Below are positions 1-64,000 of a stretch of DNA of 64,000 bases, piece after piece (within the stretch, counting starts at the first letter, position 1; each line of letters opens with the position of its first letter). The stretch is from Janthinobacterium sp. (GTDB taxonomy: Bacteria > Pseudomonadota > Gammaproteobacteria > Burkholderiales > Burkholderiaceae_D): contig NZ_RFSK01000022.1 of the NCBI RefSeq assembly GCF_009923995.1, positions 1 through 64,000 of the forward strand, written 5' to 3'. The notes under the pieces were generated by a model. That model did no database searches. It saw nothing but the letters and a program-made list of their open reading frames with translations, and was not told the origin of the DNA. A program made the position numbers and the translations under genes.

Positions 1-136
1 GCCATGCCGCGGCATGGCGGGAGTGCCTGCACCATGTTGCAATGCAGCACTATCCCTGCGGTTATAATCTTCCGCCACATGCCTGGACACAGCATGTTCC
101 CTCACATGAAGTCGAACTACAATTAAAGGAATCTTC

Positions 137-2185
137 GTGCATCGTTCACTGATCAGCGCCGCCTGCTGCGCCCTATTCGCCCTGTCTTCCCCTGCGCTGT
201 ACGCCCAGCAAGCCGCCCAGCCTGCCGCGCCCGTCTCGGGCATCGACCTGAAAACCCTGGACCCGGCAGTCAGCCCGAAGGAAGACTTCTACGGCTACGT
301 CAACGGCGTCTGGACCCGCAACACGGAAATCCCGGCCGACAAATCCGTCTGGGGCACCTACATCGAACTGCGCGAAATCGCGCAAGGCCAGCTGCGCGGC
401 CTGATCGACGCCACCCTGAAAAACCCCGGCAAGCCTGGCAGCGAAGCGCACAAGATCGCCGACCTGTACACCAGCTTCATGGATGAGAAGGCGCGCAATG
501 CGGCCGGCTTCAAGCCCGTCAAAGCGGACCTGGCCCGCGTCGCCGCGCTCAAGGACAAGAAGGACTTGCCGGCCCTGTTCGCCTACCTGCAAGGCAATGG
601 CATCGCCACGCCATTTTCCGCCTATATCGCACCCGATGCGCAAGATCCCGAGCGCTACACGATCAACATCAGCCAGTCCGGCCTGGGCTTGCCTGACCGC
701 GACTACTACCTGAAGGATGACGACGCCAAGCTGCAAGCCGTGCGCGCCAAGTACCTGCAGCATATCGAGACCATGCTGGCCATGAGCGGCGACAAGAAGG
801 CCGCCGAGCACGCGGCGCAGATCCTCGACGTCGAGACGCGCCTGGCTGCCGTGCAATGGACGCGCGTGCAGATGCGCGACCCCGTCAAATCGTACAACCG
901 CGTCGCCTTCGACCAGTTCGCCGCCATGGCGCCTGCATTTGACTGGAAAGCCTACTTTGCCGCCGCCGGCATGGCCAAGAAGGAAAGCTCGGCCGTCGTG
1001 CGCCAGCCCAGCTTCATGACAGGCTTCTCCGAGACCGTGGCCGCCGTGCCGCTGGAATCGTGGAAGAGCTACCTGAACTGGCGCGTCATCGAAAGCTATG
1101 CCTCCTACCTCGACAGCGCCACCGTCAAGGAACGCTTCGCCTTCGAAGGCACGGTGCTGCGCGGCGTGCCGCAAAGCGAACCGCAGTGGCAGCTGGCCCT
1201 GCGCTTCACGGACAGCGCCCTGGCCGACGCCGTCGGCAAGCGCTACGTGGAAATGTACCTGCCGCCCGAAACCAAGCCGCGCGTGATGGCCATGTTCGAC
1301 AACTTCGTCGCCTCGTTCAAGGATGGCATCGAGCAGCTGGACTGGATGGGTCCGGAAACCAAGAAGGAAGCCCAGCTCAAGCTGGCTGCCCTGAAGCCGA
1401 AGATCGCCTACCCGGACAAATGGCGCGATTACAGCAGCATGAAGACCCAGCCGCATGACCTGGTCGCCAACGTGCGCGCGTCGCGCGAGTGGAGCCGCCA
1501 GCAAAACCTGGCCAAGCTGGGCAAACCGGTCGACCGCGACGAATGGTCGATGACGCCGCAAACCGTCAACGCCAGCTACAGTCCCGCGCTCAACGCCATC
1601 ACCATCCCGGCCGCCATCCTGCAGCCGCCGTTCTTCAACGTGAAGGCGGAAGACGCCGTCAACTACGGCTTGCTGGGCATCACCTTCGGCCATGAAATCA
1701 GCCACGCCTTCGACGACTCGGGCAGCCAGTACGACGCCAAGGGCCGTTTGCGCAACTGGTGGACGGCGGAAGACCGCGCCGCCTTCAAGACCCTGGCCGC
1801 CGGCCTGGTCAAGCAATACGGCGCCTACAGCCCCGTGCCCGGCTACCACATCAATGGCGAGCTGACCCTGGGGGAAAACATCGGCGACAATTCCGGCCTG
1901 TCGATCACCTACAAGGCCTACCAGCGTTCGCTGCACGGCAAGCCATCGCCCGTGCTCGACGGCCTGACGGGCGAACAGCGCCTGTACATCGGCTTCGCCC
2001 AGAAATGGCGCGCCAAACTGCGCCCGGAAGCGGCCATCGCGCAAATCAAGAGCGACCCGCACTCGCCAGGCGAATTCCGCGCCAAGGGCACCGTGATGAA
2101 CCAGCCGGGATTCTACGAGGCGTTTGACATCAAGCCAGGCGACAAGATGTATCTGGCGCCGGAGCAGCGCGTAATCATGTGGTAA
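137..2185 (+). CDS. M13 family (neprilysin/PepO-like) zinc metallopeptidase with signal peptide
   Basis: 682-aa ORF; signal peptide; zinc motif HEISH ('FGHEISHAFDDSGSQYD') and 'GENIGDNSGL' typical of M13 peptidases. Confidence 0.93.
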   Translation: MHRSLISAACCALFALSSPALYAQQAAQPAAPVSGIDLKTLDPAVSPKEDFYGYVNGVWTRNTEIPADKSVWGTYIELREIAQGQLRGLIDATLKNPGKPGSEAHKIADLYTSFMDEKARNAAGFKPVKADLARVAALKDKKDLPALFAYLQGNGIATPFSAYIAPDAQDPERYTINISQSGLGLPDRDYYLKDDDAKLQAVRAKYLQHIETMLAMSGDKKAAEHAAQILDVETRLAAVQWTRVQMRDPVKSYNRVAFDQFAAMAPAFDWKAYFAAAGMAKKESSAVVRQPSFMTGFSETVAAVPLESWKSYLNWRVIESYASYLDSATVKERFAFEGTVLRGVPQSEPQWQLALRFTDSALADAVGKRYVEMYLPPETKPRVMAMFDNFVASFKDGIEQLDWMGPETKKEAQLKLAALKPKIAYPDKWRDYSSMKTQPHDLVANVRASREWSRQQNLAKLGKPVDRDEWSMTPQTVNASYSPALNAITIPAAILQPPFFNVKAEDAVNYGLLGITFGHEISHAFDDSGSQYDAKGRLRNWWTAEDRAAFKTLAAGLVKQYGAYSPVPGYHINGELTLGENIGDNSGLSITYKAYQRSLHGKPSPVLDGLTGEQRLYIGFAQKWRAKLRPEAAIAQIKSDPHSPGEFRAKGTVMNQPGFYEAFDIKPGDKMYLAPEQRVIMW

Positions 2186-2233
2186 ATCTCAAGGCAGGAT
2201 GAATCGGCTGTGATTCATTTCCCGTCTTCGATT

Positions 2234-2263
2234 GAAAAAGCCCGCTTTTTGCGGGCTTTTTGG
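2234..2263 (+). terminator. Rho-independent terminator after M13 peptidase
   Basis: aaaaagcccgctttttgcgggctttttgg stem-loop with T-run. Confidence 0.75.
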
Positions 2264-2608
2264 CGAGAGGGGTTCCTATCGTCCGCTGGAGGCCGCAACA
2301 TCAACGGGTTCCGACTTCGAAAACTTAGCTGTGCCCTCTTAGCTGCGCCCTTAAACATGCCCCTCGCATGACCAAACCCGAATATCTCTAAATGGGAGCA
2401 GCCTCTCCATAACTTGAAAACAATGTTTGGTTGATGAACTTCTGACAGAGGCTTACTTGGTTATTCAGCTCTAACTGACCGGGCTTCTGCAGTGTTCAAT
2501 GCATCTGCCAGTGTCCAAATGGCGGACATGACCCCGGCCCTTACTGAGGGCGGCTGGTAAAGACAATATGATGAACCAGTTCTGAACCTTTGGCTTGACT
2601 GTAGAGTG

Positions 2609-2638
2609 AGAAAGCCCGCTTCGGCGGGCTTTTTTCGT
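2609..2638. terminator. Terminator-like hairpin
   Basis: agaaagcccgcttcggcgggcttttttcg. Confidence 0.6.
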
Positions 2639-3285
2639 TAAACGAACGGCAATCCCGCTTGCTTAAGGATGCTCATGCTTCATAGACATACCGCGAATCG
2701 ATAGCGCCGATACTGACGGCAATTGATATCGCTCTGCCCGGCCATGCTGGCATTCCTGTAATTAAATTCGTAAAGTGATTGAAGACTGTCATTCATCCTA
2801 CCCGACAGTGTTACTTCACCGCTGCATTGCAGCCACTTCCTGCATTTCTCTATTTGCCGATGGCAAAGCGTTAAAAAATTCTTGATCATTTATTTCTCCG
2901 CAAAGTTTGATCTGGCGCAGCCGAAGATTCGATGGAGGGCGGGGATTGCTTGCAGCATGTATTGGGCCGCTATGGCCGGCTGGAAGCCGGCTTCCATTAT
3001 CCAGTGCTCCGCTTTCTGCTGCCGGGTTTACGCAAGCGGCTGGCTGAAAATTGGCCGCGCCGGAAAGTGTTCAGAAATTTCCCCGTAACTTCACGTGAAA
3101 TATCGGCTTGACCGCCCTTGATTGGATTTCATCCTTCAAGATATGATGACAAAAAAATTGATTTTAAGAAACTTACACAACTCACCGATATTTTGCTCCC
3201 GCACTTCAAAAGCTAAAGCGAAATATTTTTACAACCGAGCGCGAGACGCTCAATAAGAAACGCTTAATACAAAGGATTTTGAAGC

Positions 3286-4023
3286 ATGGCAAATGAATTA
3301 GACGAAGTAACTGGCCCGATAAACGAGCAGGGGCGCGACATCAACGTCATCAGCAAGCAGATTCCCGTCCAAGTCGGCACCGGGTCGCTCATATTTGAAA
3401 TCGCCCTGTGGGCGGTCCTTCCGCTGATCGGCGGCTTGGCGCTGCTAACCGGTGCATTGCCGCAAACGTACAGCTTGGCACTCCTGGTGCTGGGGGCACT
3501 GCCAGGCCTGGTCTTCCTGTTCATGAAGATCTCCGCCCTGGCGTATCTGCGCAAGCTGCAGCAGAAAATCCAGGCCGATGCGTCACAGATCGACAATTAC
3601 CTGGAACAGCGCGTCGTCGTGCTGAACAACGTGGTTGGCCTGGTCGCAAAAGCGATCGACCTCGACAAGGACGTGATGAAGTCGGTCGCAGCTTACCGGA
3701 GCGGACAGAACGCCGATGCCGAACGCAATCAGGCATCGCAGAAAATCGACGGGATTTTTTCCCGCATCAGCCTGGCGTGCGAAGCCTACCCGGATCTGAA
3801 GGCACAAGCCGTCATCGCCGATGCCATGCGCCAGAACAGTTATCTGCAAAAGGAAGTAACCGCCGCGCGCACGCTGTATAACGATACCGTCGGCATGTGG
3901 AACCAGGACGTCTTTGCCTGGCCGACCAAGCAGATCGTAGCGGCGCGGCAAGGTTACACCACGCGAATTCCTTTCACCGCCTCCGCCGAAACCAAGGCTG
4001 CCGCCCGGAGCGTCTTCTTTTGA
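3286..4023 (+). CDS. LemA family protein
   Basis: 245-aa ORF with two TM segments and a LemA-like helical core ('LRKLQQKIQADASQIDNYLEQRVVVLNNVVGLVAKAIDLDKDVMKSV'), followed by a DUF3137-like gene. Confidence 0.75.
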   Translation: MANELDEVTGPINEQGRDINVISKQIPVQVGTGSLIFEIALWAVLPLIGGLALLTGALPQTYSLALLVLGALPGLVFLFMKISALAYLRKLQQKIQADASQIDNYLEQRVVVLNNVVGLVAKAIDLDKDVMKSVAAYRSGQNADAERNQASQKIDGIFSRISLACEAYPDLKAQAVIADAMRQNSYLQKEVTAARTLYNDTVGMWNQDVFAWPTKQIVAARQGYTTRIPFTASAETKAAARSVFF

Positions 4024-5753
4024 TCAACGACGTCCATGAACCATTGGAGCAGTATTCTCTCCATTTCAAAAATGCTCACGCCAGCAATACGTCGGACTTT
4101 TTCGAAGACCTCGTGCGCCAGTCCGGCGTGGACGAGAACGCCAACATCGCGACGGTGCAGGAACTACGCGTGCTCGAAAAGCAGGCTGCGGGCGCCGGTT
4201 CCAGCAACAAATGGTGGCGTATCCTGCGCGGCGCCAGCATCGTGGCCGCGCTACTGGCGGCACTCTATCTCTACGCCTATTACGCATGGCCATGGCTCAT
4301 GGTCCCAGCGATTGCGCTTGCCATTGCGATTCATACGCTCAACCGCATCATCAACGATTCCGACGCACAGTTAAAGCGGCTGCAGGAAGCCTGCGACGCC
4401 AAACGTGCCGTGGCCTGGGGCCAGATGGTGCCGCTGAACCGCCTGTACGACTGGGACATCATGGCAAAGCTGATGCAGCAGACAGTACCTCGCATCGCAT
4501 TCGACCCGTATTTCAGCAACGGCCGCATGGAAGAGCTGCGCAAGAGCTTTGGCTGGTTTGGCAATCTGGGGGACGACCACTCGATCGTGTTCTCGCACAG
4601 CGGCGTACTGAACGGCAACCCGTTCATTCTTGCACGCACCTTGTCCCACTCGATGGGCAGCAAGAAATACGATAGCTCGCTGGCTATCAGCTGGACGGAA
4701 CAGTACCGCAATTCGCAAGGCAAACTGGAAACCAGAACCCGCCACGAAACCCTGCGGGCATCGATCGAGCGTCCAATGCCCGAATACGAGAACCAGACGT
4801 TTATCGTCTACGGCAACGAAGCGGCGCCGGATCTCGTGTTCAGCCGCCACCCGTCAAAACTCTCCAGCCTGGAGGACGGCTTCTTCGACAAATGGCGGAA
4901 GAATCGCGCCATCAAGAAGCTGGAAGAAAAGTCCCGCGATGTCGACGAGGGGCATACTTTTACGGTGATGGCCAACCGCGAATTCGACGCCTTGTTCGAT
5001 GCCACGGACCGCAACCATGAAGTACAGTTCCGGCTATTGTTCACGCCATTGGCGCAACAGGAAATGCTCAAGCTGCTCAAGGATAATCAAACAGGTTTTG
5101 GCGACACGTTCGTATTCGAAAAAACCCGCATGATCAACGTGCTGGAATCGGGACATATGCGCGCGACCGACATCAGCGGCGCCCCGGAGAAATTCTTTGC
5201 CTACGAACTCGCCCAGGCCCGCCTGTTTTTCAACGCCTATCACAACGATTTCTTCAAGTCATTCTACTTTGGGATCGCCCCGCTGCTTGCCATCCCACTG
5301 TACCAACAGCATCGTCCGCACTCGGACATCTATCAAGACACGTATTCGCACAAACCTTGTTTCTGGGAGCATGAAGCGATTGCCAATTACCACGGCGAGG
5401 CGACGTTCGAGCATCCCGAGTGCGTCACGCGAAGTATCCTGAAGACATCCATGCAGCAGCAAGCCGACGGATCGCAGAAAGTACATGTAACGGCCAGCGG
5501 CTTCCGCAGCGTCGCGCGCACCCAGTACGTCTCGGTGAGAGGCGGAGATGGCCGCTCCCATCAGGTTCCAGTGCATTGGGACGAGTACTTCGAGGTCGAA
5601 AATAGCGCCAACATGCTGGTAAAGGAAACGGCCTCGCCAGACAACACCGCCACGGATGATGCCGCGTTACCGCCGGCGTTTTCACAGCGTGGCATCGATG
5701 CCGAGAGAACCGTGCTTCGCCGGTCGATTGTTTCGGCGGTTTTGGCTGGTTAG
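4020..5753 (+). CDS. DUF3137 domain-containing membrane protein (probable TTG start overlapping the LemA stop)
   Basis: ORF open from 3897, but TTG at 4020 overlaps TGA 4021-4023; two TM helices near the N-terminus; LemA neighbour. Confidence 0.7.
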   Translation: MINDVHEPLEQYSLHFKNAHASNTSDFFEDLVRQSGVDENANIATVQELRVLEKQAAGAGSSNKWWRILRGASIVAALLAALYLYAYYAWPWLMVPAIALAIAIHTLNRIINDSDAQLKRLQEACDAKRAVAWGQMVPLNRLYDWDIMAKLMQQTVPRIAFDPYFSNGRMEELRKSFGWFGNLGDDHSIVFSHSGVLNGNPFILARTLSHSMGSKKYDSSLAISWTEQYRNSQGKLETRTRHETLRASIERPMPEYENQTFIVYGNEAAPDLVFSRHPSKLSSLEDGFFDKWRKNRAIKKLEEKSRDVDEGHTFTVMANREFDALFDATDRNHEVQFRLLFTPLAQQEMLKLLKDNQTGFGDTFVFEKTRMINVLESGHMRATDISGAPEKFFAYELAQARLFFNAYHNDFFKSFYFGIAPLLAIPLYQQHRPHSDIYQDTYSHKPCFWEHEAIANYHGEATFEHPECVTRSILKTSMQQQADGSQKVHVTASGFRSVARTQYVSVRGGDGRSHQVPVHWDEYFEVENSANMLVKETASPDNTATDDAALPPAFSQRGIDAERTVLRRSIVSAVLAG

Positions 5754-6014
5754 GGCGACTTTGCGGATTGCAGTGGCAAAAGTTGGCCGCTGCAGTATGA
5801 AATCACAAAGGACGCAGAGGACGCAGCAAAGGACGCAGGATCAGGTCTGCCATTTGGACACGAACTGATAGGCTAAGTGTTGTAGAAGCATGCTCAGTCG
5901 CAAAGCTGATCAGAACCACGAACGCACGGGGCTATCGTGCAGCGGCGGCAGTTGGTCGATTCGAAGCACACTGCCCTGCGCCTGAAGAACGAAGTGCGTC
6001 TCTCCGCGTATAGA

Positions 6015-6058
6015 CGAAAAAAGAAAAAGCTACCCTCGGGTAGCTTTTTCTTTTTTCG
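6015..6058. terminator. Perfect 21-bp inverted repeat, probable bidirectional terminator abutting the island att repeat
   Basis: cgaaaaaagaaaaagctaccc-tc-gggtagctttttcttttttcg. Confidence 0.7.
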
Positions 6059-6073
6059 AGAGGGGGATTCGAA
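6058..6073. repeat. Distal att direct repeat of genomic island
   Basis: gagagggggattcgaa, identical to 19601-19616 in the 3' end of tRNA-Ser. Confidence 0.75.
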
Positions 6074-6198
6074 TCATGCTCTAGAGTCGCATAATTCTGG
6101 GATTTCGATCAATTCCAGATTGGAGAATCCCCCAAAACATACCCCCTCGAACCAGCTTATGACTTCACGCCCCCTCAATTCAGGGAACATAGTTATAG

Positions 6199-7428
6199 CT
6201 ATGCGAGCTGAGGAAGCTGGCTGATAAACAAGTCGGACACTTTGCCGGCTGAGCTGATCAAGTTTGACAGCAACCTCCAGTTCTCGGTTTCCTTACGAAC
6301 TCTCCCAGCAACGATTGCGGGATGAATTTGAAGCTGTCGCGCTAACGCAATTGCGTCGTCCTGCGCATAACTTATCCGGACTTGAGCCGTTGCCCACACA
6401 GCCTCTGGGATCAATGCTTCGCTAGCTTCCCGATCCGCTTGCTGTTCTTCTTCGCTTGAACGGGTCTTGTCATCCAAATTATCTACAATAGAGGGACGCG
6501 CAGCGGACAAATGGCACTGCACGTGAATCAACTCATGCAACAATGCAAACCAGAAATTATCTAAGCGGTCGTGGCGTAGTGTTAATGCCACGATCGGCAT
6601 TTCACTGTCCAGCAGTGCCGCGCCGTCGAGATATGTCTTGTCGAAGTGCTTCTCAAAGACAAGCGCAATGCCAAAGTTGGACAAGTATTCTTGAGCAAGC
6701 AGCGGCCCCATTTCGAACGAAGACAATCGTACCAAATCACGTAGCCACTGCAATGTGATAGTTCCTGGCTGATATTGGCCTTTGAGCGTTCGCGTGCGAG
6801 CCTTGCGCAGAACACAAGCTTGCCAGACCATCAAAGAGTGTTCATCCATCATGCGTGCGCCGCTTTGGTGTAATGTAGCGCGTAATTTGATTTGTTGCCC
6901 AGCAAGACCGGACATCGCTCTGAAGAACCCAGTCACCAGCTCCTCTGCGTAGTCCTTTAGATGCTGTACGCTACGCCTAGCATCCCCGAATAGGCCACGT
7001 TCCTGCATTTCTGCTAAAGGAAACTTAGTGTAATCAATGTTTGGCTCAGCAAACAGGTCAAAGACCTCGCCAATCAGCACATCCGCAGGGATACCTAAGC
7101 CGACATGTAATTTACGGATCATCGATAGGCTCAGCGGCCTTTTACGACCAAGAACTTCTGAAACCTTGGAAATTGAGCCAATGTAGGGAACCAGATCCTT
7201 TTGCGCCAAGCGTTGTTGATCCATTCTGAATAGGATCGCGTCAATAGGATCAGGGAGGGACGGAGGGAAACGATTTTTCTCATACGACTGAATGACGAGT
7301 GCGAGCAGCTCCAACTCTGCATCTTCAGTAGAACCGAGCGTAGGATCTTTGTCCATAAGCTCAGACAGGCGAGCAACGGCAGCGGCGTAGTCACCTTCCG
7401 TTTTAAGTACTCGAATCTGTGTGTTCAT
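6199..7428 (-). CDS. HigA-type HTH antitoxin fused to ImmA/IrrE-like metallopeptidase domain
   Basis: 409 aa; N-terminal HigA-like HTH ('RLAQKDLVPYIGSISKVSEVLGRKRPLSLSMIRKLHVGLGIPADVLIGE'); C-terminal HExxH 'LLHELIHVQCHL'; directly downstream of higB-like gene. Confidence 0.8.
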   Translation of the reverse strand: MNTQIRVLKTEGDYAAAVARLSELMDKDPTLGSTEDAELELLALVIQSYEKNRFPPSLPDPIDAILFRMDQQRLAQKDLVPYIGSISKVSEVLGRKRPLSLSMIRKLHVGLGIPADVLIGEVFDLFAEPNIDYTKFPLAEMQERGLFGDARRSVQHLKDYAEELVTGFFRAMSGLAGQQIKLRATLHQSGARMMDEHSLMVWQACVLRKARTRTLKGQYQPGTITLQWLRDLVRLSSFEMGPLLAQEYLSNFGIALVFEKHFDKTYLDGAALLDSEMPIVALTLRHDRLDNFWFALLHELIHVQCHLSAARPSIVDNLDDKTRSSEEEQQADREASEALIPEAVWATAQVRISYAQDDAIALARQLQIHPAIVAGRVRKETENWRLLSNLISSAGKVSDLFISQLPQLA

Positions 7429-7460
7429 ACTGACCTCCTGACGCTAAAGTACATAGGTTT

Positions 7461-7757
7461 CTACTTGTTGAAATTCTTCTTGTTGTACTCGGCATGCGTA
7501 CCACCCCACTCGATCAAGACGAGACCGTTGCGGAAGCGAACTTTCACGACAAGCCGGTATGAATTACCTTTAATGTTGAAAATAATCCTGTTGTCAGCCA
7601 AGAAGCTGGCCGTTGAGAACCGATCTTTAACGTCCTGCGGCCCAGCCCATTGCCCGCGTTCAACCTCTGCACGCCAAGCATCCAGTGCGCCACGCGCATC
7701 AGCATGCGTATGCTTCAGTGCCTCAAGCACTTCCAAGTGAACTAGCTGCATAGGCAC
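7461..7757 (-). CDS. HigB-type mRNA interferase toxin
   Basis: 98 aa; 'FLADNRIIFNIKGNSYRLVVKVRFRNGLVLIEWGGTHAEYNK' typical of the HigB_toxin family. Confidence 0.85.
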   Translation of the reverse strand: MPMQLVHLEVLEALKHTHADARGALDAWRAEVERGQWAGPQDVKDRFSTASFLADNRIIFNIKGNSYRLVVKVRFRNGLVLIEWGGTHAEYNKKNFNK

Positions 7758-7766
7758 CGCCCTGAC

Positions 7767-7806
7767 TTCCCAAATTTATTCAAATTATACATTCCCAATT
7801 TGGGAT
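7767..7806. promoter_or_regulatory. Putative TA operator / divergent promoter region
   Basis: Palindrome tcccaa-t-ttggga (7793-7805) and a half-site ttcccaaatt (7767-7776) between higBA and the hsd operon. Confidence 0.5.
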
Positions 7807-7940
7807 ATGTCAAATGTCCCTGCACCATTTTGTCAAGTCCCCTCACAAGTTATTCGATTGCATCAAAATTTATGCAGCATCAACAATGCTGCGATAAATT
7901 GTTGGTGCAATGCTAGCACGCATACGCTAAAATATGCAAC

Positions 7941-8549
7941 ATGTTCAATGATGCGAAAAAACTTAATCTCAAAGATGTCGCCAGAATTCGTGGCGGCCAC
8001 CCCTTTCGCGGCTCAGTGCCAGTAATTGCAAATGCTCCTGTGGCTGTTGTGCAGATGAAAGACATCCTTCCATCGGGTCAGATCGACTGGTCGTCCACCG
8101 TTCGAACTGAGCTTGTAGGACGCAAAGAACCTGACTGGCTCAAGCCTGGAGACATACTATTCATCTCAAGAGGTAATCGATACCACGCTGCCTGTGTGGA
8201 CCAACCTCCGCCCCTTGCTGTGTGCGGTGCTCACTTATTTCATCTCACTGTACGAGACCCTGACATCGTTCTCCCAGCCTTCCTAGCTTGGCAGATTGGA
8301 CAGCCTCCTGTTCAGCGGCAACTTCAGCAGGCCGCCTCAGGCTCACACCAGCTCAGCGTCGCGAGGCCCGCTTTGGAGGCATTAGAGATCGCAGTGCCCT
8401 CTTTGAAGACCCAGCGACTTCTCGTTGATCTCGCGGACATGGCTCAACGTGAGAAAGCCTTACTCACAGCCATGATCCGTAATCGCGAACAAGAACTCGA
8501 AGCCTTGGCACATGCAATTGCCGAAGGCATTCCCCTGAATTTTTCCTGA
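7941..8549 (+). CDS. Half-size type I restriction specificity (HsdS-like, single TRD) protein
   Basis: 202 aa; 'WLKPGDILFISRGNRYHAAC' and 'SGSHQLSVARPALEALEIAVPSLKTQRLLVDLADMAQREKALL' resemble a single TRD plus spacer helix; upstream of hsdM. Confidence 0.75.
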   Translation: MFNDAKKLNLKDVARIRGGHPFRGSVPVIANAPVAVVQMKDILPSGQIDWSSTVRTELVGRKEPDWLKPGDILFISRGNRYHAACVDQPPPLAVCGAHLFHLTVRDPDIVLPAFLAWQIGQPPVQRQLQQAASGSHQLSVARPALEALEIAVPSLKTQRLLVDLADMAQREKALLTAMIRNREQELEALAHAIAEGIPLNFS

Positions 8550-8556
8550 GTAACCT

Positions 8557-10071
8557 ATGACCGAAACAACTTCCGTTAGCCAGGACACCATCAACGCGGC
8601 AGTCTGGAACGCTTGCGACACATTCCGTGGCACAGTTGACCCTAGCATTTACAAGGACTATGTCCTAACCATGCTTTTCCTGAAGTACATGTCTGATGTC
8701 TGGCAGGACCACTACGACGACTACAAGAAGCAATTTGGTGACAACGACGAGCTAATTATCGAAATGCTCAAGAACGAGCGGTTTGTTCTACCACCACGCG
8801 CAAACTTCTATGTGCTGTACGACAAGCGATTCGAACCGGGCAATGGCGAACGTATCGACACAGCACTACATGCCATCGAAGACGCCAACATCAGCAAATT
8901 ACGAGATGTCTTTCAAGACATCACTTTCAACTCCAACAAGCTAGGCGATGAGCAGCAAAAAAACGACATCCTACGGCACCTAATGGAAGACTTTGCCAAG
9001 GAGGAGTTAAATCTCGGCCCCCACCGCGTCGGAACTCTCGACGTGATTGGAAATGCATACGAGTATCTGATCAAGAACTTCGCATCTACGAGCGGCAAAA
9101 AGGCTGGCGAGTTCTACACACCACCCGAGGTGTCCACACTCATGGCTCGTTTAATGGACCCGCAAGAGGGAGAAGAGATATGCGACCCCACCTGTGGCTC
9201 TGGCTCATTGCTGATGAAGTGCGGCCGCTTGATCCGCCAGCGCACTGGTTCTCGTAAATACGCCTTGTACGGCCAAGAGGCCATTGGCAGTACTTGGGCG
9301 TTGGCCAAGATGAATATGTTCCTACATGGCGAGGACAATCACCGGGTGGAATGGGGTGACACCCTGCGCAACCCCAAACTACTCGACAGTGAGAGCACAC
9401 TCAAGCATTTCGACATCGTAGTCGCTAACCCTCCATTCAGTCTGGAAAAGTGGGGCCATGAGAATGCCGAAGCCGATAAATTCGGACGCTTCCGGCGGGG
9501 GGTGCCGCCTCGCACCAAAGGTGACTACGCCTTCATCTTGCACATGGTTGAGACTATGAAGCCGGGCACCGGCCGCATGGCGGTAGTGGTGCCGCATGGC
9601 GTACTGTTCCGTGGAGCCGCCGAAGGCAAAATCCGCCAGAAACTGATCGAGGAAAACTTGCTGGACATGGTGATTGGCTTGCCTGAAAAGCTATTCTATG
9701 GCACTGGCATCCCAGCCGTTATTTTAGTGTTCCGCAAGCGCAAGCGCGACGAGAAGGTCTTGTTTATAGATGCAAGCCGCGACTTCGAAGATGGCAAAAA
9801 CCAGAACATGCTGCGCGAGGACGATTTACGGCGCATTTTGAGCACTAGCCAGAATCGTCACGATGTTAATAAGTACGCCCACTTGGCGACCTTGGCTGAA
9901 ATCACTGAAAACGACTTCAATCTTAACATCGCGCGGTATGTTGACACATTTGAGGAAGAAGTCGAGATCGACCTGATGGCTGTACGTCGCGAACGTGCTC
10001 AACTCAAATTGGAGCTAGCCATGCTGGAAGAAAAGATGACGACCTATTTGAAGGAGCTGGGCTATGAGTGA
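8557..10071 (+). CDS. hsdM: Type I restriction-modification system DNA methyltransferase subunit M
   Basis: 504 aa; 'GEFYTPPEVSTLMARL', 'DPTCGSGSLL', 'FDIVVANPPFS' (NPPF). Confidence 0.96.
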   Translation: MTETTSVSQDTINAAVWNACDTFRGTVDPSIYKDYVLTMLFLKYMSDVWQDHYDDYKKQFGDNDELIIEMLKNERFVLPPRANFYVLYDKRFEPGNGERIDTALHAIEDANISKLRDVFQDITFNSNKLGDEQQKNDILRHLMEDFAKEELNLGPHRVGTLDVIGNAYEYLIKNFASTSGKKAGEFYTPPEVSTLMARLMDPQEGEEICDPTCGSGSLLMKCGRLIRQRTGSRKYALYGQEAIGSTWALAKMNMFLHGEDNHRVEWGDTLRNPKLLDSESTLKHFDIVVANPPFSLEKWGHENAEADKFGRFRRGVPPRTKGDYAFILHMVETMKPGTGRMAVVVPHGVLFRGAAEGKIRQKLIEENLLDMVIGLPEKLFYGTGIPAVILVFRKRKRDEKVLFIDASRDFEDGKNQNMLREDDLRRILSTSQNRHDVNKYAHLATLAEITENDFNLNIARYVDTFEEEVEIDLMAVRRERAQLKLELAMLEEKMTTYLKELGYE

Positions 10072-10174
10072 GTTTGACCTTATATAGGACGAACTGGGAC
10101 TTCACTCTACCAAAGACGGCAGTACGCAGTATCGCTCGCTGGCAGTGCGCAGCATAATCTCAGACCAAAGCCGT
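10064..10174 (+). pseudogene. Short interrupted ORF overlapping the hsdM stop (MSEFDLI*DELGLHSTKDGSTQYRSLAVRSIISDQSR*)
   Basis: ATG at 10064 overlaps the hsdM stop; TAG after 7 codons, then open in the same frame to TAA. Confidence 0.4.
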
Positions 10175-10237
10175 TAAGCGAAGCTAAAGATATGAAGATA
10201 CTAAAAAAATTGAGTATCTATTGAAAAAGAAAAATTA

Positions 10238-11491
10238 ATGTCAATCCAGTCACTACCTAAGAGCTGGCAAATCAGCACTGTTGCCAGTCTCTGTAAAATG
10301 CAGAATGGACACAGCTTTGGCCCCAATGATTGGGATGTTACGGGCCTTCCAATTATTCGCATTCAAAACTTAAATGGAGGGAAGGAATTTGACTACTTTT
10401 CTGGAATACCTGACCCCCGATGGATTGTGGAACCAGGCCAATTGTTGTTTTCTTGGGCTGGTACAAAAGGCGTTTCGTTTGGCCCATTCATTTGGCGCGG
10501 ACCAAGAGGGGTATTAAATCAACACATTTTCAAAGTTTTGGCGAGTGAGAATATCAGTAAAGAATGGCTCTATTGGGCACTAAAGGATGTCACAAGTCGA
10601 ATTGAAGCGCAGGCGCATGGATTTAAAGCTACATTGGTTCATGTAAAAAAATCTGACATTGAACGACAACAGCTCCTTGTTCCTACCGGCGCAGAACAAC
10701 GTTATATCGCTCAGGCTCTATCTACATGGGAGCAAGCCATTGCTATAAGTGAAGTCATGCTTAGCAATAGCAAAAAACAGCGTCAAATGATCGTTCATCT
10801 GCTTACTAGTGGAAAACTTCAGTTGGCTGATTTCCAAAATTCAGCTGAAAAATTCAAAACGGCGCACGGTTCAATCCCTTCAAACTGGAGCTACCCGAAC
10901 ATTGGAGAAATAGCTGTCGAGGTCAGCCAAAAGCTGCGAGATGGAGAGCCTCTCCCTGTACTTTCGTGTACGAAATATACGGGCCTCGTGGACTCGCTGA
11001 GCTATTTCAAAAAGCAAGTATTCAGCAAAGATATTTCCACGTACAAAGTTGTTTCGCGTGACTGTTTCGTCTACGCAACCAATCACATAGAAGAGGGATC
11101 AATTGGATATCAGGACCTGTATGAGAAAGCCATCGTCAGTCCCATGTACACTGTCTTTAAAACGCATGGAGAAATTGATGATGGGTATTTATACCAACTC
11201 CTGAAGACAGAGAAATACCGCCAGATATTTTCTGCAGCGACCAATGCTTCAGTGGATAGGAGAGGCAGCTTGCGCTGGAAGGAATTCAAGAAAATTCATG
11301 TCCCGTTACCCCCTTTAGCAGAACAGCGTGCGGCTATATCAGTGTTTGACACATTTTACTCTGAAGTAACAAATCTAGAAAAACAGTTGGTTACTTTAAA
11401 AGCAGAGAAAAATGCACTTATGACGATACTGCTAACAGGTAAGCGGCGCCTTACTCGAAATAGCCTACCTCATGTAGAGGCATCTACATGA
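10238..11491 (+). CDS. hsdS: Type I restriction-modification system specificity subunit S
   Basis: 417 aa; two TRD modules with 'PTGAEQRYIAQALSTWEQAI' and 'LPPLAEQRAAISVFDTF' conserved regions. Confidence 0.93.
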   Translation: MSIQSLPKSWQISTVASLCKMQNGHSFGPNDWDVTGLPIIRIQNLNGGKEFDYFSGIPDPRWIVEPGQLLFSWAGTKGVSFGPFIWRGPRGVLNQHIFKVLASENISKEWLYWALKDVTSRIEAQAHGFKATLVHVKKSDIERQQLLVPTGAEQRYIAQALSTWEQAIAISEVMLSNSKKQRQMIVHLLTSGKLQLADFQNSAEKFKTAHGSIPSNWSYPNIGEIAVEVSQKLRDGEPLPVLSCTKYTGLVDSLSYFKKQVFSKDISTYKVVSRDCFVYATNHIEEGSIGYQDLYEKAIVSPMYTVFKTHGEIDDGYLYQLLKTEKYRQIFSAATNASVDRRGSLRWKEFKKIHVPLPPLAEQRAAISVFDTFYSEVTNLEKQLVTLKAEKNALMTILLTGKRRLTRNSLPHVEAST

Positions 11492-14400
11492 GCAACACCC
11501 CGCAAACCCGCGAGCAATACAGCGCCCACATTCCGGCCCTGCACCTGATGTGCAATCTCGGCTGGAACTACCTAAGTTCCGCGTCAGCCCTCGCGCTTCG
11601 CGGTAACACACGTGAAGTTTTACTCAAGCCGCGTTTGATCGAAATACTTAAAACCCGCCGCTTTGATTACAAAGGAGAAACATTTCCCCTCTCACCCGGC
11701 GGTATCGATCAGATTGTGCGTGAGATTTCCAATATTAACCTCGCCGAAGGCCTCCTTCTTGCGAACGAGCAGCTCTACAATAAGCTCACCTTGGGCATTA
11801 CCATCACGGAGTTCATGCCCGATGGCAAAAAGCATCAGCCCACGGTGGCCATTCTTGACTGGCTCAATCCCATAGCCAATTTATGGGATGTTACTGAGGA
11901 ATTGGAGGTGCTATCCGTCCAGGGCACGCATACACGCAGACCTGATGTGGTGGCCTACGTTAACGGTATCCCTCTGGTAATAATCGAAGCTAAGCGCCCT
12001 GAATCCGTACGTGCCGACAAAGCAATGGTGGCTGAGGGCATTAGCCAGCACCTACGCAATCAGCGGTCAGATGAAATCCCCAATCTTTTCTCATATGGAC
12101 AACTTTTATTATCTATCAGCCAGCTAGATGGCCGCTATGGCACCACGCACACCGCTGCCAAATTCTGGGCGAGGTGGCGCGAAGAGCAGTTTGATGACGC
12201 GCACTTCAGCACACTTAAAAACAAACCACTTTCCGGAGAAACCCACGCCGCTCTGTTTGAAGGCAAACCAGCGTATGTGCGCGCATACTTTGAATCGCTG
12301 TGGTCCCAGCCCACGCTACCAACCGATCAGGACAGACTGCTGGTGAGCTTGCTCACGCCAGAGCGCTTATTGGATGTCTTGCGCGGCTATATGCTATTTG
12401 ACCGCAAGGTGGGCAAGGTGGTAGCCCGTTACCAACAGTACTTTGGTATCCGCGCCCTGCTTGCTCGCCTGAACACGTTCAAGCCAGACGGTAGCCGTGA
12501 AGGTGGTGTGGTGTGGCACACCACAGGCTCTGGCAAGAGCTTCACAATGGTGCTGTTGACCAAGGCATTGTTGTTGAACGAAGGATTACGGGATTGCCGC
12601 GTGGTGGTGGTGACTGACCGCATTGATCTAGAGTCGCAACTGGCTAAGAACTTCATGTCTGGCGGCGCGTTTGGCTCTGCCGTTGGCACAAAGAAGGAGG
12701 GCGAACGTAGCAAGGTGTTGTCAGGCCGCGAGCTGGCCAAACGCATTGGTCATAGCAATGATCGAATAATTTTCACATTGGTCCATAAGTTCAATACTGC
12801 GGCCAAGCTGCCTGACTGCCGCAATGACTCGCACAATCTTATCGTGCTGGTGGACGAAGGCCACCGCAGTCATGGCGGCGAAACCCATGAACGAATGAAG
12901 CAGGCCCTGCCTAAGGCCGCCTATGTGGCCTTCACCGGCACGCCATTGCTCAAGAACGAGAAGACGTCCAACAAGTTTGGCCCCATCGTGCATGCATACA
13001 CAATGCAACGCGCCGTGGAGGACGAAACGGTGGCACCACTTTTGTATGAGGAGCGAGTGCCGGAACTCACGATCAATGAAGGAGCTGTGAACCGTTGGTT
13101 TGACAAGATCACTGCTGGTCTTGCTGACGCTCAGCGAACCGACCTCAAGCAAAAGTTTGCTAAGAAGGGAGCCATCTACGGTGCGAGCAACCGCATCGAG
13201 TTGATAGCCTGGGATATTGCTGCCCACTTTAACGAAAACATCAAAAAACTGGGTATGGGGCTCAAAGGCCAAGTGGCCACTGAACGCAAGCTTGATGCCA
13301 TTCGCTATAAGAAAGCGCTAGATGAAACAGGCCTGGTGACTAGCATGGTAATAATTTCGCCGCCAGACACCCGCGAGGGTAACGACGAAGTTGATGAGGA
13401 CCAGTTGCCCGAGGTGCAAAAATGGTGGAAGCAGAACATCACTGAAAAGGGCTTGGATGCTGAAAGCTATGAGCGCCATGCGCTGCAAGACTTTGGAAGT
13501 GATGGAAGCCCTGATTTGTTGATCGTGGTGGATCGTTTGCTGACGGGCTTTGACGAGCCACGCAATACCGTCCTCTACATCGACAAGCCGTTGAAGGGTC
13601 ACAGCCTTATTCAAGCCGTCGCACGAGTGAACCGCCTGCATGATGCGAAGCGCTATGGTGTGCTGGTGGACTACCGGGGCATTTTGAAGGAGTTGGACAC
13701 AGCTGTGCGTGCCTATCAGGATCTTGAGGCGAAGACTCAAGTTGGATTTGATTTGGCCGACTTAGATGGCCTGTACAAGCAGTTCAGTACCGAGTACAAA
13801 CGGCTGCCTGGTTTTCACGACAAACTGTGGTCCTTTTTTAGGGCCGTAGCCAATCGCAAAGACACCGAGCAGTATCGCCAAGTACTTACACCGAAGTACA
13901 CAACCGATGCCGATGGCGAAGAATACGACGAACGGCAGAAACTGCGAGAAGACTTTTATGCAGCCTTGACCGAGTTCGGTTTGTGTCTGCAAACAGCACT
14001 GTCATCGCGCAGCTTCTTTGAGGACCATAGCTTCTCTGAGGAGCAGATCACACGGTACAAAGAAGACCTAAGGTTTTTCACTGAACTGCGTAAAACTGCC
14101 AGGCGCGATGCCATGGAGACGGTCGATTATAGCGTCTACGAAGAGCAGATCCGCAAGCTCGTGGACAAGCAAGTTATCGGCACTGAGGTGCGTGAGCCAG
14201 ACGGTGTATACCTTGTCCACGAATTGGGTAAACCCGAGGATCCGAAGGACTGGACTGAGGAGAAAACGCGCAACGAGACGGACATAATTCGTACTCGATT
14301 GCGCAAGACTATCGAGCAGGATCTGGCAGAGGATCCCTATGCGCAAAAAGTATTCGCAGACTTGTTGAAGCAAGCCATCGCCGATGCTGAGGCCATGTTT

Positions 14401-14760
14401 GATCATCCGCTCAAACAGTACGCATTGTTCAAAGATTTTGAACAGACCTTGCAGGCGCGCGCCACACCGGGCGTTCCTGATGCGTTTGGCGACAACGGGC
14501 ATGCCAAGGCCTACTTTGGCGCAACCAAGTTGGTGCTTGGCGATGGCGCCGATCAACACGTGGCTTTGGCCTTCGAGATGGACCAAGTGGTACGTAATGC
14601 TGTGGCAGAAAACTCCTTAAACCCGCAAAATATTGAAGCAGCTATCCGAAAGGGATTGTTGCCAAAGCTGTTTACAGTCATGGGCCTGGACAACGCCAAG
14701 TTAGTGATTGAGCAGGTAATTCACATCACACGGGTAGGTTTGAGTCGCCATGCAGGGTAG
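11488..14760 (+). CDS. hsdR: Type I restriction endonuclease subunit R
   Basis: 1090 aa; N-terminal nuclease 'PLVIIEAKRP', Walker A 'WHTTGSGKSFTM', 'LIVLVDEGHRS', 'FTGTPL'. Confidence 0.96.
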   Translation: MSNTPQTREQYSAHIPALHLMCNLGWNYLSSASALALRGNTREVLLKPRLIEILKTRRFDYKGETFPLSPGGIDQIVREISNINLAEGLLLANEQLYNKLTLGITITEFMPDGKKHQPTVAILDWLNPIANLWDVTEELEVLSVQGTHTRRPDVVAYVNGIPLVIIEAKRPESVRADKAMVAEGISQHLRNQRSDEIPNLFSYGQLLLSISQLDGRYGTTHTAAKFWARWREEQFDDAHFSTLKNKPLSGETHAALFEGKPAYVRAYFESLWSQPTLPTDQDRLLVSLLTPERLLDVLRGYMLFDRKVGKVVARYQQYFGIRALLARLNTFKPDGSREGGVVWHTTGSGKSFTMVLLTKALLLNEGLRDCRVVVVTDRIDLESQLAKNFMSGGAFGSAVGTKKEGERSKVLSGRELAKRIGHSNDRIIFTLVHKFNTAAKLPDCRNDSHNLIVLVDEGHRSHGGETHERMKQALPKAAYVAFTGTPLLKNEKTSNKFGPIVHAYTMQRAVEDETVAPLLYEERVPELTINEGAVNRWFDKITAGLADAQRTDLKQKFAKKGAIYGASNRIELIAWDIAAHFNENIKKLGMGLKGQVATERKLDAIRYKKALDETGLVTSMVIISPPDTREGNDEVDEDQLPEVQKWWKQNITEKGLDAESYERHALQDFGSDGSPDLLIVVDRLLTGFDEPRNTVLYIDKPLKGHSLIQAVARVNRLHDAKRYGVLVDYRGILKELDTAVRAYQDLEAKTQVGFDLADLDGLYKQFSTEYKRLPGFHDKLWSFFRAVANRKDTEQYRQVLTPKYTTDADGEEYDERQKLREDFYAALTEFGLCLQTALSSRSFFEDHSFSEEQITRYKEDLRFFTELRKTARRDAMETVDYSVYEEQIRKLVDKQVIGTEVREPDGVYLVHELGKPEDPKDWTEEKTRNETDIIRTRLRKTIEQDLAEDPYAQKVFADLLKQAIADAEAMFDHPLKQYALFKDFEQTLQARATPGVPDAFGDNGHAKAYFGATKLVLGDGADQHVALAFEMDQVVRNAVAENSLNPQNIEAAIRKGLLPKLFTVMGLDNAKLVIEQVIHITRVGLSRHAG

Positions 14761-15478
14761 CATCCACTACGGAGAACATGTCTTACCTTACGAGGTTCGT
14801 ATCCAGCCGGGACGGTCATCGCAGCGAGTAGCAATTCACGTTGAGCCAGATGGGCGTATCTTCGTCGATGCACCTGAGACAGCGTCAGAGAAAGAAATCA
14901 ATCAAGCCGTCAAGGTGAGAGCACGATGGATCTTTGGGCACGTTGCTGCGGCCAAGGAGCGATTACGCCATGTACTCCCACGCGAGTACGTCAGTGGTGA
15001 ATCCCTGATGTATTTAGGACGTCGATATCGGCTGAAGGTTACGCTGGCAGTAGATTCCTTAGTAACGGCTCGCATGCGCGGTGCATTCATTGAAGTATTG
15101 GTACCGGAGTCTGACCCAAACTTGGTGCGCTTAGGACTCAGGTCCTGGTTTCGGCAAAGAGCTCGAGTCGTACTGACTGAGCGAGTACAGTTAATGGCAG
15201 CATCACTCCGATGGGTTTCGGGCACTCCACCTCTGCGGTTGTTGACAATGCGCAGCCAATGGGGAAGTTGCTCGCCTGCCGGGCGATTAACTCTCAATCC
15301 TCAACTGGTCAAGGCGCCAAGAGAATGCATTGACTACGTCGTACTACATGAGCTATGTCATTTAAAGGAGCACAACCATACTCAGCGGTTTTACTCACTG
15401 CTAGAAAAGCAGATGCCTGGCTATCAGGCCATCAAACTACGGCTAGATGCCATAGCGGACTCACTCCTAAATGAGTAA
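14750..15478 (+). CDS. YgjP/DUF45 (WLM-like) metallopeptidase, overlapping hsdR
   Basis: 242 aa; 'RSQWGSCSPAGRLTLNPQLVKAPRECIDYVVLHELCHLKEHNH' HExxH. Confidence 0.88.
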   Translation: MQGSIHYGEHVLPYEVRIQPGRSSQRVAIHVEPDGRIFVDAPETASEKEINQAVKVRARWIFGHVAAAKERLRHVLPREYVSGESLMYLGRRYRLKVTLAVDSLVTARMRGAFIEVLVPESDPNLVRLGLRSWFRQRARVVLTERVQLMAASLRWVSGTPPLRLLTMRSQWGSCSPAGRLTLNPQLVKAPRECIDYVVLHELCHLKEHNHTQRFYSLLEKQMPGYQAIKLRLDAIADSLLNE

Positions 15479-15710
15479 GCTGACTAACCTTTCAGTCGCT
15501 AGGGCAACCTCACCTAACTTCCCCCTCAGGATGGTGGGCAAGAATTGATCTTGGCCTGTGATGCCGGCCTGTGCGAGTTGACACAGGCAGCGCTAGCAAT
15601 TGAAAGCTGATCCGCGACCAGTACTAATGGCTATTAGCAAATCTTTCCTAGAAGTACCTGTCATCGCAGCCTCCGGTGGCACCTATGCGCGTTGCTGATC
15701 CAGCAGTCGT

Positions 15711-15923
15711 TCATTCTCTCGTGTAGGAGACGCTTCGGCTAGCATCTATGCAGCGCTGCTGCCATTGAGCGATTTCCTCTGCGTCCCAGGCGACGGACTT
15801 GGGGCCAATGGGAATCGGCGCTGGCAACACGCCTGCCTTCACCTTGCGCCAGATTGTGGCGCGGGACCAGCCGGTGGCCTCGATTACCGCAGGCAAGCGG
15901 AGGAATTTTTTAGTCGTGGTCAT
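15711..15923 (-). CDS. AlpA family phage-type transcriptional regulator / excisionase-like
   Basis: 'FLRLPAVIEATGWSRATIWRKVKAGVLPAPIPIGPKSVAWDAEEIAQWQQ'; ATG at 15923 with GGAG upstream. Confidence 0.85.
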   Translation of the reverse strand: MTTTKKFLRLPAVIEATGWSRATIWRKVKAGVLPAPIPIGPKSVAWDAEEIAQWQQRCIDASRSVSYTRE

Positions 15924-15957
15924 AAGATTCTCCTTCGATTGATGAACACCAAGTAAT

Positions 15958-15978
15958 GGAGAGTCATGCCGACTCTCC
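15958..15978. promoter_or_regulatory. 8-bp stem hairpin upstream of alpA-like gene
   Basis: ggagagtc-atgcc-gactctcc. Confidence 0.45.
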
Positions 15979-16059
15979 GCGATCATTCCGGCAGCGCCAG
16001 GGCTGCACCCTTTACATATCTTCCGCCCCATGCGCTGCGGCCCTGATACAAGTGGGCGG

Positions 16060-16926
16060 TCATCTGCCCAGGTAGATAGACGTGACCTGTTCACGACCAT
16101 GCCCCATCTCCGTCGAAATCTTCAGCCGCGCAGCGTTATCCGCCAATTTTTGCGACGCATCCAGCTGTTTGGAAGTCGCGCCGCCACAAGCTGGACTAGT
16201 TCGGCCAGTCAACTCGGCATAGCGCCGCTGCGCGTACTCATGGCGCAGCCCATGCACACCATGAACGCCAGCCTTGTCGCACTGCGCACGAAAGCGGTTC
16301 AACTGGTCCCGATACCGCAACTGCGCCGGAATCAGGCTGCCTTTTCCCGCCAGCGCCTTGGCCGCATCCAGCACCGCGCGCTGCTGCGTGGTGGTAATCG
16401 GCACCTCCCGATATTTGCCGCCCTTGGTCCAGCTATCCTGCAACCGCAGGATGTTCCCGCCATCGGCCCATCCCGGCTTGATCTTGATGCTTTCCTCGCG
16501 TCGCAAACCAAACGCCGCCTGCAGCTGCAGGGACATGCGCGTATACGGATCATTCACGCGGGCCAGCGTGTCGGCGTCCAGCACCTTCGCCTTCGAAACA
16601 TTGGTGACAAACACCCGCTCCGCGATGCCATATTCGCCGTTGGTGCGCGCAATAATGTTTTCCTTGCCGATCTTCTCGGCCCACCATCGTAGGGCGCTCA
16701 TGCGATTCTTGATCGTGCCGGTACTGACGCCATCCTGCTTCCACTTGTCTAGCAGCGCCGCCACATGTTTCGGTTTCAGGCTGTCCACACTCATATGCTG
16801 GAAGCCCCGTTCGGCCAGGTCGTTGGCGCACAGGGTTAATAGGCGCTCGCGGTCGGCCTGCGTCGCAAAGCTGCCATCCCGGTTGCGGTGACACAGTTGC
16901 TTGAGCTGGTAGTTCAAGTCGCGCAT
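16060..16926 (-). CDS. Second tyrosine recombinase (phage integrase N-terminal/SAM-like domain type)
   Basis: 'MRDLNYQLKQLCHRNRDGSFATQADRERLL...'; catalytic pattern 'FGLRREES', 'HGLRHEYAQRRY', 'MGHGREQVTSIYLGR'; start approximate. Confidence 0.82.
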   Translation of the reverse strand: MRDLNYQLKQLCHRNRDGSFATQADRERLLTLCANDLAERGFQHMSVDSLKPKHVAALLDKWKQDGVSTGTIKNRMSALRWWAEKIGKENIIARTNGEYGIAERVFVTNVSKAKVLDADTLARVNDPYTRMSLQLQAAFGLRREESIKIKPGWADGGNILRLQDSWTKGGKYREVPITTTQQRAVLDAAKALAGKGSLIPAQLRYRDQLNRFRAQCDKAGVHGVHGLRHEYAQRRYAELTGRTSPACGGATSKQLDASQKLADNAARLKISTEMGHGREQVTSIYLGR

Positions 16927-17011
16927 GGCAAAGTCATCCTTTCGATCATTGGTTTTCACATCGATGCCGCGTGGTGTAATCCTGTCTGGTAAGTGTTTCT
17001 GGCCACCCTCA

Positions 17012-17815
17012 CTGCCTCGGCAGAAAAGGTTGAATCAAGGGCCTCGGGACACCACTCCCGTGTATGCGGTTGCTGTTACTGCCTGCCCGCGCCGCATGCG
17101 CGTGTGGCACCGCTGCGCGCTCCCGGAGGAAGCTGCCGCAGCGGGGACCAATCACCCAGGGTCCATGGAGTGCACATCGTGCACGGATCAACTTCAACTA
17201 ATCAGCCCGTAGCGGGCAAAGGACATCGCAGGGCTTGCCTGCGATGCGGGGCGCCTGGCCCCGTCACTGAACACCATCACGCGGTGGAATTCCGCTTGCC
17301 GCCGGGGCCTATGCCGTCGGCGGCGCGTCGTCACTGGCAGCAAGCCGCCAGTAACGACGCGCGCACGTAGCCATGGCATGTGACGGCATACACGCCAGCA
17401 TCGCACTCGCGGTGACGATACTGGCGACTCTGAAGCACATGCGCTGGCGGCAGCCGCGATGGCATCGCATCGCTGGCATTTCTGCTGACGGTGCGGCTTG
17501 CGGCAAAGCCATGCTGTGCTTCATACGGTGCGCTACCTCGCGGGGCATGCGAACCAATCGGGGCAGGAGTCTTGCTCCTGTTTGAGGAAGCGTCCATCGG
17601 GCGCAATCATCCAAGCAATCCGACTTGCGGATTGTGGGATATGAAGACGCTGAAGGCAGCGCTTTATCGTGCCGAGATGTGCATGCTTCTGCATGGCCCG
17701 GCGATATATCTAGCAGAAACTGCTAAGTATCATGGTGGCGGGTGACGACCGCAACGCCTATGCCGCTAAGCATAGGGACATGCTCGATGCATGCCCTCGT
17801 GGGAGCGATTCCCAC
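17012..17815. other. Dense array of ~20 short hairpins, apparently non-coding, between the two recombinase modules
   Basis: Consecutive perfect or near-perfect inverted repeats, e.g. 17224-17246 catcgcagg-gcttg-cctgcgatg, 17247-17263 cggggc-gcctg-gccccg, 17323-17362, 17564-17580 caggag-tcttg-ctcctg, 17616-17634 caatccg-acttg-cggattg, 17757-17776, 17799-17815. Confidence 0.65.
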
Positions 17816-17826
17816 ATAAGAGAGCT

Positions 17827-18048
17827 TCATTCTATGCCTGATATCGACGTTTGCAAGTGGTTCGTTTCGTCAAGTGCGCTTTTCGTAGTACGCAGAATTG
17901 GGACCGGCGCGGACTGGGCTGCTGCTACTGGATTGACCGGCAGCGTTGCAGCCCGGACAAAGGCTCCGATAGCTAGTTTATGTAATTTTTCCTTGGAAGC
18001 GGTCTGCTTGATAAGCGCATCCGTGAGGCGCAGTACATACTCAGACAT
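17827..18048 (-). CDS. Small protein resembling the arm-type DNA-binding N-terminus of the adjacent P4-type integrase
   Basis: 73 aa from ATG 18048; SD aggaggg 4 nt upstream; overlaps integrase 3' end by 8 nt; 'LTDALIKQTASKEKLHKL' vs integrase 'LTDARIRNAKPREKLYKL'. Confidence 0.6.
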   Translation of the reverse strand: MSEYVLRLTDALIKQTASKEKLHKLAIGAFVRAATLPVNPVAAAQSAPVPILRTTKSALDETNHLQTSISGIE

Positions 18049-19351
18049 GGTGCCCTCCTGTTCCGCCATCCCGGCTGAACTCACCGCTGACCAGCGTTAA
18101 TCTGGGCGTCTGCGGCGGCTCTCCCTTGCCGCTGACGGCATCGATGTAGTCGGCCCAATCCTGCATCATCTTGCGCCGTTCCGCCAGGAACTGCGCCCGG
18201 TCATAGGCACTGGCCACCTTGTCCTTCGGTGCATGTGCCAGTTGCCGGTCCACGACTTCATGCCGGTAGCCAAGGCGCTCCTTGATGGTGCTCATGGCCA
18301 GCGCCCGGAAGCCATGGCCGGTCATCTTGCCCTTGTATCCCATGCGTCCAAGCGCCACCAGTATCGTGTTATTGCTGATCGGCTTTTCGTGGTCGCGCTG
18401 ATTCGGGAACAGGTACTTGCTGCGGCCCGTGATCGCGTGCAGTTCGCGCAGCAGCTCCAGCGCCTGGCGCGACAGGCAGACGTGATGATTGGTCATATCC
18501 GGATTGACGGTCAGCTTGCCGCGCTTCATGCGCTGCCATGGAATGATCCACTCGCCGCGCTCCAGGTCGATTTCACTCCAGGGCGTTTCGATCAGCTCGC
18601 TAGTGCGCACAAAGCACAGCAGCATCAGCCGCAGCGCAATGCGGGTCGGCGCGAACATGCGCGCTTCGTTGCGGTCCAGAATGGCCAGAAACTGCGGTAG
18701 TTCGTCGGCGTTGATAGCGGCGAAGTGTCTGGCGCGGACGGTCTTCAACACATCCTTCATATCGGTGACCAGATTACTCTCTGTGAATCCGCATTGAATC
18801 GCGTAGCTGAAAATTGACGCACATACCGCTTTCTGGCGATGGGCGATTTCGCTTGCGCCGCGCTCCTCGATCTTGCGCAGTGCAGCGATTACATCGAGGT
18901 GCTTGAGTTCATCGATGGGCCTGCGGCCAATGGCCGGGAAGATATCTGCCTCCAGCCGTTGCAGGACGTTCTTGGCGGTGCGCTCGCTCCAGGTCGGCAC
19001 CTTGTTGGCGTGCCACTCGCGGGCAATCTTTTCAAATGTGTTGGCGGCGCGCTCCTTCAATCGCCGCTTGGCGTCATCGCGGTGCTTGCCGGGATCGATC
19101 CCTTGCAGAATCAGGCGGCGGGTCTCCAGGCGCTTTTCGCGAGCATGCTGCAGCGTGATTTCCGGATATGGGCCGAAGGTCAGCAGGTTGTCCTTGCCGT
19201 TGGCCTGTCGGAACTTGAAGCGCCAGATGCGCGAACCGCTTGGCGTCACCTCGATGTACAAGCCGTCGCCATCAAACAGTTTGTACAACTTCTCGCGTGG
19301 CTTGGCGTTCCTGATACGAGCGTCAGTCAGCGGAGCAATGATCTTGGGCAT
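18041..19351 (-). CDS. P4-type tyrosine site-specific integrase (DUF4102 arm-binding domain)
   Basis: 'LTDARIRNAKPREKLYKLFDGDGLYIEVTPSGSRIWRFKFR'; 'ALRLMLLCFVRTSELIETPWSEID', 'GHGFRALAMSTIKERLGYRHEVVDRQLAHA'; adjacent to tRNA-Ser. Confidence 0.95.
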   Translation of the reverse strand: MPKIIAPLTDARIRNAKPREKLYKLFDGDGLYIEVTPSGSRIWRFKFRQANGKDNLLTFGPYPEITLQHAREKRLETRRLILQGIDPGKHRDDAKRRLKERAANTFEKIAREWHANKVPTWSERTAKNVLQRLEADIFPAIGRRPIDELKHLDVIAALRKIEERGASEIAHRQKAVCASIFSYAIQCGFTESNLVTDMKDVLKTVRARHFAAINADELPQFLAILDRNEARMFAPTRIALRLMLLCFVRTSELIETPWSEIDLERGEWIIPWQRMKRGKLTVNPDMTNHHVCLSRQALELLRELHAITGRSKYLFPNQRDHEKPISNNTILVALGRMGYKGKMTGHGFRALAMSTIKERLGYRHEVVDRQLAHAPKDKVASAYDRAQFLAERRKMMQDWADYIDAVSGKGEPPQTPRLTLVSGEFSRDGGTGGHHV

Positions 19352-19516
19352 GATGCACCTCCACGTCAACGTGTTGAAAGAACACTATAGACAAGATGGT
19401 GCAAATTAAAAGAGTAGACGATCAAGGGTATGCCGCCGATCCCGCATCACCTACCCTAAAAAAAGCGCGATGCATTGAAATGGGCTGACACGACCTGAGA
19501 CGCCGAAAAACGAAAA

Positions 19517-19553
19517 AACCGCTTAGAATCAAGGCTCTAAGCGGTTTTTGAGG
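19517..19553. terminator. Terminator hairpin between integrase and tRNA-Ser
   Basis: aaaaccgcttagaatcaaggctctaagcggttttt. Confidence 0.65.
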
Positions 19554-19593
19554 GACTTCCTGAGACGTCCTGATCTTACTTAATTACTATCCG

Positions 19594-19684
19594 TGGCGGA
19601 GAGAGGGGGATTCGAACCCCCGATAGGCTATGAACCTATACACGCTTTCCAGGCGTGCGACTTCAACCACTCATCCACCTCTCC
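19594..19684 (-). tRNA. tRNA-Ser (GGA), CCA encoded
   Basis: Reverse complement GGAGAGGTGGATGAGTGGTTGAAGTCGCACGCCTGGAAAGCGTG...GGGGGTTCGAATCCCCCTCTCTCCGCCA. Confidence 0.93.
19601..19616. repeat. Proximal att direct repeat in tRNA-Ser 3' end
   Basis: gagagggggattcgaa, identical to 6058-6073. Confidence 0.75.
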
Positions 19685-19985
19685 TGCAGGCAATGCGTCT
19701 ACTTGCACACACTGCGTACTATTTCTCGCTTGTCGCGAAGCCGCAGATTATAGCAAAGATTCTACGGACTGCCAAAGTTATTTACCGTGGGGTAAAAGTT
19801 GTGCCTGACATAAGCCGATCAGGACCGGAGTCGGCCCCTGAAGGGCTGGACGCCCGCTCCGCCCCCGGACGTCGATTCGGGCATCGACTCCCCAGGCAGC
19901 ATCGGGATGCCGGGTACGCCCAAGCCAGCCGCTGCCGGAATCCCCCCCCCCCCCCGCACAGGCCGATCCCGCAGGGACGGGCCTT

Positions 19986-21992
19986 CTACGACGCTTCCTT
20001 CAGCTGCTCCAGGATGGCCGGGTTTTCCAGGGTCGAGACGTCCTGCGTAATCGTCTCGCCCTTGGCCAGCACGCGCAGCAGGCGGCGCATGATTTTGCCG
20101 GAGCGGGTTTTCGGCAGGTTGTCGCCGAAGCGGATTTCCTTCGGCTTGGCGATCGGGCCGATTTCCTTGCCGACCCAGTTGCGCAGCTCCAGGGCCAGCT
20201 TCTTCGCTTCCTCGCCGGTCGGGCGGGCCTGCTTGAGCACGACGAAGGCGCAGATGGATTCGCCCGTCGTGTCGTCCGGACGGCCGACGACCGCCGCTTC
20301 GGCCACCAGCGGGTTGGCCACCAGGGCCGATTCGATCTCCATCGTGCCCATGCGGTGGCCCGACACGTTCAGCACGTCATCGATGCGGCCCGTGATGGTG
20401 AAGTAGCCCGTGTCCTTGTTGCGGATGGCGCCGTCGCCTGCCAGGTACATCTTGCCGCCCAGCTCTTCCGGGAAATAGCTGGACTTGAAGCGGTCCGGGT
20501 TGTTCCAGATCGTGCGGATCATCGATGGCCATGGACGTTTCACCACCAAAATACCGCCCTGGCCGTTCGGCACGTCGTGGCCCGCTTCATCGACGATGGC
20601 GGCCATGATGCCTGGCAATGGCAGGGTGCAGGAACCGGGCACCATCGGCGTCGCGCCCGGCAGCGGCGTAATCATGTGGCCGCCCGTTTCCGTTTGCCAG
20701 AAGGTATCGACGATCGGGCATTTCTCGCCGCCGATGTTCTTGTAGTACCACATCCATGCTTCCGGATTGATCGGCTCGCCAACCGAACCCAGCAGACGCA
20801 GGCTGGAGAGGTCGTAGTTGCTTGGATGCACTTTCGGGTCCACGTCGGCCGCCTTGATCAGCGAACGGATGGCCGTCGGTGCCGTGTAGAAGATGCTGAC
20901 CTTGTGTTTCTTGATGGTTTCCCAGAAACGGCCCGCGTTCGGGTAGGTCGGGATACCTTCGAACACCACTTGCGTGGCGCCCACGGCCATCGGGCCATAC
21001 GCGATGTAGCTGTGGCCCGTCACCCAGCCGATGTCGGCCGTGCACCAGAAGACGTCGTCCGGCTTGATGTCGAAGCTCCATTTCATCGTCAGCGCGGCCC
21101 ACAGCAGGTAGCCGCCGCTCGAGTGCTGCACGCCCTTCGGCGTGCCGGTGGAACCCGAGGTGTACAAGATGAACAGTGGATGCTCGGCATCGACCCATTC
21201 CGGCTCGCATTGCGCGCTCTGGCCTTCGACGAGGTCGTGCAGCCACGTGTCGCGGCCGGCCACCATCGGCAGGTCGCTGCCCGTGCGCTTATAAACAACG
21301 ACGTTTTTCACGCAATCGCAGCCACCCAGCGCCAGCGCTTCGTCGACGATGGCTTTCAGGGGCAGCTTCTTGCCGCCGCGCAATTGCTCGTCGCCAGTGA
21401 TGACGGCCACGGCGCCCGCGTCGATGATGCGTTCCTGCAGGGATTTGGCCGAGAAGCCGCCGAAGACGACGGAGTGCGTGGCGCCGATGCGGGCGCAGGC
21501 TTGCATTGCAGCAACGCCTTCGACGGACATCGACATATAGATGATGACGCGGTCGCCCTTGCCTATCCCCTTGGATTTCAGGCCGTTGGCAAACTTGCAC
21601 ACTTTTTCGTGCAGCTCTTTATAGCTTGCCTTGGTGACGGTGCCGTCGTCCGCCTCGAAGATGATGGCCGTCTTGTCGCCCAGGCCATTTTCGATGTTGC
21701 GGTCCAGGCAGTTGTACGACACGTTCAGCAAGCCGTCCTCGAACCATTTGTAGAACGGCGCGTTGTCTTCGTTCAGGGTGCGGGTGAACGGCTTTTTCCA
21801 GCTCAGGTTCTCGCGCGCCAGCCTGGCCCAGAATCCTTCGTAGTCGGTTTCCGCCTCTTTCACCATGGCGTGATACGCCGCCATGCCGGAAATGGTGGCC
21901 TGCGCGGCAAATGCCGCCGACGGCTCGAATACGCGCGACTCTTCCGGTCCCTGCTGCTGCGTGCCCTGTCCTTGGTTCTCTGTAGCGGTCAT
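19986..21992 (-). CDS. acs: Acetate--CoA ligase
   Basis: 668 aa; '[20 protein letters not shown]', '[14 protein letters not shown]'-like region, C-terminal '[13 protein letters not shown]'. Confidence 0.96.
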
Positions 21993-22300
21993 GCTAGTCT
22001 CCAGTGTAGTAATTGTTTGCTAACACGATAGGCCCCGTGTCTTACGGACGCCTTACATGTCGCGTTTATGCAGCGTTTTACCCCTATCCATGCTAACCAT
22101 AATCGCCTTCGGCGATGGGCGTCAAGGGCGTCCTGTGCAGTATTTTCGATGGGAAAAGCGATCCCGCGCCGAAGGTTCAATACCACTTTGGCTTTCATCA
22201 AAGCCGATATTCCAGAACCGGGCCATGCGCAGTGATCAACAGCAAGTGTAAAATGTCGGGCATGCCAAAAATTGGTATTTACTCCCCCAGGAAACCCCAC

Positions 22301-22915
22301 ATGATCGACCACCTACCACCGACCACCAAACATACCAAGCTGCATCCGCTGTCCGCCTTCATCTTCATGTCGCGCTGGCTGCAGCTGCCGCTGTACCTGG
22401 GCCTGATCCTCGCACAATGCGTGTATGTATTTCATTTCTGGGTGGAATTGTCCGACCTGATCGGCGCCGTGTTCGGCAACGATGCCGCCCTGCAGCACGT
22501 GCTGACGGCCGTCGCCGTGCCCGGCAGCGCCCTGCCGACCAAGCTGAACGAAGCAACCATCATGCTGGTGGTATTAGGCCTGATCGACGTGGTCATGATT
22601 TCGAACCTCCTGATCATGGTCATTATCGGCGGCTACGAAACCTTCGTATCGCGCATGCACCTCGATGACCACCCAGACCAGCCGGAATGGTTGTCGCATG
22701 TCAATGCATCCGTGCTGAAGACGAAACTGGCGATGGCCATCATCGGCATCTCGTCCATCCACCTGCTGAAGACTTTCATCAATGCCAATTCCTACAAGAT
22801 GGAAGTGATCATTGCGCAGACGGTGATCCACATGGTCTTCATCATTTCCGCCATGGCGATCGCCTACACCGACCGCATTATGACGGTGACGCAGAACCAG
22901 GCACGACCGCATTAA
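22301..22915 (+). CDS. UPF0114/YqhA (TIGR00645) family membrane protein
   Basis: 'MSRWLQLPLYLGLILAQCVYVFHFWVEL', 'LIDVVMISNLLIMVIIGGYETFVSR'. Confidence 0.9.
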   Translation: MIDHLPPTTKHTKLHPLSAFIFMSRWLQLPLYLGLILAQCVYVFHFWVELSDLIGAVFGNDAALQHVLTAVAVPGSALPTKLNEATIMLVVLGLIDVVMISNLLIMVIIGGYETFVSRMHLDDHPDQPEWLSHVNASVLKTKLAMAIIGISSIHLLKTFINANSYKMEVIIAQTVIHMVFIISAMAIAYTDRIMTVTQNQARPH

Positions 22916-22918
22916 ACC

Positions 22919-22957
22919 CGAAGCCCATGGCTGCCAGCGGCGGCCATGGGCTTTTGT
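22919..22957 (+). terminator. Terminator after UPF0114 gene
   Basis: agcccatggctgccagcggcggccatgggcttttg. Confidence 0.6.
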
Positions 22958-23021
22958 CATTCCAATGCAGTAACTAGTACTAGTAAAGAGTCTTACCCTT
23001 CTTATCTACCGCGAGAACACC

Positions 23022-24563
23022 ATGACTGTCATAAAGCAAGAAGACCTGATCGAATCCGTCGCCGCAGCGTTGCAGTACATTAGCTACTACCACCCTGCTG
23101 ATTACATCGAGCACCTGGCGCGCGCCTACGAGTCCGAGCAAAGCCCGGCGGCGAAAGATGCGATTGCGCAAATCCTGACCAACTCGCGCATGTGCGCGGA
23201 AGGCAAGCGCCCGATCTGCCAGGACACGGGCATCGTCAACGTCTTCCTGAAAATCGGCATGGGCGTGCGCTTCGAAGGCTTCTCCGGCACCGTCACCGAC
23301 GCCGTCAACGAAGGCGTGCGCCGCGCGTACAACTTCGACGACAACAAGCTGCGCGCCTCCATCGTGGCCGACCCGCATTTCGACCGCAAGAATACCAAGG
23401 ACAACACGCCAGCCGTCGTGCACATGGAACTGGTCGAAGGCAATACCGTCGACGTGAAAGTGGCGGCCAAGGGCGGCGGCTCGGAAAACAAGTCGAAGAT
23501 GATCATGATGAACCCGTCCGACTCGCTGGTGGACTGGGTCATGAAGACGGTGCCGACCATGGGTGCCGGCTGGTGCCCGCCCGGCATGCTGGGCATCGGC
23601 ATCGGCGGCACGGCCGAAAAAGCCATGCTGATGGCAAAAGAAGTGTTGATGGAAGACATCGACATGTATGAGCTGAAACAACGCGGCCCGCAGAATAAAC
23701 TGGAAGAATTGCGTATCGAGTTGTGCGACAAGATCAACTCGCTGGGCATCGGCGCGCAGGGCCTGGGCGGCCTGACGACCGTGCTGGACGTGAAGATCAT
23801 GATGCACCCGACGCACGCGGCATCGAAGCCCGTCGCCATGATCCCGAACTGTGCCGCCACGCGCCACGGCCACTTCGTGCTGGACGGCTCCGGCCCGGCC
23901 TACATGACGCCGCCGCCGCTGTCGACCTGGCCTGACGTGAGCTGGGCGCCGGACACGGAAAAATCCAAGCGCGTCGACCTGAACACCTTGACGAAGGAAG
24001 AAGTCGCTTCGTGGACGCCGGGCCAGACCTTGCTGTTGAACGGCAAGATGCTGACGGGCCGCGATGCCGCGCACAAGCGCATCCAGGACATGCTGGCCAA
24101 GGGCGAGCCATTGCCCGTCGATTTCAAGAACCGCGTGATCTACTACGTCGGTCCCGTCGATCCGGTGCGCGACGAAGTGGTGGGCCCGGCCGGTCCGACG
24201 ACGGCCACGCGCATGGACAAGTTCACCGACATGATGCTGGAACAGACGGGCCTGATCGCCATGATCGGCAAGGCCGAACGCGGTCCCGTCGCCATCGAAT
24301 CGATCCAGAAGCACAAGTCGGCCTACCTGATGGCCGTGGGCGGCTCCGCCTACCTCGTGTCGAAAGCCATCAAGGGCGCGAAAGTGCTGGGCTTTGCCGA
24401 CATGGGCATGGAAGCCATCTACGAATTCGACGTCGTCGACATGCCGGTCACCGTGGCCGTGGATGCCAAAGGCACCTCGGTGCACAACACGGGGCCGAAA
24501 GAGTGGCAGGCGAAGATCGAGCAGCTCAATAGCGTCAGCAAGATTCCCGTGACGGTTGCTTAA
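23022..24563 (+). CDS. Class I (iron-sulfur) fumarate hydratase
   Basis: 513 aa; 'RPICQDTGIVNVFLKIGMG', 'GGSENKSKMIMMNPSDS'. Confidence 0.95.
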   Translation: MTVIKQEDLIESVAAALQYISYYHPADYIEHLARAYESEQSPAAKDAIAQILTNSRMCAEGKRPICQDTGIVNVFLKIGMGVRFEGFSGTVTDAVNEGVRRAYNFDDNKLRASIVADPHFDRKNTKDNTPAVVHMELVEGNTVDVKVAAKGGGSENKSKMIMMNPSDSLVDWVMKTVPTMGAGWCPPGMLGIGIGGTAEKAMLMAKEVLMEDIDMYELKQRGPQNKLEELRIELCDKINSLGIGAQGLGGLTTVLDVKIMMHPTHAASKPVAMIPNCAATRHGHFVLDGSGPAYMTPPPLSTWPDVSWAPDTEKSKRVDLNTLTKEEVASWTPGQTLLLNGKMLTGRDAAHKRIQDMLAKGEPLPVDFKNRVIYYVGPVDPVRDEVVGPAGPTTATRMDKFTDMMLEQTGLIAMIGKAERGPVAIESIQKHKSAYLMAVGGSAYLVSKAIKGAKVLGFADMGMEAIYEFDVVDMPVTVAVDAKGTSVHNTGPKEWQAKIEQLNSVSKIPVTVA

Positions 24564-24571
24564 ACCACCAT

Positions 24572-24607
24572 CGACGCCGCGCGGCATACCAGCGCGGCGT
24601 TTTTTTA
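24572..24607 (+). terminator. Terminator after fumarase
   Basis: gacgccgcgcggcataccagcgcggcgttttttt. Confidence 0.75.
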
Positions 24608-24624
24608 TCTCCATCGGTTCCCCC

Positions 24625-25470
24625 ATGACTTCTATCGCAAGCAATGCCCGCCAGGACGCGCCCATCGGCGTATTCGACTCCGGCGTGGGCGGCCTGTCGG
24701 TGCTGCGCCATATCCGCGCGCAGCTGCCGCAGGAAGATCTGATTTATTTTGCCGATTCCGGCTATGCGCCCTACGGCGACAAGACGGAAGAGCAAGTCAT
24801 CGCCCGCTCGCTGGCGATCACCGCCTTTCTGTTGCAGCAAGGCGCCAAGGCGCTGGTGGTGGCCTGCAACACGGCCACCATCGCCGCCATCAAGGCGCTG
24901 CGCGCGCGCTACCCGGACTTGCCCATCGTCGGCGTCGAGCCGGGCTTGAAACCGGCGGCCGCCATCAGCCGCAACGGCACCATCGGCGTGCTGGCCACGG
25001 AACGCGCCTTGCGCGGCGACAAGCTGCTGGCCCTGCGCGAACAGGTCAGTGCCGCCACGGGCGCCACCTTCATCCTGCAGCCCTGCATCGGCCTGGCCGA
25101 CCGCATCGAGCAATGCGAGCTGGGCACCGACCCGCAGGACGCCACCAGCGCCATGCTGGAACGCTACATCGCGCCCCTGCTGGCGCAAGGGGCCGACACC
25201 CTGGTGCTGGGCTGCACGCACTATCCCTTCGTGCAGGACGCCATCGCACGCACGGTGCGCGCGCATGCGCAGGAAACGATTACCCTCGTCGACACGGGCG
25301 AGGCCGTGGCGCGCCAGCTGGCCCGCCTGCTCGACGCGGCCAGCCTGCGCCGCACCGCCAACGATGCGCCGCGGCTGCAGGGCTATACGACGGCCGGCGT
25401 CGATGCCCTGTCGAAAGCCTTCGCCGGTTTGCTGGACTTGCAGCCCCCCGTCGCACACCTGGAAGTCTGA
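24625..25470 (+). CDS. murI: Glutamate racemase
   Basis: 'IGVFDSGVGGLSVLRHIRAQLP', 'LVVACNTATIAAIKALR', 'LGCTHYPF'. Confidence 0.95.
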   Translation: MTSIASNARQDAPIGVFDSGVGGLSVLRHIRAQLPQEDLIYFADSGYAPYGDKTEEQVIARSLAITAFLLQQGAKALVVACNTATIAAIKALRARYPDLPIVGVEPGLKPAAAISRNGTIGVLATERALRGDKLLALREQVSAATGATFILQPCIGLADRIEQCELGTDPQDATSAMLERYIAPLLAQGADTLVLGCTHYPFVQDAIARTVRAHAQETITLVDTGEAVARQLARLLDAASLRRTANDAPRLQGYTTAGVDALSKAFAGLLDLQPPVAHLEV

Positions 25471-25602
25471 GCGAAAACACCCGTTTTCAGGCAATCTTTC
25501 GATTCTTTAAAAAAGACTGCATTTAGATTTGCCACTTTGCCGAGTTCTTTGTATAATTCGGCACCTGTTCAGCAAAACAGCTAAATAGGTAAGTAAGACA
25601 GT

Positions 25603-25679
25603 GGTGGCTGTAGCTCAGTTGGTAGAGTCCAGGATTGTGATTCCTGTTGTCGTGGGTTCGAGCCCCATCAGCCACCCCA
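25603..25679 (+). tRNA. tRNA-His (GTG), CCA encoded
   Basis: GGTGGCTGTAGCTCAGTTGGTAGAGTCCAGGATTGTGATTCCTGTTGTCGTGGGTTCGAGCCCCATCAGCCACCCCA. Confidence 0.95.
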
Positions 25680-25690
25680 CAGAATAAAGA

Positions 25691-25721
25691 AGAGCCCGGT
25701 TTTCGAACCGGGCTTTTTCCA
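25691..25721 (+). terminator. Terminator after tRNA-His
   Basis: agagcccggttttcgaaccgggctttttcc. Confidence 0.75.
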
Positions 25722-25860
25722 TTCCGGCGCCAGTTTTCTTCCGTCACCGATACCGGCTCCGGTATCGTTCCCCGCAAAAAATTCATTAGTGCAAATTTGA
25801 CCATCGCCCTACTCTGGCATGCGGCCTGGACCGCATCATAAAAACAGCACGGAGACGACG

Positions 25861-27222
25861 ATGAAACAATTCCTGGCAGCGCTCTGCCTGATGTTCTGCG
25901 CCCAGGCGGCGCAGGCGGTCAACCTGACGGGCGTGCCCAACGCGCACGACCCCGGTACGCTGACCCGCGACGGCGACACGTATTTCAATTTCACCACCGG
26001 CAACGGCATCTGGTATTCCACCTCGACGGACATGCTGAACTGGTCGGCCGGCCCCGCGCCCGTCTTCAGCACGCCGCCGGCCTGGATCGCCAACAAGATT
26101 CCCAACTTCGGCGGCTCGTACTGGGCGCCGGACGTGATCCACATGAACGGCTACTATTATCTGTATTACTCGGTATCGACCTTCGGCACGTCCGTGTCGG
26201 CCATCGGCGTGGCCCGCTCGGCCTCGCTGAAGAACCCCGCCTGGACGGACCTGGGCATCGTCGTGCAATCGTATGGCGGCGGCGCGGAAATCAATGCCAT
26301 CGACCCGGCCCTGTTCCGCGACTATGACGGCAAGGTCTACATGTCCTACGGCTCGTTTTTCGGCGGCATCGGCTTGACGGAAATCAACCAGGCCACGGGC
26401 AAGACGACGGGCAACGTCACCACCATCCTCGGTGGCGGCGGCAAGGATATCGAAGCGCCCTACATCACGCGCGACGGCGAGTATTACTATCTGTTCGTCA
26501 ACCGCGGCAAATGCTGCCAGGGCGCCGCCAGCACGTATTACGTGGAAGTGCAGCGCGCCAGCAGCGTGACGGGACCGTACAGCGGCACGCGCACGGCGCT
26601 GCCCAACCTCGATGGCAAGTACAAGGGGCCGGGCCATATCGGCGTGCTCAAGTAGGATGGCTGCAATTACACCTCCATCCACTATTACGACGTGAACGAC
26701 AATGGCGCGGCCAAGCTCGACATATTGAAGATGACGTATGGCGACGGCTGGCCCAGCCTGACGCGCAATTTCACGGTGGCCAGCTGCGGCGGCATTTCCG
26801 ACGGCCCCACGGTGCTGCGCTCACGCCTGAGCGGCAAGGCCCTGGCCGTGGCCGGTGCCAGCACGGTCAATGGCGCGCTGGTGCAGCAGCAGACGTACAC
26901 GGGGGCAAAGCACCAGCAGTGGTACGTGGTGGGACATGGCGACGGGTATTACAGCCTGATCAACGCGAACAGCCTGCTGGGCCTGGACGACTACAACAAC
27001 TCGACCACGGCCGGGACGAATATCGCGCAATGGAGCTACTGGAGCGGACTGGGCCAGCAATGGCGCTTCGCCAGCCCCGCGTCCGGCTACCAGACGATCA
27101 GCAATCGCTACAGCAACCTGACTCTGGACGTACTCAATTTGAGCACGGCGGAAAACGCGCAGATCATCCAGTGGAACCTGACCAATGCGAACAACCAGCA
27201 GTGGTCGCTGAGCCGGCCGTAG
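25861..27222 (+). pseudogene. GH43 arabinanase-like enzyme with C-terminal ricin-type (CBM13-like) domain, interrupted by in-frame TAG at 26653-26655
   Basis: Same reading frame on both sides of the stop: 'GPGHIGVLK*DGCNYTSIHYYDVNDNGAAKLDILKMTYGDGWPSL' then ricin-like QxW repeats ('NQQWSLSRP'). Confidence 0.75.
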
Positions 27223-27272
27223 CGGAGGCGTACAAACGCGGGCATACTGGAGGAAATTAACTGAAAGACACT

Positions 27273-27512
27273 ATGCGCGATACCGCCTACTTTTCCACCA
27301 TGGGACGCTTCGTCCATGCCTGCGTGCGGCTCGAGGTACTGCTAGAGACGGCTCCCGCTGCGCTGCCGGCCGGCGTGCGGGCCGCGCAGGCAGAGCTGGC
27401 GGCGCTGCTCGCCAGGATGGTGGACGGCAGCCTGCAGCCGACGGAGGAGGAACTCGATGCCCTGACGGCGCGGGCCGAAGCGGCAATACGGGACGGGCAG
27501 GCGGCTGGCTGA
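27273..27512 (+). CDS. Small hypothetical protein (79 aa)
   Basis: ORF with consistent length; no recognised family. Confidence 0.5.
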   Translation: MRDTAYFSTMGRFVHACVRLEVLLETAPAALPAGVRAAQAELAALLARMVDGSLQPTEEELDALTARAEAAIRDGQAAG

Positions 27513-27959
27513 TCAGCCAGCCAGCACGGACTGCACCGTCGTCGCCAGGTCTTCCAGGCGCACGGGCTTGACGAGGAAGTGGCGGAAGCCCACGGCCAGC
27601 GCGTCGTCCATGTACATGGGCAGGCTGTGGCCCGTGACGGCGATCAGCACGGCGTGCGCGGTTTCCGGATTGTTGTGCAGGCGGCGGCCGATCTCGATGC
27701 CGCTGATGCCGGGCATTTCGATGTCGAGGTAGACGGCGTCGGGCACGCACAGCTTGACTTGCTCGACGGCCATCTGCCAGTTGCGCACCACCACGGCATG
27801 GTGGCCCAGCGCTTCGAGCAGCATGGCCAGCGATTCCCCCACTTCCTGGTTGTCATCCACCACCAGCAGATTGAGCTTGCGCGCGGCGGCGGCAGGCTGC
27901 TCGCCCTGGCGGCGTTCCACGGTGGAACTGCCTGGTATCGGTTCAGTTGTCTGGCTCAT
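27513..27959 (-). CDS. Stand-alone response regulator receiver protein
   Basis: 'LNLLVVDDNQEVGESLAMLLEALGH', 'DAVYLDIEMPGISGIEIGRRL', 'FLVKPV'. Confidence 0.88.
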   Translation of the reverse strand: MSQTTEPIPGSSTVERRQGEQPAAAARKLNLLVVDDNQEVGESLAMLLEALGHHAVVVRNWQMAVEQVKLCVPDAVYLDIEMPGISGIEIGRRLHNNPETAHAVLIAVTGHSLPMYMDDALAVGFRHFLVKPVRLEDLATTVQSVLAG

Positions 27960-28137
27960 TGTACGTTCACGTCTGACGGCTGCAAAGACGGGAGTATACA
28001 AGAAGCGCGCGCAATGCCGCCGCACCCCAGCAATGCTGCCAGGCGGCAATCCAGCGGCCGGCTGTACCACGCTTGCAACACTTCCCCGCCGTCGTGCGAC
28101 GAAAGCCGGCATTACGCAGTATGCGCAATTGACGGAT

Positions 28138-28165
28138 AAAATGAGAATCATTATCATTCTTATCC
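28138..28165 (+). promoter_or_regulatory. Fur box upstream of TonB-dependent receptor
   Basis: aaaatgagaatcattatcattcttatcc. Confidence 0.75.
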
Positions 28166-28246
28166 CCTTGCGCCGGATGTCCTCGCCACGATGTTGTCGC
28201 GCCGCCCGATTGCCCGCGCAACCATCGTCATTACGGAGATTCATGC

Positions 28247-30358
28247 ATGGCCGCCACACTTTCCCCACTGCCCTTTTCCCTGCGCCCGTGCGCGCTGGCC
28301 ATCGCCCTCGCCTGCCTGGGCGCGCCTTGCGCCGCGCAGGCCCAGGAAGCCAACTCGGCAGACAACGCCGGCCCCATCCTCGAATCCATCCAGGTCAGCA
28401 GCAACCTGCTGGGTACCAGCATGGCCGCCAGCACGAAGAATTTTGCCGGCGCCCGTACGGTGGTGCAGAAGGAAGATATCGAGAACTCGGGCGCGTCCAG
28501 CATCAGCGACGTGATGCGCCGCATTCCCGGCGTGCAGATCAGCGACAACTCGGGCAGCGCCGGCAGCGCCGTGTCGCTCAACATCGGCGTGCGGGGCCTG
28601 GCCGGACGCTATTCGCCGCGCAGCACAGTCTTGCTCGATGGCATCCCGATGTCGGTGGCGCCGTATGGCCAGCCGCAGCTGTCGTTCGCTCCCGTCAGCC
28701 TGGCCAACGTGGAAACGGTGGACGTCGTGCGCGGCGGCGGCGCCGTGCGCTTCGGCCCGCAGAACGTGGGCGGCATCATCAACTTCAAGACGCGCCGCGT
28801 GCCCACCACGCCGGGCATCACGGGCGACGCCAGCGTGCGCTACAACTCGTACAGCGAAGTGGGCCAGAACACGCAGGCCAGCGTGTTTGCCGGCACCCAG
28901 CTCGACAATGGTCTGGGCCTGGCCATCCTGTACTCGGGCATCCGCGGCAGCGACTGGCGCGTGGCCAGCGATGAAAAGGTCAACGACTTCGCCCTGAAGT
29001 TCCGCTACGACCTGAGCCCCACGGCTGAAATCTACGGCAAGCTGTCCTACTACGACGTCAATTCGCGCACGCCGGGCGGCCTGACCGTGGCGCAATATAA
29101 TGCCGACCCGTTCCAGAACACGCGCCGCGGCGACTTCTGGAGCGGCGAGCGCAAGGCTGTCGACATCGGCTACCTGAACGCCATTTCCGGCACGCAGGAA
29201 ATGGAAGTGCGCGCCTACTACAACAAAAGTTCGCGCCAGAGCACGCTCGTCAACGCCACCAACACGGGCATGGGCCACCAGCCGCGCAACTATGAAACCA
29301 TGGCCGTCGAGCCCCGCTACACGCAGCGCTTCGTCACGGGCAAGGTGTCGCAGGATGTCACCGTCGGCTACCGCTACCTGGCGGAACGGGCCGACGAGAG
29401 CGTCTACAACGTCGTCATCGCCACGGGCGTGCAGCAGGCGCCGACGCGCTTTGCCAACAATTCGACCGACGCGCAGGCCGTGTACATCGACGACAAGATC
29501 GCCGCCGGCGCGTGGCGCATCACGCCGGGCGTGCGCTACGAGCACATCAAGACGGAGCGCATCAATCACCTGCCGGCCGATGAGACGATCGACTTGCTCA
29601 ACAACAAGGCCCTGCCATCACTGAACGTGGCCTACTTGCTCAACAACAATGTCACGCTGTTCAGCAACTACAACAGCTCCTTCGGCGCCGTGCAGAACAC
29701 GCAGCTCAATTCGCAGTCGGGCAAGAATCCCCTGCAGCCGGAACTGGCGAAGACGGCCGAGCTGGGCGCGCGCTGGAAGAGCGGACAGCTGGCAGCCGAG
29801 GCAACCTTGTTCAACATCAAGTTCGACAACCAGATCCAGTCCGTCGGCAGCGGCAGCAACGTCACCTTCTACAACGTGGGCGCCACGCACCACCGGGGCC
29901 TGGAATCGGCGCTCGACTACCGCTTCGACAAGTCCGGCCCCCTGGCCGGCCTGAACGCCTACGCCACCTACACCTATACCAAGGCCACCCTGCAGGACGG
30001 CGTGAACGCCGGCAACGACGTGCCGTTCTACTCGCGCACCACGGATACCGTCGGCGCCCATTACCAGCTGGGCGCCTGGGGCTTCGACCTGTCGAGCACC
30101 CACCAGAGCCGCCAGTTTGCCGACGATGCCAATACCGTGGCGGAAAGCGCCAAGGGCGACGTGGGCGTGATTCCCGGCTTCCGCACGTGGAATGCCCAGG
30201 CAAAATGGCAAGTCCCGGGACAGGCGGGCCTGGAACTGGTCGCCGGCGTCAACAACCTGGCCGACAAGCGCTACTTCACGCGCACGTCCGACGCCAACCT
30301 GGGCAAGATGGTGGGCGCGCCGCGCATGGTCTACGTGCAGGGCCGCCTGATTTTCTGA
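28247..30358 (+). CDS. TonB-dependent siderophore/Fe-citrate type (FecA-like) receptor
   Basis: 703 aa with signal peptide; plug domain 'RIPGVQISDNSGSAGSAVSLNIGVRGLAGRYSPRSTVLLDGIPMS'; C-terminal F; Fur box upstream. Confidence 0.9.
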   Translation: MAATLSPLPFSLRPCALAIALACLGAPCAAQAQEANSADNAGPILESIQVSSNLLGTSMAASTKNFAGARTVVQKEDIENSGASSISDVMRRIPGVQISDNSGSAGSAVSLNIGVRGLAGRYSPRSTVLLDGIPMSVAPYGQPQLSFAPVSLANVETVDVVRGGGAVRFGPQNVGGIINFKTRRVPTTPGITGDASVRYNSYSEVGQNTQASVFAGTQLDNGLGLAILYSGIRGSDWRVASDEKVNDFALKFRYDLSPTAEIYGKLSYYDVNSRTPGGLTVAQYNADPFQNTRRGDFWSGERKAVDIGYLNAISGTQEMEVRAYYNKSSRQSTLVNATNTGMGHQPRNYETMAVEPRYTQRFVTGKVSQDVTVGYRYLAERADESVYNVVIATGVQQAPTRFANNSTDAQAVYIDDKIAAGAWRITPGVRYEHIKTERINHLPADETIDLLNNKALPSLNVAYLLNNNVTLFSNYNSSFGAVQNTQLNSQSGKNPLQPELAKTAELGARWKSGQLAAEATLFNIKFDNQIQSVGSGSNVTFYNVGATHHRGLESALDYRFDKSGPLAGLNAYATYTYTKATLQDGVNAGNDVPFYSRTTDTVGAHYQLGAWGFDLSSTHQSRQFADDANTVAESAKGDVGVIPGFRTWNAQAKWQVPGQAGLELVAGVNNLADKRYFTRTSDANLGKMVGAPRMVYVQGRLIF

Positions 30359-30415
30359 TGCCTGCGCGCAGCGCCTATCGCATCGATAGGGCCCTGCACG
30401 CGCCCGGCAGTCCAG

Positions 30416-30453
30416 AAAACCTGCATCGTTGTTGTGGCGATGCAGGTTTTTTT
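30416..30453 (+). terminator. Terminator after TonB receptor
   Basis: aaaacctgcatcgttgttgtggcgatgcaggttttttt. Confidence 0.85.
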
Positions 30454-30688
30454 TACGTCCCCGATGTCACAAAAATACCGTGAGGCAAGCGCCCTCACCA
30501 CCGTGTTCGCCCTGGGCCGGCGCGACGACGATTTCAACAAGGAAATCAATTGCCATACAGACACAAATCATTTCACAATTGCAAATATTTTTAGCGAGCA
30601 CTTGTTCTGGAAGTGAGTTTTGGTGATATTCTTTAAATGTCATTTAGGAAATCAAATTAACTTTTAACCAACCAAAAACGGACCCCTC

Positions 30689-31348
30689 ATGAAAACGCCT
30701 GCCACTCTCTGCACGATCGCCGCCCTGGCCGCCCTGGCCACCGCTGGCGCCGCCAACGCCGCGACCGAACTGGTGGTCAACGGCAGTTTCGAGGACAACG
30801 TCATCGCCACGCCCTGGGCCCCCGTCAGCAGCGTGACGGGCTGGACCTCGTCGGCCGGCGGCAACTCGGCCTTTGAAATCCAGAAGGGCGCCACGCAGGG
30901 CGGCTTGAGCGGCTTCAATCCCGTCGCCGCCAGCGGCACGCAATACCTGGAACTCAATACCGACCGGCTGACCTCCGTCTCGCAAGCCATCGCCACCACG
31001 GCCGGCGGCACGTATGCGCTGTCGTTTGCCTATTCGGGCCGTCCCGACACGCCGGGCGGCGCGAACAGCCTGATGAATGTCTACTGGGGCTCCACCCTGC
31101 TCACGCCCACGGCACTGGTCGGCAACACGGGCGGCGTGTGGCAAAGCTACAGCCAGAACCTGACGGCGCTCGGCTCGTCCACCGTGCTGCGCTTCGAGTC
31201 GATCGGCCCCGTGTCCTCGCCCACGTACGGCTCCTACCTGGACAATGTGTCGGTGATGGCCGCCGTGCCGGAACCGGAAACCTACGCCATGATGCTGCTG
31301 GGCCTGGGCTTGCTGGGCTTCATGGCACGCCGCAAGCCCGCCGCCTGA
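30689..31348 (+). CDS. PEP-CTERM sorting domain-containing protein
   Basis: Signal peptide; C-terminus 'AVPEPETYAMMLLGLGLLGFMARRKPAA'. Confidence 0.88.
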   Translation: MKTPATLCTIAALAALATAGAANAATELVVNGSFEDNVIATPWAPVSSVTGWTSSAGGNSAFEIQKGATQGGLSGFNPVAASGTQYLELNTDRLTSVSQAIATTAGGTYALSFAYSGRPDTPGGANSLMNVYWGSTLLTPTALVGNTGGVWQSYSQNLTALGSSTVLRFESIGPVSSPTYGSYLDNVSVMAAVPEPETYAMMLLGLGLLGFMARRKPAA

Positions 31349-31368
31349 TTCCGGCCAGCGCCGCGCCC

Positions 31369-31402
31369 CAGCCGCCCCGCCGCATGGCCGGGCGGCTTTT
31401 TG
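31369..31402 (+). terminator. Terminator after PEP-CTERM gene
   Basis: gccgccccgccgcatggccgggcggctttttgc. Confidence 0.7.
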
Positions 31403-31605
31403 CATGGCGCAGCAGCTATGCATGGCATGAAATGTTGCCCTTGGGAATTAAATTGGGACTACAATAGCATCGTATCAAGCAATGCCAGGCATCGCTCCGC
31501 CAGGGCCCCTACCCCGCCCTGATCATCAGCACGCATTTTTTGAACAGGATGGCTGGCGGTGCCGGACCTTGCTTCCGCTCCCGACACCACCACCAAGCAC
31601 GCACC

Positions 31606-32055
31606 ATGTCTGAAGAAAAAACCATTACCGAAACCAGTTCCTACGGCAAGGACACGCCCGTGGGGCGTCCCGACATCGATGGCCGCGCCGGCATTTTCGT
31701 GCCCACTGCGGAATTTGACATCGACAACACCACCACCATCCGCAAGGGTGCCGGCATCGTCGGCTTCGGCAACCTCGATGGCACGCTGACCGTGTACTTC
31801 GAGGCGAACCGCTTCGATGAAAGCAACCTGCACAAGTGGGAACACAAGGCGCGCAAGGCCTATGACCGCATGGTCATGGGCGCGCCCACGGTGTCGAAGG
31901 CGAAGATCGATGCGCGCATGCTGGAACAGGTGGGCATCATCGACGGCATGGGCATCAATCTCAAGCATCCGGAACGCCTGACGCACTGGCTGACGATCTC
32001 GAACGTGCTCGACACGGCACCGGAGGCGCCCGTCGTGCGCTGGAAGAACCGCTGA
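31606..32055 (+). CDS. Hypothetical protein
   Basis: 149-aa ORF from MSEEKTITETSSYGKDTP; family not recognised. Confidence 0.6.
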   Translation: MSEEKTITETSSYGKDTPVGRPDIDGRAGIFVPTAEFDIDNTTTIRKGAGIVGFGNLDGTLTVYFEANRFDESNLHKWEHKARKAYDRMVMGAPTVSKAKIDARMLEQVGIIDGMGINLKHPERLTHWLTISNVLDTAPEAPVVRWKNR

Positions 32056-32203
32056 CCGGCCGCAGAGCGCGGCTGGGCACCGGTGGCGAGGCATTGTCCT
32101 ACAAAGTGGCGGAGCGTCATCTGATGCCTGTATGCATCAACTCATCCTATGATGAGAACATGCCCGGCGCGTCCAGACGCCCCCTACCACTCAGGAGTAC
32201 GAC

Positions 32204-32320
32204 ATGTCCCGCCTCATCCCGATCAGCTTTGGTGCCTTGCAAATAGGTCTGGCCGCAGCGGCGATGTATATCCTGTGCTCGGCGGACGTGCTGCACCAGA
32301 GCGCCGTGTATTTCCACTGA
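32204..32320 (+). CDS. Small (38 aa) single-TM protein MSRLIPISFGALQIGLAAAAMYILCSADVLHQSAVYFH
   Basis: AGGAG 6 nt upstream of ATG; one hydrophobic helix; below the ORF-track length cutoff. Confidence 0.45.
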   Translation: MSRLIPISFGALQIGLAAAAMYILCSADVLHQSAVYFH

Positions 32321-32441
32321 GCGGGCTCCCCGCTGCACGCCATGAGCGCGGACGGCCAGACGCCGCCGGCAAGCCGCGCGGCGGCGTGACGCACAAGGGC
32401 GCGCGCCGTGCCAGGCATGGCCTGGCAGGAAAAAGGAAGGA

Positions 32442-32825
32442 CTAGCGGCGGCCGTAGTAACGGCCATGCCCGCCCCAGCCGCCGCGGTGTCCGCGGTAGC
32501 CTCCGAAGCCGAACACGAAGTCCAGGCCGATCGACACGGGCGGATTGTAGTAGTACGGCTGTGGCGCGTACACGGGGGCCGGCACATACACCGGTTGCTG
32601 CACGTACACGGGCTGCTGTTGCACGTACACGGGTTCACTCGTGTATTCGACGCGCGGGGCGCCGACGACGCTGCCCGACTGGGACGGCTCGGACGACACC
32701 GTGTGCCACTCGTACGGATTGTAGGCTGCCTGTGGCGCGCGCGTGCCGTAGTAGGCGGGGCCGGGAGGGGCCACGGCGCAGCCACCCAGGGCGGCCAGTG
32801 AAATTACTGCCAGCAGGGTTTTCAT
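32442..32825 (-). CDS. Lipoprotein with Tyr/Pro/Val/Gln-rich repeats
   Basis: Lipobox 'LAALGGCAV'; 'PVYVQQQPVYVQQPVYVPAPVYAPQPYYYNPP'. Confidence 0.65.
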   Translation of the reverse strand: MKTLLAVISLAALGGCAVAPPGPAYYGTRAPQAAYNPYEWHTVSSEPSQSGSVVGAPRVEYTSEPVYVQQQPVYVQQPVYVPAPVYAPQPYYYNPPVSIGLDFVFGFGGYRGHRGGWGGHGRYYGRR

Positions 32826-33001
32826 CGCAATTCTCCTGATATGTACTACCTTAATTAAGTACTATAAGAAATTACGCCGGCCTTTGCTGTGCTTTTACCG
32901 ATTGTTACACCCCTACGCATGCCGCAACATAAAATGTGGCAAAGCCGCCACAAGCGGCCTGTGCTGCGGGTCCGCAGCGCCGCCCCGCCACGCATAAACG
33001 C

Positions 33002-33574
33002 TCAGATAAAGGGAATGTCGCAGCTGTCGATGGCCTTGCCGGCCGCATCGTAGCGCTGCACGCACACCTGGTAGCGCACGCCGTAATCCAGGTCGATCTG
33101 CTCGACCTTGCCATACTTCAATTTCCAGCTGGGCTGTACCTGCTTCTTGCCGACCAGGGCCGCCACATCCTGCGGGATGGCCATGGCCGTCTGCGTCTCG
33201 CCCTGGCGCGCATCCTGGCGCCGCGCCACGTCGATGGCCACGCCCAGCGTCAGGTCGACGCCGCCCTCCATGTAGGCCAGCGTGGGCACGCTGCGCTGCG
33301 CGCGCATCACGCCCCAGGCGCAGGACTTGCCGCCCGCATCGCATTGCTTCAGCTGCGCCAGCGGAAAATATTCGGCGGCGATCGTGCCATGCTTGACAGG
33401 CCAGCTCGTGCGCACGCCGTCACGCTTGCCGTTCAGGGGATTGTCCCAGCTCAGGCTATTGACGATGGCCACGGTTTGCCCCTCCTGCAAGCCTGCCGGC
33501 GTCCCGAGGGAAGCACAGGCGGACAGCAGCAGGCCGCTGGCGGCGAGGACGGACAGTATCAGGGTGCGTTGCAT
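33002..33574 (-). CDS. Hypothetical lipoprotein
   Basis: 'MQRTLILSVLAASGLLLSACASLGTPAG' lipobox. Confidence 0.65.
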   Translation of the reverse strand: MQRTLILSVLAASGLLLSACASLGTPAGLQEGQTVAIVNSLSWDNPLNGKRDGVRTSWPVKHGTIAAEYFPLAQLKQCDAGGKSCAWGVMRAQRSVPTLAYMEGGVDLTLGVAIDVARRQDARQGETQTAMAIPQDVAALVGKKQVQPSWKLKYGKVEQIDLDYGVRYQVCVQRYDAAGKAIDSCDIPFI

Positions 33575-33742
33575 AATCAACCTCTTCTTGGCGGAAACCG
33601 CGTTGGATGCCCCGAGGGTAACAGAATCGGGGACGGTAGCGCCGTTGCCTGGCGCACATAACAAGACGGGCAGCGCCCTTGCAAGCGCTGCCCGTCGCGG
33701 GTCAGGTCGTCAGCAGGAGCCAGCCTTCCGCCGGCACCCGGA

Positions 33743-34102
33743 TCAGTCCAGTTTCCAGGCGTAATCCACCTTGGTCCAGGTCTGCGCCGCGGCGCCGTCC
33801 TTGGTGCCCGGCTTGAACTTGCAGGCGGAAATGGCTTTCACGGCGGCCTTGTCCAGGTTCTTGAAGCCGCTGCTCTTCTCGACTTTCGAATCGGCAACGC
33901 TGCCGTCGGCATTCACCAGGAAAGACATCGTCACCGTGCCCTGCTCTTCATTCATCAGCGAGGCCTTCGGATATTCGGCCTTGCAGTTCTTCGAATCGAA
34001 CGACGCCGGTACTTCGGCCGCATACGCGGCGGAAGTCACGGACACCAGCAAGGCTGCTGCAACACTCATAAAACGCTTATTCTCAAACATGTGCTTCCCC
34101 AT
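33743..34102 (-). CDS. Secreted TonB C-terminal-domain-only protein
   Basis: Signal peptide then 'CKAEYPKASLMNEEQGTVTMSFLVNADGSVADSKVEKSSGFKNLDKAAVKAISACKFKPG'. Confidence 0.82.
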   Translation of the reverse strand: MGKHMFENKRFMSVAAALLVSVTSAAYAAEVPASFDSKNCKAEYPKASLMNEEQGTVTMSFLVNADGSVADSKVEKSSGFKNLDKAAVKAISACKFKPGTKDGAAAQTWTKVDYAWKLD

Positions 34103-34220
34103 GATTATCAGATACGGTCATTACAATTTCTGCCTGCTACGCAGGGCGCTGCTGCCGGGGCGGTAATGCGGGAATTACCTTCCTGGACAGGCAGACGGCC
34201 CTCTTCACGCCGGCTGGCGC

Positions 34221-35978
34221 TTAAAACTCTTCCCACTCGTCATTGCTGGTGCTGGCCGCGGCCGCCTTGCGGGGCGCCGCAGGGGCGACAGGCGCAGCCG
34301 CTTCGGTCTTGCGCGTCAGCGACTTGACCGGACGCAATGCCGGTGCCGGCTTGCGCACGGCAACGGGCGCGGCCGCCACGGGGGCCGGCACGTAGGCCGC
34401 CGGTTTTTCCTCGCCTTCGACCAGCTTGAAGATGCTGACCACGTGGGCCAGTTCGGCCGCCTGGTCCTGCAGGCTTTGCGCCGCGGCGGCCGCCTGTTCT
34501 ACCAGGGCCGCATTCTGCTGCGTCATGCCATCCATCTCGATGATCGCCAGGTTGACCTGTTCGATGCCGGCGCTCTGCTCCTGGCTGGCACTGGCGATCT
34601 CGCTCATGATGTCGGTAACGCGGCGCACGCTGTCGACCACTTCGCCCATCGTCACGCCGGCCTGGCCGACGAGGCGCGTGCCCCGTTCCGTCTTCTCGGC
34701 CGAATCGTCGATGAGGATCTTGATTTCCTTCGCGGCGCCAGCGGAACGCTGGGCCAGGTTGCGCACTTCCGACGCCACCACGGCAAAGCCGCGGCCCTGT
34801 TCGCCGGCACGCGCCGCTTCCACGGCCGCGTTCAGCGCCAGGATGTTGGTCTGGAAGGCGATGCCATCGATCACGCCGATGATGTCGACGATCTTCTTCG
34901 CCGATTCATTGATCGAGCTCATGGTATCGACCACTTGCGACACGACGGAGCCGCCTTTCAGGGCCACGTCCGACGCGGTGGCGGCCAGCTTGTTGGCTTC
35001 CCGCGCATTGTCCGCATTCTGTTTCACGGTCGAGGTCAGCTCTTCCATGGCCGACGCCGTTTTTTCCAGCGCGCTGGCCTGCATTTCCGTGCGCGAAGAC
35101 AGGTCGATATTGCCGTCGGCAATTTCACGCGAGGCCGTGCCGATGGTTTCCGTGCCGACACGTACCTGGCCGACGATGCCCACCAGGCTGTTGCGCATTT
35201 CCTTCATTTCCGCCAGCAGGCTGGAATTGTCCGAAGGCTGGGTGTGGATGCCGATCGACAGGTCGCCATTGGCGATGCTGCCGGCGATCGATGCCGTGTA
35301 GTCCGGTTCGCCGCCCAGCTGCTTGAGCAGGCCACGCGTGATCACCAGTGCTGCCGCCACGCCCATCGCCACGGCCAGTACGCCGAGGATGATCATGAAC
35401 AGGCGCGCGCTGTCGAAGGCCTTGCGGGCATCCGATTGCATCTGCTCGTTCAGCTTGTCTTCCAGGGTGGCCAGCTGCTCCAGCGCTTCCATCCATTTTT
35501 TCTGTACCGGGCGGATTTCCTTGATCATCACGCGCGTGGCGCCTTCCGCATCGTTGGCCATCCACAGGGCGGATGCCTTGGCGATGGCCGGCATGGCGGC
35601 GGCTTCATATTCCTTGATCGAGGCCAGCAAGGCCTTTTCTTCGGAAGTCGACTCGACGGCGAATTTCTCTTCGAGCTTTTTCTGCGTTTCCTGATAGGTC
35701 GCCGTTTGCGTCTTGATACGCGCCATTTCCGGCTCCATATCGCTCGCGTCGGTCATCAGGGTCAGGATGCGCAGCGACGTGATGCGGTCGCTGACGTTGC
35801 CACGCATGTCGATCACCAGGCGGGTGACGACGTTGTTGACATTGATCACGTGATCGAGACGTTCCTGGATTTGCGCCATGCGCGCGATACCGAGGACGGT
35901 CACGGCCACCAGCAGAACCAGTACCAGGGCGAATCCCAGGCCCAGGCGAGTACCAACCTTCATTTTTGCTAAATTCAT
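34221..35978 (-). CDS. Methyl-accepting chemotaxis protein
   Basis: 585 aa; MCP hairpin '[47 protein letters not shown]'; two TMs and 4HB-type sensor. Confidence 0.95.
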
Positions 35979-36496
35979 TTCGGCTCTTCGTAAATGAAAC
36001 TATTGATAAGAATTTTGCCCGGCACGACAAGACGAAGGCTGCGGAACGCCGGTAGCCGCTGCTGCCTCTCGGCCAGCCGGCGGTATCCGGCCGCACGCAG
36101 CCTGAGGTACTTCCTGGTCTACAACAGCCCTGGCAACACCAGTGACTGCGAATGCAAATTTGTTCCACACACTGCAGTTTTTACACTGTTGATGGTGAGA
36201 TCAACATCAAACATTCATATGAGAAATATTTGTCTATAATCAATTATAGGTGTAAATTTTGCCTCAAAGCAAGCAATAAGTGCCTGAATAAATTGCAGAT
36301 TAACTTTCTTCGGGGAAATGGCAACAACGCCGTTTCTTGCCAAGCAGAAACGCCCCATTGCAGTGCGGGCGTGCGCCGAAAATGCGCATTTACAACACAT
36401 GGCATAGCCTTATGACATCGTTTTCTGCGAGGCAACAGGGGGAAGGAGTGCGGCGGGTAATACCAGTGCGGCAGGCACAGGTATAGACAAGTTGAG

Positions 36497-36947
36497 TCAG
36501 CTGTCCCAGCTGCAATGCATCACATAGGCGTGCTCGTCCGTGCCAAAGACAAAGACGCTCCAGATGGCGCCCAATTGGCCGGCCAGGCTGCGCCGACCCG
36601 AAGATACCAGTTGGTGCCAGCGGGGCTGGCCGTCCAGCAGTTCGGCCACTTCGCGCTCGAAGCCGTCGAACAGGCGCGCGTCGAGCGGCTGGCGGTCCGC
36701 CTCGCTCATGGGACGCAGCCGTTCCAGCAGCCACTGGCGCGGCGTGCAGCGGCGCCGCCTCGAGCGGCTGCAGGGACAAGCCCTCCGACGCCACGTTCAG
36801 CGCGCGACACACGGCGTCGAGCGACGCCTGCGGCGCGACGGGCCCGAGATACTCGCACAGAAACAGGCTGCCGTCGTCCTTCAGCGCGCCGACGGCTTGC
36901 AGGTAGCCATGCAACTGCTGCGCATGGGCGTGGCAAGCGCCGCTCAT
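36497..36947 (-). pseudogene. Frameshifted hypothetical gene downstream of, and coupled to, dusA
   Basis: N-terminal half 'MSGACHAHAQQLHGYLQAVGALKDDGSLFLCEYLGPVAPQASLDAVCRALNVASEGLSLQPLEA' in one frame; C-terminal half '...RQWLLERLRPMSEADRQPLDARLFDGFEREVAELLDGQPRWHQLVSS...' in another. Confidence 0.55.
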
Positions 36948-37942
36948 CAGCCCGGCAAAGACAATCGCGCCGCCGCTTCCAGCAGCAAACGGGGGTCGCC
37001 CGAGGCCAGCTTCTTCGAATCCGACAGGGTCTGGCGGAAGCCGCGCGCGCCGGGCAGGTTTTGCATCAGGCCCAGCATGTGGCGCGTGACGCTGTTCAGT
37101 TTCAGGCGCCCCGCCTCTTTTTCCAGCTGCGCGCTGATATAGGGAATCATCGCCTCGAGCACCTGCTCGCGCGTTTTGACGGGCGCATCGTCGCCGTAAT
37201 AGCGCTGGTCGAACTGCGCCATCACGTAGGGGTTGTGATACGCCTCGCGGCCCAGCATCACGCCATCGAGGTGCTGCAGATGCAGGTCGATCTCGTCCAG
37301 GGTCTTGATGCCGCCATTGATAATGAACTCGAATTGCGGAAAATCACGCTTCAAGCGGTAGGCATAGTCATACTTGAGGGGCGGCACTTCGCGGTTTTCC
37401 TTCGGACTCAAGCCTTTCAGGATGGCGTTACGCGCATGCACGATAAACGTCTTGCAGCCGGCATCGGCCACGGTGCCGACGAAATCACGCACGAAGTCGT
37501 ACGATTCGCTGTCGTCGATGCCGATGCGGTGCTTCACCGTGACGTCGATGTCGACCACGTCGCGCATGGCTTTCACGCAGTCGGCCACCAGCTGCGGCTC
37601 GGCCATCAGACAGGCGCCGAAGGCGCCCTTCTGCACGCGCTCGGACGGGCAGCCGCAGTTCAGGTTGACCTCGTCATAACCCCACTTCTGGCCCAGCTTC
37701 GCGCTGGTGGCCAGGTCCGCCGGATCGCTGCCGCCCAGCTGCAGGGCCACGGGATGCTCTTCCTCGTTGAAGCGCAGATGGCGCTCCACGTCGCCGTACA
37801 CGAGCGCGCCCGTCGTCACCATCTCGGTGTACAGCCAGGTATGGCGCGTGATTTCGCGGTGGAACTTGCGGCAATGGCGGTCGGTCCAGTCCATCATGGG
37901 AGCGACGGACAGGCGGCGGGAAGGCAAAGAAGAGGAAGTCAT
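36947..37942 (-). CDS. dusA: tRNA-dihydrouridine(20/20a) synthase
   Basis: 'LSVAPMMDWTDRHCRKFHREIT', 'VNLNCGCPSERVQKGAFGACLM'. Confidence 0.95.
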   Translation of the reverse strand: MTSSSLPSRRLSVAPMMDWTDRHCRKFHREITRHTWLYTEMVTTGALVYGDVERHLRFNEEEHPVALQLGGSDPADLATSAKLGQKWGYDEVNLNCGCPSERVQKGAFGACLMAEPQLVADCVKAMRDVVDIDVTVKHRIGIDDSESYDFVRDFVGTVADAGCKTFIVHARNAILKGLSPKENREVPPLKYDYAYRLKRDFPQFEFIINGGIKTLDEIDLHLQHLDGVMLGREAYHNPYVMAQFDQRYYGDDAPVKTREQVLEAMIPYISAQLEKEAGRLKLNSVTRHMLGLMQNLPGARGFRQTLSDSKKLASGDPRLLLEAAARLSLPG

Positions 37943-38058
37943 GGTGTCTACAAAAACAGGGGCTGCAAATGACAAACCCGCTGCGCGCCTCACCGGTGAC
38001 GGAAAGGCGGCGCAGCGGGCCGGAAGCGCATGGCCCGCAGGCCATGCTCTACAACAGA

Positions 38059-39891
38059 TTACGAATCGCGCGACGCTTTTTTACGCTCGTGCTCTTTCAG
38101 GAAACGCTTGCGCAGACGGATCGATTTCGGCGTGATTTCCACCAGTTCGTCGTCCTCGATGAACTCGACCGCGTATTCCAGGGACATCTGGATAGGTGGT
38201 ACCAGGCGCACCGCTTCGTCGGTACCCGACGAACGCACGTTGGTCAGCTGCTTGCCCTTGATCGGGTTGACGACCAGGTCGTTGTCGCGCGAGTGAATGC
38301 CGATGATCATGCCTTCGTAGACTGGATCGTTGTGCGACACGAACATGCGGCCGCGGTCTTGCAGTTTCCAGATCGCGTAGGCAACGGCAGCGCCGTCGTC
38401 CTGCGAAATCAGCACGCCGTTGCGACGGCCAGCCATTTCGCCACGGGTGTTGTCGACTGGTGCGTATTCGTGGAACACGTGGCTCATCAGGCCGGTACCG
38501 CGGGTCAGGGTCATGAATTCGCCCTGGAAGCCGATCAGGCCACGCGCCGGGATCAGGTACTCGAGACGCACGCGGCCCTTGCCATCCGATTCCATGTTTT
38601 GCAGGTCGCCGCGACGACGGCCCAGTTCTTCCATGACGCCGCCCTGGTTGGCTTCTTCCACGTCGACCGACAGGTTTTCAAACGGCTCGTGGCGCACGCC
38701 ATCGACCATCTTGAACACCACGCGTGGACGCGAAACGGCCAGCTCGAAGCCTTCACGACGCATGTTTTCGATCAGAATCGTCAGGTGCAGCTCGCCGCGG
38801 CCCGATACTTCGAAGATCGTGTCGTCGTCGGTTGGCGCCACGCGCAGAGCAACGTTGGCTTTCAATTCTTTTTCCAGACGGTCACGCAGTTGACGCGAGG
38901 TCACGAACTTGCCTTCGCGGCCAGCCAGCGGCGAGTTGTTGACCATGAAGTTCATGGTCAGGGTCGGCTCGTCGACGGTCAGCATCGGCAGCGCTTCCGG
39001 GGTGTCCACGGCGCACAGGGTCGAACCGATGCCGATTTCGTCGATACCGTTGATCAGGCAGATGTCGCCGGCGACGGCTTCGTCCACCAGCACGCGCTCC
39101 AGGCCCTTGAAGTTCAGCACCTGGTTGATGCGGCCCTTGATCGGGGTCGCGCCTGGGCCATTGATGACCAGCACGTCCTGGCCGACCTTGACGGTACCGC
39201 GGTTGACGCGGCCAATGCCGATCTTGCCGACGTACGACGAGTAGTCCAGCGAGGTGATCTGCATTTGCAGCGGGCCTTCCGGATTGTCGTCACGTACTGG
39301 AACGTGTTCCAGGATGGCGTCGAACATCGGCTTCATGTCGCCGCCGCGCACGTCTTCGGTCAGACCGGCATAGCCGTTCAGGCCCGAAGCGTAAACGATA
39401 GGGAAATCCAGTTGCTCATCGGTAGCGCCCAGCTTGTCGAACAGTTCGAACGTCTGGTTGATGGCCCAGTCAGGACGTGCGCCCGGACGGTCGATCTTGT
39501 TGACGATGACGATAGGCTTCAGACCCAGTGCCAGCGCCTTGCGCGTGACGAAACGGGTTTGCGGCATCGGGCCTTCCTGTGCATCGATCAGCAGCAGAAC
39601 CGAGTCCACCATCGACAGAACACGTTCCACTTCGCCGCCGAAGTCGGCGTGGCCTGGGGTGTCGACGATGTTGATGTGGGTGCCTTCGTACTCAACGGCG
39701 CAGTTCTTCGACAGAATCGTAATGCCGCGCTCCTTTTCCAGGTCGTTCGAGTCCATGACTCGGGTGTCGACCGCTTGGTTTTCACGGAAGGTGCCGGACT
39801 GGCGCAGCAGCTGGTCCACCAGCGTGGTTTTGCCGTGGTCAACGTGGGCGATAATGGCGATATTACGAATTGCGCGTTTTGTATTTGACAT
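38059..39891 (-). CDS. typA: Ribosome-associated translational GTPase TypA/BipA
   Basis: '[27 protein letters not shown]', '[15 protein letters not shown]', '[16 protein letters not shown]'. Confidence 0.97.
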
Positions 39892-40076
39892 GGTCGTAGT
39901 AGTTACTGAAAAACTGCGGAGTGCGTACAAGGTGTACGAGATACCCGAATGCTAATCTATTTCCGGAACCGCGTAGTATAGCATGTTGCGTTGCAACGCT
40001 ATCTAAAAATGCTGGCGGCTCCCGCAGTCGGGGACGGTTTGTTTAAAAAAGCGACACTGTTTGACGAGTGAATACC

Positions 40077-40140
40077 GGGGTCAGACCCTCAATCCCGCTA
40101 ACTCAGAGGCTTGCGCCAACGGTCGCGGGGGTCTGACCCC
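40077..40140. repeat. REP/MITE-like palindromic repeat with ~12-bp terminal inverted repeats
   Basis: ggggtcagaccc ... ggggtctgacccc between typA and truB. Confidence 0.55.
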
Positions 40141-40145
40141 AGCTT

Positions 40146-41081
40146 TTATTGATGTGCTGTCGCAATCAAGCGCTCGGGCGCCAGGATGCTGTACTCCTGC
40201 AACTGGCCCGTGCCCAGCAGTTTGCTGTCGTGATACACGCGCACCCTGCCAGGTTCGGCCGGCACGGCGACGTCTTCCTTGCCCAGGGCGATGCGCTGGC
40301 CATGCAGGAAGCGCTTGGCCAATTCGTCCGTCAGTTGCACGGCGGGAAAACTCGACAACAGGGCATCGACGGGCGCCAGCAGGCTCAACGGTTCGGCATG
40401 CGCCGTCAGTTCGTCCAGCGTGACGACGCCGTCCAGGGTCAGGTTGCCCACCTGCGTGCGGCGCAAGGCGTTCAGATGCGCGCCGCAGCCGAGGGCCTGG
40501 CCGATGTCCTCGCCCAGCACGCGGATATACGTGCCCTTGCTGCACATCACGGACAATTTCAGGAACGGGGCCTCATAGCCGAGAAACTCGAGCTTGTGGA
40601 TGGTCACCGGGCGCGCTTCGCGCTCCAGGGTGATGCCGGCCCTTGCATACTCATATAAGGGCTTGCCGTCCCTTTTCAAGGCCGAGTACATGGGCGGCGT
40701 CTGCAGGATGGGCCCGCGGAACTGCGCCAGCACGGCCTCGATCTGCTCCTGCGTCACGTTGACGTCGCGCGTTTCCAGCACTTCGCCCTCCGTGTCGCCC
40801 GTATCCGTCGTCTGCCCCAGGTGCACCAGGGTTTCGTAGGTCTTGTCCGCTTCCAGCAAATCCTGCGAGAACTTGGTCGCCTCGCCAAAGCACAGCGGCA
40901 GCAAGCCCGTGGCGAACGGATCCAGGGTGCCTGTATGGCCCGCCTTCTTCGCGTTCAGCACGCGCTTGGCCTTGATCAGCGCATCGTTGCTGGACCAGCC
41001 GACCGGCTTGTCCAGCAGCAAGACGCCGTCCACGAGGTCGCGCACCCGCTTGATGCCGGGCGGTTTCTTCGGACCGGCCAC
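40146..41081 (-). CDS. truB: tRNA pseudouridine(55) synthase
   Basis: 'VDGVLLLDKPVGWSSNDALIKAKRVLNAKKAGHTGTLDPFATGLLPLCFGEATKF'. Confidence 0.96.
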   Translation of the reverse strand: MAGPKKPPGIKRVRDLVDGVLLLDKPVGWSSNDALIKAKRVLNAKKAGHTGTLDPFATGLLPLCFGEATKFSQDLLEADKTYETLVHLGQTTDTGDTEGEVLETRDVNVTQEQIEAVLAQFRGPILQTPPMYSALKRDGKPLYEYARAGITLEREARPVTIHKLEFLGYEAPFLKLSVMCSKGTYIRVLGEDIGQALGCGAHLNALRRTQVGNLTLDGVVTLDELTAHAEPLSLLAPVDALLSSFPAVQLTDELAKRFLHGQRIALGKEDVAVPAEPGRVRVYHDSKLLGTGQLQEYSILAPERLIATAHQ

Positions 41082-41083
41082 TG

Positions 41084-41500
41084 TTATTGCTCGTCCGTCT
41101 CGGGTTTCGCGTCCGGCTCGGCATCGGCCGCGCGCGTGGCGTTGGCCTTGTCGATCAGCAAGGACATTTCCATGCCGCGCGACGTCGAGCTGTCATGCAC
41201 GAAATGCAACATCGGCAGGGTGTGGATGTGCAGGCGCTTGCCCAGCAGGCCACGGATGAAGCCGGCCGCAGCCATCAGGCCTTCGGTCGTGTTCTTGATG
41301 GCTTCCTTGCTGTCTTTCAACATCGTGAAAAACACCTTGGCGTGCGCGTAGTCCGGCGTGATCTGCACTTCGGTGATGGTGATCATCGTGCCGACGCGGG
41401 GGTCTTTCAGTTCGTAGGCGATGATTTCGGCCAGGTCGCGCTGGATCTGGTCTGCCACGCGCAAGCCGCGCGCCGGCATGGTTTTGCTATGTTTAGCCAT
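41084..41500 (-). CDS. rbfA: Ribosome-binding factor A
   Basis: '[49 protein letters not shown]'. Confidence 0.95.
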
Positions 41501-41629
41501 GATAGTAAGTGCTGTCCTAAGTGCCGCAGGGCGCATGGGTCAAACGGTTGCCCGTTGCCCCATGCGCCCCACGTGTTTGCGCGGACAACGATATGTCCGC
41601 GCGGCATTTCATTTCTGTTACTGCGGTGA

Positions 41630-44488
41630 TTACAGCGTACGCGCGATTTCCTGGACTTCGAACACTTCCAGCGTGTCGCCAACCTGAATGTCGTTGTAGT
41701 TCTTCAGCGACAGGCCGCACTCCAGACCGGCGCGAACTTCTTTCGCATCGTCCTTGAAGCGTTTCAGGGAGTCGATCTCGCCGCTCCACACCACGATGTT
41801 GTTGCGCAACAGGCGGACGGAAGAAGCACGCTTGACCACGCCATCGGTGACCAGGCAACCGGCAACCGCGCCCACTTTCGAGACCAGGATGACCTGGCGG
41901 ATCTCGACCTGGCCGATGACCGTTTCGCGTTTCTCTGGTGCCAACATGCCCGACAACGCCGATTTGATCTCGTCGATCGCATCGTAAATGATGTTGTAGT
42001 AGCGGATGTCCACGCCATTCGACTCGGCCAGCTTGCGCGCCTGGGCGTCGGCACGGGCGTTGAAGCCGATGATGACCGCTTTCGAGGCGACTGCCAGGTT
42101 GACGTCCGATTCCGTGATGCCGCCGACGGCAGCGTGAACCACCTGGACGCGCACTTCGGAGGTCGACAGTTTCTGCAGCGAGCCAACCAGCGCTTCCTGC
42201 GAACCCTGCACGTCGGTTTTGATGATCAATGGCAAGTTTTTCACTTCGCCTTCGGCCATCTGGTCGAACATGTTTTCCAGTTTCGCGGCTTGCTGTTTCG
42301 CCAGTTTCACGTCACGGAACTTACCTTGACGGAACAGACCGATTTCGCGCGCCTTGCGCTCGTCCGCCATGACGACGACTTCTTCACCGGCGACCGGCAC
42401 TTCCGTCAGACCCTGGATTTCGACCGGGATCGACGGACCCGCTTCAGCGATGGCCTTGCCGTTCTCGTCCAGCATGGCGCGCACGCGGCCATACGAAGAG
42501 CCCGCCAAGATCACGTCGCCGCGGCGCAAGGTACCCGACTGCACCAGGATCGTCGCGACAGGACCACGGCCCTTGTCCAGACGCGCCTCGACCACCAGGC
42601 CGCGCGCAGGCGCTTCCACCGGTGCCGTCAGTTCCAGCACTTCGGCTTGCAGCAGCACTTGTTCCAGCAGGTCGTCGATACCCTGACCCGTTTTGGCCGA
42701 GACCGGCACGAATGGCGATTCGCCACCGTATTCTTCCGGCACGACTTGTTCGGCGACCAGTTCCTGCGTCACGCGATCCACGTTGCCGCCCGGTTTGTCG
42801 ACCTTGTTGATCGCCACCACCAGCGGTACGCCGGCTGCTTTCGCATGGGCAATAGCTTCTTTCGTTTGCGGCATCACGCCATCGTCGGCGGCAACCACCA
42901 GAATGACGATGTCGGTTGCCTTGGCGCCACGGGCACGCATCGCGGTAAACGCTTCGTGACCCGGGGTGTCGAGGAAGGTGATCATGCCGCGTGGCGTATC
43001 GACGTGGTAAGCGCCGATATGCTGCGTAATCCCGCCCGCTTCGCCCGATGCCACCTTGGCACGGCGGATGTAGTCCAGCAGCGAGGTCTTGCCGTGGTCG
43101 ACGTGACCCATGACGGTGACCACCGGTGCGCGTGGCTTGGTTTCGAAGTGCGCGTGTTCGCCCACGTCGGCCAGCAACGCTTCCGGATCGTCCAGTTCGG
43201 CGGCGAACGCCTTATGGCCCATTTCTTCCACCAGAATCATGGCGGTTTCCTGGTCCAGCACCTGGTTGATCGTGCACATCTGGCCCAATTTCATCAAATG
43301 CTTGATGACTTCGGATGCCTTGACGGACATCTTGTGCGCCAGTTCGGCCACGGTGATCGTTTCCGGTACGTGCACGTCCTTGACGACGGCTTCCGTCGGC
43401 GCCTGGAAGTTCGATTCACGGTCGTCATGGTGCGTCGGGCGACGGCCCTTCGCGCCACCGCGCCAGCTGTCACGGCCGCCTGGGCCGCTGTTGCCGCGTG
43501 GCTTGGGACCACCGGTGGTGCCGCGTTTTTTCGCGTCATCGGACCAGGTGGACGACACATTGGCCGACTTGATGGATTTCTTGTCTGCAACAGCAGGCTT
43601 CTTGTCGCCCGGCTTGTCGCCCGGTTTCTTGTCAGCAGGCTTGTGCAGGGTGCCTTCCGGCGCCTTCGGCTTGACCGGTACCGGCGCAGGCTCAGGCGCC
43701 TTGATGGCGCGGCGTGGCGCGTTCATCATGGCCTTGATCTGGGCCACTTCGTCGGCGACGGCCTTGCGTGCGCGCTCGGTGGCTTCCGCCTTGTCAGCGG
43801 CTTCCTTGGCGGCAACAGCAGCGGCGGCGGCTTTTTTCTTCGCTTCTTCAGCGGCGGCAGCTTTTTTCGCTTCCGCGGCGGCATCGTCGGCGACAGGCGC
43901 GGCGGTGCTGGCAGCAGGCGCGGCGGCAGCCTTGGCGGCCGCTTTCTTCGCTTCCGCTTCCGCTTCTTTCTTCGCGGCCAGTTCAGCCTGTTGCGTGGCT
44001 TTCGCCTGGGCTTCTTTTTCCGCGTCGAGCTTGGCCAGACGTTCCTGCTTTTCGCGCAGGTCCGCTTCCTGGCGGGCGATCAGTTCTGCCTGTTTACGGG
44101 CATCTTCTTCACGGCGCGCCACTTCGGCGGGATCGATCACCGGCGCGGCAGGCGCGACCGGCTCGGCAGCGACCGGCGCCGCTTCGTCACGCTGGACGAA
44201 GGTGCGTTTCTTGCGCACTTCCACTTGGATGGTGCGCGACTTGCCGGTGGCGTCAGCCTGCTTGATTTCAGTCGTTTCCTTGCGGGTCACGGTGATTTTC
44301 TTCTTTTCTGTGTCAGCCGCTGCGCCGTGTGTGCGGCGCAGATGATCCAAAAGCTTGTCCTTATCATCTTTCGACAATGGATCTGACGTCGAACTTTTCT
44401 CGACGCCGGCAGAACGCAGCTGCGTCAGCAGCAAATCTGCAGGCATCTTCAGTTCGGTGGCAAATTGGGCTACGTTGTTACTCGCCAT
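41630..44488 (-). CDS. infB: Translation initiation factor IF-2
   Basis: 952 aa; '[40 protein letters not shown]'. Confidence 0.97.
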
Positions 44489-44534
44489 TCAGTCCTCTTT
44501 TCTATGTGTCGCGGAGATGATAAAGATACTCAAA

Positions 44535-46585
<2,051 letters not shown>

Positions 46586-46699
46586 GAAATTCTCCAGAAA
46601 TAAGGCCCGTTTTCAGCATCGCGGCACTGCAACAGCACCGGCGGCATGCGAAAAACACGCGCAAGTCATATATGGCCCCTTGTCGGCGCCATTACAAAC

Positions 46700-46735
46700 G
46701 GTTCAACAAAAAAAAAATGGGCATCTGCCCATCTT
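46700..46735 (-). terminator. Terminator downstream of rluB
   Basis: reverse strand agatgggcagatgcccattttttttttg. Confidence 0.7.
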
Positions 46736-46928
46736 CTTGTATTTCCCCAACCAGATGAAAGCACTCCCCACCAAACAACCCTGCGGAGAACTTTTATTAG
46801 GCTGCAGATTATAACCTCTTATTAACTTCGCCGCAATGCCGCACGCAAGGTGCGGCCCGGCTTACAACAGTTACAAGAGCGCGCCCCCGCCGCAGTTTGG
46901 CGGGAACGCGAGAAGAAATTCCTCTGAA

Positions 46929-48986
46929 TTAACCTTTGCTGCGGCGGCGCGGCATGCCATCCATGCCGCCACGATCCATGCCGCCGCGCGGCTGGCCGCC
47001 GGAACGGGCCTGGCCGCCGGCACCGCCCGCATTGCGGCGCGGACCCGTGTTGGCGAAGCCGAACGCCGTTTGCAGCGGATCGGGCTGGCGCGGACCGCGC
47101 TGCGGTGCGCGGCCTTCGCCGCCGGGACGGCCCTGGCCGGCGGCGCGCGGAGCACGGCCTTGCGGCGCGCCTTCGAACGATGCCGACGAACGGGGCTGAC
47201 CACCCTGGAACGGACCTTGCGGCTGACCACGGCCCGGACCACGCGCTTCGCCTGGACGGCCGGCGCCGCCTGGGCGGCCCTGGCCTTGCGGACGGGCAAA
47301 CTGGCCTTGCGGCTGGCCACGGCGCGGCGCGACGGGGAAAGGATCGGCGTTGCGGTTGCTCACATCGATGCGGTTGCCATTCGGCTCGTCATCGCGGCTC
47401 GCCTTGCGCGCTTCGCGGCCCTTGGCGGCGCCGGCGGCACGGGGATCGCCCGAAGGCGGCATTTTCTTTTCGATGCCGTAGGCGGCCAGCAGGTCGCGCA
47501 CGGTGTTCTCATCCATCTCTTCCCAGCGGCCCCGCTTCAGGCCGCTCGGCAGGGTCATGGCGCCGTAGCGGGTACGGATCAGGCGCGAAACGGTCAGGCC
47601 GATGGCTTCGAACATGCGGCGCACTTCGCGGTTGCGGCCTTCGCCGATCACCACGCGGTACCACTTGTTGATGCCTTCGCCGCCGCCATCGGCGATCTTC
47701 GAGAACTGCGCCATGCCGTCTTCCAGCTCGACGCCGGCCAGCAGCTTCTGGCGCATGCCCTCTTCCAGCTCGCCCAGGGTACGCACGGCGTACTCGCGGT
47801 CGATGCCGTAGCGGGGGTGCATCAGGCGGTTGGCCAGGTCACCGGAAGTAGTAAACAGCAGCAAGCCTTCCGTGTTGAAGTCGAGGCGGCCCACGGCCAG
47901 CCACTTGCCTGCCTTCATGGTCGGCAGGCGGTCGAACACGGATGGACGGCCGTCCGGATCATTATGGCTGACGATTTCGCCGGCCGGCTTGTGATACACC
48001 AGTACGCGTGGCGGTTTCTTGCTCACGCGGCGCTGGATCAGCTTGCCGTTGATGCGTACGTGGTCGGTCGGCAGGATGCGCTGGCCGATGTGGGCCGGCT
48101 CGCCATTGACGGACACGCGGCCCGAAATGATCAGGTCTTCCATGTCGCGGCGCGAACCGAGACCGGCTTCGGCCAGCACCTTGTGCAGCTTCGGCGCATC
48201 GTCGTCGGACGTCAGGTCGCGGCGCACGACGGCTTTTTGCGCGCGGCCCATGCCGCCGTCTTCGCTGTCGAAGGCGTCGGAGGTCACGAAGGAAAACACG
48301 GCGTCTGCATCGCTGACCTTGCCTGGCGCAGCCTGACGGCCCTTGCCTTTTTTACGGCTCTTGCCCGCATTCTTGCCGGCACCGGGCACGTCGTTGCGCG
48401 GACCGCGCGGCGCGCGTGGTGCGGACACGAGGTTGCCTTCGGCATCGAACACATCGGCGGCTGGCGCGGCAGCTTGCTCCGCGGCAGGCGCGGCGGCTTC
48501 CGCTGCCTGCGGCGCTTCGGCGCGCGGCGGCTGGCGCAGCGCGCGTTCGGCTTGCACGCCGCGCATCTGGCGCGGACCGCGCGTCGGACGCGCTTCGGCC
48601 GGCTTCTCGGCAGCGGCTTCCGGCGACGCTTCCGCTTCGGCGGCAGCGGCCTTGGCGGCGGCGCGGGCGCGCGGCGGACGCGGCGCCGGGGCGGCGACCG
48701 CCTCGGCGGCGGCTTCCGCCGCTTCCGCCACGGCCTTCAGGGCCGGCTTGGCGCGGGTTTTCTTGACGGCAGGAGCGGCTTCTTCAGCGGCAGCGGCAGC
48801 AACGGGCGCTTCGGCGGCCACGTCGGCTTTCGTGCGGCGCTTCGGCTTGGCAACGGCGGCGTCGCCGGCAGCGGCAGTCGCCGCAGCGGCGTCGGCCTCG
48901 ATCTGGGCCTTGGTGCGGCGCTTGGGCTTGGCAACGATGGCTTCGTCGCTGGCGGTAACTGTCTCGGGTGTGTTCGGATTATTCAT
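46929..48986 (-). CDS. rluB: 23S rRNA pseudouridine synthase B with long low-complexity N- and C-terminal extensions
   Basis: S4 and RluB core '[38 protein letters not shown]', '[38 protein letters not shown]'. Confidence 0.92.
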
Positions 48987-49773
48987 TCTTCGTTTCTTGG
49001 CTGTGCTGACCTGGCGCAGCGTCAACCGTTAGTTCTGGCGCAGGGTCGTGAGTGTAGGCTTCGTCCATGGGCGAAGCATCGGGGCCGGCATCAAGGCTTG
49101 CTGTCACATCTACATCTGTCACAGCCGTATTGCTACCTGCACCAAGCTGGGGGGCAAGCTCATTGCTTGCCTTGTCAAAATTTTCCTGCAGGGCCGCTTC
49201 CAGGGCTTCGAGCCCATTGCCCTGCATTTCACTGATTTGCTGCAAAGGCGGCAGCTGGGACAGCGAATGCAAACCCAGGTCATCCAAAAACTGCTTGGTG
49301 GTGGCCAGCAAGGCCGGCCGTCCCACCACGTCGCGGTAGCCGATGGCATCGACCCAGCCGCGGTCTTCCAGCATCTTGATCGTCTGCGAATTGACGGCAA
49401 CGCCGCGAATCTCCTCGATATCGCCGCGCGTCACCGGCTGGCGATACGCGATGATGGCCAGGGTTTCCAGGGTCGCCCGCGAATACTTGGGCGGCCGCTC
49501 GGGCGTCAGGCGATCGAGATACATCTTCATTTCCGGGCGGCTTTGAAAGCGCCAGCCCGAGGCCAGGCTGACGATCTCGATGCCCCGCCCTTCCCATTCG
49601 TCCCGCAACTCTTCCAGCAACTGCTTGATCGTGTCGGCACCGACGCCGACACCGCGCACGCGGCCGCTCTCGTCCGCATCGACGAACAGCTTTTTCAGGC
49701 TGTGGATCGTCAGCGACTCACGAGCGCACAGCAACGCGGTTTCGAGGACTTTTTTAGCCTCAATTGTATTCAT
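48979..49773 (-). CDS. scpB: SMC-Scp complex subunit ScpB
   Basis: '[67 protein letters not shown]'. Confidence 0.94.
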
Positions 49774-49847
49774 AGCAATTCTGTGCGGATGTGTGTTGCA
49801 ATTCGTATGCAGAGAAAGAAATCAAAACGTTCATTTCAACGTAACGG

Positions 49848-49993
49848 ATGGCAGACATCGATGACGACGCCATGCTGGAGTTACAAGTTGAGGCTGTTTT
49901 TCCGACGCCTTGGCCGATGCGCGCAAAGCGGGACTTGCGGATGCAGTGAAAGTCCTGCGATCCATGGAGCTGGCCTTAAATAACCAGCAATGA
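49848..49993 (+). other. Candidate small ORF needing a +1 correction at a T5 run (49897-49901)
   Basis: MADIDDDAMLELQVEAVF in one frame joins SDALADARKAGLADAVKVLRSMELALNNQQ* if the run has one extra T. Confidence 0.35.
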
Positions 49994-50169
49994 AACGATA
50001 TCCGGAGCAGCTGCTTCTCTTGTGGCGGCAGACCAGCCAGGCAAGTGAGCGACAGTCGTCGTTTCATCCAACGATGCCAATTGTACCTGATAAAAAGCGG
50101 AAAAGCGCAAAACCGGGCAAAACACACGTTTTACCCGGCCCTGGCGCGACATCTGGAACGGCTGGCGCA

Positions 50170-51189
50170 TCAAAGGGAGGCGAGTTTCTCCGAGAGAATG
50201 GCCGATGCGCCGAGGAAAGCCGGATACTGCGCCGTGATGACGAAGGTGGGCACTTGCGACACATAATTGGCGAAGCGGCCCTTGCGCTCGAAGCGGGCGC
50301 GGAAACCGGAACGGTCGAAGCGCTGGCCCAGGCGCGGCACGATGCCGCCGCCGATATAGATGCCGCCCAGCGCGCCCAGGGTGACGGCGACGTTGCCCGC
50401 CACCGTGCCCAGCATGCAGCAGAAGGCTTCGATGACGTCGTCGCACAGCTGCGATTCGCCGGCCAGCGCGCGGCGCGTGATCTCCGCCGCCGGCAAGTCT
50501 TCGGCCGGCACGCCGGCGCGGTCGGCCAGGGCGCGGTAGATCAGTTCCAGGCCATCGCCGGAAATCAGGCGTTCGGCCGAGACGTGTTCAAATTCGCGCC
50601 AGGCGAATTGCAGGATGCCCACTTCCACCTCATTCGACGGCGCGAAGCTGACGTGGCCGCCTTCGCTTTGCAGGGCGATCCAGCCGCCATGCGAGGGAAT
50701 CAGGCCCGATACGCCCAGGCCCGTGCCGGCGCCGATCAGGCCGATGGCCGTGCCGGGACGGGCCGTGCCCGCGCCCACCTGGTGCTTCTGCTCGGCAGAC
50801 AGCTGCGGCAGCGAGCGCGCCAGGGCCGTGAAATCGTTGACCACGTCCAGGGTCGTGAAGCCGCACTCTTCGCGCATGGCGCGGATCGAGAACGACCAGT
50901 GGTGGTTCGTCATGCTGAGGAAATCGCCGTCGACGGGATTGGCGATGGCGATCACGGCATGGCGCACGGCTTGCCCGCCGGCCGCGGCCACGTGGGGCAA
51001 GGCCAGGTAGGCTTGCAGCGCGGCGGACAGGCTCGGGTAATCGGCACAGGGCAGCACTTCCACCAGGACGATGTGGCCGGCGGCCACTTCCAGGGCGAAA
51101 CGGGCATTGGTGCCGCCCACGTCGGCCAGCAGGCGCGGTCCATCGGCGAAGGCGGAAGTCGGCAGTACGGGAGAAGACGAAGCGCTCAT
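50170..51189 (-). CDS. glk: Glucokinase
   Basis: '[17 protein letters not shown]', '[12 protein letters not shown]', '[14 protein letters not shown]'. Confidence 0.95.
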
Positions 51190-51566
51190 GATTTTAGATG
51201 ATGAAGTGGGACGCATGGGACGCCAAGCTTAAAGGATGAATGCGCCCGGAGGCAAGCAAAGTTTGTAGTTTAAGTACATCAAAACAAGCCTTTATTGGTA
51301 GTTCCACTCCAAATGCAACAGAGCGGTGAAAAGTTGCCCGGAAACAATGAATAATAGTGAGTACCCACCCTCACCAGGCGCGTGACAACCATGCTGCACA
51401 GCAGCAGGAATCGGCCTTGAAGGAGAGTATGCCGCAGTTTGCGCAAAGCCGCTTCGTACGGGACGGCGGCCCCGCGGCGCCGGCATCGTGGCGGCCCGGG
51501 GCGGCTGTTTTCGTATTATTACTACCGGTTTTTACGGCTGGCGTAACGCGCGGGCGACAGCGCGAT

Positions 51567-52529
51567 TCAGGATGGCAAGCCTTCGCCCACCAGGCTGGCA
51601 GGCGCCGGCTGGTCCGAGCGGTAGGCGGCATTCCACGCATCGAGGCCGCCATGCAGGGGCTTGGCCCGGTGGAAGCCGTGCTGGTGCAGCAGCTTGGCCA
51701 CTTGCGCGGCCGTCACGTCGTTGGGGCAGCTGCAATACACGATGATGTGGCGGTCCTTGTCCATGGCGATCATGGCGGGCACGGGTTCCTTGCCATTGAA
51801 GAACAGGGCACCCGGCACGGCCGGTTCCAGCGCCTGTGCCGTGGCGCTGCGCGCATCGACCATCAGCGGCTCCTCGCCCTGCTCTATCAGCTCGAGCAAT
51901 TCATCGATGCCGATGCGCTCGATCTGCAAGGCCTGGCGGAAACGCCGGCGTTCGAGGAATTTGTACAACAGGAACAGTCCCAGCAAGGTGGCCAGCATCA
52001 GCAAGGCCGTGCTGCCCATGGTGCTGAGCAGGTCGAGCACCTGCTGCACGCTGGAATGGAAGATCACGCCGACGACGATGCCCGTGCCGCTCCACAGCAG
52101 GGCGCCCAGGCCCGCGTACAGGAAGAACTGGCCCGGCGGCGTGCCCAGCGCGCCGGACATGGGCGCGGCCACGGTGTTAAATCCCGGCACGAACTTGGAG
52201 ACGATCAGGGCTTTCGGCCCCCAGCGCTTGAACTTGTCTTCCGTCTGGCTGACGCAATAGTCGGGCGACAGGGAGATGCGGCACAGCAGGCGCAGGATGC
52301 GCTTGCCGAAATGGCGGCCGGCGCGGAACCACGTGAAGTCGCTGATCAGGCAGGCGCCCAGCGCGGCGGCCAGCACCAGCGCCCCGTTCATGTCCCCATC
52401 GACGGCCAGCGCCCCCGCCACCACGAGGATGGGGAAGGCGGGAATCGGCAGGCCGAGCTGCTCCACCAGCACGATGCCAAAGACAATCAGGACACCGTAA
52501 TGTTCGAGCAGGTAAATAAGGTTGGGCAT
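51567..52529 (-). CDS. DedA family membrane protein fused to C-terminal rhodanese domain
   Basis: 'FVPGFNTVAAPMSGALG' DedA region; C-term 'HIIVYCSCPNDVTAAQVAKLLHQHGFHRAKPLHGGLDAWNAA'. Confidence 0.92.
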   Translation of the reverse strand: MPNLIYLLEHYGVLIVFGIVLVEQLGLPIPAFPILVVAGALAVDGDMNGALVLAAALGACLISDFTWFRAGRHFGKRILRLLCRISLSPDYCVSQTEDKFKRWGPKALIVSKFVPGFNTVAAPMSGALGTPPGQFFLYAGLGALLWSGTGIVVGVIFHSSVQQVLDLLSTMGSTALLMLATLLGLFLLYKFLERRRFRQALQIERIGIDELLELIEQGEEPLMVDARSATAQALEPAVPGALFFNGKEPVPAMIAMDKDRHIIVYCSCPNDVTAAQVAKLLHQHGFHRAKPLHGGLDAWNAAYRSDQPAPASLVGEGLPS

Positions 52530-52556
52530 GGGCGCTATCTTACCGTAAAAGCGTGT

Positions 52557-54254
52557 TTAGATTTGCACGCCCTTCGGGATGGCACTGAGCAGGGTACGCG
52601 TGTACGGATGCACGGGATTGCGGTACAGCTCGTCCGAATCGGCCAGCTCCACCACCTGCCCCTTGTGCATCACCATCACCTGGTCGGCGATGTATTTGAC
52701 GACGGACAAATCGTGCGAGATGAAGATGTAGGACAATCCGAATTCATCCTGCAAATCCTGCAGCAGGTTCAATACCTGCGCCTGCACGGACACGTCCAGC
52801 GCCGACACGGATTCGTCGCAGACGAGGATTTCCGGCTGCATGGTCAGGCAGCGCGCGATGGCGATGCGCTGCCGCTGGCCGCCGGAGAATTCATGCGGAT
52901 AGCGGTGGAAGGCCTGTTCCGGCAAGCCCACCTTGTCCAGCAGCCAGTAAGCCTTGGCGATGCGCTCCTTGTCGTTGGCGCCGATGTTGTGGATGCGCAT
53001 CGGTTCCAGCAGGATCTGCCCCACCGTGAAGCGGGGGTTCAGCGAGGCATACGGATTCTGGAAGATGATCTGGATGCGGCGCTTATACGGCAGGTATTCC
53101 TTGTTCGGCATGGCAATCAGATCCTTGCCGTGGAACATGGCCGTGCCGCCCGTCGCCTGGTGCAGGCGCAGCAGGGTCAGGCCCACGGTCGTCTTGCCGG
53201 AGCCGGATTCCCCCACCACGCCCAGGGTCTTGCCGCGCGGCAAGGTAAACGACACATCCTTGACGGCCTGGAATTCGCGCTTGCCGAACAGGCCTTCGCG
53301 CGTATAAAAGCTTTTACTCAAGTTACTCACCACCAGCACGGGCTCGTCGCCCGGCGTGTAGCCGCGCGTGCGCTGTTTCACTTCCACGCCGGGGCCCGCC
53401 TTGCCCTCCATGTAGTCGGCGATGACGGGCAAACGCCATGGGCGCTCGTCCAGGGACGGGCGGCAATGCAGCAGGGCCTTGGTATAGCTGTCCTGTGGCG
53501 CCTCGAAGACCTGGCGCACTTCGCCCGTCTCGCGCACTTCGCCGTGGCGCATGACGATCACCTGGTCGGCGATCTCGCCCACCAGGCCCAGGTCGTGGGT
53601 AATGAAGAGCACGGACATCTGGTGCTTCTTTTGCAGCGCCGCGATCAGGTCCATGATCTGCTTCTGGATCGTCACGTCCAGCGCCGTCGTCGGCTCGTCC
53701 GCGATCAACAGTTTCGGTTCGCAGGCGATCGCCATGGCGATCATCACGCGCTGCTGCTGGCCGCCCGACATCTGGCTCGGGTAGGCGTCGATCTTCGTGG
53801 CCGGGTCGGGGATGCCCACTTCCTCGAGCAGTTCCAGGGTACGGGTCCGCGCCTGCTTGCGGTTCATGCCCATGTGCTGGCGCAGCACTTCGGCGATCTG
53901 GAAGCCCACCGTAAACACGGGGTTCAGGGACGACATCGGCTCCTGGAAGATCATCGAGATATCCTTGCCGCACATGGTGCGCCGCTCGGCGATGGACAGC
54001 TGCAGCAGGTCGCGCCCGCCGAAGTGGATGCTGGAGGCGGGATCGATGATGGTGCTGTCCGGCGGCAGCAGGCCCATCACGGCCAGGGAGCTGACGGACT
54101 TGCCGCTGCCCGATTCGCCCACCAGGGCGACGGTGCTGTTGCGCGGCACGTTGAACGAGATGCCCTTGACGGCTTCGAACGTGGTCTTCTTGTCCAGGCG
54201 GAAGGTGACGCGCAGGTCGCGCACTTCCAACAGGTTATTCTGGTCCATGAGCAA
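52557..54254 (-). CDS. Peptide ABC transporter, fused dual ATP-binding protein (YejF-like)
   Basis: Two Walker A/signature sets: 'GESGSGKSVSSLAVMG...MSGGQQQRVMIAMAI' and 'GESGSGKTTVGLTLLR...FSGGQRQRIAIARCL'. Confidence 0.95.
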   Translation of the reverse strand: MLMDQNNLLEVRDLRVTFRLDKKTTFEAVKGISFNVPRNSTVALVGESGSGKSVSSLAVMGLLPPDSTIIDPASSIHFGGRDLLQLSIAERRTMCGKDISMIFQEPMSSLNPVFTVGFQIAEVLRQHMGMNRKQARTRTLELLEEVGIPDPATKIDAYPSQMSGGQQQRVMIAMAIACEPKLLIADEPTTALDVTIQKQIMDLIAALQKKHQMSVLFITHDLGLVGEIADQVIVMRHGEVRETGEVRQVFEAPQDSYTKALLHCRPSLDERPWRLPVIADYMEGKAGPGVEVKQRTRGYTPGDEPVLVVSNLSKSFYTREGLFGKREFQAVKDVSFTLPRGKTLGVVGESGSGKTTVGLTLLRLHQATGGTAMFHGKDLIAMPNKEYLPYKRRIQIIFQNPYASLNPRFTVGQILLEPMRIHNIGANDKERIAKAYWLLDKVGLPEQAFHRYPHEFSGGQRQRIAIARCLTMQPEILVCDESVSALDVSVQAQVLNLLQDLQDEFGLSYIFISHDLSVVKYIADQVMVMHKGQVVELADSDELYRNPVHPYTRTLLSAIPKGVQI

Positions 54255-54257
54255 CTC

Positions 54258-55373
54258 CTATTTCACTTTGGGGTCGAGCGCATCGCGCAAGGCATCGGTA
54301 AACAGCGAGAACGCCGTCACCAGCACGGCCATCGCCGTGGCGGCGGCCGTCAGCTGCCACCATTTGCCCAGGATCAGTTCATTTTGTGCCTCGTTGAGCA
54401 TGCTGCCCCACGAGACCGTGCCCACCGGCACGCCAAAGCCGAGGAAACTCAAAATCACTTCCGCCTTGATGAAGCCCACCACGAGGATGGACATTTGCAC
54501 CAAAGCAACGTGGCTCACGTTGGGGAAGATGTGCGAAAACATCTTGCGCCAGTGCGAGGCGCCGATGGCGTCGGCCGCCATCACGTACTCGCGCGCCTTG
54601 TGCTTGATGTATTCGGCACGGATCAGGCGGTATGGCCCCGTCCAACCCGTCAAGCCCAGGATCAGCACGATGGTCAGCACGCCCTTCTGCTGCAGCACGG
54701 CCGCCACCGTCAGAATCATCAGGATGGACGGAATCGACGTAAAAATGCTGTAGAACCAGTTGAAGAAGTCATCGACCATGCCGCCGAAGTAACCGGACAC
54801 GGCGCCAAAGATCGTGCCCAGCACGACGGCCAGCAAGGCCGCCACCAGGCCCACGACGATGGACGTCTCGCCGCCCTTGATGGTTTTCTGCAAGATGTCG
54901 TGGCCCCACTTGTCGGCGCCGAACGGCAGTGTCGCGGCCTTGTGCGTGACGAGCTTTTTCGCCTTGCCCATGCCGGCGCGCAAGGCCGTCAAGTCCTCGG
55001 CCAGCGGGTCCGTCACGCCGTACATATCGACGCCGGCGGACGGATCGCTTTTCAACTCGGCGCGCAATTCGGCGATATCGTCGGCCAGCGGATCGAGCAC
55101 ATTGACGGGCGTGGGCGAGGTGCGCTCGTCAGCCAGGGGAATGGCGCCGTCGCCGGCCGCGGCCGCGTCCTTGTCGGCGCCGACAAAGGTGGGCGGCGCA
55201 TAGCTGACGGCCACTTCATCTTCCCAGTTCGCCGCCACCAGGCCGCTGGCGGAGGCCAGCACCAGCAGGAAAAACGCGCCGACCACGGCCAGCGATACCA
55301 TTGCAATCTTGTCGCCGCGCAAACGGCGCCACGCCAGGGCCCACAGGCCGGGCGAAGTATGAGTATTCGACAT
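54258..55373 (-). CDS. Peptide ABC transporter permease (YejE-like) with long loop after TM1
   Basis: BPD permease signature region 'EYVMAADAIGASHWRKMFSHIFPN'. Confidence 0.93.
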   Translation of the reverse strand: MSNTHTSPGLWALAWRRLRGDKIAMVSLAVVGAFFLLVLASASGLVAANWEDEVAVSYAPPTFVGADKDAAAAGDGAIPLADERTSPTPVNVLDPLADDIAELRAELKSDPSAGVDMYGVTDPLAEDLTALRAGMGKAKKLVTHKAATLPFGADKWGHDILQKTIKGGETSIVVGLVAALLAVVLGTIFGAVSGYFGGMVDDFFNWFYSIFTSIPSILMILTVAAVLQQKGVLTIVLILGLTGWTGPYRLIRAEYIKHKAREYVMAADAIGASHWRKMFSHIFPNVSHVALVQMSILVVGFIKAEVILSFLGFGVPVGTVSWGSMLNEAQNELILGKWWQLTAAATAMAVLVTAFSLFTDALRDALDPKVK

Positions 55374-55382
55374 CGTCTCTTT

Positions 55383-56321
55383 CTACTTCAGTTGTACGCG
55401 AGGGTCGACCGCCTGGTACAGCAGGTCGGTGAGCAGGTTGAAGAGCATGGTGGCGGCGGCCACATACACGGTGATCGCCTTGATCACCGGAAAGTCGCTG
55501 CGCTCGACGGCCAGGATCACTTCGCGCCCGATGCCGGGGATGCCGAAGAAGCGTTCCAGCAGGAAGGCGCCGATCAGCAGGGCCGGCAAGTTCGACATCA
55601 CATAGGTAATGATGGGAATGGCGGCATTGCGCAGCACGTGGACCCACATGATGCGCCCTTCCTTCAAGCCCTTGGCGCGCGCCGTGCGCACGTAATCCTG
55701 GTTGGCCTCGTCCAGTACGAAGGTGCGGAACAGGCGCAGGGTGGGCGCAATCGACACGGCCAGGCCGATCAAAATAGGCAAGGTGGAATAGCGCAGCAGA
55801 TTTTCCCAGAAGCTGTCGCCCCAGCCCTGCACGGGGAACAGGCCCAGCTTGTAGGCAAAGCCGTACTGGAAGACGATGATGTAGACGAGGATGGAAATCG
55901 ACATGCCCACCGTGCAGGCGATCATGACGGCGCGGTCCGTCAGCGAACCGCGCACGAAGGCGATGGCCAGCGCCAGCGCCACGCCAAAGAACGTTTCCAG
56001 CACGGTCAGCGGAATCAGCACCATCATGGACGGTCCCAGGCGCGATGTGATGATGTGTGACACGGTTTCGCCCGTGGCCCAGCTCTGGCCGAAGTCAAAG
56101 GTAACGATCTGCTTGATGAAGATCCACAGCTGCACGTAGTACGGCTGGTCGACGCCCAGCTGGCGGCGGATGTTGGCGATGCTTTCGGCACTGGACATCT
56201 TGCCGGCGAGGATATAGGCGGGGTCGCCGCCCACCCAGTTGAACAGGATGAAGACCAGCAGGACGACGCCCAGCATGGTCGGCAGCATCTGCCACAGGCG
56301 GCGCAGGATATAAGCAAACAT
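55383..56321 (-). CDS. Peptide ABC transporter permease (YejB-like)
   Basis: 'MFAYILRRLWQMLPTMLGVVLLVFILFN', 'DYVRTARAKGLKEGRIMWVHVLRNA'. Confidence 0.94.
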   Translation of the reverse strand: MFAYILRRLWQMLPTMLGVVLLVFILFNWVGGDPAYILAGKMSSAESIANIRRQLGVDQPYYVQLWIFIKQIVTFDFGQSWATGETVSHIITSRLGPSMMVLIPLTVLETFFGVALALAIAFVRGSLTDRAVMIACTVGMSISILVYIIVFQYGFAYKLGLFPVQGWGDSFWENLLRYSTLPILIGLAVSIAPTLRLFRTFVLDEANQDYVRTARAKGLKEGRIMWVHVLRNAAIPIITYVMSNLPALLIGAFLLERFFGIPGIGREVILAVERSDFPVIKAITVYVAAATMLFNLLTDLLYQAVDPRVQLK

Positions 56322-56349
56322 AATGATTCCTTGTTGTTATAAGCTGCGC

Positions 56350-58194
56350 TTATTTATTCGCCGGGGCGGCAGGGGCTGGCGCGGCAACCACGGGCGTACC
56401 CGTGCTGTCGATATCCATGAAGGCCCATTCCTGGAACAGGATCGGGTGCTTCTTGTAGCCTTGCACCGTCTTTTGCGCCAGCATGTTGCGGTAGCGCGCG
56501 TAGCCGATCAGGGCGCCCGCATTGACTTCCAGACGGCGCGCCATCTTGTGATACAGCGCGTCGCGCTCGGGGCTGGCCGGCATGTGCTGGCTGGCCGCGT
56601 ACCATTGATCGTACTCGGGATCCTGGTAGCAGCCATTGTTGTTCTGGTGCGTATTCGGGCCGTAGAACAGCTGCATGAAGTTGTCGCCGTCCGGATAGTC
56701 GGCCAGCCACGGCGCCGTGCGCGTCTGCATCTTGCACTGCTTTTCCGTCTTCAAAATATCGGAAAAGATCATGCGGTCGTTTTCCATGCGGATGCCCAGC
56801 GAGTTGTAGGTCTTGCGCCACATTTCCGCCTGCAGCACGCCGTTGGCTTCATTGCGCGACGCGTAGCGTATCAGCAGCGGCTTGCCGTCCGGCAAGGTGC
56901 GCCAGCCATCGGCGCCCTTCTTGTAGCCGAACTTGTCCAGCAGCTTGTTGGCCAGCACCGGATCGTATTGCAGCAGCGATTTGTAGTGCGGGTCGTAGCC
57001 GACGACGCCGGGCGGAATCGGATAGTCGAGGCGCTTGGCCTGGCCATTCCAGATGATGCGGATTTCTTCATCGATATTGTGCGCCATGGCAATGGCGCGG
57101 CGCAGGGCGATCTTTTCCTTGCTGAAGCCGCCCAGGGTCGGGTCTTCCATGTTCCAGTAGTAATAGCTGATCTCCGGGTCCAGCAGGCGCGACAGTTGCA
57201 CGCCCTTCTCCGCCAGCTCGGGACGCAGCTTGCCGTTGAGCAGCGCTTTCGGCGCCAGCGGGCCGTCGAGCCAGAACACGTCCGTGCCGCCGCTCTGGAA
57301 GGACAGCCAGCGCGACTGGTCTTCGATCATCACGGAAATTTCGATGCGGTCGATGGCGGGAATGCGCTTGCCCTGCATCTGGCGCACGATGCGCTGGTCG
57401 TCCGGGTCGTCGCCGGCCATGAAATTCCACGTCTCGGGCAGGTGCTGCGTATTGCGGTTCAGGACGATGCGGTTGCCGCGCGTCCACTCGCCCAGGGTGT
57501 AATAGCCAGTGCCGACGGGGTTCGAGCCCACTTCGCCCTTCACGTCGCCATATTTTTCCACCACTTCGCGCGCCAGGGCGGCCGTCGGCACGTAGGCCAG
57601 GATCATGGGGAAATTGAAATCGGTCTTGGTGAGGGTCACGCGCAGGGTGTACGGGTCGAGAATTTCCAGGCCGGCCACTTTCTTGCTGTAGTCAAACTTG
57701 TTCGACTTGGCCGCTTCCTTCGCCAGGTCGTCCAGGCCCACCACCTTGCCTTCGAACAGCCACGTGTGCGGCGAAGCGAGGCGCGGGTCGAACAGGCGCT
57801 TCCACGAATACACGTAGTCGGCCATCGTCAGTTCGCGGCGCTTGCCGCCGAACGCGGCGTCCGGCGTGAACAGGATGCCTTTCTTGAGGCGGATGGTATA
57901 GGTCTTGCCGTCGGCGGACACTTCCGGCATGGCGGCGGCCGCGCCGGGCACCACCTTGACGGGGCGCGCCAGGTAGTCATACGTGTACAGGGTGTCGAAG
58001 ATGGCCTGCGTGATGTGGTTCGAATACAGGTCGCGCGCGGTGGCCGGATCAAAACCCGTCTCGGCGGCCGGCAGGATATAGCGCAAGGTTTTGACCGGCG
58101 CTGCCGCCGGGGCGGCATCCGCGGCGATGGCCGCCAGCGGCAGGGTGGCCAGGCAGGCGAGCAGCGCCACGCGCCGCATCCATGGTGACTTCAT
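56350..58194 (-). CDS. Peptide ABC transporter substrate-binding protein
   Basis: Signal peptide MKSPWMRRVALLACLATLPLAAIAADA; SBP_bac_5-type sequence. Confidence 0.92.
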   Translation of the reverse strand: MKSPWMRRVALLACLATLPLAAIAADAAPAAAPVKTLRYILPAAETGFDPATARDLYSNHITQAIFDTLYTYDYLARPVKVVPGAAAAMPEVSADGKTYTIRLKKGILFTPDAAFGGKRRELTMADYVYSWKRLFDPRLASPHTWLFEGKVVGLDDLAKEAAKSNKFDYSKKVAGLEILDPYTLRVTLTKTDFNFPMILAYVPTAALAREVVEKYGDVKGEVGSNPVGTGYYTLGEWTRGNRIVLNRNTQHLPETWNFMAGDDPDDQRIVRQMQGKRIPAIDRIEISVMIEDQSRWLSFQSGGTDVFWLDGPLAPKALLNGKLRPELAEKGVQLSRLLDPEISYYYWNMEDPTLGGFSKEKIALRRAIAMAHNIDEEIRIIWNGQAKRLDYPIPPGVVGYDPHYKSLLQYDPVLANKLLDKFGYKKGADGWRTLPDGKPLLIRYASRNEANGVLQAEMWRKTYNSLGIRMENDRMIFSDILKTEKQCKMQTRTAPWLADYPDGDNFMQLFYGPNTHQNNNGCYQDPEYDQWYAASQHMPASPERDALYHKMARRLEVNAGALIGYARYRNMLAQKTVQGYKKHPILFQEWAFMDIDSTGTPVVAAPAPAAPANK

Positions 58195-58631
58195 GTAATA
58201 CCCTTCATCTCGATTATCTGTCGCACCGTATTGGTGCGCTTGTACTGGCTTCCCCCTGGGATACAGGATTCCACCACCAAAACCAGTCCATCCTCGCAAG
58301 ATCTGTGCCTTGTTCGCAGCCGTCTCGACTGTCTGAAAAACGCGTAACGATAACGCAGTTTCCCCCTCGCCGACAAAGAGAAATGCAGGAGCGGCCTCTC
58401 GCGGTCCGGTGTCGGCTCCGTTTTGCTGCGACGCACCACGCCCCATTGTCATCGGGATGGAAAAGGTGGGCGGCACATCTACGCTGCAGTACAGCATTCG
58501 GTGCCGGGCAGGCGCTACGCAGCAAAAAACAGTTTCGGCGGAGAAATACATCACAAAACGCGGACCCTTTGTTTTAAATCAACATGACTGAGTGGATGCC
58601 GTTGTTTAAAAACACAAAGTACAACACCCTG

Positions 58632-58651
58632 TTGACAAAGAGTTTTGTCAA
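58632..58651. promoter_or_regulatory. Putative operator overlapping -35-like TTGACA upstream of TonB receptor
   Basis: ttgacaaa-gagt-tttgtcaa inverted repeat. Confidence 0.45.
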
Positions 58652-58766
58652 TCATTACATTCGATCAATTGAAAAGAGATAAATTATTTCATCTTTTCAA
58701 TATTCTCGGACGTGCTTACCGGCGCGACCGTTCTTGACCTTTTAGCCAACCGCTTTATCAGGAGTC

Positions 58767-61442
58767 TTGAACATGATTAGAGAAATATGCCTGTCCCGTT
58801 CCATCCGTTTGATCTGCGCCGGCGGCCTGGCCGCCGGCATCCTCAGCCAGCCGGCACTGGCCCAGGAAACCGGCGACACGGCCGGCATGCAGCGCGTTGA
58901 AGTCACCGGCTCTTCCATCAAGCGGCTCGTCTCGGAAACAGCCACCCCCCTCTCGATCTTCAAGGCCGAAGATTTCGCCAAGCAAGGCCTGACGACGGCC
59001 CAGGAAGTGCTCAGCAAGATACCCTCGAATTCCTCCAGCATGGGCAGCGGCAACGCCGTCGGCGGCAACACCAGCGGCCTGCCCACGGGCGGCCAGGCCA
59101 GCGCCGACCTGCGCGGCCTGGGCGGCGACAAGACCCTCGTGCTGCTCAATGGCCGGCGCATCGCCAACCACCCGTATGACGGCGCCAGCGTCGACCTGAA
59201 CATCATCCCCATCGCCGCCCTGGAACGCGTCGAAGTGCTGCGCGACGGCGCCTCGGCCATCTACGGCACGGACGCCATCGGCGGCGTCATCAACTTCATC
59301 ACCAAGCGCTCGATCAACGTCACCAACGTCACCGCCGAAGTGGTCGCGCCCGAGCACAAGGGTGGCGGCGAACACCGCATCAACCTGTCGACGGGCTTCG
59401 GCAAGCTCGACACCGACGGCTACAATATTTTCGGCGTGGTCGACTACCACAAGCAGAATGTGCTCACGTCGCAGGACCGCGATTTCTCCAAGACCGGCAT
59501 CATCCCCGACCGCGGCCTGTCGCTCACCAGCGGCACCACCTTCCCCGGCAACTACTTCGATGCGGCTGCGAATGGCGGCAAGGGCCTGGCCGGCAATCCC
59601 TACGCGGCCACGGGCTGCAATCCGCCCCTGTCCGTGGCGGCGGCCAACGGCACCTGCCGCCAGGATTACACGCGGCAGATCGACGACTTGCCGGCGCAGG
59701 AGCAGGTGGCCTTCTTCGGCAAGGGCGCCTTCAAGCTGGGCGGCGGCCACCTGGCCACCGTGGAATACCTGCATTCCGAAAACAAGGTGAAGGCGCGCAC
59801 GGCGCCGCCGCCGCAAACGGGCCTGATCCTGCCCAATACGAGCAAGTACTATCCGGGCAATGCGGGCGGCGTGCCGGCCCAGCCGGGCCTGTCGGGCCAG
59901 CCGCTGAGCGTCAACTGGCGCCCCGTGGAAGCGGGCCAGCGGCAGATCGATTCGGATGGCAAGGCGGACCGCCTGGTCGTGGCGCTGGAGGGCGAACTGG
60001 CCGGCTGGGACTACAAGACGGGCCTGAGCCACGCCATCAGCAAATCGTCCGAGAAATTTACGGGCGGCTACGTGCAGGATGCCTCGTTCGCCGCCGGCGT
60101 GCTGAACGGCATCCTGAACCCGTTCGGCATGCAGGATACGGCCGGCAAGGCCTACCTGGACAGCACCGCCCTGCGCGGCGAAGTGCAAAACGCCAAGGTC
60201 ACCACGACGGGCTTCGACATCAAGGGCAGCCGCGAGCTGATGCAGCTGGCCGGCGGCCCGCTGGCCATCGCGCTGGGCGGCGAGCTGCGGCGCGAAAAGG
60301 CTGAATTCAACGTCAACCGCGACATTGCCAGCCAGGCCACCAGTTCCGGCCTGTCCGGCTCGCTGTCGAAGAACGGTTCGCGCGACATCGAAGCCATCTT
60401 CGGCGAAGTCAACTTGCCGCTGATCAAGGATCTGGAAGTGCAGCTGGCGGCCCGCTTCGACCATTACAGCGACGTCGGCAGCACCACCAATCCGAAGCTG
60501 GCCCTGCGCTACCAGGCCAGCAGCGCGCTGGTGCTGCGCGGCTCGGCCAGCACGGGCTTCCGTGCCCCCACGTTGTTTGAAAAGAATGCGCCGCCGTCGA
60601 AGAACGACACCAACGATTCCTACGACGACCCCATCCTGTGCCCGGGCGGCGTGCCGCAGCCAGGCGCCAATCCCCTGCGCGATTGCGACTTGCAGCAATT
60701 CAAACTGCAAGGCGGCAATGAAAAGCTGAAACCGGAAAAATCCACCACCTTCGCCTTCGGCGTCGTGCTCGAACCCGTCAAGGAAGTGACGGTGGCCATC
60801 GATTACTGGAACATCCACCTGAAGGACAAGATTTCATCCCTGCCCGAGCAATCCATCTACGGCAACTACGAAAAATACAAGGCCTTGTTCCTGCGCAATC
60901 CCGATGGTTCCCCCTACGCCATCCTGGACTTGAACGACAACCTTGGCGAAGTGAAGACCGACGGCATCGACGTGAGCCTGAATGCCCGCCTGGGCCGCAG
61001 CGCCTACGGCGACTTCAGCGTGTCGGTGGACGGCACCTGGACCCACAAGTACGACTACCAGAATGAACGGGGCGGCGAATTCATTTCCAACGTGGGCCGC
61101 TATGCGGACAACAATCCCGTCTTCCGCTGGAAACATACGGCGGCGCTGAACTGGCGCATGGGCAACTGGGGCGCCACCGTGTCGCAATCGTTCAAGTCCG
61201 GCTACACGGACCAGAACAACGTGGACCCGCAATACCGGCACGACGTGCCGTCGTACAGCCTGCTGAGCGTGTCGGGCAGCTACGTGTGGAAAGGCCTGCT
61301 GCTGACGGCCGGCGTGAAAAACCTGTTCGACAAGGAACCGCCGTTCTCGAACCAGGGCACGCTGTTCCAGAAAGGCTATGACCCGCGCTACACGGACCCG
61401 ATCGGGCGCGCCTACTACTTGCGTGGCAGCTATACGTTTTAA
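58767..61442 (+). CDS. TonB-dependent receptor
   Basis: 891 aa; signal peptide; 'MQRVEVTGSSIKRLVSETATPLSIFKAEDFAKQG' TonB box/plug; C-terminal 'GRAYYLRGSYTF'. Confidence 0.95.
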   Translation: MNMIREICLSRSIRLICAGGLAAGILSQPALAQETGDTAGMQRVEVTGSSIKRLVSETATPLSIFKAEDFAKQGLTTAQEVLSKIPSNSSSMGSGNAVGGNTSGLPTGGQASADLRGLGGDKTLVLLNGRRIANHPYDGASVDLNIIPIAALERVEVLRDGASAIYGTDAIGGVINFITKRSINVTNVTAEVVAPEHKGGGEHRINLSTGFGKLDTDGYNIFGVVDYHKQNVLTSQDRDFSKTGIIPDRGLSLTSGTTFPGNYFDAAANGGKGLAGNPYAATGCNPPLSVAAANGTCRQDYTRQIDDLPAQEQVAFFGKGAFKLGGGHLATVEYLHSENKVKARTAPPPQTGLILPNTSKYYPGNAGGVPAQPGLSGQPLSVNWRPVEAGQRQIDSDGKADRLVVALEGELAGWDYKTGLSHAISKSSEKFTGGYVQDASFAAGVLNGILNPFGMQDTAGKAYLDSTALRGEVQNAKVTTTGFDIKGSRELMQLAGGPLAIALGGELRREKAEFNVNRDIASQATSSGLSGSLSKNGSRDIEAIFGEVNLPLIKDLEVQLAARFDHYSDVGSTTNPKLALRYQASSALVLRGSASTGFRAPTLFEKNAPPSKNDTNDSYDDPILCPGGVPQPGANPLRDCDLQQFKLQGGNEKLKPEKSTTFAFGVVLEPVKEVTVAIDYWNIHLKDKISSLPEQSIYGNYEKYKALFLRNPDGSPYAILDLNDNLGEVKTDGIDVSLNARLGRSAYGDFSVSVDGTWTHKYDYQNERGGEFISNVGRYADNNPVFRWKHTAALNWRMGNWGATVSQSFKSGYTDQNNVDPQYRHDVPSYSLLSVSGSYVWKGLLLTAGVKNLFDKEPPFSNQGTLFQKGYDPRYTDPIGRAYYLRGSYTF

Positions 61443-61799
61443 GGGAGATGTACTGAAACAGACATGAACGGGGCAGCGCCGACCAGCGTTTGCCGGCAGC
61501 ACCAGAGACGGCGCCATCAGTGATGATGTGCGCCGTTTTATTTTACGCGCCTGAGTGCGCCTGACAAGGGTTCACGATATTTTATTACTGAAGTAATGCA
61601 AAAATATTAGCAATATGTTGCATTTCATCCAAAAAGTCTGCACGAAATTGACAATCTGAATGGTGAATGTTTTGATGAGGGCCGAGAAAATTTACCGAAT
61701 TTTCACTGGTGAAACTAAAAAGAAGCAAATAAATTGTTAGCAAGCAACAACTTATATCAAGATAATTGCTACCTTTATCACAAAAACAAGGAATTACAA

Positions 61800-64000
61800 A
61801 TGATGATTGAAAGTGTAATATCGCGGTCGCTGCGCCTCATGTTTGCTGGTAGTCTGGCCCTGGGCATGCACGCAGCATATGCTCAAGAAACAACAGATGG
61901 CACCATGCAGCGCGTGGAAGTGACGGGTTCGAGCATCAAGCGCATCGCATCCGAAGCATCGCTGCCGGTGCAATCGTTCAACCAGAAAGACATCAAGAAA
62001 TCTGGCGTGACCACGGTTACCGACTTCATCCAGCAAATTCCTGCCATGCAAGGCTTTTCCGTGGCAGCGGACTCGGTCGGCGGCGGCGGCGGCGGCGTCA
62101 CCACGGCATCGATCCACGATATCGGCGCAGCCTACACCCTGGTACTGCTGAACGGCCGCCGTATCGCGCCAGCCAATTCCGGTACCACCATCGATTTGAA
62201 TTCGATTCCACTGGCCGCCATCGAGCGCGTGGAAGTGCTGACCGACGGCGCTTCGGCACTGTACGGCGCCGATGCCATTGCCGGCGTGATCAACTTCATC
62301 CTGAAAAAAGGCGCATCGCCGCTGGAGATCAACGCCAAGTATTCGCGTCCAGAAGAGTCGGGCGGCGCCAGCAACTCCTTCTCGATCAGCAAGGGTTTCG
62401 GCGATATCGACGACGATGGCTACAGCATTTTCGTGTCGGCCAGCCATGACGAACAAAAAGCATTGAAGGCATCGCAGCGCAGCTTCGCGAAGAGCGGCAT
62501 CATCAACTTCAACGATCCAAAGACGGGCAAGGCGCTGCAATTCATCAACGGCTCCTCGCGCTCGGCGCCAGCGAATGCGTCGATCAATTACAAGGACGGC
62601 TATAACGCTTCTGGCGCGCCGAGCAAGCTCAATCCATACGCGCTGGCCAACGGCGGCAAGTGCGCCGTCAGCAATATGGATTTCTATGGCGACGGCAACT
62701 GCTACTTCGATTCGCCATCGACGATTGAAATCAATCCGGAATCGAAGCGCGATTCGCTCTTCAGCTCGGGTTCGGTCAAGTTGGGCAAGAGCGGCTGGCA
62801 AGGTTTCTATGACCTGGCTTACACCGAAGCACGCATCGTCTCGAGCATCGCACCGTATCCAGCCGATTTTGCGATCGCCAAGGGTTCGACGCTGTACAAC
62901 AAATACATCTCGCCCTACCTGACCGCAGATCAGAACGCCAACGTGGATTCGGTCGCAGCAACCTACCGCCTGTCCGAAATGGGCAACCGCGTGTATGACT
63001 ACGGCACCAAGGCCACCCATATCGTCGCAGGCGTGGACGGCAGTGCATTCGGCTGGGATATCAACTCGGCTGTGACGTATTCGAAAAACAAGCAGACGCA
63101 AAAATATGTCAGCGGTTTCCCGCTGGCCGATCAATTCAACGCCCAGGTCGACGCCGGCAATATCGATCCGTTTGCCTACCCTGTGGGCAGCATGCCTGAC
63201 GCCATGCGCCAGGCACTGCTGGGCACCGGTTTCAGCGGCACCTACAATACGCAAACGGTGGAAATGAAGGGCGTCGACGCGCGCGCTTCGCGTCCCGTGT
63301 TCTCACTGCCAGGCGGCACCGCCATGCTGGGCGTGGGCGCAGACTACCGCAACACCTCGTACAAGGTGCAACAGGCGGACGTGGCCAAGCAAGCACTGAT
63401 CCTGTTTGACAATCCGCAAGTCGACAGTGAGTATGACCGCGACAATGCCGGCGCCTACGCCGAGCTGATGCTGCCGATCTCGAAAAAACTGGAAATGACC
63501 GGCTCGCTGCGTTATGACCAGATCGGTGCGATCGACGACAAGCTGACGGGCAAGACTGTCGGCAAAAAAGAGAACGCCACCACCTGGAAAGTCAGCGGTA
63601 AATACTCCGCCACCAAAAACCTGATGTTCCGCGCCGCTGCGGGCACCGGCTTCCGTGCTGCCAGCATGCAAGAAATCGCTGGCCCGCTGGAAGACTGGGG
63701 CGTGACGGGTGGTAACTATCAATGCCCACTGACGGCAGCCAATGGCATGGGCGGCCATCCTCTCGCCGGTTATTGCAACAACGTCGGCCGGCAACAGTTT
63801 GAAGCCTTCCAAGGCGGCAATCCTGATCTGAAACCGGAAAAATCGAAACAGTGGAGCATCGGTACCGTGTTCGAGCCGATCGACAGCCTGTCGATGTCGT
63901 TCGACCTGTGGAACGTGGAAATCCGCGACCAGGTAACAGCCGTGTCGGAAGGCCTGATCTTCGCAGATCCTGCCAAGTACGCCAGCCTGTTCACCACCAA
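61800..64000 (+). CDS. TonB-dependent receptor (truncated by window end)
   Basis: Translation MMIESVISRSLRLMFAGSLALGMHAAYAQETTDGTMQRVEVTGSSIKRIASEASLPVQSFNQKDIKKSGVTTV..., open to window end. Confidence 0.92.
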   Translation, partial: MMIESVISRSLRLMFAGSLALGMHAAYAQETTDGTMQRVEVTGSSIKRIASEASLPVQSFNQKDIKKSGVTTVTDFIQQIPAMQGFSVAADSVGGGGGGVTTASIHDIGAAYTLVLLNGRRIAPANSGTTIDLNSIPLAAIERVEVLTDGASALYGADAIAGVINFILKKGASPLEINAKYSRPEESGGASNSFSISKGFGDIDDDGYSIFVSASHDEQKALKASQRSFAKSGIINFNDPKTGKALQFINGSSRSAPANASINYKDGYNASGAPSKLNPYALANGGKCAVSNMDFYGDGNCYFDSPSTIEINPESKRDSLFSSGSVKLGKSGWQGFYDLAYTEARIVSSIAPYPADFAIAKGSTLYNKYISPYLTADQNANVDSVAATYRLSEMGNRVYDYGTKATHIVAGVDGSAFGWDINSAVTYSKNKQTQKYVSGFPLADQFNAQVDAGNIDPFAYPVGSMPDAMRQALLGTGFSGTYNTQTVEMKGVDARASRPVFSLPGGTAMLGVGADYRNTSYKVQQADVAKQALILFDNPQVDSEYDRDNAGAYAELMLPISKKLEMTGSLRYDQIGAIDDKLTGKTVGKKENATTWKVSGKYSATKNLMFRAAAGTGFRAASMQEIAGPLEDWGVTGGNYQCPLTAANGMGGHPLAGYCNNVGRQQFEAFQGGNPDLKPEKSKQWSIGTVFEPIDSLSMSFDLWNVEIRDQVTAVSEGLIFADPAKYASLFTT

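Follow-up and report, generated by a model that had tools for sequence, protein, structure and literature searches.

The hairpin-rich array at 17012–17815 of the window (the whole stretch of 64,000 nucleotides that was analysed) is probably a candidate oriT together with an sgm-like structured RNA, both serving a relaxase of the tyrosine recombinase type, with gene and array forming a mobilization module of the SGI1 type. The array lies directly upstream of the recombinase-type gene. The first-pass annotation placed it between two island recombinases; it is better described as upstream of a candidate recombinase-type relaxase, with the separate P4-type integrase of the island beyond. The parts concerned are as follows.

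16060–16926, minus strand: tyrosine recombinase-type protein of 288 amino acids from an ATG at 16926, candidate MpsA-like relaxase (PF12834 and PF12835, Phage_int_SAM_2/Integrase_1)
16991–17190, minus strand weakly suggested (that of the relaxase gene): module A, candidate sgm-like RNA with nine conserved helices, from covariation and RNAalifold
17252–17381, unstranded: module B, candidate oriT with a palindrome near-invariant in 41 sequences, also present upstream of distant plasmid homologues
17382–17826, unstranded: distal hairpin-rich part, conserved in the genus, lineage-specific, with low family-wide conservation
17829–17856, minus strand: promoter-like site TTGCAA-16-TAGAAT from a consensus scan (0.6 expected by chance), so oriented that a transcript would run through the array to the relaxase gene

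The density of hairpins noticed in the first-pass annotation, which counted about 20 with unrelated stems, is genuine. In 17012–17815 there are 10 perfect stems of 6 bp or more that do not overlap and have loops of 3–8 nt, against 1.63 ± 1.26 (largest value, 6) in 500 dinucleotide shuffles, and the remaining 804-nt stretches of the 64 kb contain a median of 2 and a maximum of 7. With stems of at least 5 bp, the count is 17 against 5.35 ± 2.0 in dinucleotide shuffles. The minimum free energy of 16960–17830 beats all shuffles on both strands, with −416.7 against −370.5 ± 8.1 on the plus strand (z = −5.7, 20 shuffles) and −403 against −357.2 ± 9.7 on the minus strand (z = −4.7, 20 shuffles). The stems differ from each other and form no repeated unit, and no direct-repeat family of at least 18 nt was found in positions 1–20000 of the window, in agreement with the view that the array is neither a CRISPR nor a simple repeat array. 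The absence of a convincing gene also holds, as the longest open reading frame tested (16993–17370) has no Pfam match. A coding reading was rejected, since no family match is found and the stem changes in homologues are compensatory, which argues against coding.

The array matches no Rfam family. The Rfam matches in the whole window are two tRNAs only, and the array region is negative at both gathering and relaxed thresholds (best E-value in the relaxed search, 0.25). GOLLD and ROOL, with which the array had been compared, are likewise long multi-helix RNAs of mobile elements, and its length, number of helices and mobile-island setting speak for a stand-alone large ornate RNA of this kind, unrelated to conjugation. 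Such an RNA is nevertheless barely credible, since the array has no covariance-model match to GOLLD, ROOL or any other Rfam family and is strictly linked to one recombinase family and an oriT-like palindrome; the earlier comparison is unsupported.

The limits of the array should be noted. The conserved structured unit begins at about 16991, just outside the start first assigned to the array (17012), and conservation across the family extends over the first ~390 nt, i.e., modules A and B. Where the window has the distal part, other lineages have module C, with the hairpin pair GGGCGATGC..GCATC / GGGCTGA..TCAGCC. In some relatives module B lies beyond module C instead of before it, indicating that the modules are separable.

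Array and gene are conserved together. Of 39 other genomes of the genus, 12 contain array DNA at 94–98% identity, and in each the recombinase gene accompanies it. About 500 relatives of the protein occur in genomes taken one per species; the protein is present in 45 of the 272 sampled genera of the class and recurs across Beta- and Gammaproteobacteria. A ladder of motifs recurs upstream of the gene, in which AGTGTTTCTG is followed by GGGACACCACTCCC about 55 nt on, then by ACCCAGGGTCC and a GTCACT-rich block. Among the 71 copies with at least 900 nt upstream, module A is present in 69 and both modules occur together in 64; the 624 controls taken from the same loci gave 11 calls for module A and 12 for module B. 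More distant copies, at identities of at least 57%, carry both modules in all cases (10/10). When used as a nucleotide query against plasmids and phages, the array gave no match, and the plasmid relatives discussed below were found through the protein search. No literature on such an array in betaproteobacteria was found.

Across relatives, ~20 to ~970 nt separate the array from the start codon. In two loci (L155 and L165), ~860–890 nt of extra DNA separate the recombinase start codon from AGTGTTTCTG. The array might serve in cis as a regulatory leader on the recombinase mRNA, acting like a riboswitch or in autoregulation, with no role in transfer, given that it stands just upstream of the start codon and that the promoter-like site points through it towards the gene. 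The variable distance does not suit a leader, the invariant palindrome and the half-sites look like protein sites, and the expression of mpsAB in SGI1 is independent of sgm-sRNA (PMC9299015). We regard a leader as very unlikely.

The following helices of module A are seen in the window.

17045–17060: hairpin CGGGA-caccac-TCCCG
17065–17069/17092–17096: helix TGCGG/CCGCA
17110–17117/17138–17145: helix CCGCTGCG/CGCAGCGG
17145–17149/17160–17164: helix GGACC/GGTCC
17170–17184: helix GTGCAC/GTGCAC

Compensatory changes across homologues are clearly found in module A. A first global alignment gave a poor consensus fold, and a later alignment was used instead. In 44 sequences, 84.6% of the cells of the nine-helix structure are paired, a percentage flattered by drawing the structure from one of the 44 sequences, which does not flatter the double changes. 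Both sides have changed in 30 of the 45 pairs (one example is C-G 20 times, A-U 12 times and G-C 12 times). The covariation score is 0.322; column shuffles give 0.154, with none of the 500 as high, and sliding the partners by 1–3 columns gives 0.07–0.10. RNAalifold, unaided, recovers five of the nine helices. Two loops, CACCAC and TTGACCCA, are near-fixed. Wobble pairs number 38 on the relaxase strand against 21 on the other (40 against 26 in a second count omitting two poorly aligned helices), and this asymmetry leans weakly towards the relaxase strand as that of the putative RNA. Module A is not recognisable upstream of the gammaproteobacterial plasmid homologues. This observation and the weakness of the wobble bias count against the mobilization-module reading.

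Alternatively, the whole array may be an extended oriT acting as DNA only, whose hairpins work in single-stranded form, for relaxase binding, for termination or as single-strand promoters in the recipient, with no functional RNA. The two strands are equally strongly structured, both have few wobble pairs in nearly balanced numbers, and the oriT stem-loops of SGI1-related islands at dusA and yicC are kept as DNA despite sequence divergence (PMC8409611). However, module A is a long stretch with many helices whose loops hardly vary, and the equivalent place in SGI1 encodes an essential RNA, sgm-sRNA, with oriT outside its core (PMC9299015). The DNA-only explanation is possible, though rather unlikely. 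The two proposals of the first-pass annotation, a large structured noncoding RNA and a folded DNA substrate, both point in the right direction and may each hold for different parts of the array. The interpretation withstands tests proposed with it, in that folding is better than in shuffles, stems covary across homologues and Rfam has no matching family.

Module B contains the following sites.

17263 and 17276: direct half-sites GTCAC(T) and ATCAC, 13 nt apart, preceding the palindrome
17323–17362: palindrome, in the window form GCGTCGTCACT..AGTAACGACGC

The palindrome, GTCGTCACT..AGTgACGAC, is near-invariant, and its centre is variable in length (7 nt in L118, 14 in the window, ~18 in others, 11 in pSIO1 and ~80 in Pleionea). 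A GTCACT..AGTGAC palindrome is kept upstream of homologues down to ~25% protein identity, and in the sampled relatives the palindrome stands only beside the recombinase gene family, except for one unrelated chromosomal site. The crossover core of a recombinase needs a fixed spacer of 6–8 bp. The centre of the palindrome is too variable for an ordinary crossover site, which was therefore rejected for module B; it looks like a binding and hairpin site. An integron with an attC array was also rejected, as there is one palindrome per gene copy and no cassette array. The Salmonella plasmid pSGI4 (L202, 4986–5888), an SGI4-type element with F-type mating-pair genes that is typed as non-mobilizable, has a distant homologue (25% identity) with the GTCACT..AGTGAC palindrome upstream and no recognisable module A. 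This protein is possibly the unrecognised relaxase of pSGI4.

The columns R143, H225, R228, H229 and Y285 are invariant in the family of the 16060–16926 protein. Its predicted structure (pLDDT 91) matches tyrosine recombinases, with IntI4 (2a3v) at the top and lambda Int, XerH and Cre scoring alike, and a sequence search of solved structures gave no match. IS110 bridge-RNA recombinases are DEDD-type enzymes with a guide RNA; a system of this kind was rejected because the window protein is a tyrosine recombinase. On small plasmids (pSIO1, A. baumannii and Pleionea), a type IV coupling protein comes after the recombinase-type gene, mostly past one small open reading frame, and 134 of the 210 plasmids carrying the gene are typed as non-mobilizable, i.e., have no recognised relaxase. 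Both observations count for the mobilization-module reading. Against it count the betaproteobacterial loci, where no coupling protein was found near the gene and no recurrent small partner like MpsB was identified; in the window, the gene is followed by that of an AlpA-type regulator. In three tandem pairs (G238:C13:746433-748074, G378:C1:1897417-1898956 and G226:C44:9436-11066), a weak partial homologue stands directly before the full recombinase-type gene, and it could be an MpsB-like partner.

The protein may instead be a conventional site-specific recombinase, with the array as its recombination site (attP, or a resolution site with accessory arms). Pfam, the fold and the full set of catalytic residues all say tyrosine recombinase, and the inverted and direct half-sites resemble core and arm sites. 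This reading is unlikely, since the palindrome centre varies from 7 to ~80 nt, each locus has one site, the island ends at tRNA-Ser belong to the P4-type integrase, and coupling proteins are neighbours on plasmids.

Recombinase gene and array are located on a 13.5-kb integrative (mobilizable) element inserted at tRNA-Ser, with the following features.

6058–6075, unstranded: second att repeat at the other end of the island, 17/18 identical to the 3′ end of the tRNA
6199–7428, minus strand: cargo gene with a strong PADLOC match to PD-Lambda-2_B (E = 7e-155)
7941–8549, plus strand: HsdS-like gene, the first of the type I restriction-modification cargo block (7941–14760)
8557–10071, plus strand: HsdM of this block
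10238–11491, plus strand: HsdS of this block
11488–14760, plus strand: HsdR of this block
15711–15923, minus strand: AlpA-type regulator (PF05930)
18041–19369, minus strand: P4-type integrase of the island (PF13356, PF22022 and PF00589), adjoining tRNA-Ser
19594–19684, minus strand: tRNA-Ser(GGA), the insertion target, with the att copy at 19601–19618

The integrase stands beside the tRNA, att repeats occur at both ends and the cargo is variable. The repeat of the tRNA 3′ end at 6058–6075 marks the other end and thus gives the length of 13.5 kb; comparable att repeats are found in 4 of 12 sister islands within the stretch fetched. The segment 15736–19800 is 87–95% identical in twelve other genomes of the genus, while everything to the left of it changes, so that the recombinase, the array and the integrase constitute the core of the island. 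The presence on the island of a P4-type integrase and att repeats of its own counts for the mobilization-module reading. In three sister islands (L074, L075 and L077), a deletion from 16544 to 18135 removes half of the recombinase gene and the array, and another integrase and AlpA stand in their place. This natural loss of the module counts against the mobilization-module reading. An unassigned open reading frame of 85 residues (17827–18084, minus strand) separates the P4-type integrase from the array and corresponds in place to S022 of SGI1; several sister islands have ~520 bp extra near it. A run of ~14 C at 19942–19955, intergenic and just outside the island, is a possible assembly or slippage site.

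From the mobilization-module reading we infer nicking, transfer and transcription, as well as the strand and role of the RNA, in the following way. The gene after the array would encode a tyrosine-recombinase-type relaxase like MpsA, MobK and TcpM, not the integrase of the island, which would be inserted and excised by the P4-type enzyme. The relaxase candidate would bind the GTCACT half-sites and the palindrome of module B, the putative oriT, and cut one strand there with Y285. The nicked strand would then be exported by the type IV secretion system that a conjugative helper element in the same cell provides. The stretch separating the relaxase gene from the putative oriT, module A, would specify a conserved RNA with many hairpins. 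Its strand is probably that of the relaxase gene (minus in the window), and the promoter-like site at 17856–17829 (minus strand) would allow such a transcript. Like sgm-sRNA in SGI1, the RNA may be required for transfer, and the simplest role would be that of a relaxosome component or relaxosome chaperone. The constant place of the array beside the recombinase gene, the covariation in module A and the near-invariant palindrome count for the mobilization-module reading, as do the promoter-like site facing through the array and the separability of module A from module B.

A further proposal is tentative: this widespread protein family, annotated as integrases, may possibly consist of RNA-dependent relaxases, each of which would work only as a ribonucleoprotein with the nine-helix RNA encoded beside oriT. 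If so, relaxosomes of this class would generally contain a structured RNA. Many islands and small plasmids are classed as non-mobilizable since no relaxase is seen. If gene and array are a mobilization module, mobilizable elements of a large and so far hidden class could be recognised by sequence, from module A and the GTCACT..AGTGAC palindrome. The helices conserved here and their fixed loops also point to bases to be mutated, with compensatory swaps, for the role of sgm-sRNA in SGI1 conjugation. What may surprise specialists is that a kind of RNA region so far described only for SGI1-type islands has a covarying fold in many genera and accompanies genes that annotation treats as ordinary integrases.

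Three tyrosine-recombinase-like relaxases are known, TcpM, MobK and MpsA (PMC8152469). MobK of pIGRK, once annotated Int, has an inverted-repeat oriT directly upstream of its gene, as is proposed for the window protein, whereas MobK is smaller (catalytic Y179), its minimal oriT is AT-rich and 186 bp long, and no RNA is reported (PMC8152469). TcpM of pCW3, as far as it is described where cited in PMC8152469, is also a tyrosine-recombinase-like relaxase, but acts on a 151-bp oriT of a conjugative clostridial plasmid, with no structured RNA reported there. A Shewanella plasmid with mcr-4.3 carries, next to that gene, an Integrase_1/Phage_int_SAM_2 protein that was interpreted as a phage integrase, with no array or oriT described (PMC9769806). 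This protein belongs to the same family as the window protein and was found again in the plasmid search (H56).

The closest likeness is to SGI1, where the noncoding stretch upstream of mpsA has, going away from the gene, a ~280 bp core encoding the essential sgm-sRNA and then a 125-bp oriT with three inverted repeats, with a small open reading frame beyond (PMC6414798, PMC9299015). In the window, too, a tyrosine-recombinase-type protein has a candidate RNA core beside its gene, an oriT-like site with inverted repeats beyond and then a small open reading frame, in the same order and on the same scale, on an integrative element with a separate integrase. The tie rests on anatomy, not on alignment, and these parts, their order and their scale count for the mobilization-module reading. 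The noncoding region upstream of the gene has inverted repeats conserved in structure, and module A is separable from module B as the sgm core is from oriT. The catalytic residues of MpsA (R162, H247, R250, H251 and Y319) and those of the window protein share the HxxRH motif. Three E. coli trmE-flank loci examined for SGI1 carried other insertions there. The window protein has 288 residues against 321 in MpsA, no MpsB was found, and the window element has AlpA, a P4-type integrase at tRNA-Ser and another host range. To call the array an undescribed system, as was done at first, is too strong, since the mpsA/sgm-sRNA/oriT module of SGI1 has the same anatomy (PMC6414798, PMC9299015). In contrast to SGI1, the RNA region of the window family has a covarying fold across many genera, and this breadth and conserved fold appear to be new.

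Follow-up and report, generated by a model that had tools for sequence, protein, structure and literature searches.

Mobile elements can encode a non-catalytic version of their own recombinase, as is the case of Tn5 Inh and IS1 InsA, which come from transposases, for the most part from the transposase gene itself, and which resemble in this respect the integrase-partner gene that we describe here. In KplE1, which has the tRNA-int layout, the integrase IntS is negatively autoregulated by its own binding at the att region (PMC2951348). The window analysed here, that is, the whole stretch of 64,000 nucleotides of Janthinobacterium DNA, carries an integrase gene in the vicinity of a tRNA-Ser gene and a short open reading frame (ORF) directly behind it:

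18041 to 19351, reverse strand: P4-type tyrosine integrase of 436 aa, with Arm-DNA-bind_3, Phage_int_M and Phage_integrase domains
18048 to 17827, reverse strand: 73-aa ORF, an open frame with an ATG start
19594 to 19684, reverse strand: tRNA-Ser(GGA), called by ARAGORN, its 3' end being the island attachment site
6058 to 6073, reverse strand: distal att core TTCGAATCCCCCTCTC, an exact 16-bp copy of positions 19616-19601 of the tRNA-Ser
15711 to 16100, within the island: AlpA-type gene, separate from the 73-aa ORF

Given the 16-bp copy of the tRNA at 6058-6073, the island covers about 6058-19616 (~13.5 kb). The flank of the empty site in G123, G202, G238 and G169, four related genomes with tRNA-Ser sites that carry no island, aligns directly past the distal att core, and wherever a complete genome among those examined contains the island, the integrase adjoins the same tRNA-Ser. 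Type I restriction-modification genes, a YgjP-like metallopeptidase, an IrrE-like peptidase gene, the AlpA-type regulator and a second recombinase make up the cargo, and the AlpA-type regulator adjoins this second tyrosine recombinase (Phage_int_SAM_2 and Integrase_1 domains) in the same island (15711-16959). In another genome (G158:C1:4890841-4922871, loci L088 and L102) the tRNA-Ser 3' end occurs in two exact copies at a distance of 32 kb, one of which is not part of a whole tRNA, and these probably mark two islands in tandem. The window integrase is under purifying selection. Integrase arm domains (18041-19351 in the window and loci L033-L047) are of at least three types, characterised by MPKIIAPLTDLL, MAKLIVPLSE and the window's MPKIIAPLTDAR, and because pS in the arm domain (0.33-0.41) is far above that in the nearly constant catalytic part (0.12-0.16), comparison of these genes suggests that arm domains have been swapped between islands.

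A sequence-only reading of this locus had proposed that the 73-aa ORF encodes a mini-protein mimicking the arm-binding domain of the integrase, and the observations on which it was built hold. The frame opens at 18048 and shares 8 nt with the end of the integrase gene, whose stop TGA lies at 18043-18041 on the reverse strand; a strong SD, AGGAGGG, stands upstream of the ATG with a spacing of 4 nt; LTDALIKQTASKEKLHKL of the ORF and LTDARIRNAKPREKLYKL of the integrase N-terminus share 10 of 18 residues; and these shared residues use different synonymous codons, just as had been quoted. BLASTP adds 12 identities over 28 residues (E=3e-4, in a single comparison), the similarity being limited to residues 1-25 of the ORF. 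Judging from the alignments, this resemblance is real homology and it extends along the full 212-214 aa of the intact allele found in other genomes. The argument drawn from the codons stands as regards an old divergence and past selection, but this selection worked on the 212-214 aa parent and not on the 73-aa ORF. A recent copying event of the 5' part of the integrase gene was considered and ruled out, because the homology spans the entire intact alleles and the divergence is old.

The intact gene uses the same start codon, overlaps the integrase in the same manner and runs uninterrupted for 212-214 aa in seven other Janthinobacterium genomes, and one deletion of ~565 bp, common to the window and six other genomes, has removed codons 26-214. 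Deleted (n = 7) and intact (n = 7) alleles have identical starts, overlaps and flanks and differ by a clean internal gap. The window thus holds the following parts:

17974 to 18048, reverse strand: codons 1-25, what remains of the partner gene at its 5' end, from a codon-by-codon alignment with the intact 212-214 aa alleles of the seven Janthinobacterium genomes
17973 to 17976, reverse strand: deletion junction AAAC/TAG/CTATCGG, from the alignment with intact alleles
17827 to 17973, reverse strand: codons 26-73 and the stop, partner-gene 3' flank in an accidental frame

The missing length is 569 bp (563 bp when measured against the 212-aa alleles), the stop TAG being found at index 894 (888) in the intact alleles versus index 325 in the window, and the junction shows a 2-nt microhomology (TA). 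As the sequence of the junction implies, the old TAG is now read across two codons, and therefore residues 26-73 correspond to the former 3' flank of the partner gene. The seven deleted alleles give ORFs of 27 aa (two alleles), 59 aa (four alleles) or 73 aa, this last length being unique to the window because its allele alone has lost 1 nt, between positions 17932 and 17931. The frame and length of a functional conserved gene are hence not kept in the orthologous islands. A segment of ~46-50 bp (17903-17945) is present in all deleted alleles and in no intact one, and the tail, with a p-distance of 0.072 among deleted alleles and with indels, varies more than the downstream noncoding DNA (0.023-0.043). 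Codons 1-25 are open in the seven deleted alleles with a pN/pS of 0.34, a value from a short stretch in which residual selection is possible. In a family-wide search, the first and second halves of the 73-aa sequence matched separate places in sister genomes.

The surviving codons 1-25 encode the first helix and the first strand of the partner's arm-binding domain, the full arm fold comprising ~80 residues. The match to Arm-DNA-bind (DUF4102, here PF13356) that had been sought for the 73 aa was absent from the Pfam search even at E<=10, and NCBIfam gave no match. Lack of this match and loss of the ORF's integrity in sister islands were the two outcomes that the sequence-only reading had named beforehand as counting against it, and both were found. 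The mimicry of an arm domain does not apply to the 73-aa ORF, a deletion product that misses most of the fold, but it holds structurally for the 212-214 aa parent. Pfam revealed no Xis/AlpA-type excisionase domain (small winged-helix/HTH) in either the 73-aa ORF or the intact parent. A SopB-type HTH match of the 73 aa (PF18090, E=0.061) is under the cut-off and spans the read-through tail, and plasmid matches (TraC and RepC, E>=3 among the matches listed) are likewise attributed to chance. Searches of viral contigs yielded no relative of the 73 aa and none of the 214 aa. These comparisons with intact alleles show the 73-aa ORF to be the deletion scar of a larger integrase-partner gene, and this scar has no arm-binding fold and almost certainly no function as a protein.

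Examination of the intact parent identified an integrase-like protein throughout, with 37% identity to the integrase over 208 aa (E=1e-39). Its residues 8-90 match PF13356 (Arm-DNA-bind_3) with 77.2 bits, the curated cut-off of this family being 27 bits, and the model of its arm domain superposes on the arm domains of the HPI and HAI7 integrases (3jtz, 3ju0, 3rmp) with an rmsd of 0.8-1.1 A. Over 90 columns, hhalign pairs the C-terminal region with the core-binding domain of the integrase (97.2%, E 3.6e-11); this region has no Pfam match of its own and was left out of the Foldseek match, which concerned the arm domain alone. AlphaFold run on a shallow alignment gave low confidence past residue 92 and improved moderately when integrase rows were added, the core-binding-like helical region then being modelled with moderate confidence (pLDDT about 65-73). 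Pfam found no Phage_integrase (catalytic) domain in the parent, which ends at residue 207-214, and it lacks the catalytic domain, with R..H-x-x-R..H..Y, of tyrosine recombinases. By these domain comparisons, the parent consists of a complete P4-type arm-binding domain followed by a core-binding-like region and lacks a catalytic domain.

The alleles described so far form clade A. Clade B comprises proteins of 207 aa, ~40% identical to clade A, encoded in nine further Janthinobacterium genomes some 10 nt behind the integrase, and in the complete genomes checked it is found at the same tRNA-Ser. The frames are open in 16 of 16 intact alleles of both clades, with no stops, and pooled pN/pS is 0.307 in clade A and 0.314 in clade B, where dS reaches about 1.1; as estimated from these substitutions, the parent gene is under purifying selection over its full length in both clades. 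If an integrase-coupled partner family is defined by an open frame of 207-214 aa after int under purifying selection, these 16 alleles belong to it and the window allele is a deleted ex-member. When a tree was built together with integrases from the genus and the family, clades A and B grouped on a single branch that excluded every integrase (support 87/98), and the topology indicates that they probably have a single origin. No member was found outside the genus in 325 genomes of the family (E<=1e-15) or in 399 of the order (E<=1e-25), and the open-access literature searched yielded no account of such a catalytic-domain-free integrase partner. A further genus of the same family has two P4-type integrase frames arranged in tandem at a distance of 1.66 kb (G267:C33:358326-360601), which may illustrate how a partner gene could arise. 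The gene has been lost from seven of the 14 A-type islands and is therefore dispensable for island persistence.

Taking these results together, we have good confidence in an account of two linked parts: the 73-aa ORF is what a deletion has left of a larger gene, and the intact parent would be an arm-site-binding, catalytically dead regulator of the integrase, this second part being the less certain. In this account, the ancestral island carried a 212-214 aa integrase-like partner gene immediately after int, with its start overlapping the int stop codon. One deletion of ~565 bp took codons 26-214 and also put the stop out of phase, and the 25 remaining codons then ran on into the old 3' flank, for 27, 59 or 73 residues according to which point changes came later. 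The intact parent would be translated from the int message in a coupled manner and, by itself or together with integrase protomers, would occupy arm sites lying between tRNA-Ser and int. An arm-site-occupying protein is suggested by the combination of coupled translation, an arm fold of the integrase type and the lack of a catalytic domain. The parent bound at these sites may repress the int promoter, which would overlap that att end, and/or limit or bias recombination, and islands with the deletion would be free of this control. The order of tRNA and int places the expected int promoter within the att region, and because of this and of the self-repression of KplE1 IntS (PMC2951348) a dead-integrase repressor or modulator is the leading reading. 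Binding of the parent to the att arm sites, by which it would repress or tune the integrase, is the most likely mode of action, and we lean, by a little, toward a self-encoded, catalytically dead regulator whose arm-site binding represses int or limits recombination.

The main rival to repression is that the intact partner acts as an activator, filling arm sites and aiding intasome assembly or excision, which we consider unlikely. The parent keeps the arm-binding and core-binding-like module of the integrase, and the isolated arm domain of lambda Int can work in trans on truncated Int. However, islands without the partner persist in seven genomes in which the integrase is intact, and the island of the window retains its att core, although sequence cannot reveal past mobility. 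It is very improbable that the partner is a slowly decaying duplicate integrase that has lost its catalytic half: the gene does derive from an integrase and is gone from half of the A-type islands, but both clades show purifying selection along the whole gene, with dS reaching about 1.1 and with none of the 16 alleles interrupted by a stop, and this, together with the likely single origin of the clades, speaks against decay. Scant probability is likewise given to a role in cis of the leftover start codon, in which translation or the SD would affect the int mRNA or the termination of int translation and the peptide sequence would be irrelevant. The ATG is present in all seven deleted alleles and the SD in six, being weakened to GGGAGGG in the other; the SD falls within C-terminal codons of the integrase that are themselves constrained, and the conservation of ATG and SD is weak evidence because the deleted alleles are closely related (p-distance about 0.05-0.07). 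A functional mini-protein mimicking the arm-binding domain has next to no chance of being correct, since the strong SD, the 8-nt overlap, the arm-like N-terminus and the stop-free codons 1-25 are outweighed by the three different lengths among seven alleles of one deletion, the fast-changing tail with its indels, the 25 residues left of about 80 in the arm fold and the failure to match Arm-DNA-bind in Pfam or anything in NCBIfam.

The scar is ordinary in itself and points to a conserved gene that is intact in sister islands, one in which the DNA-binding part of an integrase is split from its cutting part and placed directly behind int. If the partner controls int, related islands with and without it constitute a natural experiment on island silencing. 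A second kind of companion, of 144-160 aa and composed of an arm domain and a conserved ~45-aa tail that contains LRAFLxAT (LRTFLDAT in one row), directly precedes P4-type integrases in six genomes that belong to several families of Burkholderiales (loci L135, L136, L137, L138, L139 and L154). At L135-L138 the companion shares 10-14 nt with the integrase frame that follows, and at L139 and L154 it stands just ahead of the integrase. L136 and L137 have tails and integrases of the same type and different arm domains. Arm-only companions are candidates for a recurrent class, and we tentatively put forward, with some doubt, that catalytic-domain-free arm-binding companions may form a recurrent and unrecognised class of P4-type integrase regulators, located behind int in 16 Janthinobacterium genomes or ahead of it in Burkholderiales, and that lineages of the window type lose the companion and its control of mobility.

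Compared with known systems, the parent is alike in sequence and fold to the P4-like integrase arm-binding domain (PF13356; HPI integrase 3jtz/3rmp, HAI7 integrase 3ju0), but its copy is not joined to a catalytic domain and the window retains 25 residues of it, which go unmatched. Its C-terminal region aligns with the P4-type core-binding domain (Phage_int_M, PF22022) over 90 columns (hhalign 97.2%), yet it is not matched by Pfam itself and the chain stops where the catalytic domain would start. In the parent and in the upstream companions alike, the arm region finds its best PHROG match in phrog_3423 (157 aa, annotated as of unknown function), the match covering the arm region alone, about 110 residues. 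Unlike Tn5 Inh and IS1 InsA, the partner is a separate, anciently diverged gene adjoining a tyrosine integrase. The closest regulatory likeness is to IntS/TorI of KplE1, where the int promoter overlaps the att region beside a tRNA and binding to the DNA at this place keeps the integrase in check (PMC2951348); in that system the integrase and a small RDF act, whereas here a separate integrase-like protein would do so.
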